Origin: Nitrospira sp. CG24E
GTDB taxonomy: Bacteria > Nitrospirota > Nitrospiria > Nitrospirales > Nitrospiraceae
Direction: 5' to 3'
DNA: 39,243 nucleotides
Assembly (NCBI GenBank): GCA_002869895.2
Contig: NEWP02000014.1
Coordinates: 187,020 to 226,262 of the forward strand
Shown here: piece after piece, positions 1 through 39,243 of the stretch
How positions within the stretch are numbered: position 1 is the first letter of the stretch
How the letters are laid out: each line of letters starts with the position of its first letter
Program-made: the position numbers and the translations under genes
The notes under the pieces: generated by a model
Databases searched by the model: none
The model's input: the letters and a program-made list of their open reading frames with translations, nothing else
What the model was told of the DNA's origin: nothing

Positions 1-1
1 G

Positions 2-214
2 ATCGCCAACGCGGTCGCACTCCTGTTGCATCACAAGGACTTGACGCTTCAGGATGCCGATGTCGTCGCCTTGGCGTTGACACATTTCCGCGCACGCCCC
101 TCACTGGGCTTCTCCGATTGTCTCGTGCTGGAAATCGCCCGCAAGGCCGGGCATCTGCCGCTGGGCACCTTCGATCGGAGTCTTGGAAAACTTGACGGCG
201 CCCACCGCTTATAG
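2..214 (+). CDS. PIN-domain protein, C-terminal part (VapC-like toxin), cut by window edge
   Basis: The reading frame is open from the window edge, so only the last 70 residues are present. The visible part has the C-terminal layout of PIN-domain ribonucleases: a helix with LQDADVVALAL, then FSDCLVLEIARKAG, whose aspartate is the usual third acidic residue of the metal site, then the LGTFDRSLGKL segment that carries the last active-site aspartate. In VapBC modules this protein cleaves RNA and is blocked by a VapB antitoxin encoded just upstream, which would lie outside the window. The apparent TTG start at 26 is internal, because coding similarity continues upstream of it. The family call is from motif layout only. 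Confidence 0.75.
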   Translation: MANAVALLLHHKDLTLQDADVVALALTHFRARPSLGFSDCLVLEIARKAGHLPLGTFDRSLGKLDGAHRL

Positions 215-416
215 CGACCGCCTGCACAGCCAAGCACGGCCGTGAGCCAGTAGTCACGCGGCATGCCAGAGATCACGATGCAGAGGGTTTCGTGACCCCG
301 CCAGACAAGCTCCCGATACCTACACGGCTCAAACCAGAGCCATGCAGAGAGTGCCCTGCCGAATCAGTTCCATGAGCGACACTTATAAAATCTTCCGGGA
401 TGGGGGCTGATTGATC

Positions 417-560
417 TTCCACTGCGCGCGTCCAACGAGGGCCTTCTATTTCCTTTTCGCACCATCACAACTTTTCGCTCAAGGGAGTCGCCGAACTGTC
501 TTTCACTGCGCGCATCGGACGAGCACCGTTTCAACGTGCGCGTTCTGCGAGCAAGAAAGA
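417..560. repeat. Cluster of three ~30-nt degenerate direct repeats
   Basis: The 361-base stretch between the PIN gene and the convergent M20 gene holds no convincing ORF. It contains three related units starting near 417, 501 and 529. The first two share ACTGCGCGC followed after a few bases by ACGAG; the third is a more diverged copy with TGCGCGTTCTGCGAG. Function unknown. They may be remnants of a genome-wide short repeat family. Confidence 0.5.
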
Positions 561-575
561 TGGTTCGGCGGCTCC

Positions 576-1943
576 CTACCCCTTTCCCATCTTCGCCACC
601 TCCTCAAAATAATGCGCGAAGGCCTTCATCCCGCCTGAGGCTTGGCCCCAGTCGAAGTATTCGTTCGGCGCATGGTAGCCGTGTTCGGGTAGGCTCAATC
701 CCATGAACAGGATCGGTACCTTCCAGGCTTTCTGCATCGTGACCACAGCGCCGATCGATCCGCCTTCGCGGATGAACGCCGGTTCTTTGCCGAATCCCGC
801 TTTCGCCGCCCGTTTCACCGCTTCGACATAGGGCCCCTCGAACAATCCTTTGAATGGATGGAGCATCCCTTCCTGCTCCACCTTCACGTGTGGATTGATC
901 TTTGCCACATGGCGCTTGAGCAACGCAAAGGCCTTTTCCGGAGTTTGATTCGGCACCAAGCGCATACTCACTTTGAGCTCGCCATGGCCAGGCACGACCG
1001 TCTTTACACCAGGACCGTGATAGCCGCCGGTCAACCCATGCACCTCAAACGTCGGCGAGGCCCATATGCGCCTCATGATCTCAGCCGGGTCATGTGTACG
1101 GAGCGTCTGAAATCCATAGGCCTGCTTGAAGTTCTTGACCTGGAAACCTGACGTAAGGAAGCTCTTGATCTCTGCTTTGGTCGGTTCGACGACCTCCTTA
1201 TAGAACCCGGGAATCTTTACCTTGCCGCTCTTGGCATCGACGCAGGCTTGCGCCACTTCCATCAGTTCCGCGAGCGGATTCCGCGCGGCGCCGCCCGTCA
1301 CGCCGGAATGGGCATCTTTCGTTCCCGTGCGCAACGTGAGGCGCGCGCCCAGCAGACCGCGCAGACCATAGGGCATGGCTGGCTTTCCTTTCGCGAGCCA
1401 GATCGTATCCGACACCACGACTGAGTCCGGCCGTGGAATAGCCGTTCGATTCTTGAGTCCAGCCGAAAAATTCGGACTGCCGATTTCCTCTTCCAGCTCC
1501 CAGAGAAACCGAACATTGATCGGTACTCCTTGCTCGATTGCGTAGCGCGCGCCGAACAAGGCCGAGAGAGCAGGACCCTTGTCGTCCGTTGCACCCCGGC
1601 CTTTGTACAACCCGTTCTCGTTCTTGAATGCAAAGGGCGCCTGCTTCCACTCTGGCTCCTGTGCCGGTTGCACATCCATATGGTTGTAGATGGTGACGGT
1701 TGGATGGTGGGCTCCGGTCATCCAGCCGCCGGACACAATCGGGTAGCCGCCGGTCTCCACAATCTGGACCTCAGCTCCCAAGTCCGTGAGGACCTGCCGC
1801 GCGAAGTCCGCCATGCGACGGATATCAGGCGCCCTGTCCGGGTCCATGCTGATTGAAGGAATCTCGACCATCTGGCCCAGCAGATCTTCGAACCGTCCTC
1901 GGCTGTCTGTTACGTAACGTTCAAGATGCGCGCGAGTGACCAT
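576..1943 (-). CDS. M20-family metallopeptidase (dipeptidase-like)
   Basis: A 455-residue cytosolic zinc peptidase of the M20 (carboxypeptidase G2 / ArgE / CPDG2-like dipeptidase) group, expected to hydrolyse short peptides. Visible family features are the YNHMDVQP metal-ligand segment, the GRGATDDKGP segment with the bridging aspartate, LWELEEEIGS carrying the catalytic and metal glutamates, the dimerisation-domain HSGVTGG segment, and a C-terminal EHGYHAPNEYF segment with the last metal histidine. The ATG at 1943 is chosen because a GGAG ribosome-binding site lies about 7 bases upstream; the frame is open further upstream but without family likeness. It diverges from the gene at 2036 and stands alone. 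Confidence 0.9.
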   Translation of the reverse strand: MVTRAHLERYVTDSRGRFEDLLGQMVEIPSISMDPDRAPDIRRMADFARQVLTDLGAEVQIVETGGYPIVSGGWMTGAHHPTVTIYNHMDVQPAQEPEWKQAPFAFKNENGLYKGRGATDDKGPALSALFGARYAIEQGVPINVRFLWELEEEIGSPNFSAGLKNRTAIPRPDSVVVSDTIWLAKGKPAMPYGLRGLLGARLTLRTGTKDAHSGVTGGAARNPLAELMEVAQACVDAKSGKVKIPGFYKEVVEPTKAEIKSFLTSGFQVKNFKQAYGFQTLRTHDPAEIMRRIWASPTFEVHGLTGGYHGPGVKTVVPGHGELKVSMRLVPNQTPEKAFALLKRHVAKINPHVKVEQEGMLHPFKGLFEGPYVEAVKRAAKAGFGKEPAFIREGGSIGAVVTMQKAWKVPILFMGLSLPEHGYHAPNEYFDWGQASGGMKAFAHYFEEVAKMGKG

Positions 1944-2035
1944 GGATAGTTCTCCAGAAAAAGGTTGGCGGATTATAGCGAGTTCGCCGAGGGGGCGGAA
2001 GGGACTTCTACGGTGACCTTCTGTAGAATAGCGCC

Positions 2036-2515
2036 ATGGTACAGAGCAGCGCGTCTCGTCCAAGAACGTCAGTGCTTCTCCTTGCAATCCTCTGGCTTGG
2101 ATGGTTTGCGATCAGCGCTTCCTGCGCCTCAGCCGCTGAGCCAATCCCTATCCGTGAAATCCTGGACGAGCCGAAATCGTTTCATTTGAAACAGGTCACG
2201 TTGCAGGGCACTGTCCGCAATGTCACACCGCTCGATCCCTATAGGGTCCAGGCCGGCACGATGTGCTATGGCGCCTATTTGTTCTCCCTGGAGGACGAGA
2301 CATCCTCGATCAATGTCGCAGTCTATGGCCGTTGCGGAATCCCGACTGTCAAAGACCCGGATGTCGATGACGGGCAACGGATTGAACTGGCTGCCACGAT
2401 TCAGGCGCCGAGTCACGGGGGCTACTATTTGAGTTTTCAAGGGCTGAAGGTGGTGAGAGACCGCGAAGGTATCATTCAGGCTGTGGCAGATCGCATTACC
2501 TCACTCACCGAATAA
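2036..2515 (+). CDS. Secreted small protein of unknown function, possibly OB-fold
   Basis: A 159-residue protein with a clear Sec signal: basic start, hydrophobic core around LLLAILWLGWFAI and a likely cleavage after ASA-A near residue 34. The mature part (EPIPIREILDEPKSFHLKQVTLQGTV...) has the alternating beta pattern of small OB-fold-like periplasmic domains that begin with a 'residues fall into place of a membrane or nucleic-acid binding' core, but no specific family is recognised. A -10-like TAGAAT ends 6 bases before the ATG, so the transcript may be leaderless. It is followed by a dehydrogenase gene 15 bases downstream and may be cotranscribed with it. Confidence 0.75.
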   Translation: MVQSSASRPRTSVLLLAILWLGWFAISASCASAAEPIPIREILDEPKSFHLKQVTLQGTVRNVTPLDPYRVQAGTMCYGAYLFSLEDETSSINVAVYGRCGIPTVKDPDVDDGQRIELAATIQAPSHGGYYLSFQGLKVVRDREGIIQAVADRITSLTE

Positions 2516-2530
2516 TCGGGTATGTGAACG

Positions 2531-3454
2531 ATGACCGTCCAAGTTGCCATACCAACTGTCACCAGAGTCGGCTGGATCGACACAGGCGTGATGGGCCTGT
2601 CGATGTGTCACCATATACTGGCCGCCGGGTATCGCGTGACGTTATATAGTCGCACGAAACCCAAGGCGCAATCGTTGTTCGATCTCGGTGCGACGTGGGC
2701 CGAGAGCCCTCGTGTGGTCGCCGCTGCCTCGGATGTGGTCTTCACGATGGTGGGCTTTCCCCAGGATGTCCGCACCGTCTATTTTGGCGCAACGGGAATT
2801 CTGGCCGGCGCACAATCTGGCACGGTACTCGTCGATATGACAACGACAGATCCGGTGCTCAGCTGCGAGATTGCTGAAGGCGCCACATCCAGGGGGCTCT
2901 CCGCAATCGACGCTCCCGTATCCGGGGGCGATGTCGGCGCGCGCAAGGCTACCCTCTCGATCATGGTGGGAGGCGATCGTGACGCCGTGCAAGCCGTCAT
3001 GCCGCTTTTCGATCTCATGGGTAGCAAGATCGTGCATCAGGGAGGGTCCGGGACCGGGCAGCAGGCGAAACTCTGTAACCAGATCGTGATCGCCGGCACG
3101 ATGGTCGGGGTCTGCGAGAGTCTGCTCTTTGGCTACAAGGCAGGGCTCGATCTGAATCGGATGCTGGAGTCTATCCGTGGCGGAGCCGCAGCCTGCTGGA
3201 CTTTGGACAACCTTGCGCCACGTATTCTTCAACGAAACTTCGATCCTGGATTTTTCGTCGAGCACTTCGTCAAAGATATGGGCCTCGCATTGGAGGAATC
3301 GAAACGTAGAGGGTTTGTGCTGCCCGGTCTCACGTTGGTGCATCAGCTCTACCGCAAAGTCATGGTTCTGGGGCATGGTCGTAGTGGAACCCATGCGCTG
3401 ATGCTCGCACTCGAAGACCTCTCGCAGATCCACATAGATGCATTGCCGCTATGA
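2531..3454 (+). CDS. NAD(P)-dependent beta-hydroxyacid dehydrogenase family protein (HIBADH/GarR-like)
   Basis: A 307-residue protein of the 3-hydroxyisobutyrate / tartronate-semialdehyde reductase family, which oxidises or reduces short beta-hydroxyacids with NAD(P). The N-terminal Rossmann part, the DAPVSGGDVGARKATL substrate segment (about residues 129-144) and the catalytic-lysine segment GQQAKLCNQ (lysine near 182) are all present. The nucleotide loop is odd: the family normally has GxGxMG, while here it reads DTGVMG, so the first glycine is aspartate. The C-terminal all-helical dimer domain is complete. Substrate cannot be assigned from sequence. Because of the changed loop, cofactor binding may be altered. 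Confidence 0.88.
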   Translation: MTVQVAIPTVTRVGWIDTGVMGLSMCHHILAAGYRVTLYSRTKPKAQSLFDLGATWAESPRVVAAASDVVFTMVGFPQDVRTVYFGATGILAGAQSGTVLVDMTTTDPVLSCEIAEGATSRGLSAIDAPVSGGDVGARKATLSIMVGGDRDAVQAVMPLFDLMGSKIVHQGGSGTGQQAKLCNQIVIAGTMVGVCESLLFGYKAGLDLNRMLESIRGGAAACWTLDNLAPRILQRNFDPGFFVEHFVKDMGLALEESKRRGFVLPGLTLVHQLYRKVMVLGHGRSGTHALMLALEDLSQIHIDALPL

Positions 3455-3517
3455 ATTCCCTGACCGCCTGATCCGGTGAACGGTATATGAGAGATTCTTC
3501 CCGGTTGTGGAGGGTGG

Positions 3518-4267
3518 TTACGGCGTGAGCCGTCGGTAATGTTTGAGCAGAAGCAGTCCGCCCCAGGCAAATGAGGCCAGCATGAGGAGAATGCCGAAGT
3601 TGTAGTCGAGATGAGCCAGGCGATGGTCATATTCCAGCCAATCCAACATCGTCAGGATATTGTTCCAGTCATGCCCGTCCGTTTCCTTCCCGGTTACCCC
3701 GCCAATCAGCATGAGGTCCATCGCCCGCGCATCGTTGATATAGGAGGCGATATCCATGAAGCTTTCCGCCGTCCACCAGAGGGCTACTGACGCGCCGAAT
3801 GGATCGCGTGTTTAGACGAGAAAGGTCACCAGGCAGACGAGCGGCATCAAGATCTGACCGAGACTCCCACCCAGAATCGTCATGAACCGTCCCAACGGGA
3901 TAAACAGAATATGGCCTGCTTCATGGAACGGGAGATTGATCAGGTGCAGAAACGATTCCCCTGTGTAGTTGGTTTCGAGCGGCGTGAATATCAATCCTCG
4001 GCCCCACCAGAGAAGCAATAGGAACAGCGCGACCCGGCCGGCGAACGTCAACGAGTCTGTCGACCTATCCGATTCGATGAGCCACTCTTTAGCAAGGGCT
4101 ACCCAACGCGAACGGTCCCGCCCCACGCGTTGTTGCTGTAGCTGGATATGCGGCCGATACTTTGCAAAGATGATCCCGCATTTCGCGCACTCTATCCCTC
4201 CATCAGGCTGATCGGCCTGACACTTGGGGCAGGACAGGGCCGAGGTCGTAGTGGATGCCATAGCCAC
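3518..4267 (-). pseudogene. Zinc-ribbon M50-like membrane protein split by an in-frame TAA
   Basis: Reading from 4267, residues 1-151 comprise a zinc ribbon (CPKC...CAKC, about residues 18-37), a transmembrane segment, and an HEAGH zinc-protease motif in a membrane context, as in M50-type metalloproteases. A TAA at 3812-3814 then stops the frame. The same frame continues without any shift past the stop (DPFGASVALWWTAESFMDIASYINDARAMDL...) to a final membrane segment and a natural stop at 3518. The post-stop part looks like the genuine C-terminal half: it is hydrophobic, well composed and ends in a typical basic tail. A single base change (for example CAA to TAA) explains this. It could be a real nonsense mutation, a sequencing error, or a truncated but functional 151-residue form. 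It is the second M50-like gene here, next to 4464-5438. Confidence 0.75.
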
Positions 4268-4339
4268 ATGGTAGGGCTGAGTACGCAGCTGGACAAGGAA
4301 ATCTCCAGTTTAATCCAAACTGCTGAATGGGTTCGTTTA

Positions 4340-4463
4340 CGGGATGCTCAAAAAGGCTGTCAGCAAGGCCGCAGCCGATGAAAGCACCGGAGGCGTAGCC
4401 TTTGGCTACGTTGAGGATGCTTTCGAGGTGAGAACGAAGCTGGCGGACTTTTTCAGCATCCCG
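4340..4463 (-). repeat. ~124-bp terminal-inverted-repeat element, copy 1, abutting a stop codon
   Basis: The outer arms CGGGATGCT and AGCATCCCG pair perfectly and are followed inward by A-rich/T-rich continuations. The interior shares AGCAAGGCCGCA and GTGAGAACGAAGCTGGC with copy 2 (15742-15865) and, in diverged form, copy 3 (39111-39233). The element starts at the base directly after the TAG of the M50 gene at 4464. No ORF is inside. It looks like a MITE or REP-type element able to fold into a long hairpin. Confidence 0.85.
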
Positions 4464-5438
4464 CTAGCGAAATGAGAAGGGAACAGGCGCAAACGTCAGC
4501 ACAAACACCGCGAACGCAATCCATCCAACCATGACTCGTCCTCGGCCCAACGGGACATTAATATCGTGCACTGGTGGATGTCCGAAACCCCACAGTCCTG
4601 CCATGAAGGCCCATAGCCACCAGCCGGGCCATCCGATATATCCCAGTACAATGAGGATCGGCACCATGACAAACGCCATGGTGCGTTGGCGTGAGCCCCA
4701 GAGAGCGTAGGCGACGTGCCCACCGTCGAGTTGGCCGATGGGAAGGAGATTCAGCGACGTGACAAACAGGCCAAACCAGGCGGCAAATCCGATGGGATGC
4801 AAGATGATGTCGGCTTGGGGAGGGATCGATCCGACGACCAGCCAGGCGATGAACTGCAAGAGCAACGGTTCGCCCAACTGCATTCCATGGGTTGTCGTGC
4901 GATCGACGACCGTTGAGAGGTTCAGCCCGATGACTAGTGCCACGACCGCGGCGATGAAACCGGCCAGCGGACCGGATACCCCGATGTCGAACAGTGCCCG
5001 CCGATTCAGGATCGGCCCATGCAGTCGGATGATCGCTCCGAATGTGCCGATGAAATAGGGAGGGCCTGGAATGAACAGGGGCAGCGATGCCGGCACCCTG
5101 TGGATGCGGGAGAGTACATAGTGTCCGCATTCATGGGTGACCAGAATCACCAGCAGCGTGACGGCGAAGGGAATCCCCTGCCAGAGCATCGTGGGCTGTT
5201 CGATCAGAAAATTGACCGGTCCATGGATCGGTCCATTGTAGACTTGATAGGCCCCGGCCCACAGTGTGGTAAAGATCGTCGCGATAAAGAGACTGATGGG
5301 CAGTATCCACTTTGAAAAGGAGGTCTCCTCGAATTCCTCATCCGAAGGGAGATCGCTAGGGTTTGCAGGAGGCTCTGCCGCAACCGGCAGCTCTCTGCTG
5401 CGGATCGGCTGGTCGTCGCTCCGCTGATCGGGATTCAT
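4464..5438 (-). CDS. Site-2-protease-type M50 membrane metalloprotease
   Basis: A 324-residue polytopic inner-membrane protease of the M50 family (cytosol-facing active site in membrane). The zinc site HECGH lies in a membrane helix, and the third ligand motif is NLLPIGQLDGGH near residue 240; both are intact. The acidic, proline-rich first 50 residues are probably a cytosolic tail. The ATG at 5438 lies 10 bases after the stop of the upstream hydrolase gene; an in-frame GTG at 5489 would overlap that gene instead. Family members cleave membrane-anchored regulators or remnant signal peptides; the substrate here is not evident. It is the last gene of the run starting at pyk and is followed directly by repeat copy 1. 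Confidence 0.88.
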   Translation of the reverse strand: MNPDQRSDDQPIRSRELPVAAEPPANPSDLPSDEEFEETSFSKWILPISLFIATIFTTLWAGAYQVYNGPIHGPVNFLIEQPTMLWQGIPFAVTLLVILVTHECGHYVLSRIHRVPASLPLFIPGPPYFIGTFGAIIRLHGPILNRRALFDIGVSGPLAGFIAAVVALVIGLNLSTVVDRTTTHGMQLGEPLLLQFIAWLVVGSIPPQADIILHPIGFAAWFGLFVTSLNLLPIGQLDGGHVAYALWGSRQRTMAFVMVPILIVLGYIGWPGWWLWAFMAGLWGFGHPPVHDINVPLGRGRVMVGWIAFAVFVLTFAPVPFSFR

Positions 5439-5448
5439 AGTGCCGTCT

Positions 5449-6291
5449 TCAACGATCTTGCGCAAAGGGGTTGTGGTCGAGTTCTTCACGAACGGTCGTC
5501 GCTGGTCCGTGCCCCGGCAATAGAATACAATCGTGCGGTAATTTCATCAGGCGCTGCCGCACGGAATCCAGATGAGTGCTGTAGAACGTGTGGGGATTGG
5601 ACCGTCCAATCGATCCGGCAAAGAGGGTGTCGCCGACAAAACACACAGACTGCGACTCGGTATCGATCCGATAGCAGATACCGCCGGGCGTATGGCCCGG
5701 TGTCGTGAGGCAGCGAACGGTGAGTCCTCCTACCGGTATTGAACGCCCGTCGTTCGGAGCAGTAAGACGATCTTTCGAGGGTTTCCAATGCAGGAGGCTG
5801 ACATCATCAGTCCCCAAATAGACCGGAACCCGCCATCGTGCCAGGAGTTCTTGAATCCCCTCTGCGTGGTCCGCATGCCCATGTGTGAGACAGATACCTG
5901 TCAGCCGAATGCGATGAGATTCGAGCCAGGCGATCATGGCGGGAGCGTTGTATGCCGTGTCGATCAACAGGGCTTCCCCTCCGTCGTGCAGAATGTAGCC
6001 CTGCACTCCATAGCCGTTGATGGAGCCATGGATCGTTTCAACCCAGGTCGGCGTCTGTTGCGTCACCGGTTCCCATTTGTCGATTGCAACTTGCTCGAGC
6101 GGCGCAGATCGTAGCCCCAAGGCTTTCGCCAGTATCCGCACCTCGGCACGGCCCTGCGGTTGGCTTCCTCGTTCTAATGTTGCAATGTCTCCCTCGGACA
6201 GCCCCGTCGCATGAGCGATGTCGCTCACCGAGAGCCCCTGCCCCGTCCGTGCCTTCTTTAAGATGTCTGAAAAGTCGTCTTCAAGCGGCAT
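5449..6291 (-). CDS. XRE-type helix-turn-helix fused to a metallo-beta-lactamase-fold hydrolase
   Basis: About 280 residues in two parts. Residues 1-65 form a Cro/C1-type helix-turn-helix (LKKARTGQGLSVSDIAHATGLSEGDIATLERG). The rest is a glyoxalase-II-like metallo-beta-lactamase fold: THGHADH, then PGHTPGG, then FVGDTLFAGSIGR, then LPGHGPATT, giving all metal ligands of a two-metal site. GloB-like enzymes hydrolyse thioesters. A DNA-binding-like domain on such an enzyme is unusual; it could sense a metabolite, or be a degenerate protein-interaction domain. The ATG at 6291 is preferred over an in-frame TTG three codons upstream. It sits between the M16 pair and the M50 protease on the same strand, 36 bases after the former. 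Confidence 0.88.
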   Translation of the reverse strand: MPLEDDFSDILKKARTGQGLSVSDIAHATGLSEGDIATLERGSQPQGRAEVRILAKALGLRSAPLEQVAIDKWEPVTQQTPTWVETIHGSINGYGVQGYILHDGGEALLIDTAYNAPAMIAWLESHRIRLTGICLTHGHADHAEGIQELLARWRVPVYLGTDDVSLLHWKPSKDRLTAPNDGRSIPVGGLTVRCLTTPGHTPGGICYRIDTESQSVCFVGDTLFAGSIGRSNPHTFYSTHLDSVRQRLMKLPHDCILLPGHGPATTVREELDHNPFAQDR

Positions 6292-6327
6292 GTTCGTCAA
6301 TCACCAATGGTTATCGGGGCAAATGAA

Positions 6328-7800
6328 TCAATTCTCCGGCGTGAGCACAATCTCTCTTACGTCTCCGAATCCCGACATCAACTTCGGCAGAGACTCGCCG
6401 GCCCCGACTGCGACAATGGTCAGTCGATCGGGGGTGAAATGTTTCTTCGCTGCTGCCAGAATTTCCTCTTTCGTCAATGCGATCACACGGGCACGCAATT
6501 GTTGGAGGAAGTCCTTGGGGAGCCCGTCGTACTCCAGTGTCATCAACCGTCCCACAATGGCGGACGAACTGGCAAAGGAGAATACAAAGGAGTTCACGTA
6601 GGCTTCTTTCGCTTCCGCTAGCTCACTGTCCGTCACCAACTCGGTCCTCATTCGTTCCATGTTTGCGATAAACCGCGCGATGACTTCTTGCGTCGATGGC
6701 AGTTTCGTTTCTGCGCGCATCAGCCAGACACCCTGATCATGCACTCCGGAGCTCAGGCGGCTGCCGACCGAATAGGCCAGGCCCCGCTTGGTTCGCACGT
6801 CGTTGAAGAGACGGCTGCGAAAGGAACTGCCCCCCAGGATGTCGTTCGCGATCGCTAAGGCGACATAGTCCGGATCATGCTCTTTGATCGATAGATGACC
6901 GGCGCGGAGATGCGTTTGTGAGGTGGCCTTGTTCACAAACCGCACAACGGGCTGTGCTGCCTGGTTCTGAAGTACATCGGCAATCGTCAGCACCGGCACC
7001 TCGCCCTGTTTCCAATCGCCGAAGGCTTCCCGCAACAGAGCCAACATCGCGGATTTGTCGAAATCTCCTGTCACCCCCAGGATCAAGCCGTTCGGATGAA
7101 TCGTCTTGCGGTGAAAAGCCACCAAATCCTCTCTGGTGATGTGGGTGAGGGATGCAATGCTGCTCTCACGCGCCGTCGGGTGGTCCGGTCCATACAACAG
7201 CTTGACGAACTCCCGGCCGACGATCGAACCGGGGTTGTCTTGTCTGCGGTGAATGTTTTCGATGGCCTGCAACTTGGCCAGTTCTACCCGCGCCGGCTCA
7301 AAGGCCGGCGTTCGGATGAGCCCCGAGAAAATCTGGAGCCCCCGCTTCAAGTCCTTGCTGAGCACATCGAGCGACGCGGAACCGGATTGCCGTCCAATCG
7401 AGATGCCCACCTCCCCGGCGAACTGTTCGAGTTCCTCGTCCACCTGCTTGGACGAGAGACCGCCGCCTCCGCCGGTCCGCATGACGGAACCGGTCAACGA
7501 AGCCAGTCCGATCTTATCTGCCGGATCGAGCCAGCTACCGGTTCGCATGGTCGCAGTCATGCTGACCAGGGGCAGTTCATGGTCTTGAAGCAGATAGACA
7601 ACCATCCCGTTTTCGAACACCACACGATCCGGCTCTGGCGGGATAAACTCAACCGGTGGAAATGTCATCTGCCGCGGATCGCCCAGTGCAAGGTTTCCGG
7701 CACAGCCGGCCAGCAGCGGTACCACGAGGGCTATGATTATCGAGTACAGAGCGAAGTCCCATCGCCTCACGTTTCGCGTTTCGCGTTTCACGTTCCTCAT
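6328..7800 (-). CDS. M16-family zinc-protease-like lipoprotein, non-catalytic partner
   Basis: A 490-residue M16 (pitrilysin/processing peptidase) protein with two homologous halves. It has a lipoprotein signal ending in LLAGC near residue 33. The HxxEH zinc motif is missing: the equivalent segment reads GLASLTGSVMRTGG. The second half keeps the typical glycine-rich and RGLAYSV segment that contacts substrate. Periplasmic M16 proteins often come as a catalytic/inactive pair that forms one chamber, and the catalytic copy is encoded directly upstream with a 4-base ATGA overlap (7797-7800), so the two are probably made in equal amounts. The first dozen residues are encoded by a heptanucleotide repeat (7768-7795). 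Confidence 0.9.
   Translation of the reverse strand: MRNVKRETRNVRRWDFALYSIIIALVVPLLAGCAGNLALGDPRQMTFPPVEFIPPEPDRVVFENGMVVYLLQDHELPLVSMTATMRTGSWLDPADKIGLASLTGSVMRTGGGGGLSSKQVDEELEQFAGEVGISIGRQSGSASLDVLSKDLKRGLQIFSGLIRTPAFEPARVELAKLQAIENIHRRQDNPGSIVGREFVKLLYGPDHPTARESSIASLTHITREDLVAFHRKTIHPNGLILGVTGDFDKSAMLALLREAFGDWKQGEVPVLTIADVLQNQAAQPVVRFVNKATSQTHLRAGHLSIKEHDPDYVALAIANDILGGSSFRSRLFNDVRTKRGLAYSVGSRLSSGVHDQGVWLMRAETKLPSTQEVIARFIANMERMRTELVTDSELAEAKEAYVNSFVFSFASSSAIVGRLMTLEYDGLPKDFLQQLRARVIALTKEEILAAAKKHFTPDRLTIVAVGAGESLPKLMSGFGDVREIVLTPEN
7768..7795. repeat. Four tandem 7-nt units inside a gene start
   Basis: On the plus strand the units are CACGTTT, CGCGTTT, CGCGTTT, CACGTTC. On the minus strand they encode residues 2-11 of the lipoprotein M16 gene (RNVKRETRNV), i.e. 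the charged n-region of its signal peptide. A related GTGAAAC tandem lies at about 23166-23180 just before the CARF gene. Confidence 0.75.
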
Positions 7801-9419
7801 CGCGCCACCTCCTGTGTCGGCGCCGCTGCAACGTGCTTTCCGCCTGCCTTCTTTACTAACGTCGCCACTGTGCGGTTTGACTTTGTGAAATACTCCGCTG
7901 CCACTCGTTGGATGCTCTCCGGCGTCACGGCCGCAACTTTGTCCCGGGCCTTGACGACATAACGCCAGTCTCCTGCGACTGTCTGATAGAGGGCCAACTG
8001 GGACGCAAGACCTCCGTTGGATCGAAGGGCCCGCACCAGATCGGCGTCGATGTTATTCAGCACCTTCTCCAGTTCCTTCGCGAAGACCGGCTCCGTCTTG
8101 AGCCGTTCGATTTCGGCATAGATGGCCGTTTCGATTTCTGCTGTCGTATGGGGAGCCAGCGGAGTCGCGCTGAGCACGAACAGGTTCGTAGAGCGGACGC
8201 CGGGATAGTTCGAATCCGAGTTCACCGAGGCGGCTAGCTTTTTTTCGCGGACCAGACTCGTATAGAGTCGGGAAGTGAGTCCGTCGCCTAACACTGCGTC
8301 GATCACGTCGAAGACATAGTCGTCGGGATGCCCCAACCCTGGCTTGTGAAACCCGATGGTCACCGACGGTTCAGCGTCGAATTCCACCTCCACGCGGCGT
8401 TCCCCTCGTTGCGGCGGCTCAACTGTGATGATCGGAGGCTGTGGAGGTCCGGCCGGTATCTTGCCGAACGTCTGCTCGATCAAGGTCATGACGTCCCTTG
8501 GGTTGATATCCCCCACGATCGCAATTGTGGCATTGCCGGGACCGTAATAGGTTTTGAAGAAGGCTTCGGTGGCGGCTGGTGTCAGCGACAGGATGTCCGA
8601 CTCCCAGCCGATCGTCGGGATGCCGTACGGGTGCGCGCGGAAGGCAGCCGAGGTGAAGGTCTCGTACAACAGCCCGTTGGGGTTGTCGTCATTCCGCAAC
8701 CGGCGTTCTTCCATGACCACTCCGCGTTCTTTGTAAAATTCGCGAAGGACCGGATGCGCCATGCGATCTGCTTCGAGCGCAGCCCAGAGCGGAAGACGAT
8801 TTGCCGGGAGGCTGATCATGTAACGGGTCAGGTCTTTGCCGGTTGCGGCATTGAGTCCCACTCCCCCGTGGCGTTGATAGAGTAAGGCCATCTCATTGCC
8901 TGCTACAAATTGGCCGGCCTGTTCCTGGAGTTCCGTAAATCGTTTCTGTAGCCTCTCGATCGCTGCGTGGTCTTCGGGGCTGGCCGGCTTATCCTGATTC
9001 CTCCGTGCGAGCTCTCGTTGCCGCTGTTCCAGTTCCGTCCCCACGAGAAACCATTCTTCGAGGATAGGGCGTTCTTTTTCGTAGTCCTTGGTTCCGACCG
9101 TCCTCGTGCCCTTGAACGCCATATGTTCATAGAGGTGTGCCAGGCCAGTTTGCCCAACTTGCTCGTTTACGCCACCGACTCCAAAGGTCATATTGAGGGA
9201 GACCACCGGCGTCTGGTGTCGTTCGACCATAAGGACCGTCAATCCATTCGCCAGCTTCTGTTCCACCACACGGTCTGCCAGCCCGAACGATGCCGCAGGC
9301 GACAGGTTAAGGTTCAGGCTGAGGTTCAGGCCAAGGCTTACACAGAAAATCAAAAAGCAGCGACCGTATTTTATGCTGTCTTCACTCAACCTCAACCTTG
9401 GTCTCAACCTGTTTTTCAT
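7797..9419 (-). CDS. M16-family zinc protease, catalytic subunit
   Basis: A 540-residue exported M16 peptidase. The inverted zinc motif HLYEH (residues 95-99) is intact, and the distal glutamate lies in the VMEERRLRND segment about 80 residues later. The C-terminal half has the RLYTSLVREKKLAASV segment typical of the family. It should degrade peptides in the periplasm together with the inactive M16 lipoprotein encoded downstream. The N-terminus is a signal peptide whose hydrophobic core (LGLNLSLNLNLSPA) is made by a short-period DNA repeat. Its ATG overlaps the gph stop by 4 bases (9416-9419), and its own stop overlaps the next start by 4 bases, indicating translational coupling. Confidence 0.92.
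   Translation of the reverse strand: MKNRLRPRLRLSEDSIKYGRCFLIFCVSLGLNLSLNLNLSPAASFGLADRVVEQKLANGLTVLMVERHQTPVVSLNMTFGVGGVNEQVGQTGLAHLYEHMAFKGTRTVGTKDYEKERPILEEWFLVGTELEQRQRELARRNQDKPASPEDHAAIERLQKRFTELQEQAGQFVAGNEMALLYQRHGGVGLNAATGKDLTRYMISLPANRLPLWAALEADRMAHPVLREFYKERGVVMEERRLRNDDNPNGLLYETFTSAAFRAHPYGIPTIGWESDILSLTPAATEAFFKTYYGPGNATIAIVGDINPRDVMTLIEQTFGKIPAGPPQPPIITVEPPQRGERRVEVEFDAEPSVTIGFHKPGLGHPDDYVFDVIDAVLGDGLTSRLYTSLVREKKLAASVNSDSNYPGVRSTNLFVLSATPLAPHTTAEIETAIYAEIERLKTEPVFAKELEKVLNNIDADLVRALRSNGGLASQLALYQTVAGDWRYVVKARDKVAAVTPESIQRVAAEYFTKSNRTVATLVKKAGGKHVAAAPTQEVAR
9302..9413. repeat. Inverted pair of AACCTY/RAGGTT short-period repeats in a gene start
   Basis: The left part (about 9302-9333) repeats GGTTAAG/GGTTCAG/GCTGAG units. 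The right part (about 9388-9413) repeats CAACCTC/AACCTTGG units in the complementary sense, so the two could pair across about 55 bases. Both lie within the first 40 codons of the catalytic M16 gene. The same kind of repeat occurs between genes at 34761-34835. Confidence 0.65.
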
Positions 9420-10066
9420 ATAAAAAGCTCCATTAATTCTTCCGGTCGTTCGATAAACCAGTCAGGACGGCAGGCCTGCATTTTCGCGCGATTTCCCATG
9501 CCGTACCCGACTGCACAGACGCGAATCCCGGCGTTATGTCCACCGTTGATGTCGTTGGTGCTGTCCCCGACGAGCACGGTCCGTTCTTTCGGTACGTTCA
9601 ATTGCTCCATCACATGTAACAACATGCCCGGTTCCGGTTTCAACCCAAACCCGTGATCGCCTCCAACGACGTACTGAAAATGATGCGCCCCCAGCCCCTG
9701 GAGAATCACGTTCGTGTACTCGATCGACTTGTTGGTGGCCACAGCCTTCCGCTTGTTTGCGAAATGATCAAGCATTTCTCCAATGCCGGGATAGAACGTG
9801 GTGCGATCGAGGCAATGGGTCAAGTACTGGCCCCTGAACGCCTTCACGGTGTCGTCGAAGGTGATATGGCTGCTCTCGCCGACCGATAAACGCAACAACT
9901 GTTTAATTCCATCCCCCACAAAGCCAAAGATTTCTTCGATTGGCCGCTGCGGCAGACCCAGCTCGGCCAACGTCAGGTTTACCGCTGCGGCAATGTCCCA
10001 TTTGGACTCGATAAGTGTCCCGTCCAGATCGAAGATCAACAGCTCAACGGAGGTCTTTCCCATCAT
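9416..10066 (-). CDS. gph: HAD hydrolase, phosphoglycolate phosphatase-like
   Basis: A 216-residue HAD-superfamily phosphatase. Motif I is FDLDGTL with the nucleophile aspartate at residue 13. Motif II/III lie in the core, and motif IV is GDSTNDINGGHNAG. The small helical cap and overall length match Gph, which clears 2-phosphoglycolate from DNA 3' ends or photorespiration-like oxygenation; other small phosphate monoesters are possible substrates. The start ATG at 10066 shares a base with the TAA of the upstream gene (TAATG), and a second ATG follows directly. Its stop overlaps the next start by 4 bases. Gene assignment is from family likeness, not proven substrate. Confidence 0.85.
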   Translation of the reverse strand: MMGKTSVELLIFDLDGTLIESKWDIAAAVNLTLAELGLPQRPIEEIFGFVGDGIKQLLRLSVGESSHITFDDTVKAFRGQYLTHCLDRTTFYPGIGEMLDHFANKRKAVATNKSIEYTNVILQGLGAHHFQYVVGGDHGFGLKPEPGMLLHVMEQLNVPKERTVLVGDSTNDINGGHNAGIRVCAVGYGMGNRAKMQACRPDWFIERPEELMELFI

Positions 10067-10623
10067 TACTTTGCCTTTCGTAACTCGTCCTGCAACGATC
10101 CGAGACGGTCTCGTTTCGCCTGGTCTGTTTCCTTCAGCCACGCTTCGCGCACGACGTTCACCATCCGCTTCTGTCCCACGTGAGGAGGAAACATCGGCTC
10201 CACGATCCTCCATCGATTCTTGACGGCTTTCACACGAAACCGGATCTCTTCTGTCTCGGCCCCCTGGACGAAGCCGGCGGTTTCCATGTACACGGAGCCG
10301 AGTACTTGAAAGGTGACAGGAATTACCACCTCCAGGCTATCGATCACTTCCCATTGACGATACTGCTCCGCCACGACAAAATCGCGCGTCACGACGATAT
10401 GGCCCCAGGTCGGCTCCTCATCCCAAGTCGTATAGGATGCAACCGATGAGACCGATAGGGCATCGAGCCGAGCTCCCTTATGATCGAGCGCCAGATATCG
10501 TTTCACCACCTCCGCAGGCGAGTGCTGGAGGGATCCGGTCTGCGCCGACGAAAGACTCGCCACGAACAGCCATCCTATCAGGGCTATGAAGACCGCGACT
10601 GTGGTTGGCAGGCGGCTGTTCAT
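10066..10623 (-). CDS. Exported protein of unknown function
   Basis: A 185-residue protein with a signal peptide (hydrophobic VAVFIALIGWLFVASL, likely cleavage after SSA-Q). The mature region resembles small NTF2-like or lipoprotein-type domains in its pattern: HSPAEVVKRYLALDHKGARL near the start suits an NTF2-like cone-shaped fold, followed by beta strands with conserved W and charged residues. No named family is recognised. The ATG at 10623 overlaps the pyk TGA by 4 bases (10620-10623), and the stop overlaps gph by one base, so it is part of the coupled pyk operon. Confidence 0.75.
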   Translation of the reverse strand: MNSRLPTTVAVFIALIGWLFVASLSSAQTGSLQHSPAEVVKRYLALDHKGARLDALSVSSVASYTTWDEEPTWGHIVVTRDFVVAEQYRQWEVIDSLEVVIPVTFQVLGSVYMETAGFVQGAETEEIRFRVKAVKNRWRIVEPMFPPHVGQKRMVNVVREAWLKETDQAKRDRLGSLQDELRKAK

Positions 10624-12080
10624 GACGGGATCCGGTGGAGTTTCATGGCATTGGTGCCGCCTAACTCTCCCGTTACGGCTCCGGATAAGAACACGACGCA
10701 ATCACTCGATTCGGCCAACATTTCCTCCACCAATCGATGTTCTACCGCAAGGACACGTTTGTCCGGATCCTGAACTCGGGCCATCATCCGAGGAAGCACA
10801 CCCCAGTAGAGCGCCATCCGTCGTTGAACGTGAGCGTGAGGGGTGAAGGCGACAATAGGGGCGACTGGTCGCTGTTTTGAGAGCAGACGTGCAGTCGAAC
10901 CGGACTCGCTGAATGTGGCGATCGCGGCGGCTTCTGTCGCGGCTGCCGCCGATGCAGCTGCCCCGCACATCGCCTCAGGAATCGAGCAGCATTCACGGCG
11001 AGTTGCATGTTCGACCGGGCCGACATGCAGGGGCACTGCTTCACCCTCTGCAACGCGAACGATGCGATCCATGACCTGCACCGATTCCACCGGATATTGC
11101 CCACGGGCGGTTTCCGCCGAGAGCATAACCGCATCGGTGCCGTCGAAAATCGCGTTGGCTACATCAGACGCTTCTGCCCTGGTCGGGCTGGGGTGCTGGG
11201 TCATCGACTCGAGCATTTGCGTGGCCGTAATGACCAGCCGGCGATGCCGGTTCGCCTGTGTAATGATCCGCTTCTGAAGGATCGGCACGACTTCCGGTCC
11301 CATCTCCACACCAAGATCTCCGCGCGCGATCATGACTCCGTCTGCTTCCTCCAGCAACGCATCTAATGCGGTGATTGCCTCGGCCCGTTCGATTTTTGCA
11401 ATGATCGGTTGGTCCCCCCCGCATTCCGCTACCAGACGCCGAGTTGCCTGCACATCTTCAGGCCCGCGCACAAAGGAGAGTGCCATATAGTCCACTGACT
11501 CTGCGACACCAAAGCGAATATCCTTCCGATCCTTTTCCGTGAGGGTCGGTACGCTCATCGTGGTGCCGGGGAGATTGATCCCCTTATGAGACAGGATCCG
11601 CCCACCGGTCTTGACCCTGCACTCGACGGCACCGCCACTTACCGCTGTCACCAGTAGTTCGATCAGTCCGTCGTCTACCAAGACTCTGGCTCCCGGTCGA
11701 AGGTCTTGCGCCAACTGTGGATAGGTCACTGGGATCTCCGTGAGGTTCGAAGGGGTCATAGTCCGGCCGCCGATCTGGCCTCCGGACCGAAGCATGCCCC
11801 CGACGAGCCGGATCCGTTGTTCCGCCGCCACCTCGACCCCTGCCCCTTCGAGAGCGCCTATCCGGATTCGAGGCCCCTGCAAGTCTTGCATAATCGCAAC
11901 CGGGCGATGCAGGCGTTCCGCAACGGAGCGGATCGAGGCAATCGCTGCGCGATGCGAGTCGTGAGTGCCATGGGAAAAATTAAGACGGGCGACGTCCATA
12001 CCGCTCTCGATCAGTCGTTCGAGTATCGCCGGTTCGGCGCTGGCTGGTCCGATCGTACAGACAATTTTGGCTTTTCGCAT
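10620..12080 (-). CDS. pyk: Pyruvate kinase
   Basis: A 486-residue pyruvate kinase, converting phosphoenolpyruvate and ADP to pyruvate and ATP. The N-terminal KIVCTIGPAS, ARLNFSHG, DLQGPRIRIG, IIAKIERAEA, GVMIARGDLGVEMG, VITATQMLESM and DAVMLSAETARGQYP segments are all present, giving the TIM-barrel active site and the metal ligands. The usual DLxGPKIR lysine is arginine here. The C-terminal allosteric domain is complete in length. The ATG at 12080 begins the family N-terminus MRKAKIV; an in-frame GTG 13 codons upstream has no family support. It heads a run of seven minus-strand genes, several with stop/start overlaps, which suggests one transcript. Confidence 0.95.
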   Translation of the reverse strand: MRKAKIVCTIGPASAEPAILERLIESGMDVARLNFSHGTHDSHRAAIASIRSVAERLHRPVAIMQDLQGPRIRIGALEGAGVEVAAEQRIRLVGGMLRSGGQIGGRTMTPSNLTEIPVTYPQLAQDLRPGARVLVDDGLIELLVTAVSGGAVECRVKTGGRILSHKGINLPGTTMSVPTLTEKDRKDIRFGVAESVDYMALSFVRGPEDVQATRRLVAECGGDQPIIAKIERAEAITALDALLEEADGVMIARGDLGVEMGPEVVPILQKRIITQANRHRRLVITATQMLESMTQHPSPTRAEASDVANAIFDGTDAVMLSAETARGQYPVESVQVMDRIVRVAEGEAVPLHVGPVEHATRRECCSIPEAMCGAAASAAAATEAAAIATFSESGSTARLLSKQRPVAPIVAFTPHAHVQRRMALYWGVLPRMMARVQDPDKRVLAVEHRLVEEMLAESSDCVVFLSGAVTGELGGTNAMKLHRIPS

Positions 12081-12233
12081 GAAGGAGGGGTCACCAGTGA
12101 ACAGGCTGTGGGCTGGCACAATCTATCCTGGACCACAGGGGCTCGCGCGTGTAGCGCCGATCGTGCGCTACATTCTAGCAAACAGGTCCTGGCGCCGCAA
12201 AGCATCTCTTCCATCCAGCTGATCCCTGCAACG

Positions 12234-12263
12234 TTGACCTGCGTCAAAATCGCATGCTACGGT
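12234..12263 (+). promoter_or_regulatory. Predicted sigma70-type promoter of the RNase-inhibitor pair
   Basis: TTGACC at 12234-12239 and TACGGT at 12258-12263 are separated by 18 bases. The -35 box lies inside a small palindrome, TTGAC-ctgc-GTCAA, that might be an operator. The RNase start at 12317 lies about 50 bases downstream. Confidence 0.4.
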
Positions 12264-12316
12264 CATTGTTCGAGGATGTGCCCTGGGATGTCGCACCACG
12301 AAGGATCTCGATTCCC

Positions 12317-12766
12317 ATGAGTCGGCGGCGGATCACCAGCATCCTGGTTCTCTGGGGTCTCTTTGCTTCGCTTCTCTTCGGGTTGCCGGCGGATGGTCTA
12401 TCCGAAACCTGGCTTGCCCAGGGGGCGGAGGCGTTGGGGTCAGTCTCTCCTGCCTTGACTACCAACCGATCGCTGACTACTCCACATATTCGGCATGAAC
12501 AGGCCGCCCCTCAAAAGGCACATGACCTCCTGGCACGCCTTCAAGCCCGGTATGGCAAACCCTTGCCAGGCTATGTCGGGGGGCGTGAGTTTCAGAATCG
12601 TGAGCGTCGCCTTCCCCCTGGCTACTATCGAGAGTACGATGTGAACCCTAAAATACGCGGCCGCTCGCGCGATGCGGAACGGATCGTCATCGAACAAGAC
12701 AGCGGCAGGGCCTATTATACCGGCGACCATTATCGAACCTTCATACCATTGAATGAGATACCATGA
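12317..12766 (+). CDS. Secreted barnase-like (N1/T1 family) ribonuclease
   Basis: A 149-residue protein. Residues 1-30 form a signal peptide (RRRITSILVLWGLFASLLFG). The C-terminal 60 residues carry the microbial guanyl-specific RNase signature: PPGYYREYDVNP with the catalytic base glutamate near 106, RGRSRDAERIV with arginines matching barnase Arg83 and Arg87 (about 118 and 122), and TGDHYRTF with the catalytic acid histidine near 138. Such enzymes cut RNA after guanine. The ATG at 12317 is used because the earlier one at 12254 lies before the likely promoter -10. The stop overlaps the inhibitor start by 4 bases (12763-12766). It could be a defence or competition toxin, or a nutritional RNase. 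Confidence 0.88.
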   Translation: MSRRRITSILVLWGLFASLLFGLPADGLSETWLAQGAEALGSVSPALTTNRSLTTPHIRHEQAAPQKAHDLLARLQARYGKPLPGYVGGREFQNRERRLPPGYYREYDVNPKIRGRSRDAERIVIEQDSGRAYYTGDHYRTFIPLNEIP

Positions 12767-13317
12767 CTCCGAAACACTTGCTGACATTGCCCGCCTACCT
12801 CCAATCGACAAAGGCCCCCTGGACATCATTGCTTACAGTCCCAGCTGGGAAGCCTGTCGAATCGTTGGTGCGCCCACCGGCTGGGTTCACGTTGAAGGTC
12901 ATTAAGGGCTGTCGCTGTAAGACACCGGCAAATCTATTTGCGGAGTTTGCGCAGGCCTTGGAGTTTCCCGACTACTTCGGCCACAACTGGGACGCCATGG
13001 AAGAATGCCTGGCCGATCTGGAATGGTTGCCGGCCAAGGGGTATGTCTTGTTGATCACCGATGCAGGAGATGTATTGCCTGACAACGAAGAGGAGTATGA
13101 AACCTTTCTTGAGATCTTGCGCGATGCGGGAGAGGCCTGGGGAAGTGGACAGGCAGGAATGGGCGCGCGACGAGCCACGCCCTTTCACGCGCTGTTTGCC
13201 GTATTGGAACAGGAAAAAGCCAAGCGGGCTCACTGGGGGATGAAAGAAGTCGATGCGGGACCGACTGGGGAGGCGAGTGGGCGGCAACGGTCTCCCAAAC
13301 GTAGACCGTCTCGTTGA
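12763..13317 (+). CDS. Barstar-family ribonuclease inhibitor
   Basis: A 184-residue cytosolic protein. The barstar core is at about residues 45-130: FAEFAQALEFPDYFGHNWDAMEECLADLEW matches the conserved helix-loop-helix that plugs the barnase active site, including the YFGHNWDA segment with the key aspartate. The family is usually about 90 residues, so both an N-terminal extension of about 40 residues and a basic C-terminal tail (QRSPKRRPSR) are extra. Coupling to the upstream RNase gene by a 4-base overlap fits immunity against the pre-secreted enzyme. Confidence 0.9.
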   Translation: MTPKHLLTLPAYLQSTKAPWTSLLTVPAGKPVESLVRPPAGFTLKVIKGCRCKTPANLFAEFAQALEFPDYFGHNWDAMEECLADLEWLPAKGYVLLITDAGDVLPDNEEEYETFLEILRDAGEAWGSGQAGMGARRATPFHALFAVLEQEKAKRAHWGMKEVDAGPTGEASGRQRSPKRRPSR

Positions 13318-13437
13318 TATCGATCTGCTCATTCAGCTAGGGTAGGGAGCCCTATCGAGGCAAGAGATTTCCTTTATCAGCGAGGGTCGAGTAAGCCAGC
13401 GGGGTTTTTCAGTATCCGCTCATGAAAGGAGTCAGCC

Positions 13438-13848
13438 ATGGGACTTATGGATCAATTGGGACAAGCAGCCGGTGGGATGATGGGCGGGCAGACGGGACAG
13501 AATCCTCTGCTGCAAGCGGTGATAGGTTTGCTCGGACAGAATAGTAGCGTAGGGGGATTGGCTGGCCTTGTCCAGGGATTCCAGAAGAATGGACTGGGCG
13601 ACATTGTCAATTCCTGGGTAGGCACTGGCGCGAATCTGCCCATCACGCCGGATCAGATCAAGCAGGGCCTCGGAAGCGATTTTTTGAGCCAATTGGCGGG
13701 TAAGGCCGGCGTCACGCCCGATGCCGCAAGCGCTCAGTTGTCCAGCTTGCTACCGGGCGTGGTCGATAAATTGACGCCGAGCGGAAAGATTGACGCAGGC
13801 GGTATCGACCAGTTGCTGAATATGTTTCAGGGGAAGATGGGGGCATAA
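13438..13848 (+). CDS. YidB-like (DUF937) protein
   Basis: A 136-residue glycine-rich protein matching the YidB/DUF937 family: MGLMDQLGQAAGGMMGG, a middle GLAGLVQGFQKNGLGDIVNSWVGTG segment, and the LPITPDQIKQGLGSDFLSQLAGKAG helical repeat, ending in the SGKIDAGGIDQLLNMF segment. Function in the family is not established. A strong AAAGGAG ribosome-binding site lies 6 bases before the ATG. The 120 bases upstream contain, around 13394-13424, a stretch resembling one end of the terminal-inverted-repeat element, possibly a remnant. Confidence 0.88.
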   Translation: MGLMDQLGQAAGGMMGGQTGQNPLLQAVIGLLGQNSSVGGLAGLVQGFQKNGLGDIVNSWVGTGANLPITPDQIKQGLGSDFLSQLAGKAGVTPDAASAQLSSLLPGVVDKLTPSGKIDAGGIDQLLNMFQGKMGA

Positions 13849-13881
13849 CTCTCTAGGGGCCGATAAGGAGATATGTCTGTT

Positions 13882-14121
13882 CTATAGGCGTATCTTCTCG
13901 GTCACCTGCAGTAAGCTTGTCCAGTGGAAGAGTTTAGAAGATAGTCCGGTCGCAGTTTCGGAGTAAGAGGCTGGGTGAATCGATGCCTGCCAGCGGGCCT
14001 CGACTTCATGGCGATGAACGACGCAAATGCCATGCGTCTCCCGCACATCTGTCATGGGCGGTTTCTCGCCCATCAGTGCGGTTTTCCCTTCTTGCCGGCA
14101 CCACGAACAGATAATCTTCAT
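13882..14121 (-). CDS. Small putative zinc-binding protein
   Basis: A 79-residue protein. The N-terminal half carries a CSWC pair, then ETHGICVVHRHEV, giving a C-x2-C ... C-x3-H pattern that could bind one zinc. The C-terminal half has no recognisable motif. Function unknown. It runs convergent to the YidB gene with a 33-base gap. A short hairpin (TTAACCG tttc CGGTTAA at 14133-14150) lies directly upstream of the start and could be an operator. Confidence 0.65.
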   Translation of the reverse strand: MKIICSWCRQEGKTALMGEKPPMTDVRETHGICVVHRHEVEARWQASIHPASYSETATGLSSKLFHWTSLLQVTEKIRL

Positions 14122-14344
14122 CGCCTGATCCCTTAACCGTTTCCGGTTAACTGAGTGGTACCGGCATCAAACGCAAGAGTCGAGCCTCATTCGATCGGTT
14201 ACATGCAATCGGCACATTTCCAATGGATTACGAAAAGTCCCTAGCTATAGAAAAGCCGGCAGGAGCAAAAAATGGTGTGGATTCTGCCTTTTCAGACATT
14301 TTTTGGCCCAGGCCGCCTGATCCACTTCATGGATTTCCCTATCC

Positions 14345-14373
14345 TTGACCAGAGCGCGACTGCATGGTACTGT
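14345..14373 (+). promoter_or_regulatory. Predicted sigma70-type promoter of hemL, leaderless transcript likely
   Basis: TTGACC at 14345-14350 and TACTGT at 14368-14373 are separated by 17 bases. The -10 box ends 11 bases before the ATG at 14385, so the transcript would have at most a few leader bases; there is no ribosome-binding site. Confidence 0.55.
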
Positions 14374-14384
14374 GCGCCCCCATT

Positions 14385-15668
14385 ATGAAAACCACTCGCT
14401 CCGCCAAGCTTTTTACAGAGGCGCAACAGCTCATTCCCGGAGGAGTGAATAGTCCGGTGCGCGCTTTTCGTTCCGTCGGAGGCCAGCCCAGATTTATCGA
14501 GCGGGCCAAAGGCGCCCGTCTCTACGATGTCGATGGGAACAGCTATCTTGACTACGTACTATCATGGGGTCCAATGATTTTGGGCCATGCAGCCCCTTCG
14601 GTGACCAGTGCGATCAAAAAGGCTGCGGCCAACGGAACTAGTTACGGCGCACCGACCGAGTTGGAAGTGATACTCGCTCGCATGATCCACCAGGCCATGC
14701 CATCGATGGAGAAAGTCCGGCTTGTGAGTTCCGGCACCGAGGCGGTTATGAGCGCGATTCGTGTCGCGCGGGGCTTTACGAAACGAGATACGATTCTGAA
14801 GTTTGAAGGGTGCTATCACGGTCACAGCGATTATCTGCTGGCGAAGGCCGGGTCCGGTTTGGCCACGTTGGGGATACCTGATTCGCTCGGAGTTCCCGCT
14901 GATTTTGCGAAACATACTTTGACCGTTCCGTACAACGATATCCGGGCGGTTCAACAGATCGTCAAAGAACATCGAGATCGTTTGGCCTGCGTGATTCTGG
15001 AGCCGATCGCTGCGAATATGGGTGTTGTGCCTCCCGCACCGGAATTCCTTGCGTCACTCCGCAGACTCACGAAAGAGAACGACATCCTCCTGATCTTCGA
15101 CGAGGTCATTTCCGGCTTTCGTGTCGCCTACGGCGGCGCCCAAACGCTCTACGGGATTACTCCGGATCTGACGGTGCTGGGGAAAATCATCGGCGGCGGA
15201 TTGCCGGTCGGCGCTTACGGTGGGCGTAAGGAAATTATGAATCTGATCGCGCCCGTGGGGCCGGTCTATCAGGCTGGAACCCTGTCAGGAAATCCATTAG
15301 CCGTGTCTGCCGGCATCGAAACGCTCAAGCAGCTCAAAGTCCGCGGGGTCTACAAGAAGCTGGAAGAAAAATCGGTAGCCCTGGCCAAGGGAATAGGCGA
15401 TGCGGCCAAGAAGGCCGGTGTGCCGCTCACGCAAACCAGAATCGGTTCAATGCTGGGAGCCTTCTTTACTTCAGGCCCGGTAGTGGATTGGGATACGTCC
15501 AAACTGTCGGACACGAAACGATACGGACTATTCTTTCACCAGATGTTGGAACAGGGAGTGTATTTGGCCCCCTCTCAATTCGAAGCCGCCTTCCTCTCCA
15601 CCGTCCATTCAGACCGCGATATCGACTACACGATCAAAGCCACCCATTCCGCCTTCAAAACGCTCTAG
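14385..15668 (+). CDS. hemL: Glutamate-1-semialdehyde 2,1-aminomutase
   Basis: A 427-residue PLP enzyme that converts glutamate-1-semialdehyde to 5-aminolevulinate, the first committed precursor of haem in the C5 pathway. Diagnostic segments are IPGGVNSPVRAFRSVGG at the start, LVSSGTEAVMSAIRVARG, FEGCYHGHSD, ILEPIAANMGVVPP, IFDEVISGFRVAYGGAQ, the PLP-lysine segment LGKIIGGGLPVGAYGG and GTLSGNP. Length is typical. The ATG at 14385 is chosen over one at 14364 because the latter lies inside the predicted promoter. There is no Shine-Dalgarno sequence. It appears monocistronic. Confidence 0.95.
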   Translation: MKTTRSAKLFTEAQQLIPGGVNSPVRAFRSVGGQPRFIERAKGARLYDVDGNSYLDYVLSWGPMILGHAAPSVTSAIKKAAANGTSYGAPTELEVILARMIHQAMPSMEKVRLVSSGTEAVMSAIRVARGFTKRDTILKFEGCYHGHSDYLLAKAGSGLATLGIPDSLGVPADFAKHTLTVPYNDIRAVQQIVKEHRDRLACVILEPIAANMGVVPPAPEFLASLRRLTKENDILLIFDEVISGFRVAYGGAQTLYGITPDLTVLGKIIGGGLPVGAYGGRKEIMNLIAPVGPVYQAGTLSGNPLAVSAGIETLKQLKVRGVYKKLEEKSVALAKGIGDAAKKAGVPLTQTRIGSMLGAFFTSGPVVDWDTSKLSDTKRYGLFFHQMLEQGVYLAPSQFEAAFLSTVHSDRDIDYTIKATHSAFKTL

Positions 15669-15741
15669 GCTCGTCGCTCGTGAAGTGCCGTTCGTATCTT
15701 ATGAGATACAAATAGGCCCTTTTCGATACAATCCTTGCATT

Positions 15742-15865
15742 GCAGGCGGATCAAAACAGTTGTCCAGCAAGGCCGCAACGAGCGAGAGGCCGAGGCGTAC
15801 TTTCTAGTACGTTGAGGCCTTGAGTGAAGTGAGAACGAAGCTGGCGACTGTTTTCATCCGCCTGC
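15742..15865 (-). repeat. ~124-bp terminal-inverted-repeat element, copy 2, abutting a stop codon
   Basis: Outer arms GCAGGCGGAT and ATCCGCCTGC pair perfectly and continue with AAAACAG/CTGTTTT. The arms differ in sequence from copies 1 and 3 yet still pair, so the structure is kept although the sequence changed. The interior shares CAGCAAGGCCGCA, a central GTACTTTCTAGTAC-like stem and GTGAGAACGAAGCTGGC with copy 1. It begins at the base right after the TAA of the gene at 15866. Confidence 0.85.
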
Positions 15866-16096
15866 TTATTCGTCGTCCTCGTCTTCAGCGTCCAACACCT
15901 CCTGCCGTTTCTGCTCTTCCATAGCATTATGCAGCAGCATCCGGACAAACATCGAATAGAGCGAGCCTTTTTCCAGCGTCCCGCCTGGAGGAATGGCAAT
16001 CTTGCCTTCCTTGATCATCCGATCCATCCAGACCTTTTGATCGGGCGCAATCAAGATCGGAATCTCGATCAGCCCCACACGTCCCATCATGTCCAT
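15866..16096 (-). CDS. Small conserved acidic protein of unknown function
   Basis: A 76-residue protein, MDMMGRVGLIEIPILIAPDQKVWMDRMIKEGKI... with an acidic tail DAEDEDDE. The GGAGG ribosome-binding site 8 bases before the ATG at 16096 fixes the start; the frame upstream is just a short-repeat region. The central GTLEKGSLYSMFVRMLLHNAM helix suggests a small globular fold. No family recognised. Confidence 0.7.
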   Translation of the reverse strand: MDMMGRVGLIEIPILIAPDQKVWMDRMIKEGKIAIPPGGTLEKGSLYSMFVRMLLHNAMEEQKRQEVLDAEDEDDE

Positions 16097-16108
16097 CTTG
16101 CGACCTCC

Positions 16109-16255
16109 GTGAATCGTATTTCGTGAAGCGTATCTCGTTCTTCGCGCGGGACTCGCGAGAAAAGCGGGACTGCTCGGAAGTGTCATCTTCACGAGTCGCG
16201 CCTGTCGCGCACGGCTAGCCCGTCTCGCTCACAATTCACGTGCGACGAGATACGC
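16109..16255. repeat. 14-nt tandem plus 11-nt inverted repeat in an intergenic region
   Basis: Two 14-nt units starting GTGAAKCGTAT lie at 16109-16136. The second contains GCGTATCTCGT (16128-16138), and its exact complement ACGAGATACGC is at 16245-16255, so the stretch could form a long loop hairpin. It separates two divergent genes; function unknown. A related GTATCT-tatg-AGATAC hairpin lies at 15694-15709 just after hemL. Confidence 0.6.
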
Positions 16256-16330
16256 CGCTATAACAGCATGCGGCTTCTGGTACTGTCAATCAGCCCGCCC
16301 AGGCACGGACCGTGCTTTCTCGCGACGATT

Positions 16331-16705
16331 ATGGCACAGGTTCGAACCACGTTTGTCGCACTCATCGCTATCGGATTTTTCCTGCTCTTTTCTCATCAGG
16401 TTCCGGCACAACCATCCACAGCTCCACCCTCCTCATTGGAGACAAGAGCCCTGACTCCCGAGTCAACTGAGTCAGAACTTCGCGGTTCTTGCGATCTCTG
16501 CCGGAAATTGGAGAAACGGGCAGGGAGCGATCTTCGTCCCCAGCGACGTCATCGTGAGAAAGGATTACGTCCGCACAAGAATCCGAAGGGAACCCATCGC
16601 TCTCTGGACCAACTTCTCAAGTCGACATTGCCTCGACGTCCACTCGTACCTCAGGAAGTCAGGGAGCAACAGGGCTCACAACAAGAGGATCAACTGAGTA
16701 ACTAA
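16331..16705 (+). CDS. Putative exported small basic protein
   Basis: A 124-residue ORF whose first 30 residues look like a signal peptide (VRTTFVALIAIGFFLLFSHQVPAQ). The mature part is short, with a CDLC pair and a very basic stretch (RPQRRHREKGLRPHKNPKG). The reading frame begins upstream at 16268, but the ATG at 16331 suits the signal peptide. No family is recognised and coding potential is only moderate. Confidence 0.4.
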   Translation: MAQVRTTFVALIAIGFFLLFSHQVPAQPSTAPPSSLETRALTPESTESELRGSCDLCRKLEKRAGSDLRPQRRHREKGLRPHKNPKGTHRSLDQLLKSTLPRRPLVPQEVREQQGSQQEDQLSN

Positions 16706-16769
16706 GCTGGTTGTTCGACTTGTGGCGGGGACAGGAACGCGACAGGTGTGATATTGTCGAGGTTGCTGG

Positions 16770-17060
16770 ATGAACCTGAGGTTCGAATGGGACTGACGCA
16801 AGGCCCTGACGAACCAAGTGAAGCACGGAGTATCGTTCGAAGAGGCCATGACGGTCTTCAACGATCCGTTCGCCCGCCTCTTTGACGACTCGGGTCACTC
16901 CGTTGCCGAGTCTCGCGAGATTATCATTGGACTCTCACAGAAGGAGCGGTTCTTCTTACTCGTCTACTTTACGGAACGGGAGGGCAGTGTCCGCATCTTT
17001 AGTGCCCGCAAGGCAAGCAAACTGAAGCGTCAAGACTATGAAGAAACCCACCGGGCATAA
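16770..17060 (+). pseudogene. brnT: BrnT-like toxin interrupted by TGA at codon 9
   Basis: Translation from the ATG at 16770 gives MNLRFEWD, then TGA (16794-16796), then RKALTNQVKHGVSFEEAMTVFNDP in the same frame. The complete read-through matches the BrnT ribonuclease family, whose members begin FEWDxxKAxxNxxKHGVSFEEA, and ends with the usual RxxSARKASKxERxxYE-like segment (RIFSARKASKLKRQDYEETH). A single base change such as CGA to TGA accounts for the stop. A GTG at 16818 could restart translation, but the product would lack the first strand. The antitoxin gene follows with a 23-base overlap. The gene is therefore probably inactive, unless the TGA is a base-call error. Confidence 0.8.
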
Positions 17061-17250
17061 ACGTCGGGAAAAGACGACAGGCGAAATGTGGGCCGAATAC
17101 CGCTTCGACTATACGAAGGCTAAACCCAATCGGTTTGCTGGTCGCACCAAGAACGGCCGCAAGGCGGATGCGAAGTACAGCAGCGGTCGCAAACGACGCC
17201 AGGATAGCAGATCCATCATCAACGCCGAACCCCAAAGAGGCAAGGGCTAA
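17038..17250 (+). CDS. BrnA-like antitoxin, possibly shortened
   Basis: A 70-residue protein overlapping the end of the BrnT-like gene in another frame, the usual order of BrnT/BrnA modules. The GEMWAEYRFDYTKAKPNRFAGR segment matches the toxin-binding N-terminal part of BrnA/COG3514-type antitoxins. After residue 40 the sequence becomes basic and repetitive (RKADAKYSSGRKRRQDSR) and does not resemble the ribbon-helix-helix DNA-binding end of the family, so the C-terminal half may be altered by an old frameshift. Confidence 0.6.
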   Translation: MKKPTGHKRREKTTGEMWAEYRFDYTKAKPNRFAGRTKNGRKADAKYSSGRKRRQDSRSIINAEPQRGKG

Positions 17251-17455
17251 GGTCTGCTTCAATATTCTCAGTGGATGGAGGAACCAGCCGCTGCCAGAAA
17301 TTCAGAATGTCCCTGTTTTTGGCCCTCTGGTGCACATTCGGCACATGCAAGTAACCCCGAATATGTTTTCAACCGGACACGGTGTGACTGCGACACAGTA
17401 TTTTGCTTTTGTGGTTGGCGCCAGCTAAAACGGAGTTAGCCCATGGAGGCTCAAT

Positions 17456-17926
17456 ATGGACAACAACGCCGGGCCTGAAGGGTTGATTGCTCAGCTACTG
17501 GAGGCTGGGTTAGCCGGAAAGCCTGGTATAGGCGGAAAGCCATGGCGCCTGGGGCTATGCCAGCATGTACGCATGTGGGTGAGGCATGGATATAGGTGTG
17601 GCTATTGCGATGAGGATCTTTTATCAGATTTGCCCAGGATGATGAGTGCGCAACTCGACCATCTGTTGCCGAAGAAGGAGTATCCAGATCTTCGTGATGC
17701 CGAGGACAACTGGGTTCTTGCGTGCTTTCGCTGCAATCAGCTCAAGCGTACTTTTAACCCGTGGAAGTCGCTCCCGGGCTCGGTTGGCTCGCCAACACGT
17801 GAAAATATCGCAAGTTACCGGCACGCACTCATCGAAGCATCCTGGAAGAACCTTGAACAGCGGAGAGATGAGCAACGCGCGATGCACCTACGCGTCACCA
17901 GCATCTTGGCAATGGGTAATGGTTAG
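17456..17926 (+). CDS. HNH endonuclease family protein
   Basis: A 156-residue protein with a single HNH domain: a CGYC pair near residue 47, then AQLDHLLPKKEY with the HNH aspartate-histidine pair, ...EDNWVLACFRCNQLKRTFNP containing the asparagine and the second cysteine pair. These form the zinc-stabilised beta-beta-alpha metal finger. A GGAGG ribosome-binding site lies 8 bases upstream. HNH proteins of this size occur in phage, restriction and antiphage contexts; no partner gene is visible here. It sits in the accessory region with a damaged toxin gene upstream. Confidence 0.85.
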   Translation: MDNNAGPEGLIAQLLEAGLAGKPGIGGKPWRLGLCQHVRMWVRHGYRCGYCDEDLLSDLPRMMSAQLDHLLPKKEYPDLRDAEDNWVLACFRCNQLKRTFNPWKSLPGSVGSPTRENIASYRHALIEASWKNLEQRRDEQRAMHLRVTSILAMGNG

Positions 17927-17995
17927 CAACGGCATATTGCTCACGCCGTTTTGCGCCGCAGCTGATGTCGTGCGTTATCCCTCAGTCTCAATCTC

Positions 17996-18232
17996 TTGAA
18001 TGCCCTTGAACTCAAAGTCCCGCCGCTAGTTCTGGTACTCTTGCATACTTGGGCTATGTGGTTTGCTGCATCGCAGCTTCCATCGTTCGCTTTCCCATTG
18101 CCTTTGCCTCATGGTTTCGCTGCCACTGTCTGCGGTGTTGGCATCCTCTTCCTTTTGGCCGAGACCTATTTGTTTCAGAAGCAAGACCATCAGCAAACCG
18201 TGAAGCCCTATCTCACAGGTGGACAGAGCTGA
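17996..18232 (+). pseudogene. N-terminal fragment of an isoprenylcysteine-methyltransferase-like membrane protein
   Basis: The 78 residues begin LNALELKVPPLVLVLLHTWAMWFAASQLPSF and resemble the first two membrane helices of the ICMT/phospholipid-methyltransferase-like family (about 150-160 residues in full). The catalytic part with its conserved YRxxRNPMYLG-like segment is absent: the frame ends at VKPYLTGGQS. It lacks an ATG at the usual start (TTG at 17996). Most likely a truncated remnant of a gene that has lost its C-terminal half. Confidence 0.6.
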
Positions 18233-18562
18233 TAGCGAATAGTGTATAGCCGAGGATCGGGGAAAGTGTTGTCTGTCGGATAGCGAAGCCGATTCTCAGT
18301 CTTGGTAGTCCGATCTCTGACTCCTAGCCATTAGCCATACGCCATGGGCTCTCCTCTTTGCCCGAGCGGCGACCGCCGGGTCACGATTGGCATCCGAAGA
18401 GGGCGGTTTTATTGAGCATCCTGCCTGGTGTACTCTTATTAACCCGGACGCACGGTCAATGAAATCCTGGCGCAGCACGTTGCAGCTTTCGGGTTTGCTT
18501 GGAAAGATTCTTGGGCGTTGGTCTCGCGAGTCTGGGCGTCAGTGGGGAAGGCGGGGTTGGGA
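18233..18562. other. Intergenic stretch with a possible repeat-element remnant
   Basis: No supported gene is seen. At about 18411-18424 the 13-base string TTGAGCATCCTGC matches the outer end of the terminal-inverted-repeat element (as in copy 3), but no matching left end is found within 130 bases, so this may be a worn-down copy. Confidence 0.4.
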
Positions 18563-19333
18563 ATGGGACGGTATTGGAAATGGATTCTACAATCGATCCC
18601 CATTCTGGGGTTTACGTTACTCATGTTGGCTTCGACCGTCACCCCTCGATACGCCCATTCCAATGTGGAAGCCTGGTTCAACTATTTTGGGGTTGAGGAT
18701 GTCCCTCTGTGGATCGCAACGAAGTCCATCGATTCGTGGGTCCTATGGATTTCCTCCCTGGGCATCGGTGTATGGGGCGCTCACTTATATATGCGAGCGA
18801 GTATCTGGAAAGGCAAATTGTCCGTGGTGACCCGCGAAGGAGAACCCTGGGTGGAGAGGAGTCAGGGCATCGATCGGTCGCAGGCCGTGCCCACCAGCGG
18901 ATCTCTGTACACCTATCGCATCGCATTGGTGAACAGCAAGGATTCTACGCTCAGGAATGTCGAGGTGAAGCTGACCTCGTTAGAGAAGAAGCCGCAGGGT
19001 TTCGATGCCACCGGCAGTCATCTTCAGTTGAGACATGACCGGGCCGGAGCCACGAACTGCAATGTTCATGTCACGAAAGACCCGCAGGGGCTGGATGCAG
19101 TTTTTGTCGATGTATTCAGGTTATTTGTCGGTTCTGCAGGCGACGCATCCCTGAGTGTTGCGACATTGCCGGAGGAGAGCACTTGTCATATTCCCGTAGA
19201 CACATATGACGTGAAAATCACGGCGACCAGTGAAAGCGGCGAAATGGCAGTCGCTGACATGACGTTCGTTCCGCATCCTGATCATATCCCTGACTTCAGA
19301 GTGCTCAAGATGCGGTCGTTTCCCGGCCGATAA
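18563..19333 (+). CDS. Membrane-anchored protein of unknown function
   Basis: About 256 residues from the ATG at 18563; the frame is open a little further upstream through a TTG. Two transmembrane segments are seen near residues 6-25 (WILQSIPILGFTLLMLAST) and 55-78 (SWVLWISSLGIGVWGAHLYM). The remainder, from about residue 90, is a soluble beta-rich domain (YRIALVNSKDSTLRNVEVKLTSLEKKP), compatible with an immunoglobulin-like or adhesion-like fold outside the cytoplasm. No family is recognised. Confidence 0.65.
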   Translation: MGRYWKWILQSIPILGFTLLMLASTVTPRYAHSNVEAWFNYFGVEDVPLWIATKSIDSWVLWISSLGIGVWGAHLYMRASIWKGKLSVVTREGEPWVERSQGIDRSQAVPTSGSLYTYRIALVNSKDSTLRNVEVKLTSLEKKPQGFDATGSHLQLRHDRAGATNCNVHVTKDPQGLDAVFVDVFRLFVGSAGDASLSVATLPEESTCHIPVDTYDVKITATSESGEMAVADMTFVPHPDHIPDFRVLKMRSFPGR

Positions 19334-19557
19334 GCCGGCCAGGACACCGGTTTGGACGTTGGGGAAGAAACGGAGCGTCATCAGGCTCCTGTCTGGAGAA
19401 TAGTGAAGGGAAACCCTCGATAATCCGCTTGGATTTCGACTGCCAACCCTGGCAGGATAGTGGAAGACATTTGGCCGGTATCTCAAGGCAGGTGTCTTGT
19501 TATCCGGATTCAGATCATACATAGTTAGACGTTCCAAAACGCATCGGGGTAATAGTC

Positions 19558-19758
19558 ATGACGTCGCAAGCCAACCCACCGTTGAAACCAAAGGGCAAGA
19601 TTCCCTGGTTCGTCTACTTTGTCGGGGCCATCATCTATACGATTCTTGCCGGTTGGTTGTTCACGCAGTCTGATTCGCCTCTCCTGGCATGGCTTTGCAT
19701 TATCAGTTCTCCGGTGGGATTCTTCTATGCCTGGAGAGCTTGGAAACAAGATCAATAG
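19558..19758 (+). CDS. Small two-helix membrane protein
   Basis: A 66-residue protein with a polar start (MTSQANPPLKPKGK) and two hydrophobic helices (PWFVYFVGAIIYTILAGWLF and LLAWLCIISSPVGFFYAWRAW). A GGGGT ribosome-binding site is placed well before the ATG. Function unknown. Confidence 0.6.
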   Translation: MTSQANPPLKPKGKIPWFVYFVGAIIYTILAGWLFTQSDSPLLAWLCIISSPVGFFYAWRAWKQDQ

Positions 19759-19857
19759 CATAGAGATGACGCCTACCAGTGCGTGCGGAAAACCAGACCA
19801 TTGCGCCGTGATTGCCACCTATGACCTCGGGCTCAGCCCGCTGGATCGGTAGTCGCC

Positions 19858-20352
19858 ATGCCACACGAGGCCACCCTCATTTATAGCGAGTCGCTGTTGC
19901 GTCAGGCGGTGTTCGCGTTTTGGCGCCGTTCTGTGGGGCTTGGCTTCATCCTGATGCTTGTTGTTCTCGCAGCGATTCTCGTCGGGATTATTGCACTCGG
20001 TGCATCCTTGTGGCTCATTGTGACCCTGGCGGTGATTCTGGCTATCGCAGCGGGGATCGCTGTGGCGCTGTACGTCGGGTACTATCGCAACTCGCTGCGT
20101 AAGTTCCGCACGATGGAGAAGCCTCAAGCCACGTTCTGCGCCGATGAGTCCTCCTTCACCATGAGCTCGGACGCAGGTACGACCACGCTGCAGTGGTCCG
20201 CCGTCAAAGAGCTGTGGCAGTTCCCGAGTGTATGGCTGTTGTTGTATTCCAAAACACAGTACAGCACGTTACCCCTCGCATGCTTGCCGCCTGAAACGCA
20301 GGCCTTCGTACAGGAGCGCGTCCGGGAGGCCGGAGGCAAGGTTGCCGGCTGA
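19858..20352 (+). CDS. YcxB-like membrane protein
   Basis: A 164-residue protein with two transmembrane helices near residues 29-70 (ILMLVVLAAILVGIIAL and LIVTLAVILAIAAGIAVALYV), followed by a soluble domain with WSAVKELWQFPSVWLLLYSKTQYSTLPLACLP. This arrangement matches the YcxB-like family, whose role is unknown. It stands alone on the plus strand between two unrelated small genes. Confidence 0.7.
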   Translation: MPHEATLIYSESLLRQAVFAFWRRSVGLGFILMLVVLAAILVGIIALGASLWLIVTLAVILAIAAGIAVALYVGYYRNSLRKFRTMEKPQATFCADESSFTMSSDAGTTTLQWSAVKELWQFPSVWLLLYSKTQYSTLPLACLPPETQAFVQERVREAGGKVAG

Positions 20353-20421
20353 TCCGTAATTTCGGTGGAGAGATTTGTGCCCGCTCAATTCGAGTTTGGG
20401 GTCCATTCTCGTGGGTGATAC

Positions 20422-20865
20422 ATGCAGAATCTTCCCGAAGAAGTGACCAGAATAAATGCAATCCTTGCCGAGTTCGCTGCGATCCACGACGCGATCTTTA
20501 AGCTCTCCTGGCGCAAGGCGCTCCCAATTCCGGGCCTTTTCAAGCCCACTGATTTTGGAGCGCACTTTAAAGATCTCAGCCGGTTGGCATCAACTCTGGC
20601 GACGTTTTCATCAGTATTGAAGGCCGAACCAGGGTCTGTGGAGGGTTCCCACCAATACGCGGGCTCGTTGCTTGAAGCGGTCCAAGCTCTCCGGGAAATC
20701 TGCAGGCGGTTCTACGAGAAGAGCCAAGGCAATCTCGGCAAGTATCCGATGGCCGAGTACAACGCCGACCTCAAGACCTATGAAGGCCTTGTGAATAGGT
20801 GCCAAGAACTCGGTATCGCGCTCAACCGGAAGATGCGCGATGATAGTGGCACGCCAGAGAGTTGA
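20422..20865 (+). CDS. Helical protein of unknown function
   Basis: A 147-residue, almost fully alpha-helical soluble protein (AILAEFAAIHDAIFKLSWRKALP, LLEAVQALREICRRFYEKSQGN). No membrane segment, signal peptide or recognised domain. It could be a helical-bundle protein. It ends 120 bases before the convergent gene at 20985. Confidence 0.6.
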   Translation: MQNLPEEVTRINAILAEFAAIHDAIFKLSWRKALPIPGLFKPTDFGAHFKDLSRLASTLATFSSVLKAEPGSVEGSHQYAGSLLEAVQALREICRRFYEKSQGNLGKYPMAEYNADLKTYEGLVNRCQELGIALNRKMRDDSGTPES

Positions 20866-20984
20866 GCGGGATCGCGCAACCTAGAGGTCGACCCGGTAGA
20901 GTAGTTGAGCGAGACTAGTGGGATGAGTTGGTCTGGTATATCTGGACGACTAAATAGACAAGAGAATCAATCGGTTCGCTCACG

Positions 20985-21221
20985 TTACGCGCTACGGTCT
21001 CTGGCGGGTTTGTCAGAATCCTTTTCGGGCTCGTTATCCTCAGATGAGAGGGCCGCGAGGCGCTGAGAGTCTAGTTTCCTCCGTTCCTTCCCGGTTTTTG
21101 CCATCGGGTTTTCCAGGAAGAATTTCCAGGCAAAGTAGACGATTGCGACCCATATGCCGATGATGATGGTCCAGCTGATTATCTGTATCAAGCCGAACTC
21201 TGGCCCAGTCCATGTGGTCAT
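20985..21221 (-). CDS. Small single-pass membrane protein
   Basis: A 78-residue protein with one transmembrane segment (LIQIISWTIIIGIWVAIVYFAW) followed by a charged cytosolic tail (KERRKLDSQRLAALSSEDNEPEKDSDKP). An AAGGAG ribosome-binding site lies inside the end of ybgC, and its ATG directly follows the ybgC TAA, so the two genes are probably cotranscribed. Function unknown. Confidence 0.65.
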   Translation of the reverse strand: MTTWTGPEFGLIQIISWTIIIGIWVAIVYFAWKFFLENPMAKTGKERRKLDSQRLAALSSEDNEPEKDSDKPARDRSA

Positions 21222-21623
21222 TTAGCGACTCCTTGCAGGGGAAAATTTTAGCATGGTCACAATCGCCTTGTCGAGGCGCTTGACCTTGCCGTTCCCGTCG
21301 ACTGTTGCCAGTCTTGCCGATCCTTCGACGACCACACGGCCACGGGTTTTTTCTTTCACCACATGGGTAAACGTTAAGGAGGCGGATCGCAAATCCTTGA
21401 CGGAGGTCTCGACCAACAAGGTCTCGCCATACCGAGCGGGCGAGCTATAATCCACTTCTGCATGCACCACAACGAATACCGTACCTTCTTTCATGAGCCC
21501 GGCCACCGACAGCCCTCGCTCTTCCAGATACTGGGTCCGTGCCCGTTCGAAATACTTGAGGTAGTTCGCGTAGTACACCATCCCGCCGCAATCCGTGTCT
21601 TCGTAGTAGATCTGAATTTCCAT
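21222..21623 (-). CDS. ybgC: YbgC-like acyl-CoA thioesterase (hotdog fold)
   Basis: A 133-residue hotdog-fold thioesterase of the YbgC/4-hydroxybenzoyl-CoA thioesterase family. The catalytic-aspartate segment YYEDTDCGGMVYYANYLKYFERART at residues 6-30 is nearly identical to the family consensus, and the second half carries SLTFTHVV and ARLATVD strands. In proteobacteria YbgC acts with the Tol-Pal system; no tol gene is seen here. A 12-bp inverted repeat lies just upstream of the start. Confidence 0.92.
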   Translation of the reverse strand: MEIQIYYEDTDCGGMVYYANYLKYFERARTQYLEERGLSVAGLMKEGTVFVVVHAEVDYSSPARYGETLLVETSVKDLRSASLTFTHVVKEKTRGRVVVEGSARLATVDGNGKVKRLDKAIVTMLKFSPARSR

Positions 21624-21634
21624 GGTATCTCGTC

Positions 21635-21687
21635 AGAGCCGTTTGATGAGGTTTCTGAGCAGCTTCGGCTTCTGGTCAAACGGCTCT
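21635..21687. repeat. 12-bp perfect inverted repeat upstream of ybgC
   Basis: AGAGCCGTTTGA at 21635-21646 and its exact complement TCAAACGGCTCT at 21676-21687, with a 29-base loop. It begins 12 bases before the ybgC start. It could be an mRNA hairpin in the leader, or part of a terminator of the upstream CARF gene (which ends at 21850). No T-run follows on either strand. Confidence 0.6.
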
Positions 21688-21849
21688 AAAATGTTGTCCC
21701 GTACATTTTCCGCATGAACCCCTGATATACGTTGAGCACTATTTCTCTCTCCAGTTTCCAACTCTGGATATCGAGAAAGTTTCGCACTTTATCTATTTCG
21801 TCTCGGTGATGTTTTTTGAAACGACATACGTTTCATGAACGACGCTTCA

Positions 21850-23106
21850 CTAGACGTTCAGTATCGGAAACTTCGGCAACGATGTTTCGCTGACGCCGGA
21901 CAATTTGACGACCACTTCGTAGAGCTGCTGCACCCGCTCGGCTTTGACCGGTTCGAACCCGTGGCCAAGAACTGCATGGTTGGCTGCGTCGAGCAGCGGT
22001 TTCATCGTCGGCCATTCGCGTAAGAAGACTTGGCCCATCTGGTCACCCAATCCGGCCAGAGTGCGAAACTGCGCCTGAAAGGACAGCTTGTACTTGCCGT
22101 CCAGATCTTCCAACCAACAGGATCGGCAGGTTTCCCGTAGCGCCTGCGGCAACTGTTCCGGCAGTACATCCCAGGTCTTGATCTGGTGCTGCTTGAACAA
22201 TTGTCGTTGGGCGAAGGCTTCGAGCGCGCGAACGAGCGAGACCATCGCGGCTTCCGAATCCTGCGAGCCATGCAGTCGTCGACCGGCATGGGCCAGCAGG
22301 TCGGGAGCCTGCATCTCTTTTACTGGGGCAGGATCGAGGACAAGTTTTTCCAAGAACCCCGCGTTGGCTTTAATCGACGGCAGCAGCGAGGTGAGTCCTG
22401 GCGGTCCGCCCCACAGGGAGGCCATCTCGAAGGCCTTCACGGCACCTTTCAGTTTCTCCCAGGCTTGACGATAATGAAATCGTTCCCAGAGGTCGTAGCC
22501 ATCGGCCAGATCAGCGAAAGCCCGATAGAGCGGTTTCTGCCCTCCGCTCACCCTTGCTTCGACATCGCGAAACAGCTTAGCCGCTGCGGCAAACAATCTC
22601 CGGTTGAACAGTTCACAGCCCTCGCGGCGTGAGACGGATGCCGCCTCATCCCAAGGATTCCCCTGCGTCCAGATGAACGGCTGCCCGGCAAGATCGATCC
22701 TGTCGTCCTCCTGTCCTTCGTGCGCCGGGACGAGCGACACGATTCGCGAACTGAGAGATCGTGTCGTCAACGTCAGCGCGCCTGCCATGGCCGGCGTCGC
22801 TCCAGTCACATCGACGATGAGCTCGCCTGGCTGCACCTCCCATGTATGCAACATGGCCGGAAGTGTTTTGGCAAGCATCTGGTAGCAACTAACAAAATCG
22901 CCGATCTCTGCCAGCACCACCCAATCCCACCGTCTGGGCATGTGCTCGATCTTCGGCTGGACTTCGGATTCCACAAGCGATTTCGCCCCTTCCGGCAACA
23001 CGAAGCAGAGCGAATCCGGCTGCAAACGATTAATCGAGTAGACTGCCGCCGAGGTATGGTCGGTGAGGGCGATCACTAGGGCTTTGACTGGTTGGTCCTG
23101 CGCCAT
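21850..23106 (-). CDS. CARF-type Cas02710-family protein, stand-alone
   Basis: A 418-residue protein. Residues 8-130 form a Rossmann-like CARF domain: KALVIALTDHTSAAVYSINRLQPD, a middle IGDFVSCYQML segment and the ligand loop VDVTGATPAMAGALTLTTRSL, where many CARF proteins bind cyclic oligoadenylate. The rest is helical; the segment HAGRRLHGSQDSEAAMVSLVRALEAFAQRQLF resembles the HEPN-containing part of the CRISPR-associated Cas02710 (TIGR02710) family. The normal HEPN motif RNxxxxxH seems changed: the equivalent reads AANHAVLGHG, with alanine where arginine is expected. The start at 23106 is chosen by likeness; there is no clear ribosome-binding site. No cas gene or CRISPR array is in the window. 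Confidence 0.75.
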   Translation of the reverse strand: MAQDQPVKALVIALTDHTSAAVYSINRLQPDSLCFVLPEGAKSLVESEVQPKIEHMPRRWDWVVLAEIGDFVSCYQMLAKTLPAMLHTWEVQPGELIVDVTGATPAMAGALTLTTRSLSSRIVSLVPAHEGQEDDRIDLAGQPFIWTQGNPWDEAASVSRREGCELFNRRLFAAAAKLFRDVEARVSGGQKPLYRAFADLADGYDLWERFHYRQAWEKLKGAVKAFEMASLWGGPPGLTSLLPSIKANAGFLEKLVLDPAPVKEMQAPDLLAHAGRRLHGSQDSEAAMVSLVRALEAFAQRQLFKQHQIKTWDVLPEQLPQALRETCRSCWLEDLDGKYKLSFQAQFRTLAGLGDQMGQVFLREWPTMKPLLDAANHAVLGHGFEPVKAERVQQLYEVVVKLSGVSETSLPKFPILNV

Positions 23107-23331
23107 AATGCGCGGACTATAACATAGGATGGCGTAAAAACTTTCGGGCTTTGCTCGCAGCAGTCGTGAAACGTGAAACGAGAGCGAAGGCAAGGAGTTA
23201 CAGCTTCCCGGGTGGTCGATTTATGGTGGAAGAGCCTGTATTCTGCTTGACGGTCTCAGGAAAGGCGCTTAGACTTTTGTTACTATCTTCAATCCCTCGC
23301 AGTTCCTTCGAATACTGAATGAGGTTCCCCG

Positions 23332-23766
23332 ATGATTTGGTGGTATTGGATGCTCCTCGGCATTGTGCTGCTGGGCGTCGAAATGGTCACGCCAGGGGGT
23401 TTCTACATTCTTTTTTTTGGGCTGGCGGCACTGATTATTGGAGGTCTGAGCGGCCTGGGGTTTGCCCAGGCGGAGTGGCTCCAGTGGCTGTTGTTTTCCG
23501 GACTCTCGATTCTCTCACTCCTGGTTTTTCGAGGGCCGTTATTGGTTTGGATTAAAATCAAGGATAAGGAGATGCCGATCGTGGACTCGATGGTGGGTGA
23601 AAGCGCAATTCTGCTCGAAGACCTGGTGCCAGGCGGTACGGGCAAGGCGGAACTGCACGGCACCACATGGACCGTGCATAATGCCGGGCAGGCTCCCATG
23701 AAAAAGAACCAACGGTGCAAGGTTGAACGGGTTGAGGGGCTAGCCCTATGGATTGCAGCAGAATGA
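23332..23766 (+). CDS. NfeD-family membrane protein
   Basis: A 144-residue protein. Residues 1-65 contain two or three transmembrane helices (WWYWMLLGIVLLGVEMVTPGGFYILFFG and WLQWLLFSGLSILSLLVF). Residues 80-144 form the cytosolic OB-fold of the short NfeD type (VGESAILLEDLVPGGTGKAELHGTTWTVH). Family members work with SPFH/stomatin proteins in membrane-quality control, and such a gene follows 43 bases downstream. Confidence 0.9.
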   Translation: MIWWYWMLLGIVLLGVEMVTPGGFYILFFGLAALIIGGLSGLGFAQAEWLQWLLFSGLSILSLLVFRGPLLVWIKIKDKEMPIVDSMVGESAILLEDLVPGGTGKAELHGTTWTVHNAGQAPMKKNQRCKVERVEGLALWIAAE

Positions 23767-23809
23767 GTGAGGACCCTATGGAAAGTGAACGGCTATGGAA
23801 GAGGTAACC

Positions 23810-24748
23810 ATGAGCGGCGGACTTTTTGTGGTGTTGTTGCTGGCCTTGCTGGTGCTGGTGGTGATTGCCAAGACCGCGGTGGTCGTACCCCAGCAAAGCG
23901 CCTACGTGGTCGAGCGGCTCGGCAAGTATGCAGCCACGTTGGATGCGGGGTTTCATATTCTGGTCCCCTTCATCGACCGCATCCGCTACAAACATTCGCT
24001 CAAAGAAACGGCCATCGACATTCCCGAACAGGTCTGTATCACGCGGGATAATGTGCAGGTGTCGGTGGACGGGATCTTGTATCTCAAGGTCTTGAACCCC
24101 CAGCGCGCCTCGTACGGCATCAGCGACTATAATTTTGCCCTGATTCAACTTGGACAGACCACGTTACGGAGCGAGATCGGCAAGATCGAACTCGATCGGA
24201 CGTTCGAAGAACGGACCAACATCAATATCCAGGTAGTGAACGAACTCGACAAAGCCTCGGATCCTTGGGGAGTCAAGGTTTTGCGCTATGAGATCAAGAA
24301 CATCACCCCGCCGAAGGGCGTGCTGGACGCGATGGAAAAGCAGATGCGGGCGGAACGGGAAAAACGCGCGGTGATTCTTACGTCCGAGGGTGAGCGAGAT
24401 GCGGCTATCAATCAGGCCGAAGGGGAGAAACAACAGGTCATCAAAGCCTCCGAAGCCAAGAAACAGCAGCAGATCAATGAGGCGGAGGGAGCGGCCGCAG
24501 CGATCCTCGCCATTGCCCAGGCCACTGCGCAGGGCTTGCACAAGGTTGCGGAGACCATCCAAATGCCGGGAGGTCAGGAAGCGGTCCAGTTGCGGGTAGC
24601 AGAGCAGTACATCACGAAGTTTGGCGAGTTGGCCAAAACAACCAACACCCTCATCCTGCCGGCGACGGTTTCCGATGTCGGCTCCATGATTGCCTTGGCC
24701 ATGAACGCGATCCGGCAGACCTCGGTTGCTCCTCTTCAAAAGTCTTAG
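23810..24748 (+). CDS. qmcA: SPFH/band-7 protein, QmcA-like
   Basis: A 312-residue protein with one N-terminal transmembrane segment (LFVVLLLALLVLVVIAKTAVVV), then an SPFH domain (QQSAYVVERLGKYAATLDAGFHILVPFIDRIRYKHSLKETAIDIPEQVCITRDNVQVSVDGILYLKV) and a long coiled-coil region (EKQMRAEREKRAVILTSEGERDAAINQAEGEKQQVIKASEAKKQQQINEAEG, shown here only as landmarks). The ATG at 23810 is chosen for its GGAAGAGG ribosome-binding site. It forms an operon with the upstream NfeD gene, the usual pairing of these families at membrane microdomains. Confidence 0.9.
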   Translation: MSGGLFVVLLLALLVLVVIAKTAVVVPQQSAYVVERLGKYAATLDAGFHILVPFIDRIRYKHSLKETAIDIPEQVCITRDNVQVSVDGILYLKVLNPQRASYGISDYNFALIQLGQTTLRSEIGKIELDRTFEERTNINIQVVNELDKASDPWGVKVLRYEIKNITPPKGVLDAMEKQMRAEREKRAVILTSEGERDAAINQAEGEKQQVIKASEAKKQQQINEAEGAAAAILAIAQATAQGLHKVAETIQMPGGQEAVQLRVAEQYITKFGELAKTTNTLILPATVSDVGSMIALAMNAIRQTSVAPLQKS

Positions 24749-24762
24749 CCTGCAAATCACGT

Positions 24763-24791
24763 TTGACAGGTGACAGCAGGTTGCCTAGAAT
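24763..24791 (+). promoter_or_regulatory. Strong sigma70-type promoter of gmhA, leaderless
   Basis: TTGACA at 24763-24768 and TAGAAT at 24786-24791 are separated by 17 bases, near consensus. The -10 box ends only 8 bases before the ATG at 24800, so transcription should start at or within 2 bases of the start codon. No ribosome-binding site is present. Confidence 0.65.
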
Positions 24792-24799
24792 CGCTTCCC

Positions 24800-25378
24800 A
24801 TGAAAGAGCACGTTCTCAATGTGTTTGCCGAAAGCGCAGCCGTCAAACAACATTTCGCGCGTGAGCATGCCGATCGTATTGTGCAGGTCGCGAGGCTGAT
24901 TGCTGAGGCCTTTCGCAACGGACATAAAGTACTGCTCTTCGGCAACGGAGGCAGTGCCACGGATGCGGCCCATCTCGCAGCCGAGTTCGTCGGCCGCTAC
25001 AAGCGTGAGCGAGCCCCACTTCCGGCCCTCGCCCTCGCCACCGACATCGCCGCCATTACTTGCATCGCCAACGACTATGGGTTTGAAGAACTCTTTGCTC
25101 GACAGGTCCAAGCCCATGGCCAGAAAGGCGATGTCGCCATAGCCATCAGCACCAGCGGCAATTCACCCAACGTGCTGAAAGGCGTGGAGGCCGCGCAAGC
25201 CTGTGGCCTCACCACCATCGGCTGGACCGGTGGGACCGGCGGAAAACTCGCCGGCTTGGTGGAATATCCGTTCGTCGTGCCTTCAACGGTTACGGCCCGC
25301 ATTCAAGAAAGCCATATCACACTCGGCCATGTCCTGTGTGAGCTCATTGAGGAACAGCTCCTTGCCAAAGCCTCCTGA
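24800..25378 (+). CDS. gmhA: Sedoheptulose-7-phosphate isomerase
   Basis: A 192-residue SIS-domain protein of the GmhA family, which makes D-glycero-D-manno-heptose-7-phosphate for lipopolysaccharide inner core. Visible segments are VLLFGNGGSATDAAHLAAEFVGRY with the active-site glutamate, AISTSGNSPNVLKGVEAA, and the C-terminal IQESHITLGHVLCELIE with the catalytic histidine. The ATG at 24800 suits the promoter spacing. The DHS-like gene downstream overlaps its 3' end by 17 bases if it starts at 25362. Confidence 0.92.
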   Translation: MKEHVLNVFAESAAVKQHFAREHADRIVQVARLIAEAFRNGHKVLLFGNGGSATDAAHLAAEFVGRYKRERAPLPALALATDIAAITCIANDYGFEELFARQVQAHGQKGDVAIAISTSGNSPNVLKGVEAAQACGLTTIGWTGGTGGKLAGLVEYPFVVPSTVTARIQESHITLGHVLCELIEEQLLAKAS

Positions 25379-26354
25379 CCGGCAGCGGCCCCCTGTCACG
25401 ACTCCAAGCCTGATCCCGCCGATCAATGTGACGGATCTCACGACCTATCCGCTCAAAAAACGGTACAGCAAGGTCCGCGTGTCCGACTTTGCGAAGCCCT
25501 GGCGCCGCGGAGATAGCTTCAGCCAATTCTATCGCTCGCTGCCGGATATCCTCGGCGTGAAAACGCTGCGCGCCGTGGCCAAAGCCATCGCGAAGGCCCA
25601 TCGCAAAGGCCGACCGGTCATTGTCGGCATCGGCGCACATGTCATCAAAGTCGGATTAAGCCCGATTCTTGTGGACCTCATGCAACAAGGGATCCTCTCC
25701 GCTGTGGCCATGAATGGGGCAGGCATTATTCATGATTTCGAATTGGCCCTCATGGGGCACACGTCTGAGGAAGTCGACGCGGAGATCGACGAGGGACGCT
25801 TCGGGATGGCGGAAGAAACCGGCCGCATGTTGAACGAGGCGATCATCCGTGGGGCCGATGATCGCGAGGGGCTCGGCGAATCCATCGGTCACTATATCAA
25901 CAGGCGTCAGGGGCAGTTCCCCCATCGCGAGACGAGCATCCTGGCGACTGGAGCGAAGCTCGGTATTCCTGTGACCGTACATGTCGCCATCGGGACCGAC
26001 ATTATCCATATGCATCCTGCCGCGGACGGAGCTGCCATTGGAGCGACGTCGCTGTTGGATTTCCGGCGGCTTGCGGCTGTCGTATCGGAGATGGAGGGGG
26101 GCGTGTATCTCAACCTTGGCTCTGCTGTCGTATTGCCGGAGGTCTTCCTCAAAACAGTGTCGTTAGGGCGCAACCTGGGTCACGATTTGACCAACATTAC
26201 GACCGTCGACATGGACTTCTTGGCCCATTACCGTCCCCTCACCAATGTCGTGCGTCGGCCGACCCAGAAGGGCGGGAAGGGTTACTCCCTGATCGGCCAC
26301 CACGAAATCATGGTGCCGCTGCTCGCAGCCTCGGTCTACGAAGAATTGGGGTGA
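25362..26354 (+). CDS. Conserved protein, possibly deoxyhypusine-synthase-like, function unknown
   Basis: About 330 residues starting with PKPPDRQRPPVTTPSLIPPINVTDL. A glycine-rich Rossmann-like beginning (RPVIVGIGAHVIKVGLSPILVDLMQQGILSAVAMNGAGIIHDFELALMGHTSEE), then AEETGRMLNEAI, then VTVHVAIGTDIIHMHPAADGAAIG and LNLGSAVVLPEVFLK, is conserved-looking and complete. The overall layout recalls deoxyhypusine-synthase-type NAD enzymes, but the catalytic lysine segment of that family is not recognised. TTG at 25362 is preceded by AGGA; the ATG at 25329 lies deeper inside gmhA and is the alternative. It shares the gmhA transcript, with 10 bases to the next gene. Confidence 0.7.
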   Translation: MPKPPDRQRPPVTTPSLIPPINVTDLTTYPLKKRYSKVRVSDFAKPWRRGDSFSQFYRSLPDILGVKTLRAVAKAIAKAHRKGRPVIVGIGAHVIKVGLSPILVDLMQQGILSAVAMNGAGIIHDFELALMGHTSEEVDAEIDEGRFGMAEETGRMLNEAIIRGADDREGLGESIGHYINRRQGQFPHRETSILATGAKLGIPVTVHVAIGTDIIHMHPAADGAAIGATSLLDFRRLAAVVSEMEGGVYLNLGSAVVLPEVFLKTVSLGRNLGHDLTNITTVDMDFLAHYRPLTNVVRRPTQKGGKGYSLIGHHEIMVPLLAASVYEELG

Positions 26355-26364
26355 TCCCCTTCGC

Positions 26365-28827
26365 ATGTCTCTAACGCAATCTCCTCCAGTGACCTCGCAG
26401 CATCTAGCCCAGGTGTGGAGCGGACTCAATGACCGCTATTTTTCAGGCCTGCTGTCTCCGATCGATCTCGTCTGGAGCCATCGACTGACCTCCTCAGTCG
26501 GCATGTTCGTGAGCCGTCGAGGGCCTCGGCCACGGCGGAACCAGGAGGGGACTCGCCTTCCGACCAAGCGCGAAATTCGCCTCTCCCTTCCCTTGCTTCA
26601 GCAGGTCGTCCAAGCGAGCGAGTATGGCGAACAGGAAATCATGAATACGCTGGCGCACGAAATGATTCATCAATGGCAATACGATATCCTGAAGCGGCGG
26701 CCAAACCATGGAGCGAGCTTTCTCCGAAAGATGACCGAGATGAATCGAGACGGCGCTCTCGCAATCACCATCTACCATTCCCTACAGAAGGAAGTCCTGG
26801 CTCTCACACAATTCGCCTGGCGTTGTCGGCAATGCGGCCGAGTATACCGACGCCAGCGACGAACGATTGAACCACGTCGCCACCATTGCGGTATCTGTCG
26901 AGGATTGTTCGGCGGCGACACCTTGTATGTTCCCCTGGAACGACTCGACCACGTGCAACGGTACAGCGGGGCGGACGGCCATGCGCCGCGCCTGGAACGG
27001 CTTGGCGGCGCCAATTGGGCCAAGACCACGGCACGTGTGAAGAAGGACATCGAGGAAATGGCTCACGAGCTGGTCGATCTATACGCCAACCGCGAGCTCG
27101 TGACACGTCATGCCTACGGATTCGACAGCACGATGTACCACGAATTCGAAGCGGCCTTCGAGTACGAAGAAACAGACGATCAACTCAAAGCGATCCAAGA
27201 CATTACGCACGACATGGAGTCCAGTAAACCGATGGACCGATTGGTCTGTGGCGACGTCGGGTACGGAAAAACGGAAGTGGCAATGCGCGCAGCCTTCAAG
27301 GCCGTGGAAGCCAATCGCCAAGTCGCGGTGCTCGTCCCTACAACCCTGTTGGCCCACCAACACTACGACAACTTCTCCGAACGGTTTGCGCCGTTCCCCG
27401 CTCGCGTGGCTCTGCTTTCACGATTCCAATCGCCGAAGGAAGCTAAAGCCATTCTCAAAGACGTGGCATCCGGCGCCGTCGATGTGCTGATCGGTACGCA
27501 TCGGCTCATCCAAAAGGATGTCGTATTCCGCGACCTGGGGATTGTGATTATCGACGAAGAACAGTGGTTCGGCGTCAAACATAAAGAACGATTGAAACAG
27601 CTCCGCACCCAAGTCGATGTCTTGACGCTGACAGCCACTCCGATTCCTCGGACCTTACAGATGGCCATGGCGAGTGTGCGGGATCTCTCGATCATCGAAA
27701 CCCCTCCGGCCGGCCGCCTCTCCATTCGCACGCAGGTCGTCAGATCGAACGACAGGCTCATCCGAGAGGCGATGTTGCGCGAACTGGGGCGTGGAGGACA
27801 GATCTACTTCGTCCACAACCGGGTCGAAACGATGGAAAAGACGGGAGCCTGGCTCCAGCAACTGGTGCCTGAAGCGCGCATCGTAATGGCCCATGGGCAG
27901 ATGAACGCCAAACCGCTCGAAGCCGTAATGCTGAAGTTCTTTCGCCGTGAAGCAGACGTGCTGATCGCCTCGGCCATTATTCAATCGGGCATCGACGTCC
28001 CCCATGCCAATACGATCTTCGTCAATCGCGCCGACATGTTCGGCCTCGCGCAGTTGTACCAGTTACGCGGGCGGGTAGGGAGAAGCGGCGACCAGGCCTA
28101 CGCCTATTTCCTGGTCCCGAATGAGGGACGGTTAAGTGAAGATGCGCAGAAGCGCCTCACCGCCATTCAGCAATTCACCGAGCTAGGGGCCGGTTTCCGT
28201 ATCGCAGCGGCTGATATGGAAATTCGAGGCGCCGGCAATCTCCTCGGTAAACAGCAGTCGGGGCATATCGCGGCCATTGGACTTGATCTGTACATGCAGA
28301 TGGTGGAGCAGGCCGTTCAGCGTCTTAGGGGCCAGGTGGTGGAAGAAGAGCCGGACCCGACCCTTCGGCTCAACGTCTCTGCCTTTATTCCCGATGAATA
28401 TGTCGCCGATCCACATCAGCGGCTCTCTTGTTATAAGCGACTCTCCTCCTGCACCCAAGTCGGAGACCTAGCCTTACTCCACGGCGAAATTCAGGATCGC
28501 TATGGGTTGGCTCCGGACTCCGTCGAGCGGCTGTTCGAAGTGATGCAGGTCCGACTCCAGGCCAAGGCCTTGCGCTTGATCTCGATCGAGCTCAAAACCC
28601 ATTCTGTCGTCGTCACACTCGACGCCAAGAGCCGGGTTTCAAGCCAGGCGATTCACCGGACGATGGACCGGTACAAGAAGCGGATGTGTTTCCTGTCTCC
28701 GCTGTCGTTCGAGCTCCAGATGCCGCATCAGGACTGGCCTTCCATCTTTCGAGAACTCACCGCAACCTTGCAAAGCCTCGGAGGCTGTGATACCAACACA
28801 ACAATAGTTCCACCACCATCTCGCTAA
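26365..28827 (+). CDS. SprT-like metalloprotease fused to the C-terminal half of Mfd
   Basis: One uninterrupted frame of 820 residues with two parts. Residues 1-182 are a SprT-like domain: NTLAHEMIHQWQYDIL with HEMIH at 98-102, then a zinc ribbon with C154, C157, C175 and C178. From residue 183 (GGDTLYVPLERLDHVQRY) the sequence is transcription-repair coupling factor: the last strands of the RNA-polymerase-interaction domain, Walker A GDVGYGKT (296-303), DEEQ (397-400), TLTATPIPRTL (421-431), QLRGRVGRS (566-574) and the C-terminal TRCF domain to about 805. The UvrB-like first half of Mfd (roughly 500 residues) and most of the RNAP-interaction domain are absent. DEEQ is followed by W where Mfd has R, and IIESG reads IIQSG. 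Only 10 bases separate it from the upstream gene. A natural fusion, or a deletion joining two neighbour genes. Confidence 0.88.
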   Translation: MSLTQSPPVTSQHLAQVWSGLNDRYFSGLLSPIDLVWSHRLTSSVGMFVSRRGPRPRRNQEGTRLPTKREIRLSLPLLQQVVQASEYGEQEIMNTLAHEMIHQWQYDILKRRPNHGASFLRKMTEMNRDGALAITIYHSLQKEVLALTQFAWRCRQCGRVYRRQRRTIEPRRHHCGICRGLFGGDTLYVPLERLDHVQRYSGADGHAPRLERLGGANWAKTTARVKKDIEEMAHELVDLYANRELVTRHAYGFDSTMYHEFEAAFEYEETDDQLKAIQDITHDMESSKPMDRLVCGDVGYGKTEVAMRAAFKAVEANRQVAVLVPTTLLAHQHYDNFSERFAPFPARVALLSRFQSPKEAKAILKDVASGAVDVLIGTHRLIQKDVVFRDLGIVIIDEEQWFGVKHKERLKQLRTQVDVLTLTATPIPRTLQMAMASVRDLSIIETPPAGRLSIRTQVVRSNDRLIREAMLRELGRGGQIYFVHNRVETMEKTGAWLQQLVPEARIVMAHGQMNAKPLEAVMLKFFRREADVLIASAIIQSGIDVPHANTIFVNRADMFGLAQLYQLRGRVGRSGDQAYAYFLVPNEGRLSEDAQKRLTAIQQFTELGAGFRIAAADMEIRGAGNLLGKQQSGHIAAIGLDLYMQMVEQAVQRLRGQVVEEEPDPTLRLNVSAFIPDEYVADPHQRLSCYKRLSSCTQVGDLALLHGEIQDRYGLAPDSVERLFEVMQVRLQAKALRLISIELKTHSVVVTLDAKSRVSSQAIHRTMDRYKKRMCFLSPLSFELQMPHQDWPSIFRELTATLQSLGGCDTNTTIVPPPSR

Positions 28828-28844
28828 CAGGGTCTCGCACGCCT

Positions 28845-29744
28845 ATGACTCGAACATCGAACGGATCCGTGAGCGGCGGCGCTGTCCGCCTCGTCTCTCT
28901 GCTCGTCGGCGCCCTCGGCGGTAGCCTCCTGCTGCTTACCGGTTGTTCTCCGCCGCCGGAGGAAGGGGTGCTGGCCCTCGTCAACGGCCGGCAGGTTACC
29001 CAGACAGAATTCGACACGCGCTGGGGAGAGTTGGCCGAGGCCACGAGGGCACGGTATGAGAAAGACGGGGGAAAGCGCCTCTTCCTCGACGAGCTCATCA
29101 CCCGCGAACTGCTGATGCAGGAAGCGCGCAAGCTGGGACTCGACCAGAACGATGCCATCAGGGATCGCGCCCAACGCTACAAGGAACAACTGATTCTCGA
29201 CGAGCTCCTGAAGGATCGGATCAAGGCCAAGGTCGAGCTCTCGCAGGAGGAGTTGGATGCGTTCTACGAGAAGCATGCCCATGAACTCTTGACGCCGTTG
29301 AAAGTACAGGTCTGGCAGATGCTGCTGCCGAATATTTCTGCCGCGAAAGATCTTGAGCATCAGATCAATCAGGGAGGAGACTTTGCCAAGTTTGCGCAGC
29401 GCTATTCCATCGACGGCAAGACGAAAGCGAAAGGGGGCGATCTCGGTCCCTATCACAATGGACTGGTCGTTCCGGAAGTCGACGCAGTGGTGCATACCCT
29501 CAAGCCCGACATGGTCAGCGCGCCGATCAAGACGGACGTCGGCTATTACCTCGTTAAGATCACGGCGCTCGACAAGGAAATTATTCAGGCGGACGTGGCA
29601 GTGCGGGAGCGCCTTCGACAGGAGCTGCTCAATGAGAAGCGCCGAAGGCGTTTTGACGGTGTGATTGCCGATATCCGCGCGAAGGCGGTCATTCGTCTTG
29701 CCGACGCGTCCCGCTATCTTGCCGACGATGTCAGCAAACGCTGA
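28845..29744 (+). CDS. Parvulin-type peptidyl-prolyl isomerase lipoprotein
   Basis: A 299-residue periplasmic or membrane-anchored chaperone. The signal ends with the lipobox LLTGC (cysteine 34). The helical SurA-like N-terminal part (residues 40-140) is followed by a parvulin domain with FAKFAQRYSIDGKTKAKGGDLGPYHNG and SAPIKTDVGYYLVKI, both typical of an intact PpiC fold. It starts 17 bases after the fusion gene, and a second surA-like gene follows, so the three may share a transcript. Confidence 0.88.
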   Translation: MTRTSNGSVSGGAVRLVSLLVGALGGSLLLLTGCSPPPEEGVLALVNGRQVTQTEFDTRWGELAEATRARYEKDGGKRLFLDELITRELLMQEARKLGLDQNDAIRDRAQRYKEQLILDELLKDRIKAKVELSQEELDAFYEKHAHELLTPLKVQVWQMLLPNISAAKDLEHQINQGGDFAKFAQRYSIDGKTKAKGGDLGPYHNGLVVPEVDAVVHTLKPDMVSAPIKTDVGYYLVKITALDKEIIQADVAVRERLRQELLNEKRRRRFDGVIADIRAKAVIRLADASRYLADDVSKR

Positions 29745-29859
29745 ATCGTCACGAATCGAAATTCCCTCTAATTCTGACTCCGCAACTCCTACACAATTCG
29801 TGTACAATCCCTCGGACTGTCGCCGACCGGCCCATCCCCAACGGCTGGTGGCGAACTCC

Positions 29860-30700
29860 ATGATTGCAATCTGTCCGTTCATCACGATGGCACCAGACTG
29901 GCTGAGATACAGCGTCTTTTTCGCGCTCGGACTGATCGCTCAGGCGTCTCTTCTTTCGGCCGCGCAGGTGGAGGATGGGATCGTCGCGATCGTCAATTCG
30001 GATCTCATCATGCTGTCTGAGATGAAACGGGAACTCGCTTCGGAGCGAGAGAAGATTCAGAAAGAATATCGCGGCGACGGTCTCGCGCGTCGGCTCAAGA
30101 CGGCGGAATATATGGGGCTCACCTTGATGATCGAGCGTAAGTTGCAGCTTCAAGCAGCCAAGGCACGAGGCATCACCGTCACCGATGAGGAGGTTCAGCA
30201 AGCGGCTAAGCAGATGAAGCAACAGGGGAGAGCGATCGACGAGACGAACCAAGCAGACATGAAAAACATCAGAGAACAGCTGACGCTGCTCAGGATCGCC
30301 GATCGCGACGTACGGAGCGGGGTGATGGTCGCAGACTCAGACCTGAAACGATACTTGCGGAGGGCGTCTTGGTTTGGTGCGGCAGGGAGAGCTTTTACCG
30401 GGGATCGAGCGTGCTATCGGAAACCTGGTACCGGGAGGCATCTCGGATATGATCGAGACCTCGGAAGGCTTTCATATCGTGCGGTTGGAGGACAAGAAGC
30501 CCAAACAGTTTCGTCCCTTTGAGGCAGTTCGCACTGAAATCCAAGGTCTCGTCTTTGAGCAGAAAAGCGAGGATGCTTACCAAACCTGGTTGACGGAACT
30601 CAAGAACAAGGCCTACATCGAGATCAAGTTCGAATCCGCTCTTTCAGGGCCGCCCACAACCGCTCCCGCCCCTCGCCCGTTACCGACGAGTAAGCAATAA
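29860..30700 (+). pseudogene. SurA-like chaperone gene with an internal deletion and frameshift
   Basis: Two ORFs in different frames cover one gene. From 29860 (or ATG 29887), a signal peptide (RYSVFFALGLIAQASLLSAAQ) and the SurA N-terminal domain run to DSDLKRYL near 30355. From 30359 in another frame, the second half of a parvulin domain continues: GGRLGLVRQGELLPGIERAIGNLVPGGISDMIETSEGFHIVRLEDK, then a C-terminal helix and a proline-rich tail to 30700. Normal proteins have about 55-60 residues between those two points (first strands of the parvulin domain), which are missing. So a deletion with a frame change is the simplest explanation, or an assembly error. The gene end overlaps engB, which is convergent, by 77 bases. 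Confidence 0.82.
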
Positions 30701-31226
30701 TTCCTTCGCTCTCCACCAATCCAAGACCTTCTTGTAGCCTGCGAAGTGCGCCGAACCGCTCGCTCATCTTTAACTTATCCACTTTCGTGGCGACCACGAT
30801 GGGGGGACGTCCAACGGACAAGAGCCATGCGATCGTCTCACTGTCTTGCTCACTCAGCACTCGACTTTCCACCAATACCACTATGGCGCGCAACTGTTCA
30901 CTCCCGTCGAGATACTGTTCAATCAATGGCGCCCACTGAGCCCGCAGCGCTTTCGATACCTTCGCATATCCGTATCCCGGCAAGTCCACCACCACGAATC
31001 GCGCCAACCCAGGATCGTCGCTGGTGATCCGAAAGAGGTTGACCAAGCGGGTTTTCCCGGGCGTGCGGCTGACCTTGGCCAGCCCTTTGCGCTGTAAGAG
31101 AGAGTTGATGAGAGAGGATTTTCCGACGTTCGACCGTCCGATGAAGGCGATTTCCGGGAGGTCACCTTTCAGAAACTGTTCTGGCCCCGCACAACTTCTG
31201 ATAAACTCTGCCGTGAGGATTCTCAT
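30624..31226 (-). CDS. engB: Ribosome-assembly GTPase EngB (YsxC/YihA)
   Basis: A 200-residue GTPase of the EngB/YsxC family, needed for large-subunit assembly. G1 is GRSNVGKSSLI, G2 is the TPGKTRLVN segment, G3 is DLPGYGYAKV, G4 is TKVDKL and G5 is SSVTGEG. The ATG at 31226 starts the family N-terminus; an in-frame GTG five codons upstream is an alternative. Its 3' end overlaps the 3' end of the surA-like pseudogene by 77 bases on the opposite strand. Confidence 0.93.
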   Translation of the reverse strand: MRILTAEFIRSCAGPEQFLKGDLPEIAFIGRSNVGKSSLINSLLQRKGLAKVSRTPGKTRLVNLFRITSDDPGLARFVVVDLPGYGYAKVSKALRAQWAPLIEQYLDGSEQLRAIVVLVESRVLSEQDSETIAWLLSVGRPPIVVATKVDKLKMSERFGALRRLQEGLGLVESEGIIAYSSVTGEGRERLWAALKERIRT

Positions 31227-31301
31227 GCTGCTGTCATCCACCTATTCGGGCATCATGCTATTGAGGTACAGATTTATCGCCTCTGTGATACGCAGCCTCT
31301 G

Positions 31302-32042
31302 ATGCGGAAGTCAATCGGACAGGCCAGATCCCGCGTGAGGGGCTTTCTGCTCATCGGTCTCTGCCTTTCGGTCGGGGCGGTCCTCTTCCTATGGTTGATT
31401 CTGATGCCGGATGTGTCGGCTTTACGCACTGCCAATCCGGCTGCGACGGCTCTGATGGAAGCGCGACAGGCTCAAGCTGAGGCACAAGGCCGCTCTGTCG
31501 GACGACAATGGAAATGGGTGCCGCTCTCACGGATTTCTCCCTATCTCCGTCAGGCGGTTGTGGCGGCAGAAGATGCGTCGTTTTTCACCCATGAAGGATT
31601 CGACTGGGAAGGGATCAAGGATGCGGCCCTGTATAATCTCGAAGTGGGCGAATTCAAACGTGGGGGGAGCACCATTACGCAACAGCTGGCCAAAAACCTC
31701 TATTTGTCATCGGAGCGGTCCCTGTTTCGCAAGGCGAGGGAAATCCTGATTACTCGCTCCCTCGAACAGCACCTTACGAAAGAGCGTATTCTCGAGCTGT
31801 ATCTCAACATCGCTGAGTGGGGGCAGGGGGTCTATGGCGCTGAGGCTGCAGCCCGGCATCATTTTAAGAAACCCTCGCGTGATCTGACAGCCGACGAAGC
31901 GGCATGGCTGGCTGCCATGTTGCCGTCGCCCCGCCGATACGATCCGCTACGAAAAACGTCCTTCTTGACCCGTCGCCACGAACGTATCCTCCGCCTCATC
32001 GATCGAGAACCGACCCTTTCGGCACCAAGCGAGAGTGAGTAG
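31302..32042 (+). CDS. mtgA: Monofunctional peptidoglycan transglycosylase
   Basis: A 246-residue GT51 glycosyltransferase with one N-terminal transmembrane anchor (FLLIGLCLSVGAVLFLWLILM). The active-site segment EDASFFTHEGFDW holds the catalytic glutamate. GGSTITQQLAKNLYL, RKAREILITRSLE, KERILELYLNIAEWGQGVYGAEAAARHHF and the final AMLPSPRRYDP segment complete the GT51 signature. It polymerises lipid II glycan strands in the periplasm. It diverges from engB, with 75 bases between them. Confidence 0.95.
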   Translation: MRKSIGQARSRVRGFLLIGLCLSVGAVLFLWLILMPDVSALRTANPAATALMEARQAQAEAQGRSVGRQWKWVPLSRISPYLRQAVVAAEDASFFTHEGFDWEGIKDAALYNLEVGEFKRGGSTITQQLAKNLYLSSERSLFRKAREILITRSLEQHLTKERILELYLNIAEWGQGVYGAEAAARHHFKKPSRDLTADEAAWLAAMLPSPRRYDPLRKTSFLTRRHERILRLIDREPTLSAPSESE

Positions 32043-32054
32043 GGCCGACAAGGG

Positions 32055-32504
32055 CTACGATTCTGCGGGATGCTCAGAAGAGTCGCCGACTTCACCGCTC
32101 GCTCGTTCATCGAAGATCGCCGACTCATGGGTGTAGTGTTTGAACTCGAGGCGGTTTCCGGAGGGATCTTCGAGAAAGAAGGTATGGTGTTCAATGCGTG
32201 TCTCTGGGAACCGAACGCGGGGCTGTTGATAGAAGGTCAACTTGTTCGCTTGGGCCTGTTCCAAGAGCTGTTGCCACAAGAATTTTGACAGAAATACCAA
32301 GCCGAAATGGTGAGGATAGATGCCTTGTTGCGGCGGCCGGGGCTCCGTTGTCAGATGGGCCACGAGCTGGTGCCCCGCAAGTCCGAGCATGACAGCCTGG
32401 CGTGATTCGCGGCCCAACGTGCAACCAAGTCCATCGACATAGAAACGCTTAGCTGCTGCAACATCGTGCGTGGGAAAGGCTAAGTGAAAGACTGTATCCT
32501 TCAT
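32055..32504 (-). CDS. VOC-family (glyoxalase/bleomycin-resistance fold) protein
   Basis: A 149-residue protein with two beta-alpha-beta-beta-beta modules of the vicinal-oxygen-chelate fold. The start MKDTVFHLAFPTHDVAAAKRFYVDGLGC holds a metal-ligand histidine; PHHFGLVF and the terminal FFLEDPSGNRLEFKHY with its glutamate give further ligands. The ATG at 32504 has an AAGGA ribosome-binding site about 9 bases upstream. The substrate is not known. Confidence 0.9.
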   Translation of the reverse strand: MKDTVFHLAFPTHDVAAAKRFYVDGLGCTLGRESRQAVMLGLAGHQLVAHLTTEPRPPQQGIYPHHFGLVFLSKFLWQQLLEQAQANKLTFYQQPRVRFPETRIEHHTFFLEDPSGNRLEFKHYTHESAIFDERASGEVGDSSEHPAES

Positions 32505-32642
32505 GGCGATTATCCTTGGATGGTGAACCGTCCGGTCTGGCTCCATCGACCGATAGCTCTATGGAGTATGTCATGAGCGAGAGGCGCTTCTGCAGCTTAG
32601 TCTTGTTTTGGGGTGTCCTTCAAGTCGACCTGCCTTACCAGA

Positions 32643-32682
32643 CAAAAGACGCGGAATGTGCTTAGACATTCCGCGTCTTTTG
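32643..32682 (-). terminator. Rho-independent terminator of the heptad-repeat gene
   Basis: Two 17-bp perfectly complementary arms (CAAAAGACGCGGAATGT at 32643-32659 and its complement at 32666-32682) with a 6-base loop. T and A tracts flank the stem on each side, so it could work in both directions. It lies 24 bases after the stop of the heptad gene, on the minus strand. Confidence 0.85.
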
Positions 32683-32706
32683 TTACTGTCCGCGACTTCC
32701 TGATGC

Positions 32707-33156
32707 TTACCGGTGGCGATCGGTTCGTTGTGGATGGCTACCAGATGCCTCCTGTCGGTCTGCTCTCCGATTCTGACGGTCTGCCCTCAGGTCGTATCGA
32801 TCCTGTTGCTTCTCCCGTCTATCCACGCGAAAATCGTGACGGTCTCCACGCTGATCCAGGCGGTCGGCTCGTAAAATACGCCGATCGCTTTGTAGATCTT
32901 GGCGGCCATGACGAAGGGCTTCTTCGTCTTGCCGTATATCCTGTCGATCAGCTCGGATGTCGCGATTGTCTTGCTGAAGGGTGCGGTGCTCTCCACGCAG
33001 GTCTTGCCGATCCTGTTGCAGATCCAACGGATCTTGTCCTACATTTTGAGGATATTGGCTAGTATCTCCCTCTGGGAAGTCGCTCTGAGCAAAGATTGGA
33101 CCGCCACTCATGACCGTCACCGCCATGCTCAACTGTAGAATTTTTCGAAAGGACAT
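32707..33156 (-). CDS. Exported protein with charged Asp-Arg heptad-like repeats
   Basis: A 149-residue protein with a signal peptide (KILQLSMAVTVMSGGPIFAQ) and a mature part made almost wholly of repeats of the form DRxDLRxD (LQQDNRDIRADRQDIRQDEEALRHGRQDLQ... is one run). The repeats suggest a long, extended, highly charged coiled coil or helix in the periplasm. The ATG at 33156 has a GAGGAG ribosome-binding site. Function unknown; such proteins are common in Nitrospira-like genomes (inference). It ends before a clear terminator and follows one or two tiny membrane ORFs on the same strand. Confidence 0.82.
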   Translation of the reverse strand: MSFRKILQLSMAVTVMSGGPIFAQSDFPEGDTSQYPQNVGQDPLDLQQDRQDLRGEHRTLQQDNRDIRADRQDIRQDEEALRHGRQDLQSDRRILRADRLDQRGDRHDFRVDRREKQQDRYDLRADRQNRRADRQEASGSHPQRTDRHR

Positions 33157-33218
33157 GGTTGCTCCTCTCATTGAACGATGAACAGCGACAGCTCTCTCCT
33201 CTCGATGCTGGTGAGAGC

Positions 33219-33332
33219 TTACTTGGCCCTTAAAGCGCACCACAAACACAATAAGCCGCCAAACACCATGCTCGCTACCACCACGGTAATACTGCCGACC
33301 ATCCACAGCATGAATAGTTCATAGAGCAACAT
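33219..33332 (-). CDS. 37-residue membrane microprotein
   Basis: Begins MLLYELFMLWMVGSITVVV and ends with LLCLWCALRAK; nearly all of it could span the membrane once or twice. A ribosome-binding site (AAAGGG) lies 8 bases before the ATG. It lies 63 bases upstream of the heptad-repeat gene on the same strand and probably shares its transcript. Too short for a confident family call. Confidence 0.5.
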   Translation of the reverse strand: MLLYELFMLWMVGSITVVVASMVFGGLLCLWCALRAK

Positions 33333-33393
33333 GGCGCATACCCTTTCTCAGTGTAGCAAACGCTCCAATTCCTACAGTAATTAATGTTAACAT
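33319..33393 (-). CDS. Possible 24-residue hydrophobic microprotein
   Basis: ORF from ATG at 33393 (MLTLITVGIGAFATLRKG...), with AAGGTG about 6 bases upstream. Its end overlaps the next tiny ORF by 14 bases in another frame, which suggests coupling. Could be a leader peptide or chance. Confidence 0.3.
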   Translation of the reverse strand: MLTLITVGIGAFATLRKGMRHVAL

Positions 33394-33905
33394 GAGATCA
33401 CCTTTTCTATAGATTTCAACTACTTTGAAGCATGCGGTTACGGGGGCTTCTGTTCATCTAGGGGGGCGCTTCATGAGGGGAAAGTGAGGTGGCCACGACA
33501 TAATGGATCCGGACAAGACTCAGCAAGCCTGCGCTCCAACTCCTCGGAGTCAGATAGCCAGCAATCATCCGATTCTGGAGATTCATTGCATCATCATCTT
33601 TCTCAGCCCTTGCGTCTGCCTTCATCACCCTCCTAGAATACAGTGCTGCTGTTGCGAGATTCCCTATGCCTGCTGTCCTTCAACCCTTCCGACTCAATCA
33701 TCCTCGTGCGCATGTCGCTGAGACCGCATTTCCTGCTCTCTGCCTCTTTACCGATAACGAGAGCGATATTATCGATGATATCTTGGTGTCGCTCAATAAG
33801 AATAGATTGGCTGTACACCGGTCGATAATCTTGCTTGAACGGTTGGGTGGAATTGGTGGGATTATAGAGATGGGATAGCAGTTGGCGAAAGGGCCGGCGT
33901 ACTGA
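33394..33905. other. Intergenic stretch without a supported gene
   Basis: Short ORFs occur on both strands (for instance a 70-residue one at 33666-33878 and a 115-residue one on the minus strand reaching 33633), but none has a ribosome-binding site, a recognised domain or convincing composition. No RNA gene or clear hairpin was seen. Confidence 0.4.
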
Positions 33906-34706
33906 ATGAACCATGCGTTTCCTGTTCACGCACTCCTCCTCGCTCTCCTGCTGCAGGTAGGTTTTCAACCCCTGGTTCACGCTTCCTCCGAGACAGATAG
34001 GCTCCTGCGCTATCCAGCCATTGTTTCTCCTGGTGCCATCTTTGGTCGAACAGCGTCAGGAGTATTTTTAGGCTCGCCAACCGTCGCGTATCTGGTCACA
34101 GCCCGACATGTGCTTATGAACGATACGAAGGCATTGGTCAAGCCATTCGAGTTGGTTCGGGGAAATGCTTCCAACCCAGATGAAGATCGGGGCTACGTGC
34201 TGGAGCTGGATCTCGATCTGCTTCAACGGTCCGGTAATTGGAAAGAGGATCTTGAACACGATGTCCTCGTGGTGAGATTTATGTGGGACTCAAAACTCAC
34301 AGAAGGGGTTCGGGTAAAGTATGAGCCTCCATCAGGGCCAGCAATGGTGGCTTTTCCTTCTGTGCTGCGCTTGCATGACATCGCCTTGCAGCAGTCCGTA
34401 TACCTCGCTGGATATCGAGTTTCACTTATTCCAAGAGGCGCGGAGACTTCCGAACTGAATGTTCCAAAGATCCGGGAGGGAAAGACGCTTCTCAAGAATG
34501 AGGAGAAAGGCCAGATTGTTTCCGACTACCTTGCGGTTGGCGGCGACAGCGGCGCGCCAGTGTTCATGTTCGCACGTGGCGGTGCCGCCAAGTTAATCGG
34601 CATACACATCGGTCGACAAGATTGCAGTACCCCTGAAGGTCCAATGAAATGTGCGATTGCGACTCCGATGAATTATATCTTCTTGCTCATCTCGTCATTC
34701 AAGTAG
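33906..34706 (+). CDS. Exported trypsin-like serine protease
   Basis: A 266-residue chymotrypsin-fold protein with a signal peptide (HALLLALLLQVGFQPLVHA). The catalytic triad is visible: VTARHVL (His68), EHDVLVVRF (Asp119) and GGDSGAPVF (Ser215). The first strands FGRTASGVFLGSPTVAYLVTARHV match secreted trypsin-like proteases of the DegP/MucD-type fold without a PDZ domain. Substrate unknown. It is monocistronic and is followed by a hairpin-forming short repeat at 34761-34835. Confidence 0.88.
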   Translation: MNHAFPVHALLLALLLQVGFQPLVHASSETDRLLRYPAIVSPGAIFGRTASGVFLGSPTVAYLVTARHVLMNDTKALVKPFELVRGNASNPDEDRGYVLELDLDLLQRSGNWKEDLEHDVLVVRFMWDSKLTEGVRVKYEPPSGPAMVAFPSVLRLHDIALQQSVYLAGYRVSLIPRGAETSELNVPKIREGKTLLKNEEKGQIVSDYLAVGGDSGAPVFMFARGGAAKLIGIHIGRQDCSTPEGPMKCAIATPMNYIFLLISSFK

Positions 34707-34760
34707 CGCCAGCATAGAGTCTCCGGCAGGAAGCTGAGAAATCAGCCGGGCAGGAAAATG

Positions 34761-34835
34761 TTAAGGTCAAGGTTGAGGCTAGGCCTGAGAAAGCAAGAGG
34801 CCAATAGACGGTTGACCTTAACCTTGACCTCAGCC
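34761..34835. repeat. Hairpin-forming AAGGTYRAGG repeat between genes
   Basis: AGGTCAAGGTT at 34764-34774 and its complement AACCTTGACCT at 34820-34830 pair exactly, inside longer near-matching arms of RAGGTT/AACCTY units. It lies after the serine-protease gene and before the convergent gene at 34891, so it could serve as a transcription end. The same short repeat occurs inside the coding start of the catalytic M16 gene (9302-9413). Confidence 0.7.
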
Positions 34836-34890
34836 TTCTTTAGAGCTACGGATTTGCCCGAGGAATAGGTGTCCTGAAAAGCGGGAGCTG

Positions 34891-35457
34891 TCAGTTGAGG
34901 AGGAGATTGCGAGCCTGTCGATACGCCGGATCTCTCATGCGGTCCAGATCGGACCGTACGAACCCCAGCCCGGTGACGCAGAGTTCGAAGTTATCCGAGA
35001 GTTTTCTGAAGAGAGGAGGCTCTTCCTGTGAAGGACTATCAGCCATTTGCGCGACGATCCCGTACGAACGCTTTCCCGTCTTCATATAGTCCACGAGGAA
35101 ATCCTTGTGATAGATCAATCCCGCTGTCTTGAGGCGGCGAAGGTATTCCGGAAAGAGTCCTGCCATGAAGAGGGTGAAGTCGCCGATGTGTCGATGTACG
35201 TCTCGTTCACGATCCATCGATTGAGCTTCGAGCAATACTTCCGATTCGAACAAGAGGTCCACGACCGTATCGACCGGCCGGTCTTCTCGATTTTTAATTT
35301 TGTACAGTTGGTCGGTGTGGGTAAATTCGACGAGCAGATTGGTGACGTAGCCGGTGACGTTAGGGTCAGGCCACCCGAGATGTTCTGTAAAGCTTTTCTC
35401 GGTCAGGGTACCGAACAGCTGACGGAGCGGATGTCGTGGTGGAACTTGCGTTCCCAT
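34891..35457 (-). CDS. Conserved soluble protein of unknown function
   Basis: About 188 residues. The start is uncertain: ATG codons at 35472, 35463 and 35457 are in frame, and the one at 35457 has a GGGAG ribosome-binding site 6 bases upstream. The sequence starts GTQVPPRHPLRQLFGTLTEKSF and contains YVTNLLVEFTHTDQLYKIKN, DTVVDLLFESEVLLEAQSM, DFTLFMAGLFPEYLRRLK and DNFELCVTGLGFVRSDL; it appears helical and cytosolic, with no recognised domain. A possible -10 (TATACT) lies about 35 bases before the start. Confidence 0.65.
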   Translation of the reverse strand: MGTQVPPRHPLRQLFGTLTEKSFTEHLGWPDPNVTGYVTNLLVEFTHTDQLYKIKNREDRPVDTVVDLLFESEVLLEAQSMDRERDVHRHIGDFTLFMAGLFPEYLRRLKTAGLIYHKDFLVDYMKTGKRSYGIVAQMADSPSQEEPPLFRKLSDNFELCVTGLGFVRSDLDRMRDPAYRQARNLLLN

Positions 35458-35758
35458 ATCCATCTCCCACATATTTGGAAACCGTGTGGATTCAGTATAG
35501 CAGATAGCTGTCGATGCACCGCTCCAACCCTATGAGCAATGTATCGGTCTTTGCATCATAGACTTGAGCATAGGCCCGAGTCACAGAGTCCGCAAGAGTA
35601 CGAAAGTAGTGGTTCAGCCGGCCACTCTCGTCGCATGTGACCCGTCTGTTTCATTTTGTTTATTTGGCTTGGCCGGTTTAGTTGTTCGCCCTGTCAGCCA
35701 AATACAGGAGACGAACCTAATGGGGTCTTCTGAGTTGGCAGGTTTGCGTCACGGCCGA

Positions 35759-36208
35759 TTAGCTCCCACTACGGCTATCGATGACAAAGGTCACCGGTCC
35801 GTCGTTCAGCAACTCGACCTGCATGTCCGCGGCAAAGACTCCGGTTTCAACTGGAATCCCTTGTGCCCGCAAGTCGATGGCCACTGCTTCATAGAGACGC
35901 TTGGCTTCGTCAGGAGGCGCCGCCTCATCGAAGCTCGGGCGACGGCCCTTTGATGTCCGTCCGAGAAGTGTGAACTGGGAAACCAGCAAAACCGATCCCC
36001 CGGTATCCGCCGGCGAGCGGTTCATCTTTCCTTGCACATCGGAAAAGATCCGAAGTGTACGAATTTTGTCGATCAGATATCGGCTATCTATTTCTCCATC
36101 GCCCTTTGCCACGCCCAGCAAGACCAGGAGGCCTGGTCCGATTTGCCCCACGGTTTGGCCTTCAATGTGAACCGCCGCTCTAGTGACCCGCTGAATGACG
36201 GCCTTCAC
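35759..36208 (-). CDS. dtd: D-aminoacyl-tRNA deacylase
   Basis: A 149-residue DTD-family enzyme that removes D-amino acids from tRNA. The start [17 protein letters not shown], the SQFTL segment near residue 78 and the terminal [11 protein letters not shown] segment, holding the GlyPro motif that checks chirality, match the family. It begins 3 bases after ogt ends, in the murJ-ogt-dtd operon. Confidence 0.95.
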
Positions 36209-36211
36209 CGG

Positions 36212-36736
36212 TTATTGCCGTCTCGATCGGAGTTCCGCCAGAGTTCCTTCGAGTGTGAGCAGTTTTCGTTTCGTAGGCAGGCCACCAGAGAATCCGCCGA
36301 GCGACGCATCATGGGCCACAATCCGATGACAAGGGATTACGATCGGTATGGGATTTGCCCCTACGGCATTGCCGACAGCACGGGCATACTGTTTGCCCCC
36401 AACACGGATAGCCACCCATCGATAGGATCGAAGCCGGCCGTAGGAGATACGCCGAAGGACCTGCCAAACCTTCTGCTGAAACATCGTCCCTTGTGAGATA
36501 TCAAGCGGTAGATCGAATGACCTTCTCGTCCCGGCCAGATAGCTGGCTAATTGTGTCTGCGCCTTTTGTAATCGTGACGACTTCTGATTTTTGACCAGTT
36601 TGGCTTCGGATAATCCAAGCTCTGACAGCACGGCCTGGCGCGACGCCTTCGGCAACACCAGCGCGTCGATCCCCTTTGTCCTTTCGGAGATGCCTATCCA
36701 ACCCCATCGTGATTTGAAGATGATCGCTTGTCTCAT
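36212..36736 (-). CDS. ogt: Methylated-DNA-protein cysteine methyltransferase (Ogt/MGMT)
   Basis: A 174-residue suicide DNA-repair enzyme that takes the methyl group from O6-methylguanine onto its own cysteine. The C-terminal domain holds FQQKVWQVLRRISYGRLRSYRWVAIRVGG, then AVGNAVGANPIPIVIPCHRIV with the acceptor cysteine in PCHR, then LGGFSGGLPTKRKLLTLEG. The ATG at 36736 gives the usual length. It lies 8 bases after the murJ stop. Confidence 0.93.
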   Translation of the reverse strand: MRQAIIFKSRWGWIGISERTKGIDALVLPKASRQAVLSELGLSEAKLVKNQKSSRLQKAQTQLASYLAGTRRSFDLPLDISQGTMFQQKVWQVLRRISYGRLRSYRWVAIRVGGKQYARAVGNAVGANPIPIVIPCHRIVAHDASLGGFSGGLPTKRKLLTLEGTLAELRSRRQ

Positions 36737-36744
36737 TCGTGATC

Positions 36745-38361
36745 TCAGTGATCGGTGATGCGGCCTAGTTTCTTCTTCACCATCCCCCATACAAGATTGA
36801 GTTCTTCTGATCGCAACAGGGCGTGGATCCCCAGATATCCAATGGCGCTCAATCCAATCGCCATACAAAGCATGATCGATTTCTCGACCCACTCACCTGG
36901 CTGTGTCCAGATCTGTGCCGCTGCCACCCAGGCGCAGACTGCGATCAATGGCACGGATGCGACCAACGCACGTAACGACGATCGTCCGACAGAGCCCCAC
37001 GCCACACCTCCCAACCGACGGTGCAGCACCACGACTAAGATGCCTCCATTGATCATCGCTGCCAGGGCTGTCGCCAAGGCCAAGCCGGCTGCGCCAAGAG
37101 ATGACATCAGTAGAAGCGAAAAAATGAGGTTCGCTGCGACGGCAATGGCCGCAGTGATGGCCGGCGTACGCGTATCTTGCAAGGAGTAGAAAGCCGAGAC
37201 AATGATGCGCACGCCTCCGAAGGCCCAGAGACCGACAGAATAACAGAGGACAGCGACTGCGGTCTCGGCCGTGTCATGTGCGGTAAAGGTTCCATGCTCG
37301 AAGAATAGATGGACGATTGGCTGACGCAGGAGGATCAAGCCCAACATGGCCGGCAGGATAATAAACAGAATCATGCGAAGGCCGAATCCCAGCGTCGCCC
37401 GTAATTCATCCAGCGACCCGCGCGCGGCCTGTGCCGAGAGCGTCGGTAAAATGGCTGTGGCCAGTGCAACGCCGAAGATGCCGAGGGGAAACTGGATCAG
37501 GCGCATGCCGTAAAACAGATAGGTCGGTCCACCGGCGAAAAAAGAGGCGAGGATCGTGCTGACGGTAATATTGATCTGCGTCACGGAGAGACCGAGGAGC
37601 GATGGCATCATCAGTGTGCCGATTCGCCGCACGCCTGGGTGGCCTGGCTGAAACCGGAATCCGAACAGCATGCCGCGCGCACTCAAGCCGGGCAATTGCA
37701 TGAGGAACTGTGCCAGGCCTCCCGCCACGACCCCAATGGCGACACCGAGGATCGGCTCGGACATCATCGGCGACAAGAATAGGGCGCAGCCGATGATAAA
37801 TACGTTAAAGAATACCGGCGAGAATGCCGGCGCCGCGAAGGCGCGCATGGAATTCAGGATACCCATTGCCAATGCAGCTAGGCTGATAAAAATCAGGTAG
37901 GGGAACATGATCTGCGTGAGCAACGTCGTCATGCCCAGCTTGGCTGGATCGTCATGAAACCCTGGCGCCAGGAGCCAGACGATCCCTGACGCGACGAGTA
38001 TACCCGCGATGGTGACACCGATCACGATCGTCAGCAGTGTGGTGAAGACGGCGCTCGCCAGTTCCCAAGCATCTCGTTTAGACTTAAGCGTCTGATATTC
38101 CGCGAAGACGGGGATGAAGGCAGACGACATCGATCCTTCCGCAAATAACTCACGCAGCAAGTTGGGGACACGGTAGGCGACAAAGAAGGCATCGGCTGCA
38201 GGCGTCGCGCCAAAAAGGCTCGCCAACACCATATCGCGGATAAACCCAAGGATGCGGCTGGAGAAGGTGGCAACGCCGATCACCCCGGCCGCTTTGACTA
38301 CCGAGCGGGTCTCATCCTGCGCATTGGCGGGAGCTGGGGGCACCACAGTAGGATCGGGCAT
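36745..38361 (-). CDS. murJ: Lipid II flippase MurJ
   Basis: A 538-residue polytopic MOP-superfamily transporter that flips lipid II for peptidoglycan synthesis. The conserved opening RILGFIRDMVLASLFGATPAADAFFVAYRVPNLLRELFAEGSMSSAFIPVF is nearly identical to the family consensus. The rest has about fourteen membrane helices with LGIFGVALATAILPTLS, SVGLWAFGGVRIIVSAFYSLQDTRTP and a further helix pair at the end. The ATG at 38361 is the first with family likeness; the frame runs open upstream to 38613 without likeness. It heads the murJ-ogt-dtd operon. Confidence 0.95.
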   Translation of the reverse strand: MPDPTVVPPAPANAQDETRSVVKAAGVIGVATFSSRILGFIRDMVLASLFGATPAADAFFVAYRVPNLLRELFAEGSMSSAFIPVFAEYQTLKSKRDAWELASAVFTTLLTIVIGVTIAGILVASGIVWLLAPGFHDDPAKLGMTTLLTQIMFPYLIFISLAALAMGILNSMRAFAAPAFSPVFFNVFIIGCALFLSPMMSEPILGVAIGVVAGGLAQFLMQLPGLSARGMLFGFRFQPGHPGVRRIGTLMMPSLLGLSVTQINITVSTILASFFAGGPTYLFYGMRLIQFPLGIFGVALATAILPTLSAQAARGSLDELRATLGFGLRMILFIILPAMLGLILLRQPIVHLFFEHGTFTAHDTAETAVAVLCYSVGLWAFGGVRIIVSAFYSLQDTRTPAITAAIAVAANLIFSLLLMSSLGAAGLALATALAAMINGGILVVVLHRRLGGVAWGSVGRSSLRALVASVPLIAVCAWVAAAQIWTQPGEWVEKSIMLCMAIGLSAIGYLGIHALLRSEELNLVWGMVKKKLGRITDH

Positions 38362-38804
38362 GAATCGGGATTCTAACGGAACGTGGGCGGGCAGTCTATC
38401 AAGATGGCGATTAGCCCGCAGTATCCATGGGGGCCATCGAGAAAACGTACAGTCGCATTCCATGATTACAGCAGAAGCTTCATGAGTACTGCGGACTATG
38501 GCTCTTGAATCAGTCTGTTCGGCAACTCGTCTGGGTTGTCGCCGGAACCGGCAGGGCTGACTTGTGCGAGAAGCGCGCCGCACTTCGTAATCGCTTCGCA
38601 ATAGAGAATGCATTTGGATCTTTCGATGTCTATGGTGTCACTTGAATGTCGGTGGCATGGACTCTCGCCTCTACGATACTGTCGAGCCTGTCTTTTTCAT
38701 GTGCCGAGTAGCCAGCCGGTCGCTGTAGCACTGGGTATCGCCCATGCTATCACGCCCATGATATCATGGGCGTGATAGCATTATGATACGGAGCAGGCCG
38801 TCAG
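38362..38804. other. Divergent intergenic region with a 38-bp perfect palindrome and a -10 box
   Basis: No gene is supported between murJ and the gene at 38805. At 38744-38781 two 19-bp arms (ATGCTATCACGCCCATGAT and its complement) meet with no spacer. TATGAT at 38782-38787 follows immediately and suits a -10 box, about 18 bases before the ATG at 38805, so the palindrome would cover the -35 region. No T-run is present. Confidence 0.75.
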
Positions 38805-39110
38805 ATGTCGCTTGAATCTTCTTCGCATTTGCCCGGCGGGTTTCAAATCATGCATCGCACCCTTGGCATCTATCAGGGGAGTGCGATTGAGCTGGCATTT
38901 TGGTATCCCTCTTCGGGGATGCCTGAGTATGGGTTATGCCGGTTTGTCACAAAGGAGAAGGCTGAATCGTATTGTGCATACCTCTGTTCCCCCGCCTGTC
39001 CGGAGCCGCTTCATGAACAGGACCTCACTGTTCAACCCTATGATCTGGCTGCACACGAGGAACTCATCAACAACCATCCGCTTTCTTCTGCCTGGGAAAC
39101 TCCAATCTAA
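38805..39110 (+). CDS. Small protein of unknown function behind a palindromic operator-like site
   Basis: A 101-residue protein, MSLESSSHLPGGFQIMHRTLGIYQGSAIELAFWYPSSGMPEY..., with a ESYCAYLCSPACPEP segment. No membrane segment or recognised domain. The stop codon at 39108-39110 is directly followed by the terminal-inverted-repeat element, as for two other genes here, which supports the gene being real. Confidence 0.55.
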   Translation: MSLESSSHLPGGFQIMHRTLGIYQGSAIELAFWYPSSGMPEYGLCRFVTKEKAESYCAYLCSPACPEPLHEQDLTVQPYDLAAHEELINNHPLSSAWETPI

Positions 39111-39233
39111 CAGGATGCTGAAGAAGTCCTCCAGCGGCGTTCTCGCATCGTTCAGACCCTCAACGTACCCAGAGGGTACGACTCGGGCCTTCACTCGCTG
39201 CGGCCTGGCTGGACGAACTTTTTGAGCATCCTG
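39111..39233 (+). repeat. ~123-bp terminal-inverted-repeat element, copy 3, abutting a stop codon
   Basis: Outer arms CAGGATGCTGAAGAAG and CTTTTTGAGCATCCTG pair with a couple of mismatches. The interior has GCGTTCTCGCATCG and a central CGTACCC-agag-GGGTACG stem. It starts at the base after the TAA of the upstream gene and has the same orientation to that gene as copies 1 and 2. Confidence 0.85.
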
Positions 39234-39243
39234 CGGGACGGTA

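Follow-up and report, generated by a model that had tools for sequence, protein, structure and literature searches.

A Csm6-family CARF-6H-HEPN protein without its cOA-binding lysine and catalytic HEPN arginine is a core gene of the Nitrospirales

Proteins of the Csm6 type are known for defence, in which they act as toxic enzymes triggered by a signal. Among them, the closest described counterpart of the protein reported here is Csm6 of Thermus thermophilus (TtCsm6; PDB 5fsh, 8jh1), a member of the TIGR02710/PF09670 group in which a CARF domain, a 6H helical domain and a HEPN domain follow one another. PMC10897365 reports that the RNase of TtCsm6 is abolished by R415A, N416A or H422A and names K137 as one of the two main cA4-binding residues; TtCsm6 residue numbers follow that report and are offset by three from the chain index. 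A second precedent is found in PMC3710099, namely inactive HEPN domains that occur with MNT nucleotidyltransferases, as fusions or as pairs, and that serve as binding or regulatory modules after "domestication." The Nitrospira protein described below resembles these in retaining a HEPN domain without catalytic residues and differs in that the MNT-linked domains have a toxin-antitoxin ancestry and no CARF domain.

The window, i.e., the whole stretch of DNA analyzed, comprises 39,243 nucleotides of Nitrospira sp. CG24E (contig NEWP02000014.1, positions 187,020 to 226,262). Its minus strand encodes at 21850..23106 (ATG at 23106, stop codon ending at 21850) a protein of 418 residues, P0001, which an earlier note had taken for a CARF/Cas02710-like protein. 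This identity was borne out by profile and fold matches, which mark P0001 as a degenerate Csm6/TIGR02710 relative. Profile search with NCBIfam TIGR02710 gave 118.4 bits, above the curated cut-off of 83.9, and the Pfam models PF09670 (Csm6 HEPN; 68 bits, cut-off 27, residues 268-403) and PF22205 (Csm6 6H; 42.5 bits, cut-off 27.6, residues 159-221) matched as well. The PADLOC model PDLC01812 (CARF1--CARF_HEPN) spanned the protein end to end with 771 bits over 417 of the 418 positions. The AlphaFold model of P0001, built from a 62-row alignment, had a mean pLDDT of 93.7 and a pTM of 0.86, and its best solved structural match was TtCsm6 over the full length (Foldseek E 1.5e-13). Superposition with VIA-align covered 388 residues with a Z of 21.3 and an rmsd of 7.6, which is large and suggests that the modeled domains are arranged differently from those of TtCsm6. 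The Rossmann-like CARF domain was assigned to residues 1-150 (22657..23106, minus strand) from the model and its fold matches to the CARF domains of Csm6, Can2, and Card1 (Z 14 to 15 for the last two, VIA-align). It is followed on the same strand by the 6H domain (residues 151-265; 22312..22656), whose limits were chosen from the model helices around the PF22205 match, and by the HEPN domain (residues 266-418; 21853..22311), which holds the PF09670 match. Full-length profile and CARF-6H-HEPN fold both place P0001 in the Csm6/TIGR02710 family, with the domain order and overall fold of TtCsm6.

The residues on which TtCsm6 depends are only partly preserved. Profile alignment of the family to TtCsm6 placed R415, N416, and H422 opposite A375, N376, and H382, and K137 opposite P105. 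The HEPN motif reads ANHAVLGHG (residues 375-383; 21958..21984, minus strand) with A375 in the place of the catalytic arginine, confirming what had been claimed from the letters ANHAVLGH. Because R415, N416, and H422 align to A375, N376, and H382, the arginine is truly gone rather than displaced, and a shifted arginine was ruled out by the alignment together with every row from the order. P0001 keeps the equivalents of H422 and of E332, the latter paired with E296. The claim of a CARF-type ligand loop fared less evenly: the stretch VDVTGATPAMAG is present, but it is not an ordinary ligand loop. Alignment column counts showed that residues 99-111 (DVTGATPAMAGAL; 22774..22812, minus strand) carry GATP where relatives carry GGTK, one glycine and the lysine of the relatives' VDYTGGTK having been lost. 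P0001 thus has neither the HEPN R-X4-6-H motif nor the CARF GGTK with its cyclic oligoadenylate (cOA)-binding lysine that characterize the Csm6 family. With Ala for R415, Pro for K137, no type III locus and the status of an order core gene, it departs from TtCsm6. It is predicted not to be an RNase of the usual kind, as had been proposed from the missing arginine.

These site losses extend over the whole order. Sites were counted in a 112-row alignment of 88 rows from the order (68 from the window's family and 20 from families f2 and f3) and 24 others (3 from family f21, 11 CRISPR-type, and 10 divergent). "CRISPR-type" is our label for the clade holding L077, L078, and L080; of its 11 members, genomic context is known for the copy of genome G102, which lies ∼16 kb from Csm1 on one contig. 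The HEPN arginine (position 375) was found in 0/88 order rows vs. 24/24 others, and the CARF lysine (position 105) in 0/88 vs. 22/22 readable others; 7 of the 10 divergent rows have no letters at 15-17 and two have none at 99-105, their N-termini having been cut by the Met-start trimming rule. A regular expression for the HEPN motif missed 6 of 81 rows (L176, L214, L168, L161, L162, and one of two L160 pieces) and was not used as a count; L161 stands outside the 112-row site counts and its motifs were read by eye. H382 was retained in 68/68 window-family rows, in which E296 is likewise invariant, and in 13/20 f2/f3 rows. The seven rows without it (L111, L115, L118, L119, L120, L122, and L125) form a single clade (SH-aLRT 100), and this loss came after that of the arginine.

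Owing to the invariance of H382 and E296 in the window's family, some HEPN pocket chemistry could survive. It was considered whether P0001 might still be an RNase or a nucleotide-modifying enzyme with changed chemistry, in which H382 would act with K369, D373, R276, or R293. Such an enzyme would be in keeping with H382 in 68/68 window-family rows and with R276, R293, Q300, K369, D373, and R391, all invariant in 88/88 order rows. Against it, H382 is gone from 7/20 f2/f3 orthologues; R276, R293, and Q300 are fixed in order and CRISPR-type rows alike; and K369, D373, and R391 occur also in the f21 outgroup, where the arginine is still there. Since the six residues are conserved in arginine-bearing relatives too, they are no replacement for the arginine, and a changed-chemistry enzyme appears improbable. 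Most of the residues that are fixed in the order and vary among CRISPR-type rows belong to the 6H and HEPN domains; as K369, D373, and R391 among them are already present in f21, a binding surface may predate the arginine loss.

The CARF domain gave a mixed picture. D99, T104, and M107 are nearly invariant in the 88 order rows, so that ligand binding by the pocket may persist. One reading is that the CARF domain senses another nucleotide-type ligand and a non-catalytic HEPN domain relays the signal via RNA or protein binding, so that P0001 would be a regulator, as the earlier note had proposed, though not of cOA. A CARF fold that is predicted to be intact with high confidence (mean pLDDT as above; Z about 15 to the CARF domain of Can2) and the three conserved residues speak for it. 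Orthologues differ from one another in the beta-1 loop and at position 102, which would not be expected of a shared ligand site, and CARF is the least conserved part with the highest dN/dS. Weighed together, these observations leave such a regulator rather unlikely.

Purifying selection on the gene was evident. Nei-Gojobori dN/dS between the window and 16 genus-mates was 0.064-0.133, with high dS in several pairs; by part, it was 0.095-0.174 for CARF, 0.033-0.108 for 6H, and 0.046-0.12 for HEPN, and the neighboring YbgC and SPFH genes gave 0.085-0.159 (nine pairs) and 0 to 0.042 (eight pairs), respectively. In the 68 window-family rows, 63 sites are invariant: 13/150 in CARF, 22/115 in 6H, and 28/153 in HEPN, the last two being the most conserved parts. 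A variable signal receiver together with a conserved 6H/HEPN part fits a protein that needs no cOA and still holds something. The possibility raised in the earlier note that the gene is a decaying remnant accords with the loss of two catalytic signatures and is contradicted by the selection result, by the 63 invariant residues in 68 orthologues and by uninterrupted full-length frames; dN/dS together with the presence of the gene in nearly all related genomes ruled it out, and we give it almost no credence.

The protein had also been described as a lone one, whereas it proved to be nearly universal in its order. Counted as matches at E <= 0.001, orthologues were found in 159/175 genomes of the window's family (110/114 high-quality genomes, 22/22 genera), mostly one per genome, and in 43/48 genomes of the sister family f2 (30/33 high-quality, 10/10 genera); weak matches in some genomes, e.g., G100 and G102 (E ∼1e-29 to 1e-30), may be the CRISPR-type rather than the core copy. 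The full-length matches listed in the 175 genomes were uninterrupted frames, and one partial match contained a stop (G141). When named genomes were searched with an alignment of 10 rows, 98 relatives were recovered, of which 80 were kept; all carried Nitrospirota labels except one "uncultured Nitrosospira" (L178). Named carriers include Nitrospira moscoviensis, N. lenta MAGs, Nitrospira sp. CG24A-C, and Nitrospirales NPIRA MAGs. The gene is thus an order-wide core gene of the Nitrospirales, in which both sites were lost together. It is not strictly essential since it is missing from some good genomes and has been lost from G133, a 1.7-Mb genome where a deletion spans the CARF gene and all of ybgC but a 24-residue tail (L248, G133:C23, 8195-8266).

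The surroundings of the gene are conserved as well. Downstream on the same strand lies a YbgC/FadM-type acyl-CoA thioesterase gene (21222..21623, minus strand), whose product scored above the YbgC/FadM subfamily cut-off and below the cut-off of the tol-pal ybgC equivalog. Divergent from the CARF gene is a GmhA-like SIS-domain isomerase (24770..25378, plus strand), and an NfeD and SPFH (Band 7) pair stands between the two (23332..24748, plus strand), an arrangement seen in part of the window's family only. In a tblastn survey of 61 loci (41 of the window's family, including the window, and 20 of f2/f3), a YbgC-like match was found within 4 kb in 56/61, downstream on the same strand and frequently at a distance of 4 to 30 bases, and a divergent GmhA within 4 kb in 48/61, both in either family; the NfeD-SPFH pair was found in 24/61. 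Matches to a further neighbor (25400-26354), whose query began out of frame, were set aside. Among the named loci, YbgC was matched in 68/80 within the flanks examined. That two families of the order have this locus in common speaks for vertical inheritance, and the conserved neighborhood may reflect only slow rearrangement. In 14/61 loci, the CARF gene and ybgC are separated by a gene for a 23S rRNA intervening-sequence protein (PF05635, checked on the L037 copy at 8629-8967); this gap in the window seemingly contains no intact PF05635 copy.

Phylogenetic analysis of 43 rows (IQ-TREE, LG+C20; supports given as UFBoot/SH-aLRT) recovered the order as one clade (100/100), joined next by the Manganitrophaceae MAG L161 (99/96) and then by three f21 genomes, and the order, L161, and f21 stood apart from the CRISPR-type clade (100/100). 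The f21 proteins (L144, L143, and L145) retain SIGGS or a near form, VDYTGGTK and RN.S.LAHG (SRNNSILAHG). L161 retains SVGGD, SGGTK, and the arginine (ARERSILGHG), the A of LAHG being already G. TIGR02710 scores drop from 206.9 (L144) through 150 (L161) to 116.9 (L108) and 118.4 (window). The f21 and Manganitrophaceae CARF-HEPN proteins, as sister lineages, are similar to P0001 in standing alone outside CRISPR loci and differ from it in their intact GGTK and HEPN arginine; the f21 copies are found in a housekeeping locus (rho/prfA/murA/hisG), with gene names assigned by ORF reading. In f21, Cas10 was above the cut-off in 4/5 genomes with the gene vs. 0/5 without (Fisher p 0.048, n = 10), a link that is merely suggestive because n is 10 and the gene-less genomes are less complete (70-95%). 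The window's family, f1, showed no Cas10 link (9/159 with the gene vs. 0/16 without, p 1.0). Two proteins from genomes assigned to different families, L046 (G009, f1) and L124 (G434, f3), grouped at the base of the order (100/100) and have the stretch LDAAHRSPLGHG in common, which raises a question of taxonomy or transfer.

The absence of a neighboring CRISPR locus, as previously claimed, held for the window: no CRISPR-like direct repeats were found in it, and none of the 10 other window ORFs run against the PADLOC models gave a match to a cas gene. It had been suggested that the protein might sense a cyclic oligonucleotide from a CRISPR locus elsewhere or from a CBASS-like system. The genome was searched for type III and synthase genes, and Csm1 (TIGR02578), the Cas10 palm (PF22335), and SMODS (PF18144) were all without a match in the window's genome. 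By these models, it has neither the Cas10, in the genome or in a nearby type III locus, expected of a Csm6-family effector nor the CD-NTase expected of CBASS. Across the window's family, Csm1 was above the cut-off in 5/175 genomes, the Cas10 palm in 9/175 (5/48 in f2), and SMODS in 15/175; in the window's genus, no Cas10 palm exceeded the cut-off and one genus-mate fell below it. A Cas1 match was obtained in the window's genome; it is part of what looks like a complete type I-G system (cas3g, cas8g, cas7g, csb2, and cas4g/cas1g). Type I-G systems are not known to make cOA. This system lies at L252 (G000:C62) 3260-15654, where Cas4g and Cas1g are fused and the array, of at least 20 repeats, runs to the contig end. 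A CRISPR locus elsewhere in the genome therefore exists, and sensing of cOA in trans is weakened as the CARF signature is degraded, the locus is of type I-G without Cas10, and neither Cas10 nor SMODS was found. A plain CRISPR effector acting in trans is also made less likely by the absence of Cas10 from its own genome and its rarity in the family.

Defence genes are not expected to evolve slowly under purifying selection. The slow evolution of this gene consequently bears on whether P0001 is still antiviral, as a cOA decoy or buffer, a dominant-negative partner of an active Csm6, or a guard protein. The ancestry of the family is antiviral, and in at least one window-family genome (G098), the core copy (L071) is accompanied by Csm1 (L031) and by a CRISPR-type copy whose sites are intact (L080). 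Nevertheless, Cas10 is absent from nearly all carriers, the cOA-binding lysine is gone in 88/88 rows and viral contigs, scanned for close relatives, yielded none; a continuing antiviral role is thus very doubtful, and the same scan speaks against a phage origin of the gene.

The reading that we favor, with somewhat better than even confidence, is that P0001 descends from a stand-alone Csm6-type effector, no longer acts as a cOA-triggered RNase and is retained in the Nitrospirales core with a new role, probably as a binding or scaffold protein. Its origin would be a stand-alone, chromosomal, vertically inherited CARF-6H-HEPN effector working in trans with type III CRISPR. The order's ancestor would have lost the CARF cOA signature and the catalytic HEPN arginine; with type III lost, the sites would have decayed and the protein been retained, strong purifying selection keeping it as a core gene beside ybgC. 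Judging from the substituted residues, both cOA binding and RNase activity are probably lost. The product would be a folded, probably dimeric protein, whose 6H/HEPN surface (R276, R293, Q300, K369, D373, and R391) may hold an RNA or protein partner. YbgC is known as a neighbor only, and any functional link to it is conjectural. That a CRISPR ancillary effector was domesticated in this way into a non-defence core gene with a housekeeping binding role, possibly with YbgC, has in our estimate about an even chance.

The protein cluster is already catalogued in PADLOC. Four further members were tested, namely two f2 proteins, an f21 protein, and the Manganitrophaceae protein, and PDLC01812 was the top-scoring model for each. 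This model, which stands in a defence library without a description, makes no distinction between members whose sites are intact (f21, Manganitrophaceae) and those that have lost them. Its source is presumably Makarova 2020. An earlier mention of the protein there is possible; in the literature searched, no paper on this Nitrospira protein was found. Automated defence annotation will accordingly score a probably non-defence gene as CRISPR signaling in nearly every Nitrospira genome. An order-wide orthologue without both signatures contrasts with the toxic enzymes for which the Csm6 type is known, and the series from f21 (intact, alongside type III) through the Manganitrophaceae MAG (intact) to the Nitrospirales (lost, core) may show a defence effector becoming a cell component. 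If this holds, P0001 would be a double pseudo-Csm6, deprived of signal reception and of catalysis, across a bacterial order that includes nitrite oxidizers and, as we take the CG24 genomes to represent, comammox bacteria.

Two other features of the window were noted. An ORF of 820 amino acids at 26365-28827 (plus strand) has a SprT-like domain (residues 17-138) followed by a C-terminal Mfd half (DEAD 270-432, TRCF 669-761). In the nearest relative (L253, G147) and in three more genus-mates (L254, L255, and L257), ∼3.3 to 3.5 kb separate the two parts; either a deletion private to this genome fused them and took away the N-terminal Mfd half, or the assembly is at fault. At 17456-17926 (plus strand), a small HNH protein is encoded, whose matches to defence models of the PtuB type were weak (best E 5.6e-8).

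Follow-up and report, generated by a model that had tools for sequence, protein, structure and literature searches.

A Hairpin-Bearing Element, Very Probably an IS5-Type MITE, at Gene Stops in a Nitrospira Genome

Introduction

Nitrospira are major nitrite oxidisers. The window considered here, the whole analysed stretch of 39,243 nucleotides, comes from contig C6 of a Nitrospira-type genome of 3.45 Mb, and its end coincides with the end of that contig (226262). Three related copies of a sequence of about 123 bp occur in it, each behind the stop codon of a co-oriented gene (Table 1). The original prediction held that the repeat always starts at a stop codon, at zero distance and in a fixed orientation, and proposed either a mobile element inserting into 3′ ends or a structured element for transcript termination. 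The presence and placement of the three copies were confirmed, as was the observation that both arms of copy 2 had changed together. When homologous ends were compared, zero distance held for copies 1 and 3, while copy 2 lay one base away because of one extra G. All three folded much more stably than shuffled controls (z −5.5 to −7.1). Regarding the two partial traces reported earlier, the one near 18411 is real, corresponding to a decayed right arm plus tail, and the other (13394–13424) looks like a left-arm remnant.

Table 1. Copies of the element, remnants, target sites, and adjacent genes in the window
Feature	Position	Strand	Remarks
Copy 1 (hairpin portion of the element, 123 bp)	4341–4463	−	Directly after TAG, with no base between it and the M50 peptidase stop; fold z −5.5
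YTAR target CTAG, including the stop codon TAG of the gene of copy 1	4464–4467	−	
Peptidase family M50 gene preceding copy 1	4464–5489	−	Pfam PF02163, 71.6 bits
Probable left-arm remnant (CGGATACTGAAAAACCCCGCTGGC)	13394–13424	−	By eye only
Copy 2, 122-bp hairpin, co-varied arms (CAGGCGGATG / CATCCGCCTG-type)	15743–15864	−	One base from TAA; fold z −7.1
108-aa ORF; one base lies between its TAA stop and copy 2	15866–16192	−	No Pfam match
Right arm plus tail, decayed, of a further copy (TTTTATTGAGCATCCTGCCTGGTGTACTC...)	18395–18480	+	Compared by eye with other tails
ORF of 101 aa, stop TAA abutting copy 3; end conserved in G015 and G019	38805–39110	+	No Pfam match
YTAR target CTAA, including the stop codon TAA before copy 3	39107–39110	+	
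Copy 3 (hairpin portion of the element, 123 bp)	39111–39233	+	Directly after TAA
Beginning of the copy 3 tail (~75 nt), truncated where the contig ends	39234–39243	+	From tails of other copies

Sampling and Distribution

Counts for the window's own genome cover 2.27 Mb (66%), read as stretches, in which 2087 genes were called by a simple dicodon model of our own making. Right ends were located by consensus matching, since a strict regular expression missed most tails. More than 100 copies of the element were found in this genome, and the end motif occurred ~200 times genome-wide, both arms counted, versus once in a reversed control. Assembly gaps of 100 N were observed inside copies at C14:195357, C6:21587, and C20:31354, which indicates that the repeat breaks assemblies and that copy counts are low estimates.

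The end motif also matches many Nitrospira MAGs. Of 296 sampled genomes from the phylum, 79 belong to the same family, and 77 of these carry the element, compared with only 10 genomes outside the family. A search of a plasmid collection with the element gave no match, nor did the Rfam covariance models, and a literature search returned no relevant paper on MITEs or repeats in Nitrospira and no earlier description of this repeat.

Boundaries, Ends, and Target Duplication

The 123-bp unit, originally taken for the whole element, corresponds to its left part only. Both in relatives and in the own genome, several insertions run ~75 nt further to a second terminal repeat, which reads ...TTTTTCCGCA(G/A)CCTG and is followed by YTAR. 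The full element is thus a non-coding sequence of ~199 bp, bounded by CAGGnTGnnGAAAAA as terminal inverted repeats. Thirteen complete copies bearing both of these repeats measured 197–201 bp, although a recognisable right end was found in only a minority of left-end copies. The triplet TAR is found next to 65 of the 119 left ends and 18 of the 35 right ends, but next to only 4 of 73 inner (right) arms of the 123-bp hairpin, so the inserted unit does not end at this arm. In 13 of 18 full-length pairs, the same 4-bp YTAR stood on either side, compared with 8.5 expected if the two sides were unlinked (P 0.013), and intergenic copies also bear YTAR on both sides.

Element-free sites in relatives agree with insertion. 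At the junction between two genes that we take from the sequence to be phoH and ybeY, G015 and G019 are empty, with CATTAA running directly into TGCC, and G000 is filled, with CTAA at the far end. In the same way, the gene that we read as urtD (urea ABC transporter gene) already ends in TAG in the element-free G030 and G023, and further element-free orthologues end in TAA or TAG. Several others, however, end in TGA rather than TAR where the filled orthologues end in TAG, so that stop turnover or imprecise loss must be assumed for them. The proposal of a mobile element inserting at 3′ ends was therefore borne out by the terminal repeats, the YTAR duplication, the filled and empty sites, and the autonomous relatives with the same ends described below.

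Variation of the interior was also noted. Among the 13 full-length copies, the total length of 197–201 bp is kept even where the interior is entirely different (L136), which may reflect a length constraint on transposition. In L272, L273, L287, C20:215745, and C20:217307, the ends are kept around a different interior, CTCGCGCAACGCGC...GCGCGCAGTTGGGATCATCCCA, a module that is a nested or swapped second repeat family.

Autonomous Relatives and the IS5 Link

Searching congeners for DDE_Tnp_1_6 revealed complete IS that share the MITE ends and the YTAR flanks (L296, L307, L304, and L297). Those of type A (L296 and L307) measure 1326–1327 bp with flanks and have the ends CAGGCTGCGGAAAAAC, like the right end of the main MITE type, whereas those of type B (L304 and L297) have the ends CAGGCTGTTGACAAAC, resembling the tail of GCTGTTGA-type MITEs. 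The type A transposases, together with that of L305, belong to the IS5 family (NCBIfam NF033581; 281, 267, and 237 bits against a cut-off of 140). The type B transposase is borderline, with 136–141 bits for IS5 versus 233–235 for IS1182, where the cut-off is 270. In Pfam, these transposases match DUF772 plus DDE_Tnp_1. One type B copy (L265, C14:77353) showed a 10-bp direct target repeat, ACTCAGATAG, at its far end in place of the usual CCTGCTAG, and the other copies looked at had no such 10-bp repeat.

The published target of IS5 is likewise YTAR, with CTAG as the commonest form (PMC5493358, PMC10359306). Since the element has the same ends and YTAR flanks as autonomous IS of the IS5 family, it is very probably a non-autonomous IS5-type MITE with a YTAR target, which the DDE transposase of an autonomous IS would move in trans into YTAR sites. 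The own genome yielded no intact IS of this type, only a degenerate relative at C35, and its sampled contigs contained no long autonomous copy; judging from these sequences, this enzyme has probably ceased to move the resident copies.

Preference for Stop Codons and Orientation

The YTAR target explains most of the zero distance, since it contains TAA or TAG: an insertion through YTAR at the stop of a gene would leave that gene intact and place the element directly behind it. YTAR precedes 55 of 119 left ends, against a background of 0.33% of positions in the 2.27 Mb. Across the genome, the strict form of the original prediction failed, given that only 36 of 119 left ends lay exactly at a called gene stop and 7 of 35 right ends did so as well, the two kinds of end showing no difference in this fraction (P 0.78). 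The random pattern of distance and orientation that would have spoken against any stop association was not found either. Among the left ends preceded by YTAR, 25 were at stops and 30 elsewhere, and YTARs at stops were used in excess of those located 1–150 nt past a stop (odds ratio 5.5, P 3e-6) and of all intergenic YTARs (odds ratio 7.8). The association described as too strong for chance is real, but it follows largely from the target.

Orientation proved to be biased rather than fixed. In tandem gene pairs, the hairpin end faced the upstream stop in 42 cases and the reverse in 16 (P 0.0009), and some species carry the element inverted. Convergent gaps were enriched (25 versus 14.8 expected, P 0.01), and divergent gaps, tested for depletion, were not depleted. 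The end of one gene, which we take to be of NUDIX type, has been used repeatedly, most species carrying either the hairpin element or another inverted repeat after its stop, in either orientation. Element-free orthologous gene ends often bore unrelated inverted repeats, such as the AAGGTTAAG...CTTAACC or CCAGATAGACC types, found at L395, L416, L413, and others and at L237–L259, as if a hairpin were required after the stop and its sequence were free.

Hairpin Structure and Possible Co-Option

The hairpin formed by the left 123 bp is long, and its arms covary. In 55 copies, 24 of 41 pairs showed changes on both sides versus 13.4 in shuffles, which confirmed the expected covariation of the arms; sliding the hairpin partners abolished pairing, and arms matched their own partner better than the arms of other copies. 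A TTTT tract was present in the right arm of 45 of the 55 copies and an AAAA tract in the left arm of 46, the tracts pairing inside the long stem. This layout could terminate transcription in both directions, while a simple consensus terminator scan found none at or near copy 1.

Conservation between species differed among loci. The urtD hairpin of G000 is 91–94% identical to those of G015, G009, and G008, although at this locus third codon positions are only 58–77% and the next 60 nt 41–77% identical, and within the sampled part of the own genome two inner motifs of this hairpin are unique to it. By contrast, the mean hairpin identity of 16 orthologous pairs was 0.79, close to the paralogue baseline of 0.77. 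Conservation over all orthologous sites was accordingly discarded as proof of function, given that only urtD and a few others exceed that baseline.

It follows that co-option is plausible at some loci and unproven in general. Such loci would retain the hairpin as a putative bidirectional terminator or 3′-UTR structure, a proposal to which we give an even chance and which would account for the surplus of copies at stops and between convergent genes. The structured 3′-end element of the original prediction thus receives indirect support from covariation, from the enrichment at stops and in convergent gaps, and from urtD conservation. A bolder version, in which the MITE would act as a self-spreading putative terminator, delivering a bidirectional hairpin exactly to stops so that gene 3′ ends would be built and rebuilt by transposition and pairing kept by selection, is put forward tentatively and seems rather unlikely.

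Alternative Explanations

The closest competitor shares the core of the preferred explanation and drops only the co-option. According to it, the element is a purely selfish MITE without host function, and both the stop excess and the hairpin result from target choice together with the purging of harmful insertions. The YTAR target explains the zero distance under this reading too, about half of the copies with YTAR flanks lie away from stops, the similarity of most orthologous hairpins is no greater than that of paralogues, and the covariation could have come from source elements or from template-switch repair of palindromes. Three observations fit it poorly, namely the excess at stops over YTARs just downstream of them, the convergent enrichment, and the conservation of the urtD hairpin. 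We consider it a serious contender whose chances fall somewhat short of even.

The other explanations depart from the IS5-type MITE itself. That the element brings its own TAG and replaces TGA stops would account for the element-free orthologues ending in TGA whose filled counterparts end in TAG; it is nevertheless improbable, being contradicted by the clean element-free sites with TAA or TAG at phoH, urtD, and others and by the YTAR on both sides of intergenic copies, even though several TGA orthologues remain unexplained. Less probable still is a palindrome of the REP/RAYT type, tagged with GTAG, moved by a Y1 (HUH) transposase, and inserted 3′ of a fixed tetranucleotide. A TAG adjoining one end, the hairpin structure, and three Y1_Tnp genes in the own genome recall such a system, and REPs of this type have been reported to supply TAG stops to ORFs (PMC3733652), but the terminal repeats, the YTAR at both ends, and the existence of DDE IS with the same ends oppose it, and none of the three Y1_Tnp genes is bounded by the ends of the element. 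A 277-aa RAYT-like Y1 transposase (L204, 1018–1047 and 2953) lies near AAAAAGGTGTCAGGAACC repeats, apparently a separate REP-like family. Equally remote is the idea of an ancient, vertically inherited 3′-UTR RNA that never moved: covariation and the occurrence in nearly all sampled genomes of the family would suit it, while the terminal repeats, target duplication, clean empty sites, matching IS, copies away from stops, and both insertion orientations at one site speak against it, as does the lack of an Rfam match.

Comparison with Known Systems and Significance

The element constitutes a new family within a well-known class of MITEs, and its site bias is of interest. With IS5 and its MITEs it shares the IS5-family DDE transposase, the 4-bp YTAR duplication in which CTAG is commonest, and the terminal inverted repeats; it differs in its specific end sequence, its long internal hairpin, its more than 100 copies, its strong preference for stop codons among tolerable sites, and its occurrence mainly in one bacterial family. 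GTAG-tagged REPs are also palindromic, present in high copy number, and provided with a TAG at one end that supplies or abuts stop codons, whereas the present element is larger, is flanked by YTAR at both ends, and would depend on a DDE rather than a Y1 transposase. ERIC, NEMIS, and other transcribed MITEs differ from it in ends, targets, and hosts. Their likeness lies in a size of 70–300 bp, in terminal inverted repeats, and in folding within mRNA beside genes (PMC3733652). SPRITE, RUP, and BOX of Streptococcus pneumoniae, an unrelated host, are likewise small intergenic mobile repeats, some with terminator-like hairpins, and a term search of the review describing them found no mention of stop codons (PMC10969869).

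The YTAR target provides a clear cause for the finding of a mobile element directly after stop codons. Its spread across the family also amounts to a natural experiment bearing on whether genes acquire terminators from transposons, and, if the tentative idea of a self-spreading terminator were true, much of the 3′-end architecture of Nitrospira genes would have been repeatedly rebuilt by transposition.
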